Shown one piece after another: positions 1-49,412 of a stretch of 49,412 nt of DNA. The notes under the pieces were generated by a model, which was not told the origin of the DNA, ran no database searches, and worked only from the letters and a program-made list of their open reading frames with translations. Each line of letters begins with the position of its first letter. Position 1 is the stretch's first letter. This stretch comes from a virus. Position numbers and translations under genes: made by a program. Location of the stretch: positions 35,207-84,618 of IMG/VR virus record IMGVR_UViG_3300037963_001253; one strand, given 5' to 3'.

Positions 1-3000
1 TTTAAAGATGTATCTATTCCGATTAAGGTGTCATCATCTTTAGCTACTAATCCAGCTGTAGAAGTAAATGCAGTTGGTGTTACATCTGTGTCTGCCACTG
101 CACTCCAGTTTGTAGTATCTATATTCCATTTCTTAAATACAGTTCCGTTCCAAGCATATAGTGTACTTGGTCCCACTGCAGGTTTAGAATCTACTGGAAG
201 TCCAGGAATTAAAACAGGAGTATAATATCCAACTAAGTTTAAAGGCTGTCCGTCAGGAGTGTAGTCTGGTTGACCTTCCCCTCGTGTATTATAAATTCGT
301 ACTTCGTTAGCTGACGTGTTCAATAATAATCCTGCACATTCTTCCAGTTCTCCTGTATAGAAAGTAGTTGTTGTTGTAACAGTAGTACACTCTTCTACAT
401 TTACCACTTGTCCATCTACAATATAGTATACTGTTCCTAATCCTACAATTGCACCTGGGTCTTGTTCTAAAGTTAAACTATACCATCCATCTGGTACTAC
501 ATTACAACTATTATCTGATAAGAAATATACTATTTTTCCTAGTAAGTTTGGAGCTTGTGATGCCTCAGTAGAAGGGGCATCAAACTCTACAGGGAAACTT
601 ATAGGTAACACTGCTCCTGCTGATCCTGCAACTAACGACTGTGCAGCACATGCATTCTGTAGTGTTTGATTAGTTATAACTGGAGATCCTCCCACTGTTT
701 GATATCCTTCTACAAATCTATAATTTGCATTTAGTCCACTTGGTCTAGAGCATATAGTTGTAGTTGTAGGGTCGGGTACTGTTATGTATCCTACACCATC
801 TATTTCACAACCCAACTCTTCTACCAGTGCAATATCAAAGTCACAATCTGGAACATATGCAGTGGTGGTAGTTGTTGTAAATAAAGGATTACCAGTTGTA
901 GTGGTAGTTGTTGTTAGCTCCACTGGAGGTCCTAATTCACCTACTACTACTTCTAATTGAGGATCTTCTTTATCAATTCTACTTCTATCTGGAGTTTCTA
1001 AAATAGCTGTAAAATTAGTACAACAGTTATTTATACCAGAATAGTAGAAGTTATTTTCTCCAATGTAGAAGTTAGGCAGGTAAGAGTGGAAAGATATCCA
1101 ACTCTTTGTACTAAAGTCAAAAGATATAGTCCAAGACTTATTACAGAAATATTCTTTATCAAATAAGAAAACTTCTTTTTTAGTAGACTCAGTCTCTTGA
1201 ATATAGAAATAGTTACCCTCTACATCATACTGAACTTCATCGTTAATTGGAATATAGTCTAGTTTAGTTATTATAATCCTGTCGAACTTACTATCGTATA
1301 CTCCATGTAATCCTATTCCAGCAAAGTGGTTATCTGTATTTACATCTGGGAAGTATTCTAATATCTCAAACGGTAAATGATTTGTCATGTATCTATTTAC
1401 ACCAGATCCAAACTTAGTAAGATCTAAAGCTTTTGCTCCAGACATTAAGAATATCTGTCCTCTTTTAGCATCTGCTGTAACTGCACCATATGGAATTTTT
1501 AATAAGAACTTGTTTTGAGATCCTACATAACCTAGATCTGTTTCTGCAAAATCTACAGGAGGAGCTCCATCGAATAATCTAGGGTTACCAATATATGCTG
1601 CTTGTGGGTTGCTAGTATCAATTGTTAATAACTTGTTATAAAGCAGTGCTTTGTTATCAAATCTTGCAAGTACAGCTCTGTCCATCATTCCATCTAGAGA
1701 TGTAAGATTACCATAGTTCTGTGGGAAGTCATGGAAAGAAAGGGCTCTGTATACTAACCAGTTATTTACCTTATTATCTGCACTATCTCCTTGGGTGTCA
1801 GAGTAAATAGCTCTAAAGGGGAAGAAAGTAAAACATAATTCTTCTTCCCAATCAGGAGGTAGTTGACTAAATACATTCTCTTTATTTTGTTTAGAGAATG
1901 TAACATTATAATAATATGTATTGTCTTGAGCAATAGGTACATTCTTTTCTTGTAACCAATCATCAGGTATACCTGAACTTACATGTGGCCAGAAGTCTCC
2001 TTCCTTAGTGTTAAAAGCCTGTCTTAGATCTGTATTATATATAGTTTCACAATAGAAATTAGGAATACCATAAGCAAACAAATACATATATCCATCATAG
2101 AATGTTCTTAAAGAACCAGGTCCAGATGTATATAGAGCTGGATTGTTAGGACAATCAAAGTTATTTGCTTTTATAGAAATTATATTTCTTAAAAGTTTTT
2201 GATCACTACTACCAGCGTTAGCAACATAATCAGATAAAATAGATCTAGCTGAATGCCAGAACTTAGGATAAGCAACATTACCTAGTTCATCATAGAATAC
2301 ATCGGAATCATTAGGTGCACCCACTCTATTATCTATAAAGAACGGTAATTTAGTTTTAAAACTAAACCTTGATATGAATACATCTCCACCAAAGAATGTG
2401 TCTTTTCCTGATGCAGGTGATACTAATTTATTATAACCTGTATCTATTCTAGTAAACGAGTTTATCTGACCCCATTGATTAGGTATAATGTTCTTCATTG
2501 ATCCATAGTAGGAAACAACTTTGATGTCTTCTTCTCTTTCAGGTTTATCACAATTACCCACCTCACCTATATTAAATCTAGAAAACTCCACCATACTAGA
2601 AGTTCCATCAGGAGCTGCTAAACTTGGAGTATTCTGTGGTAAAGGGAAGTTATCTATTTCAACATCATTTATACCAGACTGTTTAGTTTTTATATAAACT
2701 GAGGATTCTCTATTCCAGTTGTTTATAGGATAGTCATTGTTATTAAATGATTGGACTCCTGGTATGAGATATCTTGTCAGATCTATTTCTCTTTGTTTTA
2801 TTCCTCCATCTGTATTGTTGTCAATAGGAAAAGAATAATCGTAGTTAGCTCTAGAGTTGAAAGACATTCCATAGTTAGCTCTAGTAATACCATTTACATA
2901 TATAGTTAGATACGATTGATACACCGTAAACATAACTCCAGCATTGAAAGGATTGGTAAGATCTGCTATATCTTCTGAACTTTTTAATGCATCTTCTTGA

Positions 3001-6000
3001 GCTTCTTTAGTAATAAGTTTGTACTTAGCATTATCCTCCACTTGTACAAAGTGAGCTTTACCTCCTCCAAACATTACACTTTCTAGTTTTATTACACTTC
3101 CTAAGAAAGGTTGCCCGAAAGATGTATCAGGAGAATTAAACACCATTTTGTCTAAAATGTTTTTAGCTTCTTCTGCATCCAATCCCTCTAATGGTGTAAT
3201 AGGTATATCTTTATCACATTGTAAACAAGATCTTCTACCTAATCTACCAAATAATCCAGGAAAAAACTGTCCTCCATTAAGTGTCTCATCAAGATTATCA
3301 GCAGGTCTAAAGACTTCATAACCTACTGGACCTAGGTTATTGAGATCCGTATTTCTTGCCCATATAACTGGATTAGGATTAGTAGGTAGTCCAAATGCTA
3401 TTTCATCCTGCCCTTCCTCAGGTTGCACACAACTTTGTGCTGTGTATTGACCAGTGTTATTTAAATCACCAACAGTTTCTGTTACTAAATAATCTGGGTT
3501 TGTTATTACTGTAACATTTCCAGCCTCATCCACTTCACATGAGTTTGCTATGGGGTTAATTCCAATCTGAGGACTGGCGTTTGGTGCTTGGTCAAAAGCT
3601 GTAGGTTTCCATGCATGTGTACGTCCATATTGATCAAGGCCTTGATTACCACCAAACCACACAAATGGATCAATACTATCGTAATCTAGTAAGGGGTCAA
3701 CAGGTGTAATTACATTTTCTTCTGCTACATTCCCTATATCAAAAGCACAAAAAGCATACACCCATCTTTCCGATTTAATATTAAAGTCAGCATTTATGTT
3801 ATTAAATGGATTATACCATCTTGCTCTATATCCACCAGTTCTACATGCAGACGTAAGTCTCCATACATCATAGTCTCCTGGACCAATGGTCATTCTACCT
3901 TTTAACCAGACGGGTCTTGTTCTAGAACAAACTTCTATAACACACCCTTTATTTATATAGGCTTCAGTTCTTTTTCCATTATTTACAGAAGTGTATGTAA
4001 ATACTCCCACATTTTCTAGTTCAGGTATTGTGAATCTATCGCAGTTTTCCTCATTTGGATTACACTCTGCCATCTCTGCATCAGGTGGAAGATATACTAA
4101 ATAAGGTTTAGATTGTCCATCTCCATTCCATGCATTGTTATTTTCCTGTACAAAAGAATCTGTTCCACTAACCTGGTTGTAAGGATAGTTTGGGTAGTAG
4201 TATTCATCATCGTCTCTAACATACTTATTTACATTTCTAAGAATACCTTTTGCTATTACTGATCTGTTAGTACTACGATCTCCTCTAACTATCTTATACG
4301 CAACAATATCATCTTTTTGTTCTTGAGTAAGATTAGAGTTGTGTATAAGATTAAAAATCTGAGCATTATCTATTCTCACTCCTATAGGAAATATTGCATC
4401 ATCCTGCATTACAGGAGCAATGTTGTCTCCATCATATACTATTTCTCCATTCTCTATAATAGGACTGACTAATACATCTGGAAACTTATGGTGTCTTATT
4501 TTCTTTCCAGCCAAATCTCCCCACACATCATCATTACATGGGTATTCTTCTGTAGATTCCCAGTATGCAAAGTTTCCATACTCCCAAGGTCCTTTGTAGT
4601 TAGCTGATGAATTTCCTGGAGCTGATGTTCCCACTACAAAAGCGTTGTTATATATTTTCCAGTATTGGCTATATCCTATACCTGCACTAAAGTAATCTGG
4701 TTCTCCAATAAAATCATTGTTTGTACTTGGTACATCTGGTTGAGGATTTAAGTTTTCAGGACCTGGTATATGAAATGAATCTGTCTGTTTTCCGTTCTTT
4801 AATAAGAATACTATATCGAATGCATAAACTTCATCACGCATGTACCCACGATAGTTTATAGCATTTAGCTCATTAGCATAGTTTTCACTCGCTGGTATTC
4901 TATAAGTTTCCCACTGTAAAGTTATTTTACTAGCTATTTGTTGATAGTTTATTCTGTCTACTGAAGTAAGGTTACTCCAAATCAGAGTATCTTGAGCTGA
5001 AGTCAAGTCTTGTGCTACATCATAGTATGGATACTTTTCAAAGATGTCAGCAATCGATAATTGAATAGGAGTTTGATCTGTTCCGGTATATATAATATCC
5101 TCTGCGTCCTCTGTTATACTGTATGTACCTACTAGTTCTACAGAAGTAATATTATTTATAGTTTTAATTACAGCTAAGTTAAAGTGCTCAAACTGTCCAG
5201 TCGTATCTAGATTAAATACTTTTACTTTTATAGACTTACCCACAGGGTAGTCAAAGTTTACACTGGTTATTAAAGGATCAGCAATAGGACAAGGATTAGT
5301 AACAGAGTAGTAAGAAGTTAAATCGTTACCAGCTGCATCTGAATATTGTACTGCAAACTGGTAGACTCCAGCAGTTAACTGTCCAATGTTGTCTACTTCT
5401 TCTACATCTAAAAAAGGAATACTAAAGTTAGGTTGTATCTTTAATTGATTACAATCAAGATTATTACTATACACTGCATCACCACAATTAGGTGATCCAC
5501 TTATTAGTTCGTAAGGGACGTTATCTATGTCTAGATATCTTCTAGGATTTAATCCATCAGTCCAATATATCTCTGTAGTACAGTTTGTTATTCTGTGTAC
5601 TACTTTATGTATAGGATTATTAAGGTTAAAGTTTAAACAATCCGCATTTACAAGAGTTTGATATTGACAATCATTATTAAACATGAAGCCAATCTCACTC
5701 TTACCTTGAACTGGGTTTACTAAGAAGAATATGTTTTTCTTTTTCTCGGGGATAGTGTGCTTTCCAATTAATTCATAACCATCTGGAAAGCTGAAGCATG
5801 GTTCGTTACCAGGTTCATTTTGATAGTTTACAGAACTAGAATCAAAGTTTTCAACTGTTGCGTTTAAAGCATAAGTTAGGCTTCCTGTCTTAACTTGGTT
5901 TATTGTACTGTCCATATTAAGACCAGTGGTGGCTTGATTATATTCTAATCTTACCTGCCCTTTCTGAGCTTTATCATCCTTTTTAGCCGCAGTAGCTTGT

Positions 6001-6038
6001 TTCTTTTTTGCGTCTTCTATTTCTTTTCTAGTAGCCAT
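1..6038 (-). CDS. Giant crAss-like tail (stabilisation/muzzle-type) protein, 3' end outside window
   Basis: The reading frame is open from an ATG at 6038 to the left edge without a stop, so at least 2012 residues are present and the C terminus is missing. The N terminus is Lys/Ala/Gln-rich; the rest is beta-rich with many Asn, Tyr and Pro. In Crassvirales a very large protein directly downstream of the tail tubular gene forms the distal tail (called tail stabilisation or muzzle protein), and position and size fit that role; the name rests on context rather than on a motif. Two poly-Thr linkers appear near the end of the visible part (residues about 1707-1726 and 1883-1892), with short Cys-containing segments beside them, as in the fibre-block proteins at 10-19 kb. 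It starts 11 bases after the preceding stop and must share the leftward transcript of the tail genes. Confidence 0.75.
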   Translation of the reverse strand, partial: MATRKEIEDAKKKQATAAKKDDKAQKGQVRLEYNQATTGLNMDSTINQVKTGSLTYALNATVENFDSSSVNYQNEPGNEPCFSFPDGYELIGKHTIPEKKKNIFFLVNPVQGKSEIGFMFNNDCQYQTLVNADCLNFNLNNPIHKVVHRITNCTTEIYWTDGLNPRRYLDIDNVPYELISGSPNCGDAVYSNNLDCNQLKIQPNFSIPFLDVEEVDNIGQLTAGVYQFAVQYSDAAGNDLTSYYSVTNPCPIADPLITSVNFDYPVGKSIKVKVFNLDTTGQFEHFNLAVIKTINNITSVELVGTYSITEDAEDIIYTGTDQTPIQLSIADIFEKYPYYDVAQDLTSAQDTLIWSNLTSVDRINYQQIASKITLQWETYRIPASENYANELNAINYRGYMRDEVYAFDIVFLLKNGKQTDSFHIPGPENLNPQPDVPSTNNDFIGEPDYFSAGIGYSQYWKIYNNAFVVGTSAPGNSSANYKGPWEYGNFAYWESTEEYPCNDDVWGDLAGKKIRHHKFPDVLVSPIIENGEIVYDGDNIAPVMQDDAIFPIGVRIDNAQIFNLIHNSNLTQEQKDDIVAYKIVRGDRSTNRSVIAKGILRNVNKYVRDDDEYYYPNYPYNQVSGTDSFVQENNNAWNGDGQSKPYLVYLPPDAEMAECNPNEENCDRFTIPELENVGVFTYTSVNNGKRTEAYINKGCVIEVCSRTRPVWLKGRMTIGPGDYDVWRLTSACRTGGYRARWYNPFNNINADFNIKSERWVYAFCAFDIGNVAEENVITPVDPLLDYDSIDPFVWFGGNQGLDQYGRTHAWKPTAFDQAPNASPQIGINPIANSCEVDEAGNVTVITNPDYLVTETVGDLNNTGQYTAQSCVQPEEGQDEIAFGLPTNPNPVIWARNTDLNNLGPVGYEVFRPADNLDETLNGGQFFPGLFGRLGRRSCLQCDKDIPITPLEGLDAEEAKNILDKMVFNSPDTSFGQPFLGSVIKLESVMFGGGKAHFVQVEDNAKYKLITKEAQEDALKSSEDIADLTNPFNAGVMFTVYQSYLTIYVNGITRANYGMSFNSRANYDYSFPIDNNTDGGIKQREIDLTRYLIPGVQSFNNNDYPINNWNRESSVYIKTKQSGINDVEIDNFPLPQNTPSLAAPDGTSSMVEFSRFNIGEVGNCDKPEREEDIKVVSYYGSMKNIIPNQWGQINSFTRIDTGYNKLVSPASGKDTFFGGDVFISRFSFKTKLPFFIDNRVGAPNDSDVFYDELGNVAYPKFWHSARSILSDYVANAGSSDQKLLRNIISIKANNFDCPNNPALYTSGPGSLRTFYDGYMYLFAYGIPNFYCETIYNTDLRQAFNTKEGDFWPHVSSGIPDDWLQEKNVPIAQDNTYYYNVTFSKQNKENVFSQLPPDWEEELCFTFFPFRAIYSDTQGDSADNKVNNWLVYRALSFHDFPQNYGNLTSLDGMMDRAVLARFDNKALLYNKLLTIDTSNPQAAYIGNPRLFDGAPPVDFAETDLGYVGSQNKFLLKIPYGAVTADAKRGQIFLMSGAKALDLTKFGSGVNRYMTNHLPFEILEYFPDVNTDNHFAGIGLHGVYDSKFDRIIITKLDYIPINDEVQYDVEGNYFYIQETESTKKEVFLFDKEYFCNKSWTISFDFSTKSWISFHSYLPNFYIGENNFYYSGINNCCTNFTAILETPDRSRIDKEDPQLEVVVGELGPPVELTTTTTTTGNPLFTTTTTTAYVPDCDFDIALVEELGCEIDGVGYITVPDPTTTTICSRPSGLNANYRFVEGYQTVGGSPVITNQTLQNACAAQSLVAGSAGAVLPISFPVEFDAPSTEASQAPNLLGKIVYFLSDNSCNVVPDGWYSLTLEQDPGAIVGLGTVYYIVDGQVVNVEECTTVTTTTTFYTGELEECAGLLLNTSANEVRIYNTRGEGQPDYTPDGQPLNLVGYYTPVLIPGLPVDSKPAVGPSTLYAWNGTVFKKWNIDTTNWSAVADTDVTPTAFTSTAGLVAKDDDTLIGIDTSL
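861..918 (-). repeat. Poly-Thr coding tract in giant tail protein
   Basis: Runs of ACT/ACA codons encode two blocks of six to seven threonines separated by a Gly-Asn-Pro-Leu-Phe spacer. A second, shorter Thr run is encoded at about 364-390. Both look like flexible linkers between small C-terminal modules. Confidence 0.7.
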
Positions 6039-6048
6039 AAACTATTTA

Positions 6049-7056
6049 TTAACTAGACCATCCATTACGTCTCCACCATAGATTAGAGTATCTACCTGAT
6101 GCTTGAGACATAGCGTTAGGAAGTTCGTACTTGTTGTTTCTGTTAAGATCTCTTATAACTCTTCTCTGTTTTTCGTAGGACGTTTGTTTCTTTATTTCAA
6201 TCTCTGCTAATACATAAGCCTCATCTGACATGGCCTTATGGTAAGCTAACTTAGTTTGTAGTTGATTAAAAGTTTCATCATTTGTCTGGTTAGTTAATGT
6301 TTCAAATACTTTAAATTTAATAAAAGCTTCAATGTATTCTCTTACACGATAGTTATCGGGAACTAGTTGGTTCCCTGTGTTGTCGTACTCTGTAGCATAG
6401 AATACTAGATGTACCATACCTTTTCTAAAGTTGGTTACAAACTTATTGTCTCTTATATCAAAAGAATCATAACTAGATGATCCAGGTGTGAACTCACGAC
6501 CATATAGAGCAGATTGATTATATCTGTCCCAAGAGTCTGTATAACTTACATCACAATGTTTACGTGTAGATATGTTTCCTGGTTTAAGAAGATAAGTTCT
6601 TCTCCAAGCTCTAGGTATTTCACTATTTGTTTTATAGACTGCTTGTACTACTTCAGGCATACATGTTCCATCACAATTAGGATGTTGACACTTAGGGTTG
6701 TTACATGGAGTGCCACCAATAGTTAAAGGGGCCACCTGAATAGTTGTAGCATTAGCTGCTTGAGTGTAGAATGATGATGCTGCTGGATAGGGATTTCCTG
6801 GTATCACAGCACACATCCATGCCTCTCTTACCGCATGAAAATTATCTGGTAACCTTGCTTCAAAGTCTTCTATAAACAATGCTTCGGTAGTAATTTTATA
6901 GGTAGTCTTACCTAACTTTCTTAAACACTTGTCTAAGTAAGTAGGAAATAATAAATCATCTACAGCACCAGTATCAAAGTAACTTTTAAGTTCTTCTTTT
7001 ACTGTAGCGTATAGAGGCTCTGGGGATACAAAATCGTATTTATAATAGTATGACAT
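6049..7056 (-). CDS. Tail tubular protein (P22 gp4-like ring), crAss Ttub family
   Basis: This 335-residue protein begins with a segment I recognise as highly conserved in crAss-like phages: a Phe-Val-Ser-Pro-Glu-Pro-Leu-Tyr motif at residues 9-16, then Val-Asp-Asp-Leu, Cys-Leu-x-Lys-Leu-Gly and Ala-Arg-Leu-Pro-Asp-Asn-Phe by residue 76. Family members form one of the rings joining portal to tail and are distantly related to P22 gp4. A Cys/His cluster (Cys-Asn-Asn-Pro-Lys-Cys-Gln-His and Cys-Asp-Gly-Thr-Cys, about residues 118-132) looks like a small metal site. The C-terminal third is helical and Lys/Arg-rich. It follows the IHF-like gene by 3 bases and precedes the giant tail gene by 10, so the three are co-transcribed. 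Confidence 0.85.
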   Translation of the reverse strand: MSYYYKYDFVSPEPLYATVKEELKSYFDTGAVDDLLFPTYLDKCLRKLGKTTYKITTEALFIEDFEARLPDNFHAVREAWMCAVIPGNPYPAASSFYTQAANATTIQVAPLTIGGTPCNNPKCQHPNCDGTCMPEVVQAVYKTNSEIPRAWRRTYLLKPGNISTRKHCDVSYTDSWDRYNQSALYGREFTPGSSSYDSFDIRDNKFVTNFRKGMVHLVFYATEYDNTGNQLVPDNYRVREYIEAFIKFKVFETLTNQTNDETFNQLQTKLAYHKAMSDEAYVLAEIEIKKQTSYEKQRRVIRDLNRNNKYELPNAMSQASGRYSNLWWRRNGWSS

Positions 7057-7059
7057 AAC

Positions 7060-7539
7060 TTATTTTTTCCATTCATGATACATATGTTGGTATTTAGAGT
7101 CTGCTTTTAAATAGTGAGATAGATCTCTAGAAGTTCTTCTAGAAGGTTTAAAGTACCAAAGATCTGAGTTTCTGAATCTAGCACTTTGTTTAAACCACAT
7201 CCATCCAAAAAAATATCCTTCTGTATGGTAATTAAAGTTATAAATAACCTTTCCTTTTTCTCTCGTCTTCTGCCAATCTATAGGAAGATTTATAAACTCC
7301 TTTCCATTTACTCCTTTAGTTCTTTTTCTTTTCTTCTTATTTATTGAAAACTCTCCAAAACCTGTTGGTAGTTTTTCTTTCTCTCCTGTTTCTAAGATGT
7401 AGTATTTGAATGACTCATTAAAAGCATAAACAATATTTCTCCACTCATCGAAAGTAAGGGATACTAAGGGGTGTTTCTTACAGAAGTCCTCGTAATTATC
7501 TTTACTTGCACTTCGCCAGTCAACTGCTACTCTTGACAT
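7060..7539 (-). CDS. IHF/HU-like DNA-bending family protein of Crassvirales (tail-cluster copy)
   Basis: I place the start at 7539, giving 159 residues beginning Met-Ser-Arg-Val-Ala-Val-Asp-Trp. The longer frame from 7584 would overlap the upstream gene by 35 bases and adds residues that do not match the family. The core shows the IHF-type hairpin motif Lys-Leu-Pro-x-Gly-Phe-Gly-Glu-Phe followed by a Lys/Arg cluster. The second half, rich in Trp, Tyr and Arg, is the lineage-specific extension I recognise from crAss genomes. Crassvirales usually carry an IHF-like gene next to the tail tubular gene, and that is the position here. DNA binding, structural use in the virion, or both are possible; the sequence does not decide. 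Confidence 0.75.
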   Translation of the reverse strand: MSRVAVDWRSASKDNYEDFCKKHPLVSLTFDEWRNIVYAFNESFKYYILETGEKEKLPTGFGEFSINKKKRKRTKGVNGKEFINLPIDWQKTREKGKVIYNFNYHTEGYFFGWMWFKQSARFRNSDLWYFKPSRRTSRDLSHYLKADSKYQHMYHEWKK

Positions 7540-7549
7540 ATATAGTTTT

Positions 7550-8278
7550 TTACTGAGTCGGTTGGGCATTTGGAGCTTGTCCATCTATACCCTCTTGAGT
7601 CATGTCGGTTTTAATTTGGAAGTATGTAGCTAGTAACTTCTGAGATACTAGTCCTAGAACTGAAGACTCTAGGTAGCCAGGAAGAGCATATTCCTTATCC
7701 AAAGGGTTTTTGCAATATTCTTCATCTGTAACTTCTACACCTCCACACTCACAATCTGAATACATAACTTCACTTGGTACATCTTCTTCAAAGAAAGCAG
7801 CTATTCTTATCGCTTTCAATAAAGGATTGTTTACATACAAGTATCCGTTTGATATCCAGAAGTAGTATTCATTTTTTACTACAGGTAGTTTTAATAAATT
7901 TAGATATCTATTTATTGTTATTTCTTTTAGTTTAGTTCCTTTTCCACCCATCGCATTGATAGAGTAGACTCCTTGTATTACATATTGATAGTTACCCTCT
8001 GATATTCTGGGTAACTTATTAACTGTTCTAGCTACATTGCAATCATCAGCAAATTCACAACAGTCAGAAATAGGCACTTCTTTCATTTCTAAACAAGGAA
8101 TAGTGGTATATAAAGTATCACTAGCCCATAACTTTCTTAAATTAGTTTCTCTTTTTATCAATAACTGAGACTGACTTCTTATCTCAGAAGCAATAACTCT
8201 GTCTGTGATAAGTGCATCAGTTGATAAAATTTTATGCGTTCCACGAACGTCTGAAACTAATTTTCTTAATGTTGCCAT
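7550..8278 (-). CDS. Conserved crAss neck/tail ring-like structural protein
   Basis: This 242-residue protein opens with a Thr-Leu-Arg-Lys-Leu-x-Ser-Asp-Val-Arg pattern and continues with Ser-Thr-Asp-Ala-Leu-Ile-Thr-Asp-Arg and Ile-Asn-Ala-Met-Gly-Gly-Lys-Gly. I recognise these as hallmarks of a core structural protein of crAss-like phages encoded beside the tail tubular gene. It has two Cys clusters (Cys-Cys at about 73-74; Cys-Glu-Cys near 177). The tail ends Gly-Gln-Ala-Pro-Asn-Ala. It overlaps the 67-aa gene upstream by 13 bases. A role as a ring at the portal-tail junction is inferred from neighbours and conservation; no enzymatic motif is visible. Confidence 0.72.
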   Translation of the reverse strand: MATLRKLVSDVRGTHKILSTDALITDRVIASEIRSQSQLLIKRETNLRKLWASDTLYTTIPCLEMKEVPISDCCEFADDCNVARTVNKLPRISEGNYQYVIQGVYSINAMGGKGTKLKEITINRYLNLLKLPVVKNEYYFWISNGYLYVNNPLLKAIRIAAFFEEDVPSEVMYSDCECGGVEVTDEEYCKNPLDKEYALPGYLESSVLGLVSQKLLATYFQIKTDMTQEGIDGQAPNAQPTQ

Positions 8279-8469
8279 AATTTTCTCTTGTCAAGCTCTC
8301 TCTGTATGACATTCTTTTTTCTTGTCATAGAGGGATTAGTTAATAGTTTTTTAAGTTCAGCAGTAGAAGTACTTGCAACTGTGTAATGTTTCCATTCCCA
8401 CTTCTGAAGCATTCTACCATTTGAATCTCTTAAATATTCTTTTGTGCTTGGTTTTAATTTTGGTGCCAT
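8266..8469 (-). CDS. Small basic conserved protein (67 aa) of the tail cluster
   Basis: A 67-residue, Lys-rich protein with a Thr-Lys-Glu-Tyr-Leu-Arg-Asp segment, a Trp-Glu-Trp-Lys-His-Tyr patch at 24-29 and a helical C terminus. Its start overlaps the end of the phosphoesterase gene by one base and its stop overlaps the next gene by 13, so translation is probably coupled. The aromatic/basic patch and helical tail would suit a small virion component packed against a ring, but I do not recognise a function. Confidence 0.6.
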   Translation of the reverse strand: MAPKLKPSTKEYLRDSNGRMLQKWEWKHYTVASTSTAELKKLLTNPSMTRKKNVIQRELDKRKLWQH

Positions 8470-9713
8470 TATATTCTTTCTTCAAATTCAGCTACCTTAC
8501 CTACCTTCTTATCATAGACTAAAGCTAAAGCAGCTCGTACACTGTGTACAAAATTATTATCTTTATGCCATCTATCTGCTCCAGATAAACTAGGCATCTG
8601 CTGTATTCTAACCCCTTTTATCTCTTTAGCCATGTAGTGATGTTTATCACCTGTATGTACTTCTCTATATGTAGCATCTCCAAACCATTTACTATAAGTT
8701 GGATGTGTTGCAAACAATAGAGGTAGGGCATCAATTTTACAGTTACCATGATGGAAACCAATAAATGTATTACCTACTACAGTAGCTTTTACCAGACCGT
8801 CTTCTCTTACAAAAGTTATATTGTCATCAGCTTTAAAATATATATCCAAAGCGTGAGCCAAATAGAAACCCTTTGTTCTGTCATGATTACCCTGTACAAG
8901 TATAACTTCTACATGCTCACAGTTTGCTTTTAGCATTTTGATTGTATCAACTAGAACATTAAATCCTTGTTCATACTCTGTAGCGTAGTCCATCATTATA
9001 TCCTGAGGAGTACCATTAGTAGTAGACTTGTGATAATTATCGGTGTGAAAGAAATCATTTGATATAGGAAAGACTATCTTGTTTATGTCATAAACTGATC
9101 TAACCTTTTCTGTTAGATTCTCTGCAACATCAAAGAATCTCATCACTCTAATACTTGGATCGTTATCTCCATCTACATGTCTCTTAGCTAAGTGATAATC
9201 CGAAATGGATAATTCAACATCTGCCCAGAGCTTTGATTGATCTTTATCTGGTGAAGGGATTGGAATGTAGTTTGATTTATAGTTCTCTAAGAACTTGCTG
9301 AAATCATCAGCTGTGTAATCTTTCGGGCCCTTTCTTCTAGAAAAGACTGAAGATGTGAACTTCCCACTGGGAAGAACCTTAGACCAATAGTTTGTAATAA
9401 CATATCTATCTAGGTCTATTTTATGTAATTCAGCTAACTCTTTATCACTTTTTGGTTCAAAGTCTAGAGTTATTGTGCTTTCTATTGTCCCTTGTTCATT
9501 ACTAACTTTTCTTACTGCATCTTCAAATTGTTTACTGTTAGTGGCCGTGCTTAAAAACTTTTCCCCCTCATCATATTTTTTTCCTTTTAGTTCTTTTTTT
9601 AATTCTTTTACTTCGTCAACTGTGATACCTAATTTATCAGCGTACCACTGTTCACTTCTTTTTCTTCTCAATAGCTCTTTTAGCTGATCAAGAAGGTTCT
9701 GATTCTCAGACAT
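8469..9713 (-). CDS. Calcineurin-like metallophosphoesterase with N-terminal HTH
   Basis: This 414-residue protein carries the di-metal phosphoesterase motifs in order: Asp172-x-His174, Asn219-Asp220, Gly275-Asn-His-Asp278, His321-His322-Gly, and Gly355-Asp-x-His-His359. Before the catalytic domain, residues 1-45 form a Glu/Lys-rich helix and a helix-turn-helix-like segment (Ala-Asp-Lys-Leu-Gly-Ile-Thr-x-x-Glu-Val), so it may act on or be recruited to nucleic acid. The closest general relatives are Mre11/SbcD-like and phage metallophosphoesterases; an exact substrate cannot be read off. It is the first gene after a tandem terminator and has its own promoter-like sequence, heading the tail-gene unit. 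It could process DNA during packaging or injection, but that is a guess. Confidence 0.82.
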   Translation of the reverse strand: MSENQNLLDQLKELLRRKRSEQWYADKLGITVDEVKELKKELKGKKYDEGEKFLSTATNSKQFEDAVRKVSNEQGTIESTITLDFEPKSDKELAELHKIDLDRYVITNYWSKVLPSGKFTSSVFSRRKGPKDYTADDFSKFLENYKSNYIPIPSPDKDQSKLWADVELSISDYHLAKRHVDGDNDPSIRVMRFFDVAENLTEKVRSVYDINKIVFPISNDFFHTDNYHKSTTNGTPQDIMMDYATEYEQGFNVLVDTIKMLKANCEHVEVILVQGNHDRTKGFYLAHALDIYFKADDNITFVREDGLVKATVVGNTFIGFHHGNCKIDALPLLFATHPTYSKWFGDATYREVHTGDKHHYMAKEIKGVRIQQMPSLSGADRWHKDNNFVHSVRAALALVYDKKVGKVAEFEERI

Positions 9714-9741
9714 ATATATCGTATTTAATTAGAAAATATCT

Positions 9742-9772
9742 CAAAGATAGAGAAATTATTTGATTTAACATA
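9742..9772 (-). promoter_or_regulatory. Bacteroidota-type promoter for the metallophosphoesterase-tail unit
   Basis: On the minus strand TATG (9772-9769), 19 bases, then TATCTTTG (9749-9742) match the pattern TTTG-N19-TAnnTTTG with one mismatch in the distal box. The predicted start is near 9735, about 22 bases before the ATG. It lies just downstream of two terminator hairpins, which is where a new unit should begin. Confidence 0.6.
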
Positions 9773-9821
9773 AAAAACTTAACCATCAGGGTTATTCTTT
9801 ATAATTAGTTTGGTTATAAAT

Positions 9822-9882
9822 AAAAACTCCCAAGGGCGTTATAGCCCCTAGGAGAAGTCCTTAAAACCAACAAAAAGGACTT
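9822..9882 (-). terminator. Tandem terminator hairpins after the fibre block
   Basis: Reading leftward, the first hairpin pairs AAGTCCTT with AAGGACTT (9875-9882 and 9855-9862). The second is an 11-pair stem (9844-9854 with 9827-9837, two G-T pairs) with a 6-base loop, followed by TTTTT. It closes the transcript of the 21-9.9 kb block. The first hairpin also has a T run on the plus strand and could stop antisense transcription. Confidence 0.85.
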
Positions 9883-9890
9883 TTTATATC

Positions 9891-10553
9891 TTATACAGGA
9901 TCGTTACAACAGTTTTGATGAATCCATGTAAATTCAAAATCATCTCCTGAAACTCCACTAAAATCAAAGTCATCAACATTACAAGGAGTTTCTAATTGAT
10001 TTCCTACTACACTGTAATTACTTATGTTAAGTGTTCCTATGTTACCGTTTCCATTGTTTTGAGTGTTTACCATCTTTATTTCATTTCTGTAAGATATAAG
10101 AGATGGATCAAAAAAGGATAGAGCCATATTACTGAGAGGACAAACAAAGTTTGGTTGTGTTATAATTTGAGGAACATTACTAGCAACCATTACTGATCCA
10201 TCTTGAGATGCTGCACTTAAATCAACAGATCCTATTGTTACTCCGTTTAAAAGTATATCAAAGTTATCTTGTATAGTAGCACCACTATTACAGATAGAAA
10301 TAACTATTGTTTGATTAGGACAAACTGGAGGTAAACTTACACTTATATCTTCATAATTTTGACACTCAGGATTATTAGATATTATTCTAACCACTGTAGT
10401 TCCCACAGGAACATTGTAAGAAACAAATCCTATCAGTAATTGAGCTGACGTTATACCTGTTTCAAAAGCCTGTGTGAAACCATCTACTTGAGAAAATAAG
10501 TTAAAAGGTCCTGCATCACTTCCTACGTTACTAGCTTGTATAAGTATTGCCAT
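9891..10553 (-). CDS. Virion surface protein: GPF-LFS domain plus beta-sandwich-like C-terminal region
   Basis: Residues 1-75 are the fourth copy of the small domain repeated between 9.9 and 12.2 kb (Gly-Pro-Phe-Asn-Leu-Phe-Ser, Phe-Glu-Thr-Gly, Val-Pro-x-Gly-Thr, then a Cys and an Asp-Ile). Unlike the other fused copy it is followed without a Thr linker by a region of about 145 residues with alternating hydrophobic residues, an Asn-Gly-Val motif and several cysteines (Cys-Asn near 109, Cys-Pro near 139, and a Cys-Cys near the end). This is typical of a beta-sandwich decoration or receptor-binding domain. No known family is recognised. It is the last gene before the terminator, one base after the neighbouring start. 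Confidence 0.6.
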   Translation of the reverse strand: MAILIQASNVGSDAGPFNLFSQVDGFTQAFETGITSAQLLIGFVSYNVPVGTTVVRIISNNPECQNYEDISVSLPPVCPNQTIVISICNSGATIQDNFDILLNGVTIGSVDLSAASQDGSVMVASNVPQIITQPNFVCPLSNMALSFFDPSLISYRNEIKMVNTQNNGNGNIGTLNISNYSVVGNQLETPCNVDDFDFSGVSGDDFEFTWIHQNCCNDPV

Positions 10554-10554
10554 A

Positions 10555-10788
10555 TTATGTTGTTATAGGAGTATCTACAAAATTACTACAGTCCGCATTG
10601 TTATTTTGTATTCTAATAATTGTACTTCCAGCAGGTACATTAAGTGTAGTATATCCAAGTGCACTTGTTAATACAGTGATAGATATACCAGTTTCAAAAG
10701 CGACTGCATAATTATCTGCATCTGAATAAAGATCACAAGGACCTGAACAGACTCCTGCTGATGTTAATTTTATATTTGTTGAAGCCAT
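10555..10788 (-). CDS. Stand-alone GPF-LFS domain protein (77 aa)
   Basis: The whole protein is one copy of the repeated domain: Gly-Pro-Cys-Asp-Leu-Tyr-Ser at 16-22, Phe-Glu-Thr-Gly at 31-34, Val-Pro-Ala-Gly-Ser near 52 and Cys-Ser-Asn near 67. It ends in Pro-Ile-Thr-Thr, where a Thr linker begins in the fused copies, so it looks like a domain without its attached module. Function unknown; a structural subunit or assembly plug for the same fibre complex is the likeliest reading. Confidence 0.6.
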   Translation of the reverse strand: MASTNIKLTSAGVCSGPCDLYSDADNYAVAFETGISITVLTSALGYTTLNVPAGSTIIRIQNNNADCSNFVDTPITT

Positions 10789-10799
10789 ATCTAATTTAT

Positions 10800-11936
10800 T
10801 TAAGCGTTACAAGGTGCTGCGTAAGTTATCTCTCCTCCTGCACTTACCTGTATGGAATAACTAATCGGATCAGGACCTGCAATAGATGGTTCATAATGCC
10901 AATAGTTACCTCCTCCATTAAATGTTCCTGCACTACCGGTTGAGTTTACATACAAGAATTCTCCTACTTGTGGAACTGCTGTTGCACCATTCTTCCAAAC
11001 AAAGTTTACTAAATCAAATTCACAAATACTTATCTGTAAGTTAGGATCAGACTGTGAAGATCTTAGTCCTGCAAATAATGAAAGAGCACTAGTAGTAGTG
11101 GTTGTTGTTGGTGGAGGAACTTTAGTAGTTGTAGTTCCTGTTGTAACTGCACTTGCACCATTTAATGAACAATCACATGTTGTAGTAGTTGTAGTTGTTG
11201 AAGAAGAAGTACTGGTCGTTGTAGTACTAGTACTAGAACTAGAACTTGTAGTTGTTGTTGTAAGTTCTTTATATGTATCAGCAACAAAACTAAAGTCTAC
11301 ATCAACTCCTGCTCCTGTATAATCTGGACTCATAACAGTTGTGAAACTATTTGTACAGAAACTACATACATCTTGTGCTTGATATAATACACCATCTTTT
11401 ACAATAGTGTTAATAAAGTTGTACACTCCTATTCTATCACTATCTATTGTAGCAGAAACTACGTCACCTGGGAATACTGCAATTGTTCCACTTTGTGAAG
11501 AAGCATTACCTGTAATAGTTGCATCTACTACATTAACTCCGTTAACATCTATCTTTAAGTTACTACTTTGTGGATCTGCTGCCACTAGAGAATTTGGAGT
11601 GTTTGTTATCAGCTCCCAGTTAAATTTATTAGGAGGTTGTTCTGTAGTAGTCGTTGAAGTGGATGTTGAAGTACTTGTAGTGGTTGACGTACTAGAACTA
11701 GTTGTAGTAGTTGTAGTAGGACAGTTGGTAGGAATATCTACACAATTAGTACAAACACCTGTAGAGCAAACTCTTACAGTTGAAGTTCCTGCAGGTGCAA
11801 CTACTATATATCCAGCGATTAAACTTGCAGCAGGGACTTGTGTATCAAAAGGTGCAGCATAGTTGTCCACATTTGAAAATAAATCAAATGGTCCTGCTTG
11901 TCCGTCTATCGTTAATGTTATTTCTATTAAAGCCAT
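10800..11936 (-). CDS. Modular surface protein with GPF-LFS domain, Thr/Ser linkers and three further modules
   Basis: This 378-residue protein is built as domain-linker-domain. The repeated GPF-LFS domain occupies 1-73; a Thr/Ser linker 74-98; a beta-rich domain about 104-225, with Trp-Glu, Asn-Gly-Val-x-Val-Val and Phe-Pro-Gly-Asp motifs; a second linker 226-253; a short Cys-x-Cys segment 254-260; a Thr-Pro linker about 268-283; and a final 95-residue domain with Asn-Gly-Gly-Gly-Asn-Tyr-Trp. The 104-225 domain resembles the C-terminal domain of the serine-protease protein encoded at 13.7-16.0 kb, so modules have been exchanged between genes. Thr/Ser linkers of this kind could be glycosylated or act as spacers in a fibre. 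No enzymatic motif is seen. Confidence 0.65.
   Translation of the reverse strand: MALIEITLTIDGQAGPFDLFSNVDNYAAPFDTQVPAASLIAGYIVVAPAGTSTVRVCSTGVCTNCVDIPTNCPTTTTTTSSSTSTTTSTSTSTSTTTTEQPPNKFNWELITNTPNSLVAADPQSSNLKIDVNGVNVVDATITGNASSQSGTIAVFPGDVVSATIDSDRIGVYNFINTIVKDGVLYQAQDVCSFCTNSFTTVMSPDYTGAGVDVDFSFVADTYKELTTTTTSSSSSTSTTTTSTSSSTTTTTTTCDCSLNGASAVTTGTTTTKVPPPTTTTTTSALSLFAGLRSSQSDPNLQISICEFDLVNFVWKNGATAVPQVGEFLYVNSTGSAGTFNGGGNYWHYEPSIAGPDPISYSIQVSAGGEITYAAPCNA
11178..11261 (-). repeat. Thr/Ser-linker coding tract
   Basis: Simple-sequence DNA of ACT, ACA, AGT and TCT codons encoding about 28 Thr/Ser residues in the middle of the 378-residue protein. A second tract (11643-11717) encodes its first linker and a shorter one lies near 11091-11135. 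Such DNA is prone to slippage, and lengths in steps of three would keep the frame. Confidence 0.75.
11643..11717 (-). repeat. Thr/Ser-linker coding tract
   Basis: Encodes the 25-residue Thr/Ser linker that separates the GPF-LFS domain from the next module in the 378-residue protein. On the plus strand it reads as repeated GTAGT/GTTGT triplets. Confidence 0.75.
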
Positions 11937-11938
11937 AA

Positions 11939-12223
11939 TTATACTGGTGGTATTGTGGTTGTTGTACTTGTTGTGTTAGTAGTACTCGTTGTTGTTGTTG
12001 TTGGTTGTTGCAATATAATATCAAAACTGTTATCACACAAAGAATCTGATGCTACTTTTATTATAGTGGTCCCTGCAGGAACTACTCCTATACTATACCC
12101 AGCTAACAGCTGAGCTTTACTAACACCAGTTTCAAAAGCAGTGGTGAACCCATCCGCATCTGAAAATAGATTGAAGGGTCCAGTGTTATTTCCTGCCGTA
12201 GTTAGTTTTATAAATACTTGCAT
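11939..12223 (-). CDS. GPF-LFS domain protein with C-terminal poly-Thr tail (94 aa)
   Basis: Residues 1-74 are a clear copy of the repeated domain (Gly-Pro-Phe-Asn-Leu-Phe-Ser at 15-21, Phe-Glu-Thr-Gly at 30-33, Val-Pro-Ala-Gly-Thr near 48, Cys-Asp-Asn near 63). Residues 75-90 are almost all Thr with a few Ser and Asn, and the protein stops at Ile-Pro-Pro-Val without any domain after the linker. It therefore looks like the front half of a two-domain protein. It ends 3 bases before the start of the next copy. Confidence 0.6.
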   Translation of the reverse strand: MQVFIKLTTAGNNTGPFNLFSDADGFTTAFETGVSKAQLLAGYSIGVVPAGTTIIKVASDSLCDNSFDIILQQPTTTTTSTTNTTSTTTTIPPV

Positions 12224-12224
12224 A

Positions 12225-12539
12225 TTATGGGCAACAAGTGGTTAATGTATTATTTATATCAATTATGTTTTGTTTCATTAATGCAATCTCTTGTGTGTTT
12301 GCAGTTGATTGATTCTTCAAGGTACAAAGAAGTTCGTCAATTTTAGACAAAACAACGTTTAAATCATCACATGGTTCTGCATTTGAACAAGGTAATATCG
12401 GTCCATTGTATGTAATAGACTTTGAATAATGTACGTTTGTTGTACATGGATCACAAGAACAACTTGCTGTGCTAGTGCATCCACAAGCGGTGTTTAGTGT
12501 TATATCTGTACAACAAGGATTTGTAGGTAAGTATGCCAT
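12225..12539 (-). CDS. Cysteine-rich small structural protein (104 aa)
   Basis: The first 60 residues hold most of about 14 cysteines, several as Cys-Cys, Cys-Gly-Cys or Cys-Ser-Cys; the second half is a predicted helix with a heptad-like pattern (Ile-x-x-Leu-x-x-x-Leu) ending in Cys-Cys-Pro. Similar Cys-rich N termini occur in the collar-fibre protein just upstream and in the 1041-residue protein, suggesting a shared way of docking or cross-linking in the virion. A trimeric coiled coil is plausible. No family is recognised. Confidence 0.5.
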   Translation of the reverse strand: MAYLPTNPCCTDITLNTACGCTSTASCSCDPCTTNVHYSKSITYNGPILPCSNAEPCDDLNVVLSKIDELLCTLKNQSTANTQEIALMKQNIIDINNTLTTCCP

Positions 12540-12550
12540 TTTTTTTAGTA

Positions 12551-13702
12551 TTAAGGTATGTAAATTATATAATATCCTCCGATTCCAGGCTGGTAATTAT
12601 CATGACCGAGTCCTCCTCCTGCAGGGTCTATAGTTACGTTTACATCAATAGTCTGTGAAACTTCACTAGATTTACCAACTGTTGCAGCTCCATCGTTTCC
12701 TCTTAGAGCATATCCTAAATTACCACCAGTTGAATTAACTTGTGAAATTTGATTGGTGTTTGCAGGTGGATTAGTATTTCCTGAGCTCTGTAAAGTTACT
12801 GTAAAGTGAGAGTGACTTGGAGGATTAATTGATGATGTTGTAGTAGAAGCATGATTATGACTAGGAATTTGTGCTGTTGATAATACTACTTGATTACTTC
12901 CTTGCATTTGTTGCAGATTGTAACTTGGATTACCAGCAACAGATGGATTAACAGTGTCATCCATGTTCGCTCCTCCCATATCTGTAGCTCCAACTACTAC
13001 TCTTCCTCTTAAGTCTGGTGTTCCGTTATTTCCATTACATAGAAATATTCTATCCCACTCACCTATACCAGCTCCTGAAGAGTCAAAAGGAGTTAATGCA
13101 CCAAAGTATGGAACTGCAGCATAAGGAACCATTCTATTACTGATTAATTGTTGTTGAGGATTATTGTTCAAATAGTTCTCTATGTACGTATTTATATCAA
13201 CAATTTTTACATAATTAGTAGTAACATCTGTAATAAAAGTATTTAGTGATTGCTCAACTTCACATAATTTTGATATAGTTTGTTGTAAAACATCTCGAGT
13301 GCTAGTGTTATCTGTGACTCCAGATACACATTCTACATCGTAGGCAGGTAAATTTGGATTTCCTCCACCATTAGCTTCTTGTTGTAATTGTAGTATTTCA
13401 TCATTTAAGTCGCATATAGTTTTAATAATACCTGTTAGATAGTTATTTAAAGATAAGGGATTACACTCATCTAGATTACCCTGTACTACAGGACATATAT
13501 CTGAAGGAGCAACTACAGGTTGGATACCTGTACCATCAAGTGCAGCACCTAAAAAGGTAATAAGGGCTTGCTCTACATAAGATAGAGAGTCTCCATTTTG
13601 TATCCCTAATATAGGAACGTCTACACCTGTATATTTAACGCACTTGTCTGAAGTAATTTCAGTACAGCCGTTGTAACAGTTTGAGCAATTTTGTGTTGAC
13701 AT
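12551..13702 (-). CDS. Tail fibre protein with phage tail-collar domain
   Basis: This 383-residue protein starts with a Cys-rich segment (Cys6, Cys9, Cys13, Cys21) and a Gly-Asp-Ser-Leu-Ser motif near 37-41 that I associate with tail proteins of Bacteroidota phages. Residues 95-185 are helical. Residues about 195-238 are a tail-collar domain (Gly-Thr-Pro-Asp-Leu-Arg-Gly-Arg at 227-234). The rest is the fibre tip typical of this family, with His-x-His pairs (Ser-His-Asn-His at 281-284; Ser-His-Ser-His at 296-299) and the terminal block from His367 to Pro383, which contains Tyr-Gln-Pro-Gly. Family members form trimeric short tail fibres and bind metal through the His pairs. It is the best candidate for a host-binding fibre in the window. 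Confidence 0.8.
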   Translation of the reverse strand: MSTQNCSNCYNGCTEITSDKCVKYTGVDVPILGIQNGDSLSYVEQALITFLGAALDGTGIQPVVAPSDICPVVQGNLDECNPLSLNNYLTGIIKTICDLNDEILQLQQEANGGGNPNLPAYDVECVSGVTDNTSTRDVLQQTISKLCEVEQSLNTFITDVTTNYVKIVDINTYIENYLNNNPQQQLISNRMVPYAAVPYFGALTPFDSSGAGIGEWDRIFLCNGNNGTPDLRGRVVVGATDMGGANMDDTVNPSVAGNPSYNLQQMQGSNQVVLSTAQIPSHNHASTTTSSINPPSHSHFTVTLQSSGNTNPPANTNQISQVNSTGGNLGYALRGNDGAATVGKSSEVSQTIDVNVTIDPAGGGLGHDNYQPGIGGYYIIYIP

Positions 13703-13727
13703 AATTTTATAATTTTATTTGTTCACC

Positions 13728-16028
13728 TTATGGTGAGGTTTGTGTAAATGTTATTGTTATGGGTCCGCTACCTACATTAGTTGGACTAAATGTAGTAGTG
13801 ATAGGACCTATTAAAGCTGTAGCAGTCCCGGTGGTAGTGTCTGAAACTAACGAAGCACCTGCTCCTACTGCTGATTGGAATATTGTATTATCATCTCCTG
13901 CACTACTTCTCTTGTAACTCATTGCTAGTTCATACACGTGACCTTCTTGGAAGTACTCATTGGTATATGGAGATGCAGCATTACTTGTTGTATTAGCATC
14001 TTTCTCAAAAAACTTACCTATACTAGAATCTGTGGTATCAGTAATAGATACGTATTGTGGACTAGCTGCATCCCAAGCATCTTCTATATCCACAGTAATA
14101 CTCGATGTTGAAGCAGCAGTGATAACTACTTTATATTGTAATTTAGGATCTGTTGGAGTAGCAGTTATATTTAATAAAGATAATGTACTTGTTCTAGATG
14201 CACCAGCTGCTATAAAACCTGCATCATCATCTAATAAACTCACTCCTCCAGATACACTACCTTTATATTGTTCGTGTAGTGCATATTGTGGGTATGATGC
14301 AGGATTATTATCTGTTTCAAGACTTTGAGTTATCTTGTCTCCTGGACTAACACTAAATGTTCCACTACCTGTAGGGGTAGCAGGATCAAATGTTACAGGA
14401 CCTACTACTGAAACTCCATTCTTAAAGATTTCTAAAGTTGATTCTCTCCATGACTTAGTAGTACCAGGATCTGAACCTTCAAACTCCCAAGTCATTGCAA
14501 ATGCTGTTGTAGTTGATGTGGTTGTTGTACTACTACTAGTAGACGTACTGGTACTTGTGCTAGTACTTGTACTTGTGCTAGTAGAAGTGCTCGTAGAAGT
14601 GCTCGTAGAGGTACTAGTAGACGTGCTAGTAGTACTTGTACTGGTACTAGTAGATGTGCTAGTTGAACTACTTGTTGTTGTAGTGGTAGGTGGAGCAGTA
14701 GTAGTTGTTGTAGTAGTATTACCACCACAGTTAGCTTCTAGTGAACCTGTAAATCCTACTTGCCAGTATTCTTCGTTTTCACATAAAATAAACTTTTCAT
14801 CGCTTTGACCTGGTATAGTTATATATTCAATAGTGTCTGGGTCTACCATAACTCCAGCAGTTGATGCTGTGTCTACATATTGTTCTATTCCTAACTGGTC
14901 TGCTACATCATCTATTCTACATGCGTAACCTATAAGAGCTACACCTTGAGCATTCTCACTTCCAGCAAAACAAAGTCCTACTATTTTTATTGTTCCGTTT
15001 ATATCTGCTAGTAAGAAAGATCCTGAATCACCCCTGTATATAGGATAAGGACAAACTTCACTAGGGTTTTGAGCATTAGGTTCTTCTTGAGTTGGTTTTA
15101 TAAATGCAATAGCTCTGTTAAATTGACAGAATGTAGGTACTCCTTGTAGGCTATAAGATAATTGAATACTAACACCAGTTGCATGTACTGTCATAGGACA
15201 GTCAGGAACAAATCCTTTTGCTCCAGTTGTTCTTCCAGAACTGTAAAGACGAGGATTAGTAGCTAGTAAGTTATCTAGTTCTCCAGTGCTTGCAAAAGGT
15301 GGAGCATTGTTTCCAAGTATCGATTCTAATCCTACTTGGTTCCAAGATTGTGATATTGAAAATGCACTTTCATCAATAGAAAATATAGCTGCATCTACTT
15401 GATTCACAAGTCCTGTGCTTGAAGGATGAATAGGAACATATCTTAAACTTACTCCGAAGTTATTAGATGTAGGTGTACTAGGTCCTAGTTCTCCGGTTTG
15501 ATACACTCTATTTACTGGATCATAATCATTTTCTAGAACTCCGTTTACATCTCTAGCACTTGTAAAGAACGCATCATCTATAGCAACATGATTATTTGTT
15601 AATCCTACTGTACATCCACTATCTGTATGACGTACTATACCTCCTAAAGTTCCCACTGAATTATTATTGTTTCTACTAGACATGGAGGTACCTCCTTGAA
15701 TAGGTCTTACAGTAGCTCTATTAGCTGCATTACTTGGTCCAGCATTAATGTTACCACAAGTAGAAGAACATGTTCCTAGAACAAAGTTTGCATATACTTC
15801 TGTTACATCTGTCTTTAAGCTTTGATTGTTGACAATAACTTCAACTGGAATTAACTCATCGGCAGGAACTACAGAAATGTCTTTCTTTTCTTTCACTCCC
15901 ACTATAATAGCAAACTCACCAGTTTCTACACCATTAGATTGTTTCTTTCCAAATCCAATAGATGTAGCATTCGGATATTGTAATCTCAATTCTTCAATCT
16001 TATCTAATATGTCTTGTGTTAATATCAT
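13728..16028 (-). CDS. Trypsin-like serine protease with Thr/Ser linker and C-terminal surface domain
   Basis: Residues 1-400 form a chymotrypsin-fold protease like the bacterial/plant Nal1-type trypsin-like peptidases: an N-terminal beta module with Gly-Phe-Gly-Lys-Lys near 25, then a catalytic triad read as His147 (Asn-Asn-His-Val-Ala), Asp212 (Val-Asp-Ala-Ala-Ile) and Ser335 (Gly-Asp-Ser-Gly-Ser). A Thr/Ser linker of about 75 residues (437-511) joins it to a 255-residue beta-rich domain with Trp-Glu-Phe, Asn-Gly-Val-x-Val-Val and Ser-Pro-Gly-Asp motifs, also found in the 378-residue protein at 10.8-11.9 kb. No signal peptide is seen, so it is presumably assembled into the virion and could cut host surface protein or mature its neighbours. 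The stop of the 1041-residue gene lies just upstream. Confidence 0.8.
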   Translation of the reverse strand: MILTQDILDKIEELRLQYPNATSIGFGKKQSNGVETGEFAIIVGVKEKKDISVVPADELIPVEVIVNNQSLKTDVTEVYANFVLGTCSSTCGNINAGPSNAANRATVRPIQGGTSMSSRNNNNSVGTLGGIVRHTDSGCTVGLTNNHVAIDDAFFTSARDVNGVLENDYDPVNRVYQTGELGPSTPTSNNFGVSLRYVPIHPSSTGLVNQVDAAIFSIDESAFSISQSWNQVGLESILGNNAPPFASTGELDNLLATNPRLYSSGRTTGAKGFVPDCPMTVHATGVSIQLSYSLQGVPTFCQFNRAIAFIKPTQEEPNAQNPSEVCPYPIYRGDSGSFLLADINGTIKIVGLCFAGSENAQGVALIGYACRIDDVADQLGIEQYVDTASTAGVMVDPDTIEYITIPGQSDEKFILCENEEYWQVGFTGSLEANCGGNTTTTTTTAPPTTTTTSSSTSTSTSTSTSTTSTSTSTSTSTSTSTSTSTSTSTSTSTSTSTSSSTTTTSTTTAFAMTWEFEGSDPGTTKSWRESTLEIFKNGVSVVGPVTFDPATPTGSGTFSVSPGDKITQSLETDNNPASYPQYALHEQYKGSVSGGVSLLDDDAGFIAAGASRTSTLSLLNITATPTDPKLQYKVVITAASTSSITVDIEDAWDAASPQYVSITDTTDSSIGKFFEKDANTTSNAASPYTNEYFQEGHVYELAMSYKRSSAGDDNTIFQSAVGAGASLVSDTTTGTATALIGPITTTFSPTNVGSGPITITFTQTSP
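14496..14720 (-). repeat. Long Thr/Ser-linker tract with tandem repeats
   Basis: About 225 bases encode roughly 75 Thr/Ser residues, mostly alternating Ser-Thr. At the DNA level there are short tandem copies, for example the 12-base unit GTAGAAGTGCTC twice in a row near 14580-14605 on the plus strand. Replication slippage should make this tract length-variable. Confidence 0.8.
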
Positions 16029-16030
16029 AA

Positions 16031-19000
16031 TTAATTATTTGTTACAATAGGATAAAATCTAGTAAATATTGTTCTTACACCTGGAGGTACAGTGGTTGTA
16101 GTAGTTGTTGTATTAGGATTTGTTGTAGTTGTAGTGGTAGTACCTGAAAAATTAAATCCGTCACTTATTCTACAGCTTGGTTTACTTCCTGCACTTCCAC
16201 CATTATAACTATCATCAGACTCTGCAACACTCCATTCTAGTGTATCGAAACTAACCTTCCATAACTCAGTGGTATTAGTATCTAAACGTCTTGCAGTAAT
16301 GTATAGGAACTCACCAATTACAGACATGTCTCCTACAGTCCTATAGTTTTCAGCTAGTCCTGGACCAGTTAACATAGTCTCACCTTCAAAGTTACCTGTA
16401 GCATAATCAAATTGTGAAACTACTATAGGTTCATTTGATCGTAAACCTATATATTTACTTGGTGTTCCATCTTGATTAAGAGTTACTACATGCTCACTAC
16501 CTCCATTAAATGGTTCAGGTATTATGAATTTTAGACTTACTGCTAAAATATTAGATCCTGGTACAAATGAAGCTTCAAACACCCTTTTACCTTGTTGTCC
16601 GGATAACCTATAATTAAGAACAAAAGTATCATCATTGATTGTAGACACTCCCCCTTGAAACCTGCAGGTTCCAGAACAATCAGGTAAATCATTTGGATCA
16701 AGTTCATAAATTACTCCATCCCAAGAAACATTTTCAGGTACCCCAGTTGCTGATGTATCATAATAAAGTCTTACATACTTATAGACCCATTGACCTTGGT
16801 CATCATCTATGCTGATTGTATTTACCAGATAATTTTCACTAACACAACTATTAGGAACTGTGAAAGCACTTCCTGGTGGTAATACTATTGGTTCTAAATT
16901 GCCCGTTACAACATCGTGTGACTGCAATATCCTGTATCTAGGATCTGAAGCCTCTGGAAAGTTGTTTTGAGGAGCACATACTCCAGGATTGTCATTACAG
17001 TCATATACCTCCAAAGTTCCATATATTCTATTACAATTCAGTGCTGGGTCAGGACATCCTAAAAGTAATTGTCCACCACTTGGTGCATTACCATATATAG
17101 TCATGGATGTATAGCTAGCAGGAGCAGTAACTTTAAACTCTCCATCCCCTTCATTAAAAAGAGGGGCTTCAGCAGGTACATAAGGATTTTGTACTCCACC
17201 CCATAGTCTATTACCATCAGCTTGAACATAACATCCTTGAGTTATAGAAAGTGTTGGAGTTCCACCATTAGTTTCTACATAGTATACATCTGATACTCCA
17301 TCATCTGTACCATCTGGATTACTATTTAGAACACCAGCTCTAATTGGAATGTTGTTAACTGGTACAGGGAAATTAATTGTAATACTAAAATTATCACCGT
17401 TTACTTTGTTAGATACAGCTGGTCCATTTGGATAATTAGATTCTGGTAATCGAAGTCCACTACAAGGTGAAGATAAATTTGAAGCTTGGCCTAAAAACAT
17501 CTGAGTTGTACCAAGAGGTGATTGAGTAAATGCGTCTACATTCCCTGCTAGAGTTGCTGTACAAGTCATTCCTTCAAATGTAAATGTTTGAGGAGTAGGA
17601 TCATATACACCTCCTTGAAACGGTGTAGCTGGATTACCTTCTGCATCAAAGAAGAAAGGAGGGAAGTAAGTACCACCACAATCATTTGCATTTTCAAATT
17701 CAATGTTAGAACAATGTGTAGCTGAACTTAACCAGTCATTAGAACTGGTTACACTAGTGGCAAGTGTCAAATTGTAAGGAGGTAATTGATCTATTGTGTA
17801 AACCTCTAAAGTTTCTGGATGTAACACTTGTGCTAATCCATTTACACCCCAGAAAGGTGCATCTTTTACTCCTGTATAATCATTTGTAAATTCTGGATAT
17901 CCACTGTTCTGTAGTATCCGTGAAGCAATAGCTAGATTATATAGTTCAAATTCAGGATTAGACGGAGTTACAGGGAACACTTTGATGTAGTTACCTACAG
18001 CACCTGCAAAACCTGATCCATCAGGATTAAGATCTAGTCTATATCCCATTACTAACTGCCCTGAATTTGTATAAGTAATATTACTTATCTTATTTGCACT
18101 ATCTTGAGAATTACTAGCTGCCCACGCAGAAGATATATCAGTTTCAGCAATTGTAATATCTCCTGCAGCTGCAATACTAAATTCATGAAGATACATTCTA
18201 CCCTCTCCACCAGTACCTTCTTGTGGTGCTGGAGCGTGTCTATAGCCTGTTCCAATAATAAGTGTATCATTATCTTTTGCAGTTATAGCCCATACAGAAG
18301 TTCCTCCAAGATTAACTGAACTAGAAAACTGTCCTGTAGGAACTGTTATCTCTCTTACATAAGTTAATGTAGGAGCATTTGGTGTAGTTCCATCTATGTC
18401 CCATTCTCTAATATATACCTTATTCTGAAATCTTGATGACCCTTGATCAACTATACTAACTAACCATAGTTTATCTTCTGTAGCACACAGAGGTCTTTCA
18501 ATACCTACTGTCTCATTAAAGTCATTAGGAACTAATACATCTGTAGCTGTGTTTGTATCAAAGTCATATACACCAACTAAACCTGGATTACCACCATTAG
18601 TAGACCAAATACATGGTACACCAAATGGATCTGGGAAATAACTTGTGGTAGTAGTTGTAGTAGGAGGTGCTGTAGTAGTAGTAGTTGTTGTAATATTACA
18701 ATCAATCACACCACTAAAGTTACAGTTAAGAGTTGTAGTTGTTGTTGTGGTTGGTGCTAAAGTTGTTGTAGTAGTTGTACTTGAACTTGACGTACTAGTT
18801 GTTGTAGTTGTAGGATTAGGACAAGGAGTTATTGGGCATGTAGTTATTTCACATACCGTTGGCTCACCACAATGTGGCACACAACCAGCTGTAAGACGAA
18901 TTACGTTACTAGCAATAGTTTCTGTATCTACACCATGACAGTCTTTAGCATAATGAGTGTCACAATACCTATAAGTTAGTACACGTTTGTATACCAGTAA

Positions 19001-19156
19001 CTCTGAGATAGCTGCATGCTCAATAGGCTTGTTCAACATAAATACAACATTGTTGTATAAGTTGCTTCCAAGCTCTGCTAATTTGCAATCTATTCTTCTG
19101 AGTAAATCAGGAATGTCTGCACACCCCTTACAATTCGTTAATCTAGGTTGTAACAT
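16031..19156 (-). CDS. Large modular surface/tail protein with Cys-rich N terminus and Thr linkers (1041 aa)
   Basis: The N-terminal 115 residues contain many cysteines (Cys9, Cys12, Cys24, Cys65, Cys73, Cys92, Cys96 and others). A linker at 116-171 consists of Thr/Ser runs around a short Cys-x-Phe-Ser-Gly-x-x-x-Cys segment. The rest (about 175-1005) is beta-rich, and its early part has recurring Gly, Trp and Asp-Asn patterns compatible with a beta-propeller. A second Thr linker (about 1006-1024) is followed by a 19-residue tail with Phe-Thr-Arg-Phe-Tyr-Pro. The N-terminal Cys block resembles those of the two smaller fibre proteins and may be a docking domain. No catalytic motif is recognised; receptor or glycan binding is the natural guess. 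Confidence 0.55.
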   Translation of the reverse strand: MLQPRLTNCKGCADIPDLLRRIDCKLAELGSNLYNNVVFMLNKPIEHAAISELLVYKRVLTYRYCDTHYAKDCHGVDTETIASNVIRLTAGCVPHCGEPTVCEITTCPITPCPNPTTTTTSTSSSSTTTTTTLAPTTTTTTTLNCNFSGVIDCNITTTTTTTAPPTTTTTTSYFPDPFGVPCIWSTNGGNPGLVGVYDFDTNTATDVLVPNDFNETVGIERPLCATEDKLWLVSIVDQGSSRFQNKVYIREWDIDGTTPNAPTLTYVREITVPTGQFSSSVNLGGTSVWAITAKDNDTLIIGTGYRHAPAPQEGTGGEGRMYLHEFSIAAAGDITIAETDISSAWAASNSQDSANKISNITYTNSGQLVMGYRLDLNPDGSGFAGAVGNYIKVFPVTPSNPEFELYNLAIASRILQNSGYPEFTNDYTGVKDAPFWGVNGLAQVLHPETLEVYTIDQLPPYNLTLATSVTSSNDWLSSATHCSNIEFENANDCGGTYFPPFFFDAEGNPATPFQGGVYDPTPQTFTFEGMTCTATLAGNVDAFTQSPLGTTQMFLGQASNLSSPCSGLRLPESNYPNGPAVSNKVNGDNFSITINFPVPVNNIPIRAGVLNSNPDGTDDGVSDVYYVETNGGTPTLSITQGCYVQADGNRLWGGVQNPYVPAEAPLFNEGDGEFKVTAPASYTSMTIYGNAPSGGQLLLGCPDPALNCNRIYGTLEVYDCNDNPGVCAPQNNFPEASDPRYRILQSHDVVTGNLEPIVLPPGSAFTVPNSCVSENYLVNTISIDDDQGQWVYKYVRLYYDTSATGVPENVSWDGVIYELDPNDLPDCSGTCRFQGGVSTINDDTFVLNYRLSGQQGKRVFEASFVPGSNILAVSLKFIIPEPFNGGSEHVVTLNQDGTPSKYIGLRSNEPIVVSQFDYATGNFEGETMLTGPGLAENYRTVGDMSVIGEFLYITARRLDTNTTELWKVSFDTLEWSVAESDDSYNGGSAGSKPSCRISDGFNFSGTTTTTTTNPNTTTTTTTVPPGVRTIFTRFYPIVTNN
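18644..18811 (-). repeat. Thr-linker coding tract with embedded Cys module
   Basis: Encodes Thr/Ser runs on both sides of a roughly 10-residue Cys segment, followed by a Thr-Ala-Pro-Pro-Thr motif that also occurs in the serine-protease linker and, cut short, at the end of the 383-residue protein encoded at 19.9-21.1 kb. Confidence 0.7.
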
Positions 19157-19163
19157 ATTTGTC

Positions 19164-19274
19164 TTACTTTTTACCTTTTTCTTTTTCTAATTTAGCTCTA
19201 CAGTGAGCACATAGACCATCTTTTAATCTACATCCACATCCCACCTTAGCTCCACACGATGCACACTGTGCCAT
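19164..19274 (-). CDS. Tiny zinc-ribbon protein (36 aa)
   Basis: An ATG at 19274 opens a 36-residue frame with Cys-x-x-Cys-Gly near the N terminus, Gly-Cys-Gly-Cys in the middle and Cys-x-x-Cys-x-Ala-Lys near the end, then a Lys/Glu tail. The spacing of six cysteines suits one or two zinc ribbons. It is preceded by the stop of the 188-residue gene (19276) and followed 8 bases later by the 1041-residue gene. Very similar mini-ribbons sit in structural blocks of other Bacteroidota phages, from what I recall. Role unknown; a small virion or assembly factor is possible. Confidence 0.7.
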   Translation of the reverse strand: MAQCASCGAKVGCGCRLKDGLCAHCRAKLEKEKGKK

Positions 19275-19275
19275 A

Positions 19276-19842
19276 TTAATAAAAGTTTACTTTGTAGTTG
19301 TTTCCTGTACAACCACAATCTGATTTTATAAATGTATCAAGCATATGATCTGCTTGATTATATAGTTTTATTGCGTCTTTTTCAGCACAATTGTTAGCAG
19401 CAGCTAACGATCCTTGTATAAAGAAATTAATTGTGTTTAAATCCACGCTTGATTGTTTTTTTATTGCCCCATCGCACTCCATCATATTGAGTTTTAGAAA
19501 TGCATTATCAAACTTTTCTTGGAGTTTATCTACACGCATGATAGTTTTCTCCACATAGTTCTTATATGCAGGTGCAACGGAATATTTTATATTATAGATC
19601 CCATCAGGTAGGGGTTGTTTACACCCAACTTCAGTAATACCTAACGTATCTGATGCAAAAACATTTGTCTCTAAAGGTTTAAAAGGTAAGATTTTTGTCC
19701 CAAATCCCGGTATTTCTATTTCAATAGAAGGTGCTGATACAATAGGTGGGTCATCTGGATAGACTGACGCATCTGTAACAGCAAGTAAATTCACACTGTA
19801 ACTAGGGGGTACTATAAGATCTAACTGTAGAATGGCTGCCAT
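19276..19842 (-). CDS. Conserved structural-block protein (188 aa)
   Basis: The first 90 residues are beta-rich, with Pro-Gly-Phe-Gly and Pro-Leu-Pro-Asp-Gly-Ile-Tyr-Asn-Ile motifs; the second half is helical with Cys118, a Cys near 152 and a terminal Cys-Gly-Cys. I have seen this domain pair beside tail genes in Bacteroidota phages, but it has no assigned activity. It begins just after the terminator that ends the head genes, and the tiny zinc-ribbon gene follows its stop by one base. Confidence 0.55.
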   Translation of the reverse strand: MAAILQLDLIVPPSYSVNLLAVTDASVYPDDPPIVSAPSIEIEIPGFGTKILPFKPLETNVFASDTLGITEVGCKQPLPDGIYNIKYSVAPAYKNYVEKTIMRVDKLQEKFDNAFLKLNMMECDGAIKKQSSVDLNTINFFIQGSLAAANNCAEKDAIKLYNQADHMLDTFIKSDCGCTGNNYKVNFY

Positions 19843-19865
19843 ATAAGTCTTGTTTAAAAAAGAAA

Positions 19866-19901
19866 ACCAGAGGATTGAGTGTTAATCCTCTCACCTCTGG
19901 T
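19866..19901 (-). terminator. Terminator after the head/neck genes
   Basis: On the minus strand ACCAGAGG (19901-19894) pairs with CCTCTGGT (19873-19866); an inner GAGGATT/AATCCTC stem can form instead or in part. TTTTCTTTTTT follows directly. It separates the 383-residue head/neck gene from the fibre block and is probably partial, because no clear promoter is seen in the 20 bases before the next gene. Confidence 0.8.
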
Positions 19902-19936
19902 ATTCTAGGTTAGTATTGTTTTATGTAACTCTCTTG

Positions 19937-21088
19937 TTACGGAGCGGTTGTAGTAGTAGTTGTAGTTATACAAGTATTATTATCAACCACTGCTCCTAAA
20001 GCAGCAACTAAAACAGCTTCTACAGCTGCAGCAATACCACTTCCACCATCAGTGTCAGCGTTAGGTACGGCTATCATAACTATGTTATCCATATGTACGT
20101 AGTCACCCCATTGGTATGCAGCTTTGTCAAATTCGTTGAAACGAATGTAATAGCTATCATAAACAACTCCATCAGATACATAAGACTCAAAGTTCTCATT
20201 GTATCCACCCATTCTATATAGAGACTTCAAGTACCCAGCTTGGTAGCTATAGTAATTGATTTCAGCTTGCTTCCACTCAGCAGATAATCCTGAAGGGTAG
20301 CTAGAATTTTGGATTACAGAAGATGTAGCAACGATATTACATTTGTCAGCAACAATAAAGTCAGCAGTTGTAGCTGGTCCTTCATATACAAAAGAATTGA
20401 AGTACATTCTGTCATACTCAAATGGGAATGCAGCAATGTCACAAGGCTGACCATATTTAGTCAATGGTTTACCATGAATTCTTAAGATTGTTCCACCAAC
20501 ATTTTCGAAAGTAAAGAAGCTATCGAAAGAAACGTTATCTGGGTTATTTCCAGGAGCTTTCTCATTGAACTTCGCAATAAGAGAATTAATTAATGCATTT
20601 ACATCAACATCAACACATGGATCACCACCACAATCACAACAAGGTGCTTGTACAGTTACCGAACGTGTAAATCCGTTGAAGTATAACGTATTAATATACG
20701 AAGAAAAAGCTCTCAGTGTTACAGTAACGATCTCACCACATTGTACTTTGAAGTCTGTGATGTCAGTAATCTGATTAGCAGCTGTTGCACAACCAGAAAC
20801 TTTATACCATTCTGTTACATTCGAGTTACAAGTTGCAACTCCGGACCCCTCACCTGGGCATCCTTTAATTTTGTCAGATCTTTTAGATCCTTGAAGGTAG
20901 GTGTTCTCTCTTCCTTGTGCTACATAGAAATATGGAGATGCAGCAATGTTACCTGCTGAAGCTACACTGTAGTCACTTTTAAAGAAACCTACTTGACCTG
21001 CTGTCAGGTCTTGAGTCGAACCAGAGTTAGGAACAGATGTCTGCCCTACTGGCACCACGAATAATGTGGTTAAAGCGTATGTACTCAT
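19937..21088 (-). CDS. Head/neck-associated protein ending in a cut-short poly-Thr linker (383 aa)
   Basis: A beta-rich protein with a hydrophobic N terminus (Leu-Thr-Thr-Leu-Phe-Val-Val-Pro) and a Cys-rich middle (Cys-Cys-Asp-Cys-Gly-Gly-x-Pro-Cys, about 151-159). It follows the two conserved neck genes. Its last residues are Cys-Ile, seven threonines, Ala-Pro and stop. The same Thr-Ala-Pro motif continues into further domains in two other proteins here, so this gene may have lost, or never acquired, a distal module. Position suggests a capsid decoration or head fibre protein; the sequence gives no direct proof. Confidence 0.55.
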   Translation of the reverse strand: MSTYALTTLFVVPVGQTSVPNSGSTQDLTAGQVGFFKSDYSVASAGNIAASPYFYVAQGRENTYLQGSKRSDKIKGCPGEGSGVATCNSNVTEWYKVSGCATAANQITDITDFKVQCGEIVTVTLRAFSSYINTLYFNGFTRSVTVQAPCCDCGGDPCVDVDVNALINSLIAKFNEKAPGNNPDNVSFDSFFTFENVGGTILRIHGKPLTKYGQPCDIAAFPFEYDRMYFNSFVYEGPATTADFIVADKCNIVATSSVIQNSSYPSGLSAEWKQAEINYYSYQAGYLKSLYRMGGYNENFESYVSDGVVYDSYYIRFNEFDKAAYQWGDYVHMDNIVMIAVPNADTDGGSGIAAAVEAVLVAALGAVVDNNTCITTTTTTTAP

Positions 21089-21112
21089 AAAATTTGTATT
21101 AAAAGGTTAAAA

Positions 21113-21844
21113 TTATTCATTTGTTTGGATTCTAAATTGTGCACTTTGTACAGCAGCAGCGTTCTCTGTGTACATAGCTAGATTCTGAACTGTTAAATCT
21201 ACAATTTCGTCCTCTAGATATTCTTCTAGTTCACAATTTACATCCGAGGATGGTGTTCCATCCAACATAATATATCCTGCTTTGTTTATGTATACAGGAT
21301 ATCTCATGTATGCTATGTATACTTTAGTGGGGGTAAATGTACCGTCCGTATATATACTCAAATTATTAGAAGATATTGCATTCAATGTCTCCTGATATTC
21401 GAAACTGGGTTTGTAGTGATCGTTGTTAAGTAATAAAGATATATCTCCGTGTTTACTTAGATCTTTGTTAATCCAGATCTTACGGTTTTTGCATCTTCCT
21501 TTATCTGCTAGAACATAACTATCTACATAGAACATGTATTTAGGTGTTAGGAGATCAAGGTCAGCATCCCACTGATGTAATTGTTTGTTTGATTCCACTA
21601 AGTCTAGTGGTTGATTGGTAAAATCTATAACTAGATTCTGTAAATCTTCATACCTTTTTTTAAAGGCATCAAATCCTAACTTGTTAGGAATTGCAAAACC
21701 ATCAACTTTTTGTTTTATCAACTTAATCTGAGCCTCATTCAAGCTCAAGATTTTGTCTTCTAGTGCAATCTGTTGATGCTCGTTAGTTGATAGTTTATTT
21801 AGTTTTTGGTCAATTTTGTATAATAAACTATCGACTGGTATCAT
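21113..21844 (-). CDS. Conserved crAss head/neck protein downstream of MCP (243 aa)
   Basis: The protein has the N-terminal Ile-Pro-Val-Asp-Ser-Leu-Leu-Tyr-Lys-Ile-Asp motif, a Lys/Gln-rich helix to about residue 55, Tyr-Met-Phe-Tyr-Val-Asp-Ser-Tyr-Val-Leu-Ala-Asp-Lys-Gly near 123-136, and a helical C terminus rich in Glu and Asn. I recognise this pattern as one of the conserved Crassvirales structural genes next to the capsid gene; members are thought to be adaptor or ring proteins of the portal. No enzyme motif. It lies 27 bases after the preceding stop. Confidence 0.72.
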   Translation of the reverse strand: MIPVDSLLYKIDQKLNKLSTNEHQQIALEDKILSLNEAQIKLIKQKVDGFAIPNKLGFDAFKKRYEDLQNLVIDFTNQPLDLVESNKQLHQWDADLDLLTPKYMFYVDSYVLADKGRCKNRKIWINKDLSKHGDISLLLNNDHYKPSFEYQETLNAISSNNLSIYTDGTFTPTKVYIAYMRYPVYINKAGYIMLDGTPSSDVNCELEEYLEDEIVDLTVQNLAMYTENAAAVQSAQFRIQTNE

Positions 21845-21871
21845 ATTTAACTAGTTTTAAAAACTAGCCAC

Positions 21872-22840
21872 TTATACCGCAGCTAGTTTCTTAGATTTCA
21901 ATTTCTTTTCGAGTACTAGTAAATCGTCTTGATGATCTTCATCAACTAAGTATTTTACTAGTTCGTCTTCATCCATTGCTACCTCATAGTCTCCCTCATA
22001 AATCTTGCCACTTGGTTTAACTCGGTAGATAGAATGTTGTATAGCTTCCTTAATTAAATCTTTTATATGGAGTAAATTGTCTTTCATGTCAGCAAATCTG
22101 TTAAATACTTCTACAGGATTTAATCCTTTGTAAGCACCAGACTTCATCTCTGACTGTTTTAACATATTGTCTACTTGGTTATAAACAACTTCCTCTTTTG
22201 TATTGGAAGTTACAGGTAATCCTAGTAATCTTGCAACTTTTCTTTTCTTATCAGGACTCATAGCGTCAAACTTGATAATAGCTTTGTTGATAGATTGTTT
22301 CTTCTTGTAAACAATAGCACTTTCTATTTCATCATTGACAACATAGAATTGTGTATTTGCAGGAAACTCTCCTCTTTCCCATGCTTGATATGAAGATGCA
22401 ATTGTTGGATGCACTCTTAACCAGGCAAAAGAAAGCTCTTGAATAGGGATACTTAAATCATATAAGTTATCACCATCTAAAAGTTTAACAGCTTTAACAT
22501 GTAAGCTATCATTCAATCCTGTTGATAAACCATAGTTCCAGAACTTTGATCTTGGTCCTAAGTCTACATCACCAAGAGCAGCTTGAAGCTTATCTCTAAG
22601 TTTTGTAACTCTCTCAATCTCAAGTTCTTTCTCCGTTGGATCTTGAATTCTTTTAATGTAACCAGCTTCAGGATCTAATCCTGTTCTGTACTTACCATCT
22701 AACTCTTTGTAAGGATACTTAAATACTCCTGTTCCAGGAATTCTTGTCATACCCTGAGATGCTAAACCACTTTGTAGTGTTTGCAACTGACTGCTATTAT
22801 ACTCTTTTTTAATCGTAGAGATTTTTCCTATTTTACCCAT
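21872..22840 (-). CDS. Conserved crAss structural protein (322 aa)
   Basis: A Lys-rich N terminus, a Tyr-Lys-Glu-Leu-Asp-Gly-Lys-Tyr-Arg-Thr-Gly-Leu-Asp-Pro segment near 45-58, a Trp/His-containing core (Ala-Trp-Leu-Arg-Val-His-Pro-Thr, 139-146), and a highly charged helical C terminus ending Lys-Lys-Leu-Ala-Ala-Val. It matches the conserved gene that follows the capsid gene in crAss-like phages. The function is structural, probably at the capsid or neck, and is inferred from position. It sits behind a 175-base region full of RNA hairpins and may be expressed from read-through of the capsid transcript. Confidence 0.7.
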   Translation of the reverse strand: MGKIGKISTIKKEYNSSQLQTLQSGLASQGMTRIPGTGVFKYPYKELDGKYRTGLDPEAGYIKRIQDPTEKELEIERVTKLRDKLQAALGDVDLGPRSKFWNYGLSTGLNDSLHVKAVKLLDGDNLYDLSIPIQELSFAWLRVHPTIASSYQAWERGEFPANTQFYVVNDEIESAIVYKKKQSINKAIIKFDAMSPDKKRKVARLLGLPVTSNTKEEVVYNQVDNMLKQSEMKSGAYKGLNPVEVFNRFADMKDNLLHIKDLIKEAIQHSIYRVKPSGKIYEGDYEVAMDEDELVKYLVDEDHQDDLLVLEKKLKSKKLAAV

Positions 22841-22861
22841 AATGTAGTTAATTAATTAATT

Positions 22862-23015
22862 TGGTTTATTATAATTTGTAGAGTGATCCAATTGAATGGG
22901 TAGAACTTAATCATCACTCTGGTGAGAAGGTTGTCCCCTCTTGAGGAGGGACAGTGTGGGTGAGGGGACTACTTTCTCTGAGAAGGGTGAATTTAATCAC
23001 CTGATTCTTCTTTTT
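22862..23015 (-). other. Multi-hairpin intergenic region downstream of the capsid gene
   Basis: On the minus strand three inverted repeats follow the capsid stop: GGTGA/TCACC (22986-23001), GTCCCCTC/GAGGGGAC (22962-22969 with 22933-22940), and AGAGTGAT/ATCACTCT (22913-22920 with 22880-22887). A middle segment (22943-22952) can compete for the second stem. No clean T run follows, so mRNA 3'-end protection, processing or a partial terminator is likelier than a standard terminator. Confidence 0.55.
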
Positions 23016-24581
23016 TTAGAACTGTGGTATTTCCTCAATAAGTACAGTTCTTGATAAATCCTCAATGAATACATCACAACGATCTTTCATCCAGATTTCA
23101 TATCCTGGGAACTTATTAGCAGACTGCATTCCCTGAGACTTAGCAAAGCCTAAGTGAGAACGAGTTCCATCAATATAACCCCAAGTCATAGAAGGAGCAC
23201 CCTTCATACGAACTTCACGGATGTTGTTTACCATTGCACCATCAGATAATGGAGAAACATCAAACACCATAAATACAGGTGTAGACTTCATGTTTTGTCC
23301 AAATTCTAAATTAGTTTGTGGTAAATCAAGTTCTTTTAAGTGAATTAATTCAACACGACCTGTTTCTCTCGTAACCATTGCATCGAAAGCAAAGTTATAA
23401 GTGATGTTCTGTCCTTCACCTTGTAGATATCTGTTTCCAGAATCTGCAACGAAAGTAAGACCTGAATTAAGTGCATCATCTTTAAGAGCTTGTTGGAATA
23501 CATCGAATCCAGCCTCATTAGTATACATCTTAACTCTACGATCTTTAACATCGACTCTACGATAGAATAGATCACCGAAAACTGCACGTATTAAGTTAGC
23601 AGAGAATTCACCTCTGTTATACTGTACTAAGTTTCCGTTATTTCTCATTCTGTGGTATACACCAGCAGAAGTTCTTTTTAAGTTTTGTTGAGAACCACCA
23701 GTTTTTACAGTACCTGGAGAAGCCCAGATCATTCTTTTAACTTTTAATTCTAACATAGACTTACGCATCCAGAACTCAATAAATGGTTCCCATTTGATGT
23801 CTTGTCTTCTCAATGGAAGTTGATTACGTCTTTGTGGAGCATATACTAAAATATCTAGTGGCTTACCAGAAGCATCACGTAACATTTTGTCATCAGCCCA
23901 CTCTGTGATTTTGTGCTCATATCCATATGCAGAACCTAATGATTCGAACATAGTGATTTCTTCACCTAATCTAGGAAGACCTAATAAATCTTGATCAAAT
24001 TCACCGATAGCAGCATCAATCAACTCTAATTCATTACCTTGTGCAAGGAATGTAGGGTTAACGTGATCTACAGTTGGGTTATCACTTACTAATACGAATT
24101 TATAAATCCATCCCATATTCCATGGTTGTGGATCTTTAATTACGTAGAAACGTGGTCCATATTGACGTGTTCCAACTGAAATGATAGCGTTCTTAGAGAA
24201 CTCGTTAGAACTTAAGATAAGCTCAAACTCTTGACCATCAATACCAACTTTTCCACCAGCATCGATTACATCTTGGGTAGATTTTGGAATGTCAATAATT
24301 TTAGGGAATTTGTAAGGTACAGCGATATTCCATTTCCAAGCATCACTGTTTGTATCAATGAAATAAGGAGTACTCTTATTGATCATGTCTAGGAAATCAT
24401 TGCTATACAATGAAGATTGAGTATACAGACTGATAATTTTCTTATCATAATCTGCAGGCTCTGTAGAGTGAAAAGACTCTAAGTGGTTTGCGTCAGTCAG
24501 CTTACCTACAGCTCGTGCATCCATAGACGCTACACGTGCATAAGTAAAGCCAGTTAAACCTGGGATTGTTTGAATTGCCAT
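23016..24581 (-). CDS. Major capsid protein (Crassvirales, HK97-fold expected)
   Basis: A 521-residue protein, typical in length for crAss capsid proteins. It begins Met-Ala-Ile-Gln-Thr-Ile-Pro-Gly-Leu-Thr-Gly and contains Arg-Gln-Tyr-Gly-Pro-Arg-Phe-Tyr, Trp-Glu-Pro-Phe-Ile-Glu-Phe-Trp and Gly-Tyr-Ile-Asp-Gly-Thr segments I associate with this family. Gene order portal-scaffold-capsid supports the call. Starts and stops are tight: 29 bases separate it from the scaffold-like gene, and the A-rich leader contains no Shine-Dalgarno site, as usual in Bacteroidota. A hairpin-rich region follows its stop, consistent with a strongly expressed message. The HK97 fold is known for the family and is not visible from sequence alone. 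Confidence 0.85.
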   Translation of the reverse strand: MAIQTIPGLTGFTYARVASMDARAVGKLTDANHLESFHSTEPADYDKKIISLYTQSSLYSNDFLDMINKSTPYFIDTNSDAWKWNIAVPYKFPKIIDIPKSTQDVIDAGGKVGIDGQEFELILSSNEFSKNAIISVGTRQYGPRFYVIKDPQPWNMGWIYKFVLVSDNPTVDHVNPTFLAQGNELELIDAAIGEFDQDLLGLPRLGEEITMFESLGSAYGYEHKITEWADDKMLRDASGKPLDILVYAPQRRNQLPLRRQDIKWEPFIEFWMRKSMLELKVKRMIWASPGTVKTGGSQQNLKRTSAGVYHRMRNNGNLVQYNRGEFSANLIRAVFGDLFYRRVDVKDRRVKMYTNEAGFDVFQQALKDDALNSGLTFVADSGNRYLQGEGQNITYNFAFDAMVTRETGRVELIHLKELDLPQTNLEFGQNMKSTPVFMVFDVSPLSDGAMVNNIREVRMKGAPSMTWGYIDGTRSHLGFAKSQGMQSANKFPGYEIWMKDRCDVFIEDLSRTVLIEEIPQF

Positions 24582-24610
24582 TTTCTTTATTTTTAATAAT
24601 TAATTAATAT

Positions 24611-25891
24611 TTACAAGAACCATGAATTTGGTCTATTGTTGTCACTGCTAGTTTTCTTAGAAGCAACGGTTTTAGCTTTAGTAACTTGCCTTGCAACTTC
24701 TCCAAACAACTGATTAGTTTTAGATGTAACACCAGCTCTTTGTATCGTAGATAACGTTGGATCTTTTTCTAACATCTTTAGGAGCAATCCCACTTTTACT
24801 TTTAATTCATGATTCTCTGGTCTTTTCAAATCTAAGATAGAACGATCAAAATCGGTTAGGGTTTCTCCACTAGGTGTCTTCCATTTATCCACTAGTAAGA
24901 AGTCTTGTAGTTCGTTTGCTAAATTAGAGTTGATAGGAATACCATCGAACTCTTTTTCTTTTACTTTATCTGTAAGTATAGTCTGAACATTCGTAACATA
25001 TTGCTGCTTAATAGCTTGCTTTTGTTGTTGCTCCTGTTGAGACTGAGCTTCTAGTTGTTGAAGCTTTTTAGCTTCTTTTTTAACTAGCACTTTGTGGTGT
25101 CTAGTAGATACGGCTTCTAAATCACCATAATTTTGTAATCTTTCGATTTCTTTATCTATGTCTTCTGCTTCAAATCCTTGATCAGTAAGTGCTTGTTTCA
25201 TCACTTGTTTCTGATTGTTCTCTTTGCTTAAGTCCATTTCGGTAAAGTTTACAATATTATTATAAGTACCGAAGTATTCTTTTGGGTTTACACCTTTTAC
25301 AAAGATAGATTCAAAAGCTTGTTGATAATCCTCACCAAATTGGCCAATGAATTGTTGAACTAATTCTTGTGCTCCTTTTTTCTTTTCAGATTCAAAACGA
25401 GCTAAGAAGTCTTCTCCTGTTGAAATATTAGCTTCTTCTTCACCTTCTGCTTTTGTAAAGACACCTAAATTAAATAGATCCTTACTAAGAGCTTCAAAGT
25501 TAGCTTCCCCTGCTGGTTGTTCTACTTCTTCTTCCACTTTGTCAAGAATCTCTTCTTTCTTTGGAGCTTCAGCTTCTACAACTTCTTCTTCAGGTTCTTC
25601 ATCTTCATCGCTAGACAAGAAATCATTAATCAAAGATTCTCCAGATTTCTTTTCCTCTTCGGTCTTACCATCAGGATTTTCAGGTTTTACTAGTTCTTTT
25701 CCAGCAGGTGGAGTTTGTTCTGGAACAGTATCTTCCACCTCTTTTACTATTGGTTCCACAGCTTCAGGGTCTGCTTGTGCAGTTTCTGGAGCCATTAAAT
25801 CGTTTAGTAACTGTGTATCTCCAGCTCCACCAACATTCATGGTGTCCTGAATACCAAAATTACCTTGAGTTTGGGTCAAATTATCAGACAT
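24611..25891 (-). CDS. Acidic scaffold-like protein between portal and capsid genes (426 aa)
   Basis: Residues 1-140 are strongly acidic and Pro/Glu-rich (runs such as Glu-Glu-Glu-Val-Val-Glu); the centre has a Gln/Lys-rich coiled coil (about 270-300, repeated Gln-Gln-Glu-Gln), and the C terminus is basic (Lys-Thr-Val-Ala-Ser-Lys-Lys). This composition and the location between portal and capsid genes are those of a capsid assembly scaffold. I see no protease motif. A promoter-like sequence lies in the 158-base gap upstream, so scaffold and capsid protein could be raised above the portal level. Confidence 0.62.
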   Translation of the reverse strand: MSDNLTQTQGNFGIQDTMNVGGAGDTQLLNDLMAPETAQADPEAVEPIVKEVEDTVPEQTPPAGKELVKPENPDGKTEEEKKSGESLINDFLSSDEDEEPEEEVVEAEAPKKEEILDKVEEEVEQPAGEANFEALSKDLFNLGVFTKAEGEEEANISTGEDFLARFESEKKKGAQELVQQFIGQFGEDYQQAFESIFVKGVNPKEYFGTYNNIVNFTEMDLSKENNQKQVMKQALTDQGFEAEDIDKEIERLQNYGDLEAVSTRHHKVLVKKEAKKLQQLEAQSQQEQQQKQAIKQQYVTNVQTILTDKVKEKEFDGIPINSNLANELQDFLLVDKWKTPSGETLTDFDRSILDLKRPENHELKVKVGLLLKMLEKDPTLSTIQRAGVTSKTNQLFGEVARQVTKAKTVASKKTSSDNNRPNSWFL

Positions 25892-25938
25892 ATGTAGTTA
25901 TTTTTGTTAAAAATTGGTTTTTCTTCCGTATTTGACTG

Positions 25939-25969
25939 TAAATTTAAATCAGTCATTTTGATTTACAAA
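25939..25969 (-). promoter_or_regulatory. Candidate promoter for scaffold and capsid genes
   Basis: On the minus strand TTTG (25969-25966), 19 bases, then TAAATTTA (25946-25939) fit TTTG-N19-TAnnTTTG except for the final base. The predicted start is about 40 bases before the ATG at 25891. The rest of 25892-26049 is very AT-rich and shows nothing else. Confidence 0.42.
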
Positions 25970-26049
25970 ACTTTATTTATATATTTTTGTAAATATTCGA
26001 GATAATATAGCATTAATATTTTCTTCTCTATAATGAAGATTATTATTTA

Positions 26050-28626
26050 CTATTTATTTCTTCCTTTAGCGTTTTCTTTTGCTATAGCTAAATCATTTGC
26101 TTGATTCTCACGAGCTAACTTAATTTTATCTCGTTCAATCTGCAGTTTTTGTTGTTGAACACTATTTCTTCCAGCAACTTCCGCCATCTTACTTTCATAT
26201 TCCTTGTTTGCTTTGTTGTTCTCAGCCTCTAGTCTAGATACTTCTAATATATCTGGAGTGCCTGATTCATCCATATCACCAGCAACTCCTGGTCCTTTGG
26301 CCATTGCATTGATAATAGCAACTTCCTTCTTGTTAACTCTGTCTAGTTCTTTTTGTCTATCTGAGTTAATTTGATCCTCAACCTTCATTTGTCTAGCTTG
26401 TTCTAGTGCTGCTTGAGCTTGTTGAGCTTGTTGCTGTTGAGCTTGCTCTTGTAATTCTAGTGCTTTTTGTTGTTGAGCATCCATCTTATCTCTGAGTTCC
26501 TTGAAGGTTTTCTTCATTTCTCTCATTGATTTAGTGCTATATAATTCGATTACATCATAAAGTGTACCACCGTTTTGTATGACAGCCTGTGCTAGTTGTC
26601 TAAGTTCATTAAACATCTGAGTATCCTCAGGTCTGTTAGTTAGGAACACTTGAATATCACGTAATGATAAGTCTGTACCGTTTACTTGTACAAATGCAGA
26701 CTCACCTTCGTTAGTTATGTATGACAGGGTAGATTGTGGCTTTTTACTTTCTGTATAAAGTGCAGCATCTATAATTGCTTGATATAACTGCCCTTGTACA
26801 TACTCGTGTGCAACAAATAGAGGCTCTGTCTGAGAGTAACTCTGTGCCATTGCTGTTCTTGTACCTGTGGCTGTTTCTGATGCAGCTATGGACCCCATAC
26901 GTTGTTTTGACATACCGATAAGTTCCCAACATTCTATCTTCATTTGCTGTGCTAGGGTATATCTTGCCTGTATTTCCTGTGTACGTGTAAGATCTAGTGA
27001 GGTAAATTGGTTAAATGAGCTTGGAGCTTTTAAATTCTCTGGACTATCATCTACAAATACCACACCTCTGTTTCTTGCTTCCATCTCCCACATATCGAGT
27101 GCATCTTGTGCATCTCCATCTTTTGGTACAGGGATATGTCGTAATGACATGAGTTGAACCTTACCCATCTCTTTTTCTAGTAGTTTGTACAACTGATTCA
27201 TACAAACGTTGTATATAACTTGGAAAGGTTTCATCAAGTCAACTAATGACTTTGCTTCTGTGTTCTTTTGCTCGTATATTGTACCAATGATAGGACAATA
27301 ATTTAAAAGTTTATAAGGTCTAACATGATATATGTCTGCACCTATCTTTATTCCTTGATACCATTGATTTACCCATCCCCACTCTAGTGATATCTGTGTA
27401 GGCATCATACCATTCTTGTAGTTCTCATCTACCAGTGTAGACTGTTCCATTCCCATATCATCTAAGTATATTAGCTTTCCTATCTTTTTCTTAGATACCC
27501 AATATGCACGAACTACTACGTATTTATATCCAAATGATGATACATTATTTGTGAGGCCAAGAAAGTCTCTTAGTCCATCATCATTCTCTTTCATCTCAGA
27601 CTCAATGATCATACGTGTTTGTAATACTAGTGGATCATATGTATCATATGTAATAGAATCAATACCTGGTCTAACGTCAGGATTAGTTAAGTTAGATTCT
27701 CTAACATCTATTAATCCATAATCATTTAAAGAACTTCTTAGGTGATCTATCTCTTCTTTTGTAAGTTCTGGAACTGCTTCAATTATTTCAGATAGTTCCA
27801 TTACCTCTACAGTTCCTGCTGCATATGCTCCTTGTTTTCTACCGGTAGGGTCTGAGATATATTTTTTATTTGGTGTGCTTAAGAACCAAGTGTTCTTTGG
27901 ATTACAGGTTTCAACATTATATCCTAGTTTTGAATTATCTTCATAGATATGATAAAACTGTCTGGCAGATATAAGTAAATCTCTAAATGCTTCTTCACCT
28001 TTTTCTTTTAGATTGAAGTCTGCTTTTTGTGCAGTTAGTACATGGTTGGCCCACTTCTCTGCTACAGATGTATAACTGTCTAGCTGGTCTTTTACTTGAT
28101 CAAATGTTATCTGATCGAGTTGTTCATCATCCAACTCTTGTCCAGCTATTGCAGCTTTTGCTTCAACCTGTTGTTTTACTTTACTAATTACGTAATTCTG
28201 TAGAGTGTCTGTTTTAAATTGTAATTCCTCTGCTTGACTGTTATCATCAAAGGCTTTAACTCTAAAGGTATCTGGACGTTTTGATATTTCACCTACTAAC
28301 TCATTGACTGGTGTGGTGATTATCGAATACATCTTTACATATGCAGGTAAATCTGCATCTGATACTAACTGATCAGTAAAGCTTCTTACTTCTGGTTCTT
28401 GATAAAAGTCTTCTCTTCTTAAGATTCCTTTCATCAGATCATAGTTTTTTGCGAAGGTTTCTCTACTTCTTACATATGAAGCATAAGCTTGATTTGCAAA
28501 GTAGTCCATTGTATTTTTGATCCAAGTATCATTTTCTTTTTGTCTCTCAGTTTTGAACTGATCAGGAAAAATATTTAGATACGCATATTTTGCTGTTGAA
28601 TCTTTTGTATATCTTATAATTGCCAT
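26050..28626 (-). CDS. Portal protein (Crassvirales)
   Basis: At 858 residues this matches the large portals of crAss-like phages. It follows terL with a one-base overlap and precedes the scaffold and capsid genes. The central part has the aromatic and Gly-rich pattern of portal clip and stem regions (for example Trp-Gly-Trp-Val-Asn-Gln-Trp-Tyr-Gln-Gly near 416-425). Residues about 700-858 form a long Gln/Ala/Glu coiled coil with a glutamine-rich repeat near 725-745, like the extended barrel of long portals. A dodecameric ring at the packaging vertex is the known role of the family. The assignment rests on length, order and general pattern. Confidence 0.85.
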   Translation of the reverse strand: MAIIRYTKDSTAKYAYLNIFPDQFKTERQKENDTWIKNTMDYFANQAYASYVRSRETFAKNYDLMKGILRREDFYQEPEVRSFTDQLVSDADLPAYVKMYSIITTPVNELVGEISKRPDTFRVKAFDDNSQAEELQFKTDTLQNYVISKVKQQVEAKAAIAGQELDDEQLDQITFDQVKDQLDSYTSVAEKWANHVLTAQKADFNLKEKGEEAFRDLLISARQFYHIYEDNSKLGYNVETCNPKNTWFLSTPNKKYISDPTGRKQGAYAAGTVEVMELSEIIEAVPELTKEEIDHLRSSLNDYGLIDVRESNLTNPDVRPGIDSITYDTYDPLVLQTRMIIESEMKENDDGLRDFLGLTNNVSSFGYKYVVVRAYWVSKKKIGKLIYLDDMGMEQSTLVDENYKNGMMPTQISLEWGWVNQWYQGIKIGADIYHVRPYKLLNYCPIIGTIYEQKNTEAKSLVDLMKPFQVIYNVCMNQLYKLLEKEMGKVQLMSLRHIPVPKDGDAQDALDMWEMEARNRGVVFVDDSPENLKAPSSFNQFTSLDLTRTQEIQARYTLAQQMKIECWELIGMSKQRMGSIAASETATGTRTAMAQSYSQTEPLFVAHEYVQGQLYQAIIDAALYTESKKPQSTLSYITNEGESAFVQVNGTDLSLRDIQVFLTNRPEDTQMFNELRQLAQAVIQNGGTLYDVIELYSTKSMREMKKTFKELRDKMDAQQQKALELQEQAQQQQAQQAQAALEQARQMKVEDQINSDRQKELDRVNKKEVAIINAMAKGPGVAGDMDESGTPDILEVSRLEAENNKANKEYESKMAEVAGRNSVQQQKLQIERDKIKLARENQANDLAIAKENAKGRNK

Positions 28627-30647
28627 TATGAAAACAGTTTATTTCTCTTTCTCTCAAAGAGTCCACGTGACTCTGTAAAGAGAAGGTTTTTCTTATTCTT
28701 TTTAAAGATGGAGCTTAATCTGCCATCTTGTTCTGCACCAATTCTACCTATCATAGGATCTAGCTTCATAGCTAATGCTATAGCTAGTTCAGCTGCAATG
28801 ATACGGTCAAAGTTACCTGTCTCATTGTACTGTATCATTTCTTCTAACAGTACAGGATCTAGTATCTTAGCCATACCTTTTATCTCACTCACTACCTCAC
28901 CCTCATCGTTAGTTTCCTGGTGCACTACATCTTCAGTATACTTCTTTAAGCAGCTATGCAAGAAGTCTCTTATCTTTTCTGACGATCTATGTATTCCATA
29001 GTCACGTCTAACTGTAGTATGTGGTACTATTTCTTTCAACCATTGTGGTTGTCTTTCTAAATAGTGTGCATCTCCTTTATTAATCATGTGATCAATAAAC
29101 GATATCTCATCATTCTCACACAATGCTCTTGCATTATAGTACTTAATGAGGTATCTAGCTTGTTCTTCCCATGTTTCTTTCTTCTCTGGACGTGCACAAT
29201 AGCTTGCTACAAACATATCTTGATACTTTTCTCCTGATATTGCATGCATACGTTTATATATGTACACTGATCCTAGTGATGAACTATATGCTGATTTACC
29301 CTGTCTATAAGGGTCAATACCTGCAACATATAGGCCATATGGAGGGTTTTCTATAGGAAACTCATATATGATAACAGGTGCATCTTTCAAATCATTTTGT
29401 TTCAGTGGGAAGTTAGTTATAGGAACCTTATCCGTAAACTCATGCTTCACACCATCACCATCATCATATAGTATAACAGGCGTACCTGTCTTCTCTTCAT
29501 TTTGCAGTCTAAACTTTTGACGTTTAGCAGCCTCAATATCAAAGATGTTTGTATCCTCATTTAAGAATATATCATCTACATCTTGTGGATAATACATTTT
29601 TTCTTTGAGATATGCAACTCTATCACCAGCTTTTTTTAATCTTTCTAGGATATCGTTAGTAATTTCAGTTGCTTTTTCCTCATTGGACACTAACATAGGT
29701 ATCTCGTAGAGGGATGATCCTTTCTTCTTTTGTAAAAAATTACCCAGTGTGGATTCTTCTTTAGCTTCCATTCTATACTTATGTGAAATGAATAGTCCGT
29801 GAATTCTTTTTTCGTCTTTTGCATTATTGTATGTAAGAAAATTAAAATTGTCTACATCAAACATCAAACTCTTTGCATCCATGAACATCTTCATATCACC
29901 ACCTGTACCTGTGAGTATAGGACTACAGCCCCATCCAAAAGGTGTGGTAAATCCTGGTATTGCAGCTTGTAATCCACGTAGAAAGTTACCTTTACCTATC
30001 TCATCAATGATAAGTCTACGAGGTTTTGTACCTGCAATAGCTTCTTCATTATTACCTCCATCTAAGTTACGAATGAGGATCTGTGAGAATGGTATCCTTG
30101 TACCGGATTTAGTTTTTATACCTAATGTTACTTGGTTTTTCCAGTTATCTTCTACTCTCTGCCACCTCCACTCTGGTGGTAAGAAGTTTAGTCCCTTGTC
30201 TATCTTATCTGTAATAAGTTTAATATCAGGTGCATTCAGACCTGCAATGATGTTTTGTGAATTCTCATCAAAAGTCGCACCATGACCGATATAACTAGCT
30301 TCGATAACAGACTTTGCAAAACGTCTGATTCCTAGTATAACTAGTCCTTTCTTTTCTTTGTGAGCTCTGTCTATCTCGTTTGTTACTAACCATTCGTTAT
30401 CACGTAACAGTGGGTTAGCGTATTTCTGATTGATTCTACCATACTCATCTATAGTGTCCACTTCTGTATGCCAGAAGTTTAAATGCCAATATAGAAATGG
30501 ATTTATATATACACCATCTAGTGTGCATCCGTTTATACATACCTCTTTATGAAAATCAAAGAACTCTTTGTGTTCTGCAGAAGCTTTATCTGGAATGCGT
30601 TTCTGATTTATAAACCATTCAGAGTATTGTAGATTGTGGTAATCCAT
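28626..30647 (-). CDS. terL: Terminase large subunit
   Basis: This 673-residue protein is the packaging motor. The ATPase domain has a deviant Walker A (Gly106-Ile-Arg-Arg-Phe-Ala-Lys112-Ser113), a Walker B with catalytic Glu (Leu-Ile-Ile-Asp215-Glu216) and a coupling motif Leu-Thr-Gly-Thr-Gly-Gly at 245-250. The nuclease domain starts with Gly443-Ile-Asp445-Pro-Tyr and has the acidic Glu511-Asn-Asp-Glu cluster. Arg in place of the usual Gly residues in the P-loop is common in terminases. It overlaps by one base both the small gene before it and the portal gene after it, so translation of the packaging genes is coupled. Confidence 0.93.
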   Translation of the reverse strand: MDYHNLQYSEWFINQKRIPDKASAEHKEFFDFHKEVCINGCTLDGVYINPFLYWHLNFWHTEVDTIDEYGRINQKYANPLLRDNEWLVTNEIDRAHKEKKGLVILGIRRFAKSVIEASYIGHGATFDENSQNIIAGLNAPDIKLITDKIDKGLNFLPPEWRWQRVEDNWKNQVTLGIKTKSGTRIPFSQILIRNLDGGNNEEAIAGTKPRRLIIDEIGKGNFLRGLQAAIPGFTTPFGWGCSPILTGTGGDMKMFMDAKSLMFDVDNFNFLTYNNAKDEKRIHGLFISHKYRMEAKEESTLGNFLQKKKGSSLYEIPMLVSNEEKATEITNDILERLKKAGDRVAYLKEKMYYPQDVDDIFLNEDTNIFDIEAAKRQKFRLQNEEKTGTPVILYDDGDGVKHEFTDKVPITNFPLKQNDLKDAPVIIYEFPIENPPYGLYVAGIDPYRQGKSAYSSSLGSVYIYKRMHAISGEKYQDMFVASYCARPEKKETWEEQARYLIKYYNARALCENDEISFIDHMINKGDAHYLERQPQWLKEIVPHTTVRRDYGIHRSSEKIRDFLHSCLKKYTEDVVHQETNDEGEVVSEIKGMAKILDPVLLEEMIQYNETGNFDRIIAAELAIALAMKLDPMIGRIGAEQDGRLSSIFKKNKKNLLFTESRGLFERKRNKLFS

Positions 30648-30976
30648 TAGCCTCTACTTTTTAAAAAGTCTTCAGCCATACTACCTAAAGCTGCCCCACC
30701 TCTAGTTTCTACTTTCTTTGCTTCTCTTTCACGAAGGTTATCTACCTGACCTAATAGTGCCAAGTAGTTTTTCATCGTATCTTGAATAAACTTTCCTTGG
30801 GATTCTATAGATGCTACTACCATCGGTATCTGTCCACCGTTTGCAGTTTGCTTATATTCTATTCTATCTTTCAATGATGGAAGAGGATTAGCATCTACAT
30901 ACTCTTTCCATTGGACTAATTGTTCTTCAGCCCAGTCTAACTCTGCGTTTATGTATGTAGTTTTCTTTACTGCCAA
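30647..30976 (-). CDS. Small helical protein before terL (109 aa), possible small terminase
   Basis: The sequence is mostly helical: Trp-Ala-Glu-Glu-Gln-Leu-Val-Gln-Trp near 15-23, then a Leu/Arg/Glu coiled segment at 73-88 and a flexible C terminus. Its stop overlaps the terL start by one base. A short helical protein directly before the large terminase is the usual place of the small terminase subunit, but Crassvirales terS genes are hard to identify and there is no clear DNA-binding HTH. Treat terS as a hypothesis. Confidence 0.55.
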   Translation of the reverse strand: MAVKKTTYINAELDWAEEQLVQWKEYVDANPLPSLKDRIEYKQTANGGQIPMVVASIESQGKFIQDTMKNYLALLGQVDNLREREAKKVETRGGAALGSMAEDFLKSRG

Positions 30977-30977
30977 A

Positions 30978-31214
30978 TTATTTACCTATAGATAGGCCAT
31001 CTTTAATTATTTCATCCACATCAAAATTATCATCTGATACGTTGAAAGCTTCGTTTTGTGTTTGATAATCTGTCAAAGCAGAATGTAATTCTTTATCAGT
31101 AATACTCCATAGATCCTTATCATCTAGTGCAGTGGATAAGTGTTTACCCATACTGCATGAAGGTTTAGACTTCTTAAGATCTTTTAAAATTTGTATTATT
31201 TTATTATAGCTCAT
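30978..31214 (-). CDS. Small acidic protein of the packaging cluster (78 aa)
   Basis: Lys-rich first 25 residues, then acidic (many Asp, with Asp-Asp-Asn-Phe-Asp-Val-Asp near 61-67). It overlaps the preceding gene by 4 bases (ATGA type) and ends one base before the 109-aa gene. Likely cotranslated. Motifs such as Ser-Met-Gly-Lys-His-Leu-Ser-Thr-Ala-Leu suggest a helical bundle. Function not recognised. Confidence 0.55.
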   Translation of the reverse strand: MSYNKIIQILKDLKKSKPSCSMGKHLSTALDDKDLWSITDKELHSALTDYQTQNEAFNVSDDNFDVDEIIKDGLSIGK

Positions 31215-31483
31215 TCGTTAACAATATTATCTAGATCATCATCAGATAGCTCTTTCAGTTCTTCTTCAAAATCTTGTTCGGTTACCATGTATTCTGGATC
31301 TGTTGGTTTTGTACCTTCAGTATAATACTCAGGTTTTACGTCAATCTTTATTGCGTCTTCTTGACCTTCAGTTGGTACACCCTCTATATCTATGTAGTCT
31401 GCACCATCATCATAGATCTTTTTAAGCATATCTATCAGTGATATAATGTTTATCTTTGTCAATTTTATCTTTTTCTTACTCAT
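31211..31483 (-). CDS. Small acidic protein (90 aa)
   Basis: I choose the start at 31483 (Met-Ser-Lys-Lys-Lys-Ile-Lys) because it overlaps the upstream stop by only 8 bases; an in-frame ATG at 31519 would overlap by 44. The N-terminal 30 residues are basic and helical, then Asp/Glu dominate to the end (Glu-Glu-Glu-Leu-Lys-Glu-Leu and Asp-Asp-Asp). It could be a regulator or nucleic-acid mimic, but nothing specific is recognised. Confidence 0.5.
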   Translation of the reverse strand: MSKKKIKLTKINIISLIDMLKKIYDDGADYIDIEGVPTEGQEDAIKIDVKPEYYTEGTKPTDPEYMVTEQDFEEELKELSDDDLDNIVNE

Positions 31484-31781
31484 AAAACTCTTCTTCAAGT
31501 TTGTCTTGTTGATCATCATTCAACACTGCAGTCCATTTATTTATTGGACAACTACAAGATAAGCATTTTGTTTTAGCTGACAAAGTACATCCACAACTAA
31601 CACAATGTGCATCCGGTCTAACGGTCTTGTGGTTCTTTGAATGATTGACACAACTATCACATATAGTCATCCTTTCTGCACTGACGAGCTCTATCTGCTC
31701 CTTCATATCAGCATCAGGGAGTAACTTATTTTTCCATCCTTCGTATATTTCTCCTACGTTTATCTTTAGGTTTTTGTACAT
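31476..31781 (-). CDS. Zinc-binding protein with two Cys4-type sites (101 aa)
   Basis: After an N-terminal segment containing Gly-Trp-Lys-Asn and a Glu-Arg-Met motif come Cys41-x-x-Cys44, Cys60-x-x-Cys63-Gly-Cys65, and Cys73-x-x-Cys76-x-Cys78, ending with Pro-Ile-Asn-Lys-Trp. This arrangement is frequent in small zinc-binding proteins of Bacteroidota phages. A role in transcription or in binding a host factor is possible. Its start lies inside the preceding 42-aa frame (56-base overlap), so either both are read or the smaller one is spurious. Confidence 0.65.
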   Translation of the reverse strand: MYKNLKINVGEIYEGWKNKLLPDADMKEQIELVSAERMTICDSCVNHSKNHKTVRPDAHCVSCGCTLSAKTKCLSCSCPINKWTAVLNDDQQDKLEEEFYE

Positions 31782-31854
31782 TCTTGTGACTCTTAAGTGT
31801 TTTCATCCAAGCTTTAACTTGTGCTACGTTTTGCTTGAAACTATTCTTCGACAT
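31726..31854 (-). CDS. Very small basic protein (42 aa)
   Basis: The frame from 31854 encodes Met-Ser-Lys-Asn-Ser-Phe-Lys and a Trp-Met-Lys-Thr-Leu-Lys-Ser-His-Lys core, then an Arg-rich tail (Asp-Lys-Arg-Arg-Arg). It fills the 59-base gap between two annotated genes, which overlap it at both ends. The composition is that of a nucleic-acid-binding peptide. The long overlap with the zinc-binding gene makes it uncertain. Confidence 0.45.
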   Translation of the reverse strand: MSKNSFKQNVAQVKAWMKTLKSHKNVQKPKDKRRRNIRRMEK

Positions 31855-32200
31855 TGACTTTTGGTTTTATTGAATTAAGTGACATGTTTAAACTACTTAG
31901 TTTACTTTTGATAACGTCAAGTTTCTTCTGTGGCAGTGTATTTTCGGCTAGACTCTTTTCGTATGCTTTTTTTATTTTTTCTAGCTTCTCGACTTTTTTT
32001 CGTGCTTTCGGCAGATTGAATACAAACTTACCGAAACCTGACAGCTCTATACTGTTATTACTCTTTGTTGCATCATCAGCTGCATTAAACTGATGCGTAA
32101 TCACTTGATCAATCACTCTCTCACTGACCACCATCTTCACTGACATCTTTTTCTGTATATGATCCCTCAGTGTCGTTACTGCTTTGTCTATCTTCTTCAT
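31841..32200 (-). CDS. HU/IHF-like protein of the head operon (119 aa)
   Basis: With the start at 32200 (Met-Lys-Lys-Ile-Asp-Lys-Ala-Val) the HU-type motif Ile-Glu-Leu-Ser-Gly-Phe-Gly-Lys-Phe falls at residues 51-59, the position expected for HU/IHF subunits. A Lys/Glu-rich helical extension (about 65-100) follows, in place of the usual DNA-binding arm. This start overlaps the upstream gene by 80 bases; a later ATG at 32146 would cut the overlap to 26 but would remove the first HU helix. Together with the tail-cluster copy (7060-7539) it would give the two IHF-like proteins usual in Crassvirales. Confidence 0.62.
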   Translation of the reverse strand: MKKIDKAVTTLRDHIQKKMSVKMVVSERVIDQVITHQFNAADDATKSNNSIELSGFGKFVFNLPKARKKVEKLEKIKKAYEKSLAENTLPQKKLDVIKSKLSSLNMSLNSIKPKVNVEE

Positions 32201-32549
32201 ATTGTAACTGTATAAACAGGTTAATATCGCTATCAAAGTCCAACACTATTACAGGATTAACCTTCACCTTACCATCTTCTTTGACAAATATACCCACCTT
32301 TTTAAGCTTGCTAACGATGTTATTGATAGTGGCTGTAGTGGTATTATATTTTTCACAAAACTCTGCTCTAGCGTTCGCATATGTGATTGTACCTTTGATT
32401 GAAGTGTAGGCTACAAGCTGTATTTCTCGCTCAGTGAGCTTGAGATCATTAAGAGCAGAAAGCAATGAGTAGTACTTCTGTGCAACACTATACTTATCTA
32501 AGTATGTTTTTGCTAACTTTTGAACTAATCGGTTTTTCTGTGCTTCCAT
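32121..32549 (-). CDS. Winged-helix-like protein, first gene of the leftward operon (142 aa)
   Basis: Residues 35-95 look like a helix-turn-helix with wing: Leu-Thr-Glu-Arg-Glu-Ile-Gln-Leu-Val, then Ala-Arg-Ala-Glu-Phe-Cys-Glu-Lys-Tyr-Asn-Thr-Thr-Thr-Ala-Thr-Ile-Asn-Asn-Ile, then Lys-Leu-Lys-Lys-Val-Gly-Ile-Phe-Val-Lys-Glu-Asp-Gly-Lys-Val. The C terminus is acidic and Ser-rich. Being first after the divergent control region, it may regulate the switch between arms or the late genes. A clear promoter lies 27 bases upstream. DNA targets are unknown. Confidence 0.62.
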   Translation of the reverse strand: MEAQKNRLVQKLAKTYLDKYSVAQKYYSLLSALNDLKLTEREIQLVAYTSIKGTITYANARAEFCEKYNTTTATINNIVSKLKKVGIFVKEDGKVKVNPVIVLDFDSDINLFIQLQYEEDRQSSNDTEGSYTEKDVSEDGGQ

Positions 32550-32575
32550 TATTTAGTTATATTGGCTTTTATATG

Positions 32576-32609
32576 CAAATATATAAAAAAATTATTTGAC
32601 ATTACCAAA
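32576..32609 (-). promoter_or_regulatory. Promoter of the leftward (head) operon
   Basis: On the minus strand TTTG (32609-32606), 22 bases, then TATATTTG (32583-32576), a full match to TAnnTTTG; spacing is slightly longer than the usual 19-21. The predicted start is about 20 bases before the ATG at 32549. Confidence 0.6.
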
Positions 32610-32800
32610 CAATCTTTTTAGAAAAGCTATATTATGGGCAAACATTCATTGTTTTACTGGTCTGAAGGAACCTAAATAAGTTATACACTTATTATTTAAT
32701 ATCCCACCCACCCACCAAAGGTATAACATTCTACCCCAAACTTCCAAATTTTAAATGCCCTTTTTCAAAAACACCCCCCACACCGTGTGTGTGCCACAGG

Positions 32801-32854
32801 AGACCCCTCCCATTCGAGACCCCACTGTATTTTTGCAAGTTGGGGGTAGACCCC
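32801..32854 (+). repeat. Three AGACCCC motifs
   Basis: AGACCCC occurs at 32801-32807, 32817-32823 and 32848-32854. The first two are 16 bases apart and the third is 31 further on, about two turns of 16. They surround a TATTTTTG box and could be iterons or operator sites. Confidence 0.45.
32828..32835 (+). promoter_or_regulatory. Possible -7 box for the rightward arm
   Basis: TATTTTTG fits TAnnTTTG, but no TTTG lies at the usual distance upstream; instead an AGACCCC motif covers that place. The predicted start would be near the inverted repeat at 32841-32856. The same octamer, also preceded by CCCACT, occurs at 33455-33462 before the next gene. An activator-dependent promoter is one reading. 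Confidence 0.35.
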
Positions 32855-32856
32855 CA
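32841..32856. repeat. GC-rich inverted repeat
   Basis: TGGGGGT-AG-ACCCCCA is a 7-base perfect inverted repeat with a 2-base centre, 42 bases before the first rightward ATG. It contains the third AGACCCC motif. In RNA it would be a stable 5' hairpin; in DNA it could be an operator or a cruciform. Confidence 0.7.
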
Positions 32857-32897
32857 CCATTGCGTTAATTAACATTAATTCCTAAAAATTATAAAAA

Positions 32898-33302
32898 ATG
32901 GAAAATCTATTAAATTGGCAGTCGTTCTCTACTGCTTCAACAACAAGAGAAGAGGTCGGTAAAGTCTGGGACTTAATTGGTGAAGGCTCTAAACTTTACT
33001 TTATTCCTTCTAACTTTCATAATCCTGATAAGAACCTAATGTGTGTCTTTAAGGATCACGATAAGGAGGAAAGTATTGCGATTACTTGTTCTCCTCGAGT
33101 TTCTAAGGGAATTAGAAACAAAGAGATTACAAAGAATAATCTCTACGCCTTATCAGTTTACAAGCAAACTGATAGCAAAGGGGAGGTCTTTCCTCAAATC
33201 CAAATGCCACAAGGCGAGTTGATTGAGGTAGGTGCAGTGACGAAAGGTACTGAAATGGAAACACCTGTGATTGCAGTTGAGGACTTAATTGCCTTTGAGT
33301 AA
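32898..33302 (+). CDS. First rightward gene, unknown protein (134 aa)
   Basis: A compact protein with Thr-Thr-Arg-Glu-Glu-Val-Gly-Lys-Val-Trp near 15-24 and mixed alpha/beta pattern, acidic at the end. It stands alone between the control region and a strong terminator, so it forms its own short transcript and may be an abundant early protein. Its usage of CCT, CTC and GGT codons is somewhat less AT-biased than that of its neighbours. No family recognised; a host-takeover or DNA-binding factor is only a guess. Confidence 0.65.
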   Translation: MENLLNWQSFSTASTTREEVGKVWDLIGEGSKLYFIPSNFHNPDKNLMCVFKDHDKEESIAITCSPRVSKGIRNKEITKNNLYALSVYKQTDSKGEVFPQIQMPQGELIEVGAVTKGTEMETPVIAVEDLIAFE

Positions 33303-33309
33303 GACTAAC

Positions 33310-33330
33310 GCCCCCTAACGGGGGCTTTTA
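33310..33330 (+). terminator. Terminator after the first rightward gene
   Basis: GCCCCC (33310-33315), loop TAAC, GGGGGC (33320-33325), then TTTT. Flanking ACTAA and TTAGT can extend the stem. It begins 8 bases after the stop. Confidence 0.9.
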
Positions 33331-33454
33331 GTTATATATAGGGTGGGAAGAGTACTAGGGTTGGGCATTTTAAATGTAACTTCTTTGTATTTTATGTGTA
33401 TAAAAGAAAAGAAGTATTGACATAGGGTGTTTAATCCCACTTTTTCCCACTTTA

Positions 33455-33462
33455 TATTTTTG
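33455..33462 (+). promoter_or_regulatory. Possible -7 box for the small-gene cluster
   Basis: TATTTTTG, preceded by a repeated CCCACTTT (near 33436-33453). No TTTG is found 19-22 bases upstream. The predicted start is about 30 bases before the ATG at 33498. The remainder of 33331-33497 is AT-rich with nothing else recognised. Confidence 0.35.
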
Positions 33463-33497
33463 ATGTGATAAATAAATAAATATAGCAATAAATAGAT

Positions 33498-34055
33498 ATG
33501 AAAGACAAATTAATAAACTTTGGTGTATATATAGTTAAGAAACTTTTCTTTCCTGTATATGATAAAATATATGATGAAGGATGGAATGCCTATCATAGAA
33601 TGCAAGAGGAGCAGGAATGGATGGATCGTTATGGTTGGATGGACGATTACCTTGATGAAGAGGATGATATAGATGATGATGTTAATGCTTGTGGTGACTT
33701 TAGAGAGTGGCCACCTACTGAAGAACCAATACCTACTAGTCATGAAGCATTTGCAAAGTGGTATAGTACAGAGGCTCATGAAGATAAGAAGTATGAAGAC
33801 TTTCTTAATAATTACATGAACTATACTATAGTTGGTAATCTATGGATTTACAATGATGAGGAATTCTCAGTATCTATAGCAGAACCATGTAGAGCGACAT
33901 TTGGAACTTGGGAAATATACTCAAAGAACCAACTGTTTTCAGATTGTGAGAGATATGAAACTAAGAGAGATGCACTAACACGTACATACTGGTTGTTGCA
34001 TCTATATAAACCTTGGAAGTATAATTACGCAGATTCAGAAGGCTATGATGACTGA
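33498..34055 (+). CDS. Acidic, aromatic-rich unknown protein (185 aa)
   Basis: After a basic, hydrophobic N terminus (Val-Tyr-Ile-Val-Lys-Lys-Leu-Phe-Phe-Pro) the protein is rich in Asp, Glu, Trp and Tyr, with a run of mostly acidic residues near 51-62. The second half has Trp, Tyr and Cys in a beta-like pattern and ends Ser-Glu-Gly-Tyr-Asp-Asp. It follows an A/T leader ending in ATAGAT. The acidity suggests a DNA mimic or inhibitor of a host factor, but no homologous family is recognised. Confidence 0.6.
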   Translation: MKDKLINFGVYIVKKLFFPVYDKIYDEGWNAYHRMQEEQEWMDRYGWMDDYLDEEDDIDDDVNACGDFREWPPTEEPIPTSHEAFAKWYSTEAHEDKKYEDFLNNYMNYTIVGNLWIYNDEEFSVSIAEPCRATFGTWEIYSKNQLFSDCERYETKRDALTRTYWLLHLYKPWKYNYADSEGYDD

Positions 34056-34173
34056 AGAGGATTACAGAAACAGACAAGGCAGATCAGAAGCACAGTATGA
34101 ATCTGCCATGATATGTCTAGGCATATCTTATATAGGACTAATAATAACATTTATACTAATAATAATATCATGA
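34048..34173 (+). CDS. Single-TM small membrane protein (41 aa)
   Basis: The frame begins 8 bases inside the preceding gene. Residues 1-20 are polar (Glu-Glu-Asp-Tyr-Arg-Asn-Arg) and residues 21-41 are almost entirely Ile, Leu, Gly and Phe, a classic single transmembrane helix reaching the end. The stop overlaps the next start (ATGA). Probably inner-membrane; role unknown, possibly a host-envelope or superinfection factor. Confidence 0.6.
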   Translation: MTEEDYRNRQGRSEAQYESAMICLGISYIGLIITFILIIIS

Positions 34174-34322
34174 AAAAGAGAACGATTAAACTACTACCTA
34201 CAGCATTCTATAGATTTAGACTGGTTGCATTTGCAGCGAGCATCATGTTTGTCTGTAGTATACAGAATGGAGAGTACACTGTGGAAGCAGATGACTCTGA
34301 ACTAGAACAATTAGGTTATTAA
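34170..34322 (+). CDS. Small protein with hydrophobic centre (50 aa)
   Basis: I use the ATG at 34170, coupled to the previous stop; an in-frame ATG at 34113 would lie wholly inside the previous gene. The N terminus is basic (Lys-Lys-Arg-Thr-Ile-Lys), residues 14-30 are hydrophobic with Ala, Phe and Val, and the end is acidic. It may be membrane-associated or cleaved like a signal peptide. Function unknown. Confidence 0.5.
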   Translation: MKKRTIKLLPTAFYRFRLVAFAASIMFVCSIQNGEYTVEADDSELEQLGY

Positions 34323-34324
34323 TC

Positions 34325-34444
34325 ATGACAGATACACAAATAACATTTATAATAATATATGCTATCATTGTTGTAGTGTTGAACATCCTCATCTATTGGC
34401 ATGAGAATGATAACATGCACAATGATAGAGATAAATTCTATTGA
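34325..34444 (+). CDS. Single-TM small membrane protein (39 aa)
   Basis: Residues 6-24 are a run of Ile, Val, Leu, Phe and Tyr, followed by Trp-His-Glu and a polar tail (Asn-Asp-Asn-Met-His-Asn-Asp-Arg-Asp). It begins 2 bases after the preceding stop. With the two genes before it, it makes a set of short hydrophobic proteins with orientation signals at opposite ends. Function unknown. Confidence 0.55.
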   Translation: MTDTQITFIIIYAIIVVVLNILIYWHENDNMHNDRDKFY

Positions 34445-34445
34445 A

Positions 34446-34565
34446 ATGAAACATTGGCTTAATGAAGGCCTTGAGATACTTAAAGTATTACGCAAGGCAA
34501 GGAAACAATCTCGAGAGAAGAGTAATAAAAAACGTAGAAACCATAACAAGAAACCTAAGAAGTGA
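34446..34565 (+). CDS. Small highly basic protein (39 aa)
   Basis: The ATG at 34446 is one base after the previous stop; an in-frame ATG at 34422 would overlap it. The first half is a helix (His-Trp-Leu-Asn-Glu-Gly-Leu-Glu-Ile-Leu) and the second half is Lys/Arg/Asn-rich with Lys-Lys-Arg-Arg. The composition suggests nucleic-acid binding. Confidence 0.5.
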   Translation: MKHWLNEGLEILKVLRKARKQSREKSNKKRRNHNKKPKK

Positions 34566-34650
34566 AAGTCTGCAGGCTTGGGGATAGAGGAATAAAAGCG
34601 ATATAACAGAAAAGCATCTTCAAACATTGTGGTTGATCTCACAGTGTTAG

Positions 34651-34733
34651 AAGAGTCCCTTACGCACTTCTTGAGTGCATCTATGAAATAATACAAAGGT
34701 TGTAATACCTATAGATGTGCTCAGACTCTTTTT
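34651..34733 (+). ncRNA. Candidate structured RNA with three-way junction and T run
   Basis: A 7-pair closing stem (AAGAGTC 34651-34657 with GACTCTT 34724-34730) encloses a hairpin GCACT-TCTTG-AGTGC (34664-34678) and a second stem ATCTAT/ATAGAT (34679-34684 with 34711-34716), whose interior holds an AGGT/ACCT hairpin. T bases follow at 34729-34733. No frame of use crosses it. The 80-base length and 7-pair stem recall a tRNA, but the arms do not fit. It could be a small RNA, a processing site or an elaborate terminator in the 183-base gap between genes. Confidence 0.4.
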
Positions 34734-34748
34734 GATAACAAAATAAAA

Positions 34749-34967
34749 ATGGAAAAGACATACACAATTAAATACATGGGTATATACCTTACATGTGAAG
34801 GTTATTATACATCAAGTGAACCAAGGACATATGATTATCCAGGTTCACCAGCTGAGTTTGAAGCAAGTAAGATACTTGTAGAAGACACAAACATAATAGA
34901 TCTATTAGACTACGAAAGAATAGAAGAAATCGAAAGGCAAACAGCACAAGAAATAGAGGAGGATTAA
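34749..34967 (+). CDS. Acidic unknown protein (72 aa)
   Basis: The N-terminal 30 residues are beta-like (Tyr-Thr-Ile-Lys-Tyr-Met-Gly-Ile-Tyr-Leu-Thr-Cys), then Glu-rich helices end in Glu-Glu-Asp. It is preceded by an A-rich leader and lies between the structured RNA and a long hairpin, so it may be its own small unit. The pattern is that of small phage accessory proteins of unknown function. Confidence 0.55.
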   Translation: MEKTYTIKYMGIYLTCEGYYTSSEPRTYDYPGSPAEFEASKILVEDTNIIDLLDYERIEEIERQTAQEIEED

Positions 34968-34997
34968 TGCTAATTTGATTGGTAGTTTAATCAAGTG

Positions 34998-35063
34998 GAC
35001 CATAAGCAGTAGCAACCTATATATATTTTTTCTTTTTCATACGCTACTGCTTCTTGGTCTTTT
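34998..35063 (+). terminator. Long hairpin with T run
   Basis: GACCA plus AAGCAGTAGC (34998-35013) pairs with GCTACTGCTT plus TGGTC (35043-35059), 15 pairs with small bulges, around a 29-base AT-rich loop, then TTTT. Just before it TTGATT/AATCAA makes a small second hairpin. It lies 30 bases after the stop of the 72-aa gene. The large loop is unusual for a terminator and may instead mark RNA processing. Confidence 0.65.
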
Positions 35064-35094
35064 AATAAATATTAACTAAATTAACAAATATGAA

Positions 35095-35247
35095 ATGGAA
35101 GCACACACTAGCAACAGAACACCAGCTGTTCTTTGTCCAGCCTGTTTTAAAGGCTATGTTATCTTTGATTATGCTCGTAATGAGGCACAATGTGGTAACT
35201 GTGGACAAGAATTTAGAACTAATGGCTCATCCTTACGATTCAAATGA
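35095..35247 (+). CDS. Zinc-ribbon protein (50 aa)
   Basis: The frame from 35095 has Cys14-x-x-Cys17 and Cys33-x-x-Cys36-Gly, a textbook zinc ribbon, with aromatic residues between the pairs. An ATG 5 bases earlier opens another frame lacking these. The stop overlaps the next start (ATGA). Small ribbons of this sort often bind RNA polymerase or nucleic acid; the target here is unknown. Confidence 0.7.
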   Translation: MEAHTSNRTPAVLCPACFKGYVIFDYARNEAQCGNCGQEFRTNGSSLRFK

Positions 35248-35723
35248 ATAGAGAATACGTTTGGATAGCAGCAGAACTAGCGTTCAATCATTACAATCCT
35301 GATACAATCAAGAAAGGAACGCTATTTATGAATGTCAGATATCCAGGAACTGATAAAGAGTTTGTGGACATATACTGTATCGATCAATTACAGTCAGAGC
35401 TCATTGATAAGGGTATATTTGAAATACCACCAGAGATGGGCATGCCTGTACAGCCAGTAATACTTGATGATGATAGCAAAGTTATTGCTACACCTGATGA
35501 GATTGCTTGGTTTGATCCTGGACATGCTGACGATAAACTGTGGGAGTTTACAGTCAAGGAGATGAACATCATTATGCAAGATTTTGATGGTCTATGTGAA
35601 ATACTCGTTGATGAAGGAGAGTTAGCTAATAACTTTATACAACCACATTATGAATCAGATCGTGTGATCTTGCGTGGCTTATCACCAGATGAGGATGATG
35701 AGTCAGACACATCACAAAATTAA
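35244..35723 (+). CDS. Acidic unknown protein (159 aa)
   Basis: The sequence is acidic throughout. It contains a Met-Asn-Val-Arg-Tyr-Pro-Gly-Thr segment near 29-36, a Pro-Glu-Met-Gly-Met-Pro loop and a Gly-Leu-Ser-Pro-Asp-Glu-Asp-Asp-Glu tail. The start is translationally coupled to the zinc-ribbon gene. No catalytic motif is seen. Confidence 0.6.
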   Translation: MNREYVWIAAELAFNHYNPDTIKKGTLFMNVRYPGTDKEFVDIYCIDQLQSELIDKGIFEIPPEMGMPVQPVILDDDSKVIATPDEIAWFDPGHADDKLWEFTVKEMNIIMQDFDGLCEILVDEGELANNFIQPHYESDRVILRGLSPDEDDESDTSQN

Positions 35724-35726
35724 ATT

Positions 35727-35942
35727 ATGAATAAAACCAAAACAAAAGAAGTCTTATATGATTATTATTGTCGGGCTTGTGAGGAAGAGTGGACAAGTAG
35801 TCAAGTAGAGACACATTGTCAGAATTGTAAAAGACAAACAATTGTGATAGAAGTTAAGAGGCCTAAAGTAATTAGGTGGACACGTAAAACAACCAGGGAA
35901 CCAGACTATGACTGGGAAAACGAGGTTAGAAATGCAAGATAA
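35727..35942 (+). CDS. Zinc-ribbon protein (71 aa)
   Basis: Cys15-x-x-Cys18 and Cys31-x-x-Cys34 form a zinc ribbon, followed by a basic strand (Lys-Arg-Pro-Lys-Val-Ile-Arg-Trp-Thr-Arg-Lys) and a Tyr-Asp-Trp-Glu end. It is the second ribbon protein in this cluster. It starts 3 bases after the preceding stop. Nucleic-acid or polymerase binding is plausible. Confidence 0.65.
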   Translation: MNKTKTKEVLYDYYCRACEEEWTSSQVETHCQNCKRQTIVIEVKRPKVIRWTRKTTREPDYDWENEVRNAR

Positions 35943-35944
35943 AT

Positions 35945-36076
35945 ATGACAAAAGTGATAAAATTAGAAACAAGAAAGCAAGCCTTTCATAAGTGGATGGT
36001 CGAAACTATTAAGAATAAGTATGTTAAAGACGAGAAGCAAATGAAAGCAGCTTTCAAAAAGATAAGTAATGGATAA
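35945..36076 (+). CDS. Small basic helical protein (43 aa)
   Basis: A Lys-rich frame with Phe-His-Lys-Trp-Met-Val-Glu-Thr-Ile-Lys and a Lys-Ala-Ala-Phe-Lys-Lys-Ile end. It starts 2 bases after the preceding stop and overlaps the next start by 8 bases. The tight packing with neighbours on the same strand supports it. No function recognised. Confidence 0.5.
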   Translation: MTKVIKLETRKQAFHKWMVETIKNKYVKDEKQMKAAFKKISNG

Positions 36077-36230
36077 AATAGAGTTAACAAATACAGAGAT
36101 GAGAAGCCATGTAACTGGTAACAGAGTGAAGAAGGTAGCAGGTGGTCAATGGGAAGACCAAGAAACAAAAGAACTTCTTCTAGACTATCAGGTATATAAG
36201 TTTGTATCTCTGTTCGCTAAAATAAAATAA
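36069..36230 (+). CDS. Small unknown protein (53 aa)
   Basis: The frame reads Met-Asp-Lys-Ile-Glu-Leu-Thr-Asn, then a basic Asn-Arg-Val-Lys-Lys-Val region and a C-terminal Leu-Leu-Leu-Asp-Tyr-Gln-Val-Tyr-Lys helix. It fills the gap between two clear genes and ends 5 bases before the next ATG. Supported mainly by spacing. Confidence 0.5.
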   Translation: MDKIELTNTEMRSHVTGNRVKKVAGGQWEDQETKELLLDYQVYKFVSLFAKIK

Positions 36231-36235
36231 ATATT

Positions 36236-36811
36236 ATGGGAGTAGATATATACGGTAAAAAAGATAAGTGGATAGGCGTAAAGCCTGAGATAGACTGGAG
36301 TAAAGAGCACACAAGAGCAGCTAAGGATGAATTCTTCAAACTACTAGATGAGTTTGAGGAAACTAATCCTGGTTATTATTTCAGAAGTAACTGGTGGGGT
36401 TGGAGACCAATACATATGCTATGTGAGGTAGCTGCTGAGAAGCATGACTTAGACATAGACTTCAAGCATTGGGGCTCTAATGATGGTAAGGGCCTAGATA
36501 ATCAAACACAATGTGATGAACTAGCAGATGCACTAGAGGATATACTAGAGACAGATGGTGGATTCGAAGATGATTATGATACATTGTATATGAACCTAGG
36601 ATCTTGGACAGACCAGTCAGGTACATTTATACCTGAAGAGATACGCAACAAACTGGATGAAGAGTTACCACTAGGTAAGGTTACATTCACCGGTATAATG
36701 CTTGCAGATACAGGAACTACCGTATATTATCCCTCACATGCTTGTGACAAGCGACATGTAATGAACTTTATCAAGTTTTTACGTGATTGTGGTGGGTTTA
36801 CTATTTGGTAA
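36236..36811 (+). CDS. Conserved phage-type unknown protein (191 aa)
   Basis: It begins Met-Gly-Val-Asp-Ile-Tyr-Gly-Lys, a start shared by a set of phage proteins of unknown role, and has a Trp-rich segment (Ser-Asn-Trp-Trp-Gly-Trp-Arg-Pro at 51-58), an acidic centre, and Tyr-Tyr-Pro-Ser-His-Ala-Cys near 164-170. The distal promoter box of the polymerase gene overlaps its end. No enzymatic motif is clear. Confidence 0.6.
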   Translation: MGVDIYGKKDKWIGVKPEIDWSKEHTRAAKDEFFKLLDEFEETNPGYYFRSNWWGWRPIHMLCEVAAEKHDLDIDFKHWGSNDGKGLDNQTQCDELADALEDILETDGGFEDDYDTLYMNLGSWTDQSGTFIPEEIRNKLDEELPLGKVTFTGIMLADTGTTVYYPSHACDKRHVMNFIKFLRDCGGFTIW

Positions 36812-36834
36812 ACTAACTAAATTTGTTAAATTTG
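36804..36834 (+). promoter_or_regulatory. Consensus Bacteroidota promoter before the DNA polymerase gene
   Basis: TTTG (36804-36807), exactly 19 bases, then TAAATTTG (36827-36834): a full match to TTTG-N19-TAnnTTTG. A second TAAATTTG sits 11 bases earlier (36816-36823). The predicted start near 36841 leaves a leader of about 20 bases. It would drive the replication module. Confidence 0.75.
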
Positions 36835-36861
36835 TAATAAAGAATAATCCTTTTAATTATT

Positions 36862-38826
36862 ATGGTAGAAGATGTGATAATCTATGATATAGAGACTATG
36901 CAAGAATGCTTTATTGTGGTCTGTATGCAACCAGGTAAGACACCCAAAAGTTTTGTTATTAGTAAATGGCAGAACCAGCTAGACTCTTTCCTGAAGTTCG
37001 CAGACCAGAATAGAACTACGTATTGGGTTGGATATAACAACCTTAGGTTTGATGCTCAAGTTCTTGAGTATATATTCCGTAATGCAGAGTTCTGGCATGA
37101 GCTTTCTGGTCTTGAGATATGTGCTAAAATAGCACTCGAGGCTCAAGATGTAATCCATGATGCTAATTACGATGTGTTTCCAAAGTATAGGGAATGGGAA
37201 CTACACAATAAGCAAATAGATCTATTTAAGATACACCACTTCGACAATAAGAATAGAAGGGTTAGCCTGAAGAGACTAGAGTTCGAAATGGACCTAGAGA
37301 ATATTGAGGAGATGCCTATACACCATAGTAAGACAGGACTAACAAAGGATGAAGTATTTCAATCTTTGCAGTACTGTTTTAATGATGTGGATGCAACCTA
37401 TGAATTCTATAAGATAACTATAGGAGACACAGATCATCCACTTTACAAGGGTAATAATCAGATACAGCTCAGACTTGACATACAAGATGAGTTTGATATA
37501 CCTTGTCTGAATTATTCAGATAGTAAGATTGGTGATGAGATAATCAAGAAGTTCTATTGCCAGGAAAGAAACATCGATGTTAAAGAACTTCCTAGAAAAG
37601 GTTATTTCAGAAAGAGTATAGATATCAAGAACTGTATAGCACAGTATGTTAAGTTTGAAACTGAACAGCTGCAACAGTTCCTTAATAAAATCAAAGGGCT
37701 AAAACTTGGTCTTCGTGATGACTTCAAAGAACACATAGATTTCTATGGCTCCAGATACTCGTTTATGCGAGGAGGATTACACACCGAGAATAAACCATCT
37801 GTATTTGAAGCTGATGAAGACCATGAGATTATTGACTGGGATGTAGCTAGTTACTATCCAGCCATTATTATTAACAATGCAAAGTATCCTGCACACTTAG
37901 GGCTTCCATTCTTACGAGGATATCGAGAGATGTACGAGAGAAGACTAGCGATGAAGCAAAGTGGTGCAGATGATGCTAAAACTAGAGGTATTATTGGAGC
38001 CCTTAAGTTGGCAGTTAACTCTGTCTATGGGAAATCATCTGATATGCTATCATGGATCTATGATAGGCAACTAACTATGTTTACCACTATCACTGGTGAG
38101 CTTAGTTTGATGATGCTTATTGAAAAATATGAGATGAATGGCATACAGGTGATCTCTGCTAATACAGACGGTGTAACTATCCGGGTTAAGAAGAACCTAA
38201 TACCTCTGATGCATGAGATTAATAAGGACTGGGAAGAAATTACCCAATATGTGCTGGAGAGGACTGATTATCAAAAGATAATCTTTTCGACAGTCAATGA
38301 TTATATAGCCATCACACCAGATGGTTATGTCAAGAAGAAGGGGGACTTTCTAACAGACTTTGAACTGCATAAGAACAAATCTGCTAGGATAGTTCCTCTC
38401 GCTCTTGAACAATATTATGTAAACGGTATACCTGTACGGGATACCATAACAAAACATGCTAACTTGTTTGACTTCTGTATCAGAAAGAAGGCTTCTAAAG
38501 ACTTCTATTTCGAGGGAATTCACACTACTTCATCTGAGCGTACTGAGTATAATAAACTGATTAGATACTATGTGTCTAAGACCGGTGAGAAGATATTCAA
38601 AGTACGTAAGCAGGAGTCAGCAAGTAAAGCTGTTAAACGATCACAAGCAGAAGCTGGTGATTGGGTGTGTACTGTATGTAACTACCTTCCTAATCCGAAT
38701 GAGTTAGATAACATAAATTACACATACTATATACATAGAGCTGAGAAGATAATAAATAAGATAAGGAGTGGAGGTAAAAGAATAAAGACAAAGGTATCAC
38801 CTAATCAATTAAATTTATTTGGATGA
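36862..38826 (+). CDS. Family B DNA polymerase with 3'-5' exonuclease
   Basis: This 654-residue replicative polymerase has a DnaQ-type exonuclease: Exo I Asp9-Ile-Glu11, Exo II Asn59-Asn-x-x-Phe-Asp64, Exo III Tyr171 to Asp175-x-Asp177. The polymerase motifs are A (Asp325-x-Asp327-Val-Ala-Ser-Tyr-Tyr-Pro), B (Lys382-x-x-x-Asn386-Ser-x-Tyr-Gly390) and C (Asn434-Thr-Asp436-Gly). The first Asp of the usual Asp-Thr-Asp-Ser in motif C is Asn here. It is shorter than cellular PolB enzymes but normal for phages. Crassvirales use either family A or family B polymerase. It overlaps the next gene by 4 bases (ATGA) and is preceded by the best promoter in the window. Confidence 0.92.
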   Translation: MVEDVIIYDIETMQECFIVVCMQPGKTPKSFVISKWQNQLDSFLKFADQNRTTYWVGYNNLRFDAQVLEYIFRNAEFWHELSGLEICAKIALEAQDVIHDANYDVFPKYREWELHNKQIDLFKIHHFDNKNRRVSLKRLEFEMDLENIEEMPIHHSKTGLTKDEVFQSLQYCFNDVDATYEFYKITIGDTDHPLYKGNNQIQLRLDIQDEFDIPCLNYSDSKIGDEIIKKFYCQERNIDVKELPRKGYFRKSIDIKNCIAQYVKFETEQLQQFLNKIKGLKLGLRDDFKEHIDFYGSRYSFMRGGLHTENKPSVFEADEDHEIIDWDVASYYPAIIINNAKYPAHLGLPFLRGYREMYERRLAMKQSGADDAKTRGIIGALKLAVNSVYGKSSDMLSWIYDRQLTMFTTITGELSLMMLIEKYEMNGIQVISANTDGVTIRVKKNLIPLMHEINKDWEEITQYVLERTDYQKIIFSTVNDYIAITPDGYVKKKGDFLTDFELHKNKSARIVPLALEQYYVNGIPVRDTITKHANLFDFCIRKKASKDFYFEGIHTTSSERTEYNKLIRYYVSKTGEKIFKVRKQESASKAVKRSQAEAGDWVCTVCNYLPNPNELDNINYTYYIHRAEKIINKIRSGGKRIKTKVSPNQLNLFG

Positions 38827-39086
38827 AAAAGAAAGCACCTATTAATAGAGGTAATATCATGAGGCATCTCATTGAATATCAACTAGATATGGTTGGTAAG
38901 AGACTAGTGGATACACTAGATGATGACAAGTGGTATTTTAACTGGACTATGACCAGTAAGCAGCGTATTGAGTTTAATAAATACGCAATAAGAACCATGA
39001 AGAAAGTGTTTAAGTTTAATACTAATAAAGCTAAAGCATGTTTGGATTGGTTTCTTGAACAATTCGGATTGAGAATTAAAGATTAA
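38823..39086 (+). CDS. Small basic protein coupled to the polymerase gene (87 aa)
   Basis: A Lys/Arg-rich protein with Trp-Tyr-Phe-Asn-Trp-Thr-Met near 39-45 and a helical C terminus. Start and polymerase stop overlap by 4 bases, so it is made together with the polymerase and might be a processivity or DNA-binding partner. That role is inferred from coupling only. Confidence 0.6.
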   Translation: MKKKAPINRGNIMRHLIEYQLDMVGKRLVDTLDDDKWYFNWTMTSKQRIEFNKYAIRTMKKVFKFNTNKAKACLDWFLEQFGLRIKD

Positions 39087-39109
39087 TATAAACCAATAAA
39101 TAAATAAAT

Positions 39110-39364
39110 ATGGACAATAATCACATTACAATAGTAGCATTCGTAGTGAGTGTTATAGCACTGATATTATTCTTATCATATGTGCTGAATAGAGAACCTA
39201 AGCAACCTAATAAAATTGTAGCTCCTAAAAGAGCACGCAATAAGAAAGGTCAACTTAAGGGTGATGATCCTTCTACACCTAACGTTAATGAAGCGTGGGT
39301 GGGTGGTAAAGCACCTAAGAAGAGGGGTAGACCTAAGGGGTCAAAGAACAAGCCTAAGAAATAA
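39110..39364 (+). CDS. Membrane-anchored AT-hook protein (84 aa)
   Basis: Residues 7-25 are a clear transmembrane helix. After it comes a Lys/Arg-rich region of about 60 residues ending in an AT-hook-like motif, Lys-Lys-Arg-Gly-Arg-Pro-Lys-Gly-Ser-Lys at 70-79. AT-hooks bind the minor groove of AT-rich DNA, which suits this genome. The most direct reading is a tether of phage DNA or the replication machinery to the inner membrane. Leader AATAAATAAAT precedes the ATG. Confidence 0.72.
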   Translation: MDNNHITIVAFVVSVIALILFLSYVLNREPKQPNKIVAPKRARNKKGQLKGDDPSTPNVNEAWVGGKAPKKRGRPKGSKNKPKK

Positions 39365-39561
39365 TGGGGTTTGTTAGATTAGATTGGGAGATACATGAGC
39401 TGGCTAACGACCAGCTCTATTCTTCTGAGAGGGAATATATTGAACTACAACAATTAAATAAACAATTAAACGATGAAGCTACACATAACACCAGAACAGT
39501 TCGAACAGCTCATCAAGAGAAGCTACAGCCTAGACGTAATCTATCTACTGAAGTTAATTGA
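39364..39561 (+). CDS. Small polar protein (65 aa)
   Basis: Its start shares one base with the preceding stop (TAATG) and it overlaps the next gene by 89 bases. Glu, Gln and Leu form a helix to about residue 45, and the C terminus is basic. The coupled start supports it; the long overlap argues for caution. Confidence 0.45.
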   Translation: MGFVRLDWEIHELANDQLYSSEREYIELQQLNKQLNDEATHNTRTVRTAHQEKLQPRRNLSTEVN

Positions 39562-40093
39562 TGCAAAGTATGATGTTAAACCATTGTACGAAGATAGCAT
39601 GCGATTATCTGCTATATATCAGTCACTTGTAAGGAAGGGATTGATAACAAAAGATGATGAAAAAATTACTATTATTGGCAAAGATTTGCTTAAATTTGTA
39701 GGGGAGGATAACAATCAAACAAAATTTGTTAAGAAGAAACCTAACGCAACAGCATTCGATGAATGGTGGAAGCTGTACCCAGGTACTGATACCTTTACAT
39801 ACCAAGGTAGGAAGTTCAGTGGTACTAGAGCACTGCGTAAAGATAAGCAAGCATGTAAGATCAAGTTTAATAATATATTGAACGAAGGTGATTACACAGC
39901 TGAGCAGCTGATAGAAGCACTTAAGATAGAGATATCTCAGAAGGTGAACATGTCAATGAAAACAAAACAAAACAGACTCACGTATATGCAGAACAGTCTG
40001 ACATACCTAAACCAAAGGACGTTTGAAGCGTTCATAGAGTTGATAGGTGAGGATACAAAGCCTGCAGAACCAACTGGGTCAACAGATATATAA
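39473..40093 (+). CDS. Winged-helix replication-module protein (206 aa)
   Basis: Residues 5-75 resemble a winged helix (Ile-Tyr-Gln-Ser-Leu-Val-Arg-Lys-Gly-Leu-Ile-Thr, then Glu-Lys-Ile-Thr-Ile-Ile-Gly). Residues 90-206 contain Phe-Asp-Glu-Trp-Trp-Lys-Leu-Tyr-Pro and a Lys-rich helical part, similar in style to phage helicase-loader or DnaD-like proteins. It lies two genes before the DnaB-like helicase. A loader or origin-binding role is inferred from context. Confidence 0.58.
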   Translation: MKLHITPEQFEQLIKRSYSLDVIYLLKLIDAKYDVKPLYEDSMRLSAIYQSLVRKGLITKDDEKITIIGKDLLKFVGEDNNQTKFVKKKPNATAFDEWWKLYPGTDTFTYQGRKFSGTRALRKDKQACKIKFNNILNEGDYTAEQLIEALKIEISQKVNMSMKTKQNRLTYMQNSLTYLNQRTFEAFIELIGEDTKPAEPTGSTDI

Positions 40094-40095
40094 TT

Positions 40096-40239
40096 ATGAA
40101 AATACCATTAAAGAAATTAGTAAAAAAGTATCCTAACAACTTTGAGTTGGGAGAAGCAGTGAGACATATATATTGGAAGAAGATGTATAACAAACTGGAG
40201 ATAAAGAAAGAAATAAACAAGAAAAGAAATGGGATTTGA
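40096..40239 (+). CDS. Small basic protein before the helicase (47 aa)
   Basis: A Lys-rich helical protein (Leu-Lys-Lys-Leu-Val-Lys-Lys-Tyr near 5-12; His-Ile-Tyr-Trp-Lys-Lys-Met). It begins 2 bases after the preceding stop and overlaps the helicase start by 11. Support is positional only. Confidence 0.5.
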   Translation: MKIPLKKLVKKYPNNFELGEAVRHIYWKKMYNKLEIKKEINKKRNGI

Positions 40240-41293
40240 ACTATTAAAAGAGGAGGTAGACAAAGGTCTAGCTGGTAGAAACGGTGGTATACCTATGGGA
40301 TTTGACAGGCTTAACAAGTATGTTGGGATCCGTAGGTCTATGTATTACTTGATAGGTGGGCTTACCGGTTCAGGGAAGACTAGCTTTATCGATGATGCGT
40401 TTGTACTTAACCCAGTAGACTGGGCCCTATCTGAAGAAGGTAGAGCATCTGGTATTAGAATCAAGGTGTGGTATAGATCCATGGAGCGTAGTCAGACTTA
40501 CAAGCTAGCTAAGTGGACATGTAGAAAGATCTTTCTAGACCAGGGTATAATCATTCCTGTTAATAAACTACTAGGTTGGACTAGTAAGATGACTAGTGAT
40601 GAGCATGACTTATTTCTTATGTACGAAGACTACATGAATAAGATGATGGAGATAGTGACACTTATAGATGGGCCCGAGAACCCAGTAGGTATTGCTAAAG
40701 ATCTCAAAGCTTATGCACTAGAACGTGGTGAGATAGTACAGGTAGATAAGTATAACAAGAGATACATACCTGATAACCCTAATGAGATAACACTAGTTGT
40801 GTTGGATCATATAGGTCTACTCAAGACTACCAGTGCACAGCCTACTAAGAAGGAAGCTATTGACAAGATGAGCGATGAGCTTAGGTATGCACGTGACTTC
40901 TATGGATACTCACCAGTTGTTGTTAGTCAGTTCAACCGGTCCATATCTAATCCTATCAGGATAAAGAATGGTGATGTTGAACCACAGATGGAAGACTTTG
41001 CTGATAGTTCTACTACACAGAATGACTCAGACATATGTATGGCCCTGTTTGATCCTATGAGATACAAGGTTGAAGACCCATCAGGTTATGACCTCAGCAA
41101 ACTAAAGGATGACTTTGGTGCTAAGTACTTCAGGAGTCTACGTGTAATTAAGAATAGCTATGGTGAGGATGACATACGAATAGGTCTAGGTTTCTTAGGC
41201 CAGATTGGTATGTTCAAGGAGCTACCTAGAAGAAGAGCAATAACAGATGCAGACTATCAGTCTGTAGTAAACAAATCATTTTTCCTACCATGA
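40229..41293 (+). CDS. dnaB: DnaB-like replicative helicase (RecA-type motor)
   Basis: The 354-residue protein is a single RecA-like domain: Walker A Gly43-Gly-Leu-Thr-Gly-Ser-Gly-Lys50-Thr51, a Ser-Met-Glu86-Arg strand where DnaB has its catalytic Glu, Walker B Leu-Val-Val-Leu-Asp193-His-Ile-Gly, and the sensor Val-Val-Ser-Gln234-Phe-Asn. It lacks the N-terminal DnaB collar domain, as many phage versions do. Its role is unwinding DNA at the fork as a hexamer. It overlaps the SF2 helicase gene by 4 bases. Confidence 0.87.
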   Translation: MGFELLKEEVDKGLAGRNGGIPMGFDRLNKYVGIRRSMYYLIGGLTGSGKTSFIDDAFVLNPVDWALSEEGRASGIRIKVWYRSMERSQTYKLAKWTCRKIFLDQGIIIPVNKLLGWTSKMTSDEHDLFLMYEDYMNKMMEIVTLIDGPENPVGIAKDLKAYALERGEIVQVDKYNKRYIPDNPNEITLVVLDHIGLLKTTSAQPTKKEAIDKMSDELRYARDFYGYSPVVVSQFNRSISNPIRIKNGDVEPQMEDFADSSTTQNDSDICMALFDPMRYKVEDPSGYDLSKLKDDFGAKYFRSLRVIKNSYGEDDIRIGLGFLGQIGMFKELPRRRAITDADYQSVVNKSFFLP

Positions 41294-42393
41294 CAATAAG
41301 AGATAAAAGACAAGAAGAATTTGCTAATATATGGATGGACCATGGAAGGTTTGGGATTCTAAACCTATGCCCCAGGTTTGGCAAGATTAGAACTGCAATC
41401 CATATACTCAACAAGTTTGACAACCCACATATACTGATAGCTTATCCGGATAACAAGATTAAACAGTCTTGGATGGATGAGTTTGAACTGATGGGCTATA
41501 AGAACGAGAATGTAGTGTATACAACACATAGATCTCTGCATAAGCATGTAGATACATGGGACATCATCATCATCGATGAGATACACCTGTTATCACAAGC
41601 ACAGAGAGACGTATGTCAGGAACTGTTTGAAAAGAATCTATATGTTCTAGGATTGACAGGGACACTATCTAAGTGGACCAAGAGAGATCTGCGATTAGAG
41701 CTTGGTATAGAAGTCATGGCAGAGTATACAATACAAGAGGCTATTAAAGAGGGAGTTATAACAGACTACGAGATAACAGTAATCAAAGTGCCACTAGACA
41801 ACACTGTTATCAATGAGTACACAAAGAAGAAGATAAAGAAAACAGAACTTCAACAGTTTAACTTCCTCAGTAGCCAAATTAATAGAATGATGTACACAAG
41901 TGCTAACACTATGTTTCATAGACTAGCACGTATGAGGATCATACAGAACAGTGTGGCTAAACTTAATAAGACCAAGGAGATACTAAATAACAATCCTGAC
42001 GAGCGTATCTTAGTATTCTGTGGTATAACAAGAATAGCAGACTCACTGGGTATACCATCCCATCATAGTAAAACTAAGGACAAAGAAGCGTTCAATAGAT
42101 TTGCTGAAGGGGAAGGTAATCACATGGCTGTTGTTAAGATCGGTAACACTGGTGTAACATACAAGCCACTTAACAAAGTAATAATAAACTACTTTGATAG
42201 TAATGCAGAGAACTTAGCTCAAAAGATAAATAGATGTATGGCTATGGAGTATGATACTCCTGATAAGAAATCACACATTTATATCATATCATCAGACAAA
42301 GATGTTGAGTTGAAATGGTTGCAAAAAGCACTAGAGTTCTTTGATAAAACTAAGATAAAATACGTAGAAAATTCGTATATTTGTAATAACTAA
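41290..42393 (+). CDS. SF2 helicase (UvsW/DEAD-like) with altered P-loop
   Basis: Helicase motifs in order: I as Pro28-Arg-Phe-Gly-Lys32-Ile-Arg, II as Asp96-Glu-Ile-His99, III as Thr123-Gly-Thr125, then the second RecA domain with Val-Phe-Cys-Gly, and motif VI as Asn-Arg-Cys-Met near residue 317. The Thr/Ser after the P-loop Lys is Ile here, with Arg-Thr following. Phage members repair or restart forks and remodel branched DNA. At 367 residues it is compact. The C-terminal end contains a promoter-like TATATTTG for the next gene. Confidence 0.82.
   Translation: MTIRDKRQEEFANIWMDHGRFGILNLCPRFGKIRTAIHILNKFDNPHILIAYPDNKIKQSWMDEFELMGYKNENVVYTTHRSLHKHVDTWDIIIIDEIHLLSQAQRDVCQELFEKNLYVLGLTGTLSKWTKRDLRLELGIEVMAEYTIQEAIKEGVITDYEITVIKVPLDNTVINEYTKKKIKKTELQQFNFLSSQINRMMYTSANTMFHRLARMRIIQNSVAKLNKTKEILNNNPDERILVFCGITRIADSLGIPSHHSKTKDKEAFNRFAEGEGNHMAVVKIGNTGVTYKPLNKVIINYFDSNAENLAQKINRCMAMEYDTPDKKSHIYIISSDKDVELKWLQKALEFFDKTKIKYVENSYICNN
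42376..42383 (+). promoter_or_regulatory. Possible -7 box before the AAA ATPase gene
   Basis: TATATTTG followed by TAATAA, the same downstream context as in the consensus promoter before the polymerase gene. No TTTG is found at the usual distance upstream, so it is weak or activator-dependent. Confidence 0.3.
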
Positions 42394-42415
42394 ATAATAA
42401 TAAATATTTTAAAAA

Positions 42416-43087
42416 ATGAGTTCAAAATTAATAGGAGTTGTTGGTGAAACAGGGACAGGAAAATCAACAGCAATAAAGCACTTAGATCCCAAAGAAACAT
42501 ATATTATAAACGTTGCAAAGAAAGAACTACCGTTCAAGGGTAGTGGTAAACTTTACAATACAGATAATAAAAACTACAAAGAGATAGATGACCCAGTTGA
42601 GGTGACCAGACTCTTAAAGATCATTTCTGAAAAAGCCCCACACATAAAGAACATTGTGATTGAAGATAGTAATTATCTTATGGGATTCAGAATGGTAGAG
42701 AAAGCTACTGAAACAGGCTTTACTAAGTTTAGTGTAATGGCTAAAGATATGGTAGACATGTTTAGAACAGCTAGAGGTTTGCGTGATGACCTATGTATCT
42801 TTTACTACTCACATCCTGAGACTATAGAAGACGCAGGTGAGATAGTAGGATACAAAATTAAAACAGCAGGTAAATTAATTGACAATCAAGTTTTGTTAGA
42901 AGGATTATTAACCGTATGTTTGTACACGCATGTTGAAGAAGGTAAGGATGGTAATGTTGAATACAGCTTTCTTACTAACAGATACAGAAAGAAACCAGCA
43001 AAGAGTCCGGACGGAATGTTTGATACAACAAAGGTTCCTAACAACTTACAACTGGTTAAAGAAAAAGTAATTGAATATTATAACTAA
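42416..43087 (+). CDS. Sak4/AAA_24-like ATPase (recombination partner)
   Basis: A 223-residue P-loop protein: Walker A Gly10-Glu-Thr-Gly-Thr-Gly-Lys16-Ser17, a Walker B-like strand (Asn-Ile-Val-Ile-Glu-Asp) near residues 79-84, and a Tyr-Tyr-Ser-His strand-end motif near 124-127. This matches the AAA_24 group, which includes Sak4-type single-strand annealing ATPases that work with a phage SSB. The adjacent SSB-like gene fits that pairing. It could also be another DNA-repair ATPase of the same fold. Confidence 0.72.
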   Translation: MSSKLIGVVGETGTGKSTAIKHLDPKETYIINVAKKELPFKGSGKLYNTDNKNYKEIDDPVEVTRLLKIISEKAPHIKNIVIEDSNYLMGFRMVEKATETGFTKFSVMAKDMVDMFRTARGLRDDLCIFYYSHPETIEDAGEIVGYKIKTAGKLIDNQVLLEGLLTVCLYTHVEEGKDGNVEYSFLTNRYRKKPAKSPDGMFDTTKVPNNLQLVKEKVIEYYN

Positions 43088-43102
43088 ATTAAATAAATAA
43101 AT

Positions 43103-43978
43103 ATGAGCACTATAGGTGGAATTAAAAGAGAGTCCGCAGGACAAGAAACAAAGTTTGGTAAGAAGGTTGGTCTATTTGAGGCTAACGTTATTGCCATTAA
43201 CCCTACAAACGAAGAGTATAAAGATGTACTTGGGATAGAACTAGGAGAAGACAGTAAAGCAACTAATTATCTAGGAGAGACAAAGGATGGTAACACATAC
43301 CTACGTGTAGATGTGTGGTTGCAGGAAGTTAAGAAGAAAGAAAACTTCAAGGTATCATTCTTTCTAGAAGATAGAGAGCGTGAGAATAGAGATCAAACTA
43401 AGAAACAATATATCAACAGTGTTGGTATGACTTCTTGGGCTGATGATGAGAACAATCTATTTGACTGGTTCAAAGAGAACCGTGAGTATAGAGTGGCATT
43501 TATTGGTGAGGAAGACTTGTATGATTTCTTACGTACATGGTTGGGACAACTAGACTATAGACATGCAGATACTACACTAACACTTGACTGGCCTAAACTT
43601 ATGCGTGGTAACGTAAAAGATCTTAAGGACCAGGTAGATGGTGAGTGGTGTAATACTATTGTAGCTATGGCAACAGTGGTTACCAAAGAACGTGATGGTG
43701 AAACTGTTGAGTATCAGGGTGTTTATAACAAAGCATTCCTATCTGGATACACTATGCGTCAGTTTAGACTAGTAGATTATACAGATGCTAAGATAGTAAA
43801 CCAACTTAAAGCACGTAAACCTAGAGAGCTAAGACCGCACGAAAGATTTGTGGTTAAGGTGACTGGAGAGTACGGGTGTAAAGACTACTATCAACTTAAG
43901 GAGATAGAAGACTATAACCCAGATGACAATCTCGTATCTACAGATAATTATATATCTGAGGATGGGGATGATTATTAA
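43103..43978 (+). CDS. SSB-like protein with acidic tail (291 aa)
   Basis: The centre has beta strands with aromatic residues (Phe-Lys-Val-Ser-Phe-Phe-Leu, Tyr-Arg-Val-Ala-Phe-Ile) and the final 25 residues are acidic, ending Asp-Gly-Asp-Asp-Tyr, like SSB C-terminal tails that bind partner proteins. Crassvirales carry a large divergent SSB next to the annealing ATPase and primase, as here. The OB fold is inferred. The start follows a TAAATAAATAAAT leader. Confidence 0.65.
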   Translation: MSTIGGIKRESAGQETKFGKKVGLFEANVIAINPTNEEYKDVLGIELGEDSKATNYLGETKDGNTYLRVDVWLQEVKKKENFKVSFFLEDRERENRDQTKKQYINSVGMTSWADDENNLFDWFKENREYRVAFIGEEDLYDFLRTWLGQLDYRHADTTLTLDWPKLMRGNVKDLKDQVDGEWCNTIVAMATVVTKERDGETVEYQGVYNKAFLSGYTMRQFRLVDYTDAKIVNQLKARKPRELRPHERFVVKVTGEYGCKDYYQLKEIEDYNPDDNLVSTDNYISEDGDDY

Positions 43979-43983
43979 AGATA

Positions 43984-44071
43984 AGGGGTCAAGCGTGGAA
44001 AAGAAGCGTGCAGGGTTACCGAGTCCCAACCCCTAGTTTATAACAAGCCCTGCAGAAATGTGGGGCTTTTT
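43984..44071 (+). promoter_or_regulatory. Attenuator-like leader before the primase gene
   Basis: Competing pairs are visible. AGGGGT (43984-43989) pairs with ACCCCT (44029-44034). TGCAGGG (44009-44015) can pair with CCCTGCA (44048-44054). AAGCCC (44045-44050) pairs with GGGCTT (44063-44068), followed by T bases to 44071, a terminator. The second and third exclude each other, as in attenuators and terminator-type riboswitches. The region contains no gene. Confidence 0.5.
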
Positions 44072-44083
44072 AATTTAATAAAT

Positions 44084-45091
44084 ATGGCAATAGGAGGAAT
44101 AAAAAAATCAACACTAAATAAAGAAGCTATACTTGATAAGATATCAGAGTATGACATCTTTAAATACTATATGCCAAACAGTAATTGGAAACTGAATGTT
44201 AAAACTTATTCACCATTCAGGGAGGAGAGAACCCCATCATTTATTATAAGTCAGAGTCATCATGGAGTAAAGTTCTATGACTTTGGTGACACCAGTAAGA
44301 AAGGTGATTGCTTTGCTTTTGTGAAGGAGTTATACCTGTGTCGTAACTATGATGATGTTCTTAAGAAGATAGATCAGGACTTTGGACTAGGTATATCTAG
44401 TACTAAAGTTAAAGATTATAAGAGGATAGTAGCTCAATACAAGCAGCCAGAGAAAGTTGTTAAGTCTTATTCATTTATACAAGTGAAGACGAAACCTTTC
44501 ACACATGAAGAGCTAGCTTATTGGAATCAATACTATCAGGATGAAGAGGATCTTAGAGCAAACAACATATATTCGATTCAAGAACTATTTCTTAACAAGA
44601 AAAGATGGGTGGTAAATCCTAATGTACTGACCTTTGGTTATCTATATGATGGCCACTGGAAGATATACAAACCATATGCAGAGAAGAAGTTCAAATGGGT
44701 TCCTAATAATGTTCCTATCACAGCTATGGATGGTAAAGATGACATAAAGAATTGTGACATCGCATTCATAACTAAGAGCAAGAAGGATTATATGGTGATG
44801 AAGAAAGTCTTTCCAACTTGTTGTGCAGTGCAGAACGAGGGTATAGGCTGCTTTGATGAAGATAATGTACAGTACATTATTGAGAATTCAAACAGACAGA
44901 TACTATCGTTTGACTCTGATGCAACAGGTGTAGAGAATTCAAAAGCAATTACAGAGAAGTTTGGCTTTGAATATTGTAATGTGCCAAAGAAATACCTGTC
45001 TGAGGGAATCAAAGACTGGGCAGACTTGGCTAAACATTACGGACTAAAGGTCATTGAAGACCTATTAATAGATAAATTAATAATTAAATAA
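44084..45091 (+). CDS. dnaG: DnaG-like primase without zinc ligands
   Basis: I set the start at 44084 (Met-Ala-Ile-Gly-Gly): the in-frame ATG at 44060 lies in the terminator hairpin. Residues 24-85 match a CHC2 domain in outline (Tyr-Ser-Pro-Phe-Arg-Glu-Glu-Arg-Thr-Pro-Ser-Phe at 42-53) but the usual zinc Cys/His are missing. The TOPRIM part has Ile-Thr-Lys-Ser-Lys-Lys-Asp at 229-235 in place of the Glu motif, and Asp277-Ser-Asp279. It makes primers at the fork beside the DnaB-like helicase. Confidence 0.85.
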   Translation: MAIGGIKKSTLNKEAILDKISEYDIFKYYMPNSNWKLNVKTYSPFREERTPSFIISQSHHGVKFYDFGDTSKKGDCFAFVKELYLCRNYDDVLKKIDQDFGLGISSTKVKDYKRIVAQYKQPEKVVKSYSFIQVKTKPFTHEELAYWNQYYQDEEDLRANNIYSIQELFLNKKRWVVNPNVLTFGYLYDGHWKIYKPYAEKKFKWVPNNVPITAMDGKDDIKNCDIAFITKSKKDYMVMKKVFPTCCAVQNEGIGCFDEDNVQYIIENSNRQILSFDSDATGVENSKAITEKFGFEYCNVPKKYLSEGIKDWADLAKHYGLKVIEDLLIDKLIIK

Positions 45092-45093
45092 AA

Positions 45094-45906
45094 ATGGAAA
45101 CAATAAATACAAACAGGTCAGCTAAAGATATAATGCTGACAGCACCAGTCCCTAAGGAGACTGCTACTTACAAACCGGTTAGTCATAAACAACTAATCGA
45201 TCTTACACTAGAGAGTGTATATCAATCAGGATTTGATCTTGATAAAGAGCATTACATTGCTGCAAGACAAGGTGATATAGCTACAGGTAGATATACCATC
45301 AAGAATGTACAAGATAATGACATGCAACTGCAGATAGTATGGCAGAACAGCTATGATAAGAGTACATCATTGAAGTTCGCTATAGGCGTACAAGTATTTG
45401 TATGTAGTAATGGTATGGTATCAGGAGATCATGGATCTTTTAAACGTATGCATAAAGGTACAGTGCAGGACTTTGCACCTGCAGCTATCACAGAATATAT
45501 CAAAAAGTCTGGTGATGCATTCACTAAGATGCAGAATGATAAGGAAGCATTCAAGGCTCATGAGATATCTGAAGAACGTAGATCTGAATTGTTAGGACGT
45601 ATGTTTGCACATGAGAAGTTCTTACAATCTACTCAATTGAATATTATTCAAAGAGAGTTTAATAAACCTACGCATGACTATGGTGCACCCAATACATTGT
45701 GGGAGCTGTATAACTATACAACTTTTGCAATGAAAGAGATACATCCAGATAGATGGATGAGAGATCATATTAAGTGTCACAACTTCTTTGCGGAACAAGC
45801 TAAGCTTGAGCATGAGAAGATGGTACTTGATGTACAGTCCCAGCAGTTTAATCAACTTAGTATGTGGGACACAGTAGATATAGTTAATAACCAATACGAT
45901 AGATAA
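45094..45906 (+). CDS. DUF932-like phage/plasmid protein (270 aa)
   Basis: The hallmark Val-Phe-Val-Cys-Ser-Asn-Gly-Met at 106-113, followed by Gly-Asp-His-Gly, and the Lys/His-rich C-terminal half match the DUF932 phage-plasmid family. The biochemical function of this family is not established; it is regularly found with replication genes. Its stop lies one base inside the next start (TAATGA). Confidence 0.75.
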   Translation: METINTNRSAKDIMLTAPVPKETATYKPVSHKQLIDLTLESVYQSGFDLDKEHYIAARQGDIATGRYTIKNVQDNDMQLQIVWQNSYDKSTSLKFAIGVQVFVCSNGMVSGDHGSFKRMHKGTVQDFAPAAITEYIKKSGDAFTKMQNDKEAFKAHEISEERRSELLGRMFAHEKFLQSTQLNIIQREFNKPTHDYGAPNTLWELYNYTTFAMKEIHPDRWMRDHIKCHNFFAEQAKLEHEKMVLDVQSQQFNQLSMWDTVDIVNNQYDR

Positions 45907-46124
45907 TGACACTAGGAAAATACGTAGAGACTTTAGTAGATATGCTAAAGCGTAACCCAGAGATAGAAGACTATACAGTAATCTATTCATCTGATGACGA
46001 AGGTAATACTTACCAGAAAGTAAATTTCACACCAAGTATAATGCTCAGTGAGGGGCTGGACAATAACTATTTAGTTGTTGAATCAGCTGAGCCCGGTAAG
46101 GGAGATACTGTTTGTATCAACTGA
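45906..46124 (+). CDS. Small conserved-type phage protein (72 aa)
   Basis: An N-terminal helix (Tyr-Val-Glu-Thr-Leu-Val-Asp-Met-Leu-Lys), then Asp-Tyr-Thr-Val-Ile-Tyr-Ser-Ser-Asp-Asp-Glu-Gly and a beta-like end. Small proteins of this plan recur in phages. It couples to the epimerase start through TGATG overlap. Function unknown. Confidence 0.6.
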   Translation: MTLGKYVETLVDMLKRNPEIEDYTVIYSSDDEGNTYQKVNFTPSIMLSEGLDNNYLVVESAEPGKGDTVCIN

Positions 46125-46984
46125 TGCGAGCGTTAGTTACTGGTGGAGCAGGCTTTATCGGTTCTCATGTTGTAGATTATCTACTGGACAAGGGCTATGA
46201 TGTTATTGTAATGGATAACTTTAGCACTGGTTCAATGGATAATCTACCTGATGGGATAGAGCCAATCATTATACACACGATAGGTAGTAATGATCCGTTA
46301 CCAGAAGGTCTTAAGTTTGACACTCTGGTACATCTAGCTGCTCCTGTATCTGTTGAAGAGAGTCTTACAGATGCTAAGAGATACTTTACAGAGATAGCAT
46401 ACGGGACAGATAAACTTATGAAGTGGGCTATCTGTTGTGGATGTGAGAACTTTGTTCTTGCCTCTACAGCTGCTGTGTATGGAGATAACGAAGAACTTCC
46501 TCTGAATGAAGAATCGTTGGTGTACCCTCAATCACCATATGCTTCTGCTAAGCTTCTAATGGAAGACATGGCTAGATCATACAAAGAACACAACGTTATG
46601 ATTCTCAGGTTCTTTAATGTGTATGGAGAAAGACAAAGGAATACTGGTGGATATGTATCAGCTATTCCTATATTTAAAGCTCAAGTGGAGAACGGTCATC
46701 CTGTTACAGTTACAGGGGATGGTGAACAAACTAGAGACTTTGTTTATGTTAAAGATGTAGCAGCTGCTATCTATAAATCTATAGGCAGTCATGCTATTCT
46801 TAATATTGGATCAGGTAAAGAGTATAAAGTTATAGACATAGCTAAGGCATTTAGTGATAACATTAAGTTCATTGCAGAACGTAATGAGATCAAGAGATCT
46901 AAAGCAGATGTGTATGCTGCATACTTCTGGCTAAGCTGGGAACCTGAGACAGATTTGTTTAACTGGATAAAATCAATAAAATGA
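46124..46984 (+). CDS. NAD-dependent nucleotide-sugar epimerase/dehydratase (extended SDR)
   Basis: With the start at 46124 the Rossmann motif Gly7-Gly-Ala-Gly10-Phe-Ile-Gly13 is at the expected place; Asp31 can hold the NAD ribose. Ser114-Thr115 and Tyr139-x-x-x-Lys143 complete the catalytic set of GalE/RmlB-type enzymes. The protein is 286 residues, a bit short for the family (about 310-340). Substrate unknown. It could change host surface sugars or supply an activated sugar for virion or DNA modification; no glycosyltransferase is seen in this window. It is unusual inside a replication cluster. Confidence 0.87.
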   Translation: MRALVTGGAGFIGSHVVDYLLDKGYDVIVMDNFSTGSMDNLPDGIEPIIIHTIGSNDPLPEGLKFDTLVHLAAPVSVEESLTDAKRYFTEIAYGTDKLMKWAICCGCENFVLASTAAVYGDNEELPLNEESLVYPQSPYASAKLLMEDMARSYKEHNVMILRFFNVYGERQRNTGGYVSAIPIFKAQVENGHPVTVTGDGEQTRDFVYVKDVAAAIYKSIGSHAILNIGSGKEYKVIDIAKAFSDNIKFIAERNEIKRSKADVYAAYFWLSWEPETDLFNWIKSIK

Positions 46985-47700
46985 ATTGGGATAAATTTAA
47001 AAACAATATACATCCTTCTTGGCATGAGAAGCTGAAAGGCTTTGTTCAAAGCGAAGAGTGTGACTTATTATATGCTCACTTGAAGAAGGATAGTAAGAGA
47101 GGAAAGCAAATAGCTCCACTCTCTAAAGATGTATGGAAAGCGTTCAAGCTGTGTCCTATGGATGAGCTTAAGGTAGTGCTCATGGGTATGTCACCCTATC
47201 ATACATTTAAGAATGGTAAGCCTGTAGCGGACGGACTCATGATGAGTTGTTCTGTTACTGGGTATATACAACCATCACTACAGCAGCTGTATAGTGCTCT
47301 TGAGTCTGAATACAATCAGCCTAAGGGTACATATGAAGTAACACCGGATCTTAGTTATCTAGCTGAGCAAGGTGTATTGCTATTGAATGCAGCTCTAACA
47401 ACAGAGAAGAATAAAGCAGGATCTCACATAGAAATATGGGAGCCTTTTATTAAGTATCTGTTTGATAATATACTTGTGCCACTTGGGGTACCTGTTGTCT
47501 TTCTAGGTAAAGATGCAGCTAAGTACCAGAAGTATATGGGTATATTCTCACACTCTTTTGTAGTATCGCACCCAGCCAGTGCAGCCTATAAAGGAGCAGA
47601 TTGGGACTCTGAAGGAGTCTTTAACAAACTAGATAAATTATTAATGCAAAACAATGGATTCAGTGTTGGATGGCTTAAAAATGCTGAAGTTCCATTTTAA
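46981..47700 (+). CDS. Uracil-DNA glycosylase homologue with substituted catalytic Asp
   Basis: The family 1 pattern is clear: Gly69-Met-Ser71-Pro-Tyr-His74 aligns with Gly-Gln-Asp-Pro-Tyr-His, Leu-Leu-Leu-Asn136-Ala-Ala-Leu-Thr aligns with the uracil-binding Asn motif, and Ser-His197-Pro-Ala-Ser with the His-Pro-Ser motif. The water-activating Asp is Ser in this protein. UDG homologues are common in crAss-like phages. Activity may be reduced, altered in specificity or replaced by DNA binding. It overlaps the epimerase gene by 4 bases. Confidence 0.83.
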   Translation: MNWDKFKNNIHPSWHEKLKGFVQSEECDLLYAHLKKDSKRGKQIAPLSKDVWKAFKLCPMDELKVVLMGMSPYHTFKNGKPVADGLMMSCSVTGYIQPSLQQLYSALESEYNQPKGTYEVTPDLSYLAEQGVLLLNAALTTEKNKAGSHIEIWEPFIKYLFDNILVPLGVPVVFLGKDAAKYQKYMGIFSHSFVVSHPASAAYKGADWDSEGVFNKLDKLLMQNNGFSVGWLKNAEVPF

Positions 47701-47711
47701 CAATTAAAACT

Positions 47712-48092
47712 ATGAATATAGAACAGAACCTCATCACCGATATTGGGCTCCTCAAGAAAGGTGATGTTGTAATTACAAACTCAGGAGCAGACCAGCATGT
47801 ATTTGAACTGGTAGAAGATCCACGTCCTAGTGCACAGAGGCACCAGTGGAGTGGTCATTGGAATAAAGGTAGAACTAGATATATTGCAGTGAAATGTAGA
47901 AGACCTATGAAAGTAAGAACTTCTACAAATCAATGGAATAACAAGCAGTATACCTACAAGGATCTTGAATTTAGAATGCCTAATGAAAACGATCCGATAG
48001 AGAAGTTTGACTTTAACTTCAAGAATATCTTTAGGATTAAACAAGCAGCTGTAGTAGACACCAATAATGATGACTACTTTAACTGCGATTAA
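47712..48092 (+). CDS. Unknown protein of the replication arm (126 aa)
   Basis: The N-terminal part resembles a small beta-barrel (Leu-Leu-Lys-Lys-Gly-Asp-Val-Val-Ile-Thr near 13-22), then an Arg/Trp-rich middle (Gln-Trp-Ser-Gly-His-Trp-Asn-Lys-Gly-Arg) and an Asn/Asp-rich end. The basic aromatic patch may bind nucleic acid. Not recognised. Confidence 0.6.
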   Translation: MNIEQNLITDIGLLKKGDVVITNSGADQHVFELVEDPRPSAQRHQWSGHWNKGRTRYIAVKCRRPMKVRTSTNQWNNKQYTYKDLEFRMPNENDPIEKFDFNFKNIFRIKQAAVVDTNNDDYFNCD

Positions 48093-48109
48093 CAATTAAA
48101 TTAATAAAT

Positions 48110-49412
48110 ATGATAATTAAAAAACAGAAAGAAGCAAGAGTTCTCCAAACTGGAGAAACACAAAGCAGTACCAAGATGTCATTAGACATAGAGTCAGCTC
48201 AAGTCCTAATGCAGATGTTGAGTAAGAATCTATATTCTGATGAGGTTGGTTCTGCTGTTAGAGAATGTGCAAGTAATGCACTGGACAGCCACAGAAGAGC
48301 TGGTGTAACAGACCCAATTGTAGTATCTCTACGTGTAGGAGATACAGGATGGGAGTTTACTGTTGAGGATTTCGGTATAGGTCTGAACCATAAAGATGTT
48401 GAGAACATTATTAGTAAGTATGGTAAATCAACCAAGCGTGATAGTGAAAACGAGCTTGGTATGATGGGTCTAGGATTCAAAGCACCACTAGCTTATTGTT
48501 CTAGTTTCTATTTCATAGCTAGAAAAGATGGAATGGAGCGTAAGTACATGATGTATGAGGGTGAAGATGTTAATACTATTGATCAATTGTACAGCAAGCG
48601 TACTGATGAACGTAACGGTGTTAAGATAATTATACCGGTTAGGTCTTATGATGAGTATGACTTTAGACGTAAGATCAAAGAGCAGCTGTGTTACTTTGAG
48701 AATGTATACTTTGATGTCAAAGAGATAGATAACAACTTCACTATACATAGAAGCGAGTACTATCAATGGTCTGAGCTATGTGAAGTCGAAGAGATGCATG
48801 TATGTCTAGATGATGTATACTATCCTATTGATTGGAAGAAGCTAGATATGGAAAGAATCAGAATGCCACTTGGTGTGAGATTTAGTCTGACTGATGGCCT
48901 ATATCCAACACCAAACAGGGAAGCATTGAGATATACAGCTGAAGCTAAAGAAGTTATCAAGGCTAGAATCACTGATGTTGCTAATCATTTCGTTGAGAAA
49001 TACAATGAGAAAGCTGAAGGTGATGGTGATCTTGCTACTCTATATGCATACTATGATAATAGTGATAGATATATCGATCACCTAGGTGAGCAGATGGATA
49101 TCACTAAACTGATTAAGTATGCCACTACACAGATAGCTACACCACAACTAAATGGTCTTAAGGTATCTAAGTTCTCTGATCTCTGGCACTCTAAGGAGTA
49201 TTGGATTCAGACTCTTAAGGCTAAGTTTCAGATGAAGAATGGTAAGTTGTACAATGTTGATAAAAGTTACAGCTATGGTTGGAATGTAGGTAATATTCTA
49301 GGTGTAAAAAGCAGTAGGTATGATCGTAAAACAAAGCCTACAATATATTATTATGCTGATAGAGTGGGTGGTGTTAAGAAAGAGTATATAAGATCTTTAC
49401 ACAATGATAGCT
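48110..49412 (+). CDS. rIIA-like GHKL-family ATPase, 3' end outside window
   Basis: At least 434 residues are visible. The Bergerat ATP-binding fold has N-box Glu52-x-x-x-Asn56-Ala-x-Asp, G1 Asp87-Phe-Gly-Ile-Gly91, and G2 Gly117-Met-Met-Gly-Leu-Gly122-Phe-Lys. Phage rIIA-like proteins have this fold and act in lysis timing, membrane effects or exclusion in T4; the role here is not known. The following part (about 200-434) is mixed alpha/beta. A leader TTAATAAAT precedes the ATG at 48110. The frame is open at the right edge. Confidence 0.8.
   Translation, partial: MIIKKQKEARVLQTGETQSSTKMSLDIESAQVLMQMLSKNLYSDEVGSAVRECASNALDSHRRAGVTDPIVVSLRVGDTGWEFTVEDFGIGLNHKDVENIISKYGKSTKRDSENELGMMGLGFKAPLAYCSSFYFIARKDGMERKYMMYEGEDVNTIDQLYSKRTDERNGVKIIIPVRSYDEYDFRRKIKEQLCYFENVYFDVKEIDNNFTIHRSEYYQWSELCEVEEMHVCLDDVYYPIDWKKLDMERIRMPLGVRFSLTDGLYPTPNREALRYTAEAKEVIKARITDVANHFVEKYNEKAEGDGDLATLYAYYDNSDRYIDHLGEQMDITKLIKYATTQIATPQLNGLKVSKFSDLWHSKEYWIQTLKAKFQMKNGKLYNVDKSYSYGWNVGNILGVKSSRYDRKTKPTIYYYADRVGGVKKEYIRSLHNDS

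Follow-up and report, generated by a model that had tools for sequence, protein, structure and literature searches.

In modular phage receptor-binding proteins, such as T7-type tail fibres and depolymerase tailspikes, the N-terminus is a conserved anchor on the virion and the C-terminal tips can be exchanged. In crAss-like phages, which are abundant and almost all uncultured, host recognition is poorly known. According to Bayfield et al. 2023 (PMC10172136), the crassvirus muzzle is one conserved protein whose length varies through insertions within its crass and IG2 domains, and in the phiCrAss001 system of gp38, gp39 and gp22, fibres dock on the tail hub by a short N-terminal segment. Yutin et al. 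2021 described genes of crAss-like phages that are fragmented by introns and inteins.

We have analysed a stretch of 49,412 nucleotides (the window; G000:C1:35207-84618) of a 111,707-base (111.7-kb) IMG/VR virus contig. The window is part of a crAss-like phage (Crassvirales-type) genome. This genome has portal, terminase, major capsid, ring, IHF and muzzle genes in crassvirus order, with PHROGs matches for the portal (E 3e-92), TerL (2e-83) and the major head protein (8e-37). Relatives of phiCrAss001 gp40 (R2), gp42 (IHF), gp43 (R1) and gp44 (muzzle) lie in the same gene order at 7550-8278, 7060-7584, 6049-7056 and 3-6038, with BLASTP E-values of 6e-5, 1e-6, 1e-3 and 5e-4, respectively. Considering that the R2 homologue (minus strand; phrog_9863, E 4e-18) lies at 7550-8278, the gene cassette described below is placed in the tail block. 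A tail-fibre/collar protein (12551..13702, minus strand; phrog_8763 E 1e-19, phrog_8469 E 7e-19) is encoded directly upstream of the cassette. Also encoded in the tail block, at 13728-16028, is a protease-like protein (phrog_20754, E 2.5e-13) in which an extended Ser/Thr repeat is accompanied by a beta-rich C-terminal region.

A common N-terminal domain in four tandem genes

Four open reading frames (ORFs) are located on the minus strand at 9891-10553 (220 aa), 10555-10788 (77 aa), 10800-11936 (378 aa) and 11939-12223 (94 aa). The initial annotation had reported these frames and proposed that all four begin with the same domain of about 73 residues, which we call the GPF domain; the frames are present, and the homology was borne out by alignment, shuffled controls and a search of the own genome. 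In the alignment, G-x3-G-P-x2-L-x-S-x2-D, F-x-T, L, G, P-x-G, C-x-N and D are invariant in the four copies. All six pairs gave Smith-Waterman z-scores of 15-31 against 1000 shuffles, the weakest real pair scoring 109 and the top shuffle 55. When one copy was used as the query, it retrieved the other three from the genome at E 7e-15 to 5e-9.

As the initial annotation had also stated, two copies lack a C-terminal domain, one being bare and one having only a Thr tail, and the other two carry differing C-terminal regions. Copy 1 (10332..10553) is the N-terminus of the first ORF and precedes an unnamed payload of about 146 aa (9894..10331), which is kept in 27 contigs (payload cluster 2) and belongs to no Pfam or PHROGs family. 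Copy 2 (10558..10788) makes up the entire 77-aa ORF; its orthologues are bare in the window, L008, L009 and L017, and have a payload of about 110 residues in L011, L020 and L022. Copy 3 (11721..11936) is followed at 10803..11720 by a Thr/Ser linker, a beta-rich domain ("sandw"), a Thr linker and a small Cys-terminated domain ("term_cys"). HMMs of these two payload domains find both in further GPF proteins, and "sandw" also in tail ORFs without GPF, for example L013:2-2515. We do not claim that the small Cys-terminated domain belongs to the family of the muzzle-tail Cys domain, for which the HHalign probability was just 36%. Copy 4 (12005..12223) has a Thr tail of about 20 residues and no payload. 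Just before copy 4, a small Cys-rich protein of 104 aa is encoded at 12225-12539, likewise in L160, and in L181 an ORF resembling it precedes the first GPF gene. It is a possible candidate for a hub or fibre partner.

In a tree of GPF domains, in which many forks are weak because only 76 columns were available, the four window copies fall in different old lineages, each with orthologues in other contigs, and the four-gene order is maintained in many contigs. Among IMG/VR loci, one copy finds 46 matches, and a relative of copy 4 finds 387. Close-relative searches gave no match by tblastn with two GPF queries in 50,697 GenBank phage records, and in prokaryote genomes (one per species, 84,980 species) one GPF query gave 132 pattern hits, of which 0 were relatives, a result with which distant GPF relatives remain compatible.

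The earlier remark that no named family has this signature agrees with our searches: the GPF profile had no match below 0.01 in Pfam, PHROGs or NCBIfam, and profile searches of PDB sequences with the GPF domain and with the muzzle fragment described below gave no match. AlphaFold, with 38 relatives as input, predicted for copy 4 a beta-sandwich with one helix (pLDDT 85.4). With this model, Foldseek found no significant match in the PDB (best 8gl6_D, E 0.76, TM 0.53), and we accordingly did not accept a resemblance to the Ig-like or T9SS-CTD folds. In BFVD, five proteins of the metagenomic phage Virus NIOZ-UU157 (A0A7S9XH99, A0A7S9STY0, A0A7S9SU37, A0A7S9SU94 and A0A7S9XFL2) match the predicted GPF fold at TM 0.84-0.91. 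One of these has 287 aa, the length of the muzzle fragment (TM 0.84). The five proteins are uncharacterized, and the records examined propose neither a function nor a family for them.

Exchange of payloads behind the GPF domain

We collected 422 GPF ORFs from IMG/VR contigs, whose loci include overlapping and redundant records. Across these ORFs, the conserved N-terminal domain stands in front of exchangeable C-terminal domains. GPF starts within a few residues of the Met and occurs once per ORF (0/422 with two domains). Of the 226 cassette proteins that are unique and complete, 71 end fewer than 15 aa after GPF, and in 160 GPF is closely followed by a Ser/Thr run. The longer payloads, 122 in number, form 15 clusters without a BLAST link between clusters. 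Payloads from different clusters stand behind GPF domains of at least 75% identity in 83 pairs, and in L241 and L242 the GPF domains are 98% identical with unrelated payloads behind them.

Several payloads could be named, namely Fib_succ_major (1e-25), BspA-type LRR_5 (8e-8) and a DUF5122 propeller (4e-28). Fib_succ_major is listed among the domains of target or variable proteins of diversity-generating retroelements (PMC4159848). Payloads are also found outside the GPF proteins. In L160, GPF is joined to the propeller-like payload of the window tail protein at 16031..19156 (minus strand; payload HMM E 1.8e-71), which itself has another, Cys-rich N-terminus, and homologues of 14 GPF payloads stand on muzzle ends, among them a Fib_succ_major domain with 47% identity (E 4e-50). 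The initial annotation had proposed a common adaptor that presents variable tips. This idea is strongly supported on the one hand by the invariably single and N-terminal GPF domain with Thr linkers and unrelated payloads behind it, and on the other hand by near-identical anchors with different payloads and by payload families shared with the muzzle and another tail protein. Judged from their sequences, the GPF proteins are built like an anchor at the N-terminus to which different tips can be attached.

A split muzzle and a fifth GPF copy

The muzzle is split in two genes here and in about 80 sampled contigs. Its N-terminal piece, muzN (3..6038, minus strand), runs past the window edge, ends in Thr-linked tip domains, and matches phrog_37948 (E 4e-114) and positions 12-479 of phrog_15100 (1.7e-27). 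The C-terminal piece, muzC, is a 290-aa ORF at about -1770 to -898 in window numbering (L058:13436-14308), and its residues 90-288 (the last ~200) match positions 1586-1781 of 1783 of phrog_15100. Together, the two pieces cover the N-terminal part and the C-terminus of the crassvirus muzzle family. In FpV4, Lbo-JY46 and csAssE-Sib, the segment equivalent to muzC is the end of one long protein, which in csAssE-Sib is one annotated muzzle, and the profiles of the two muzzle parts lie 6-8 residues apart in single chains (1457/1464, 2071/2080 and 1763/1770). In the GPF clade, the corresponding spot is taken up by a long tail with tips and its stop codon, together with a start codon and a GPF domain. 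The GPF profile gave no match in FpV4, Lbo-JY46, csAssE-Sib and phiCrAss001, all with unsplit muzzles, a set that holds no positive control. Lbo-JY46 (L060), a Leptolyngbya phage and thus cyanobacterial, has a single-chain muzzle whose C-terminus gave the best GenBank E-value (2e-13) to muzC of this clade. Mapping of the cut onto gp44 coordinates was dropped since the matches are too weak, and blade numbers are therefore not given.

The N-terminus of muzC is a fifth, divergent GPF copy about 0.9 kb beyond the left edge of the window, which the initial annotation had missed and which came to light when a divergent hit from L040 was used as the query against the phage's own genome. Of the 86 ORFs with a muzC part, an HMM built without muzC copies detected 53 at E < 1e-3 and 75 at E < 10, and an HMM from the four window copies alone detected 40 at E < 1e-3; these 86 ORFs include three unsplit muzzles without GPF, as well as duplicates and redundant loci. 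The E-values that link the muzC N-terminus to the cassette-domain HMM are modest, the best being about 1e-10. Element for element, the secondary structure predicted for muzC residues 1-67 is the same as in the model of copy 4, and the tree sets the muzC copies apart from the cassette copies with support 100/100. We regard the identity of the muzC N-terminus as a GPF domain as established. In the AlphaFold model, residues 1-80 are confident (pLDDT ~80-93) and the region beyond GPF has a pLDDT of ~30, so this fragment is predicted not to fold alone, which would fit a part of a propeller but is no proof of it.

A scan for muzC relatives gave 401 matches, of which 80 were kept. In most of these 80 contigs muzN and muzC are adjacent, often with a 4-base overlap. 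We saw no intron or intein at the junction, where the genes overlap or abut and domains are appended at both new ends; the cut looks different from the fragmentation reported by Yutin et al. 2021. A search of open-access full text for a split crassvirus muzzle returned one paper, in which "split" refers to gene modules. In about ten contigs (L112, L113, L120, L124-L128, L133 and L140) the muzzle consists of three pieces in consecutive genes. The second cut is just before the CNKSW (CNKSWT) segment, the middle gene starting shortly before CNKSWT, and the loop preceding CNKSW contains an uncut Thr-rich insertion in some two-piece muzzles, for example in L077 and L080. In L112, L113 and L124, the first muzzle piece has a Fib_succ_major-like domain at its end, and in general the new muzzle ends carry GPF or tips that are also present on GPF proteins.

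Runs of N at L058:14526-14535 and 15197-15206 (window about -680 to -671 and -9 to 0) bracket a stretch of the muzN tail with a foreign-looking translation (VLGLSTAGGAKVLGDRVTDYLKQNPEVMNDP...). We suspect a scaffolding join, and the muzN end of this genome is therefore unreliable. At L040:6253-6960, an ORF inserted right behind muzC was judged by eye to be a putative GIY-YIG-like endonuclease.

In each of 20 long contigs that had been chosen because their muzzles are split, one muzC-type copy occurs together with 1-5 further GPF copies; nearly all of them were selected by muzC, so they show the co-occurrence in one direction only. Among 16 contigs chosen for cassette GPF, 11 have a separate muzC, four, including some short records, do not show it, and one is G029. 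This FpV4-like phage has an unsplit 1956-aa muzzle without GPF and a single GPF gene (L179:6671-7906), and it is the only such case seen. Accordingly, GPF needs no GPF on the muzzle, and we rejected a universal socket in which cassette GPF proteins plug only into the GPF domain of muzC.

Function of the GPF domain and comparison with known systems

The fixed N-terminus, the linker, the swapped C-terminus, the tail neighbourhood and the payloads common with muzzle ends make the pattern of a tail-adhesin anchor. Considering that GPF stands on hundreds of proteins with swappable ends and on a broken-off muzzle end, it is most likely a universal plug by which host-recognition tips are mounted on the tail. 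We therefore consider, with moderate confidence, that GPF docks tail adhesins to the virion as their N-terminal anchor, in environmental crAss-like phages that form a large clade. Docking on the virion is suggested by gene position, by the kind of payload and by the fusion to a muzzle fragment, and position and conservation suggest that GPF is the docking part. Each phage would have several anchor genes, a flexible Ser/Thr linker behind the anchor would hold the exchangeable payload, and the payload would probably contact the host surface, the payload types being consistent with receptor or host binding. Bare anchors could be unloaded or filler subunits. The presence of GPF proteins in virions, their docking partner and their stoichiometry are what we infer; the socket may be the tail hub, ring proteins, the muzzle or other GPF domains.

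Three other explanations were considered for the domain. GPF itself could be an Ig-like domain that binds glycan or matrix on surfaces, with its N-terminal position incidental and the bare copies as minimal decorations. The predicted small beta-sandwich, the bare 77-aa copies and the weak PDB matches, which are mostly Ig-like and carbohydrate-binding with none significant, would suit such a role. However, one would expect a recognition tip to be variable, whereas GPF is more conserved than the regions behind it, even to 98% identity before unrelated payloads. It also occurs only once per protein and only at the N-terminus, and a structural role is suggested by its fusion to part of the muzzle. 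We consider a surface-binding domain unlikely. GPF could also help its own chain to assemble or fold, as a trimerisation or hexamerisation cap or as a clamp of the split muzzle, without itself docking to the virion, attachment being by another part. The conserved Cys is found in 37/37 muzC GPF domains counted and in 81/146 cassette domains and is the only Cys in 41 ORFs, so it could link subunits; inter-subunit disulfides occur in the phiCrAss001 tail (PMC10172136), and their formation through the GPF Cys is speculation. The muzC fragment that is predicted not to fold alone is also in line with an assembly aid. Yet in most payload proteins GPF is the only conserved N-terminal region by which they could be attached, and bare GPF ORFs would have nothing to assemble; we consider this role about as unlikely as surface binding. 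Finally, adjacency and similarity could indicate recent tandem duplicates without special function, the outcome of gene drift in a fast-evolving region, but this is already contradicted by the age of the four lineages, whose orthologues keep their order in many contigs, and we give it hardly any credence.

The reading that we prefer also covers the fusion to muzC. The muzzle, the hexameric tail-tip gatekeeper of crassviruses, is here encoded in two or three chains, and its break points would be used as further display sites. We propose, tentatively and with rather less conviction, that the muzzle of this clade is a multi-chain tail tip: a propeller of two or three polypeptides whose broken ends serve as display stalks, with GPF as a dedicated plug by which the phage mounts a swappable panel of tips on it. 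The split raises the structural question of how a tail gatekeeper works when it is assembled from pieces.

The GPF domain has no match in the close-relative searches of GenBank phages and prokaryote genomes and is thus invisible to current annotation. With a recognisable anchor domain, adhesin genes could be detected automatically across hundreds of genomes of environmental phages, and the payloads of these genes could be compared with host ranges.

With respect to phiCrAss001 (PMC10172136), gp44 has the same position after R1 as muzN, which matches gp44 as well as muzzle PHROG families. However, gp44 is one 1371-aa chain without GPF, whereas the muzzle here consists of two or three chains that end with tips or GPF. 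The GPF cassette sits in the part of the tail block that corresponds to the tail hub and fibre genes of phiCrAss001. The GPF profile had no match in the whole phiCrAss001 genome, and gp22 docks by its residues 1-26, not by a folded beta-sandwich. Like the modular receptor-binding proteins, the GPF proteins have a conserved N-terminus, a flexible linker and a mosaic C-terminus, and related anchors carry unrelated tips. Unlike those proteins, their anchor is a new family of about 73 residues with several paralogues per phage, some of which are tipless and one of which is on a muzzle fragment.
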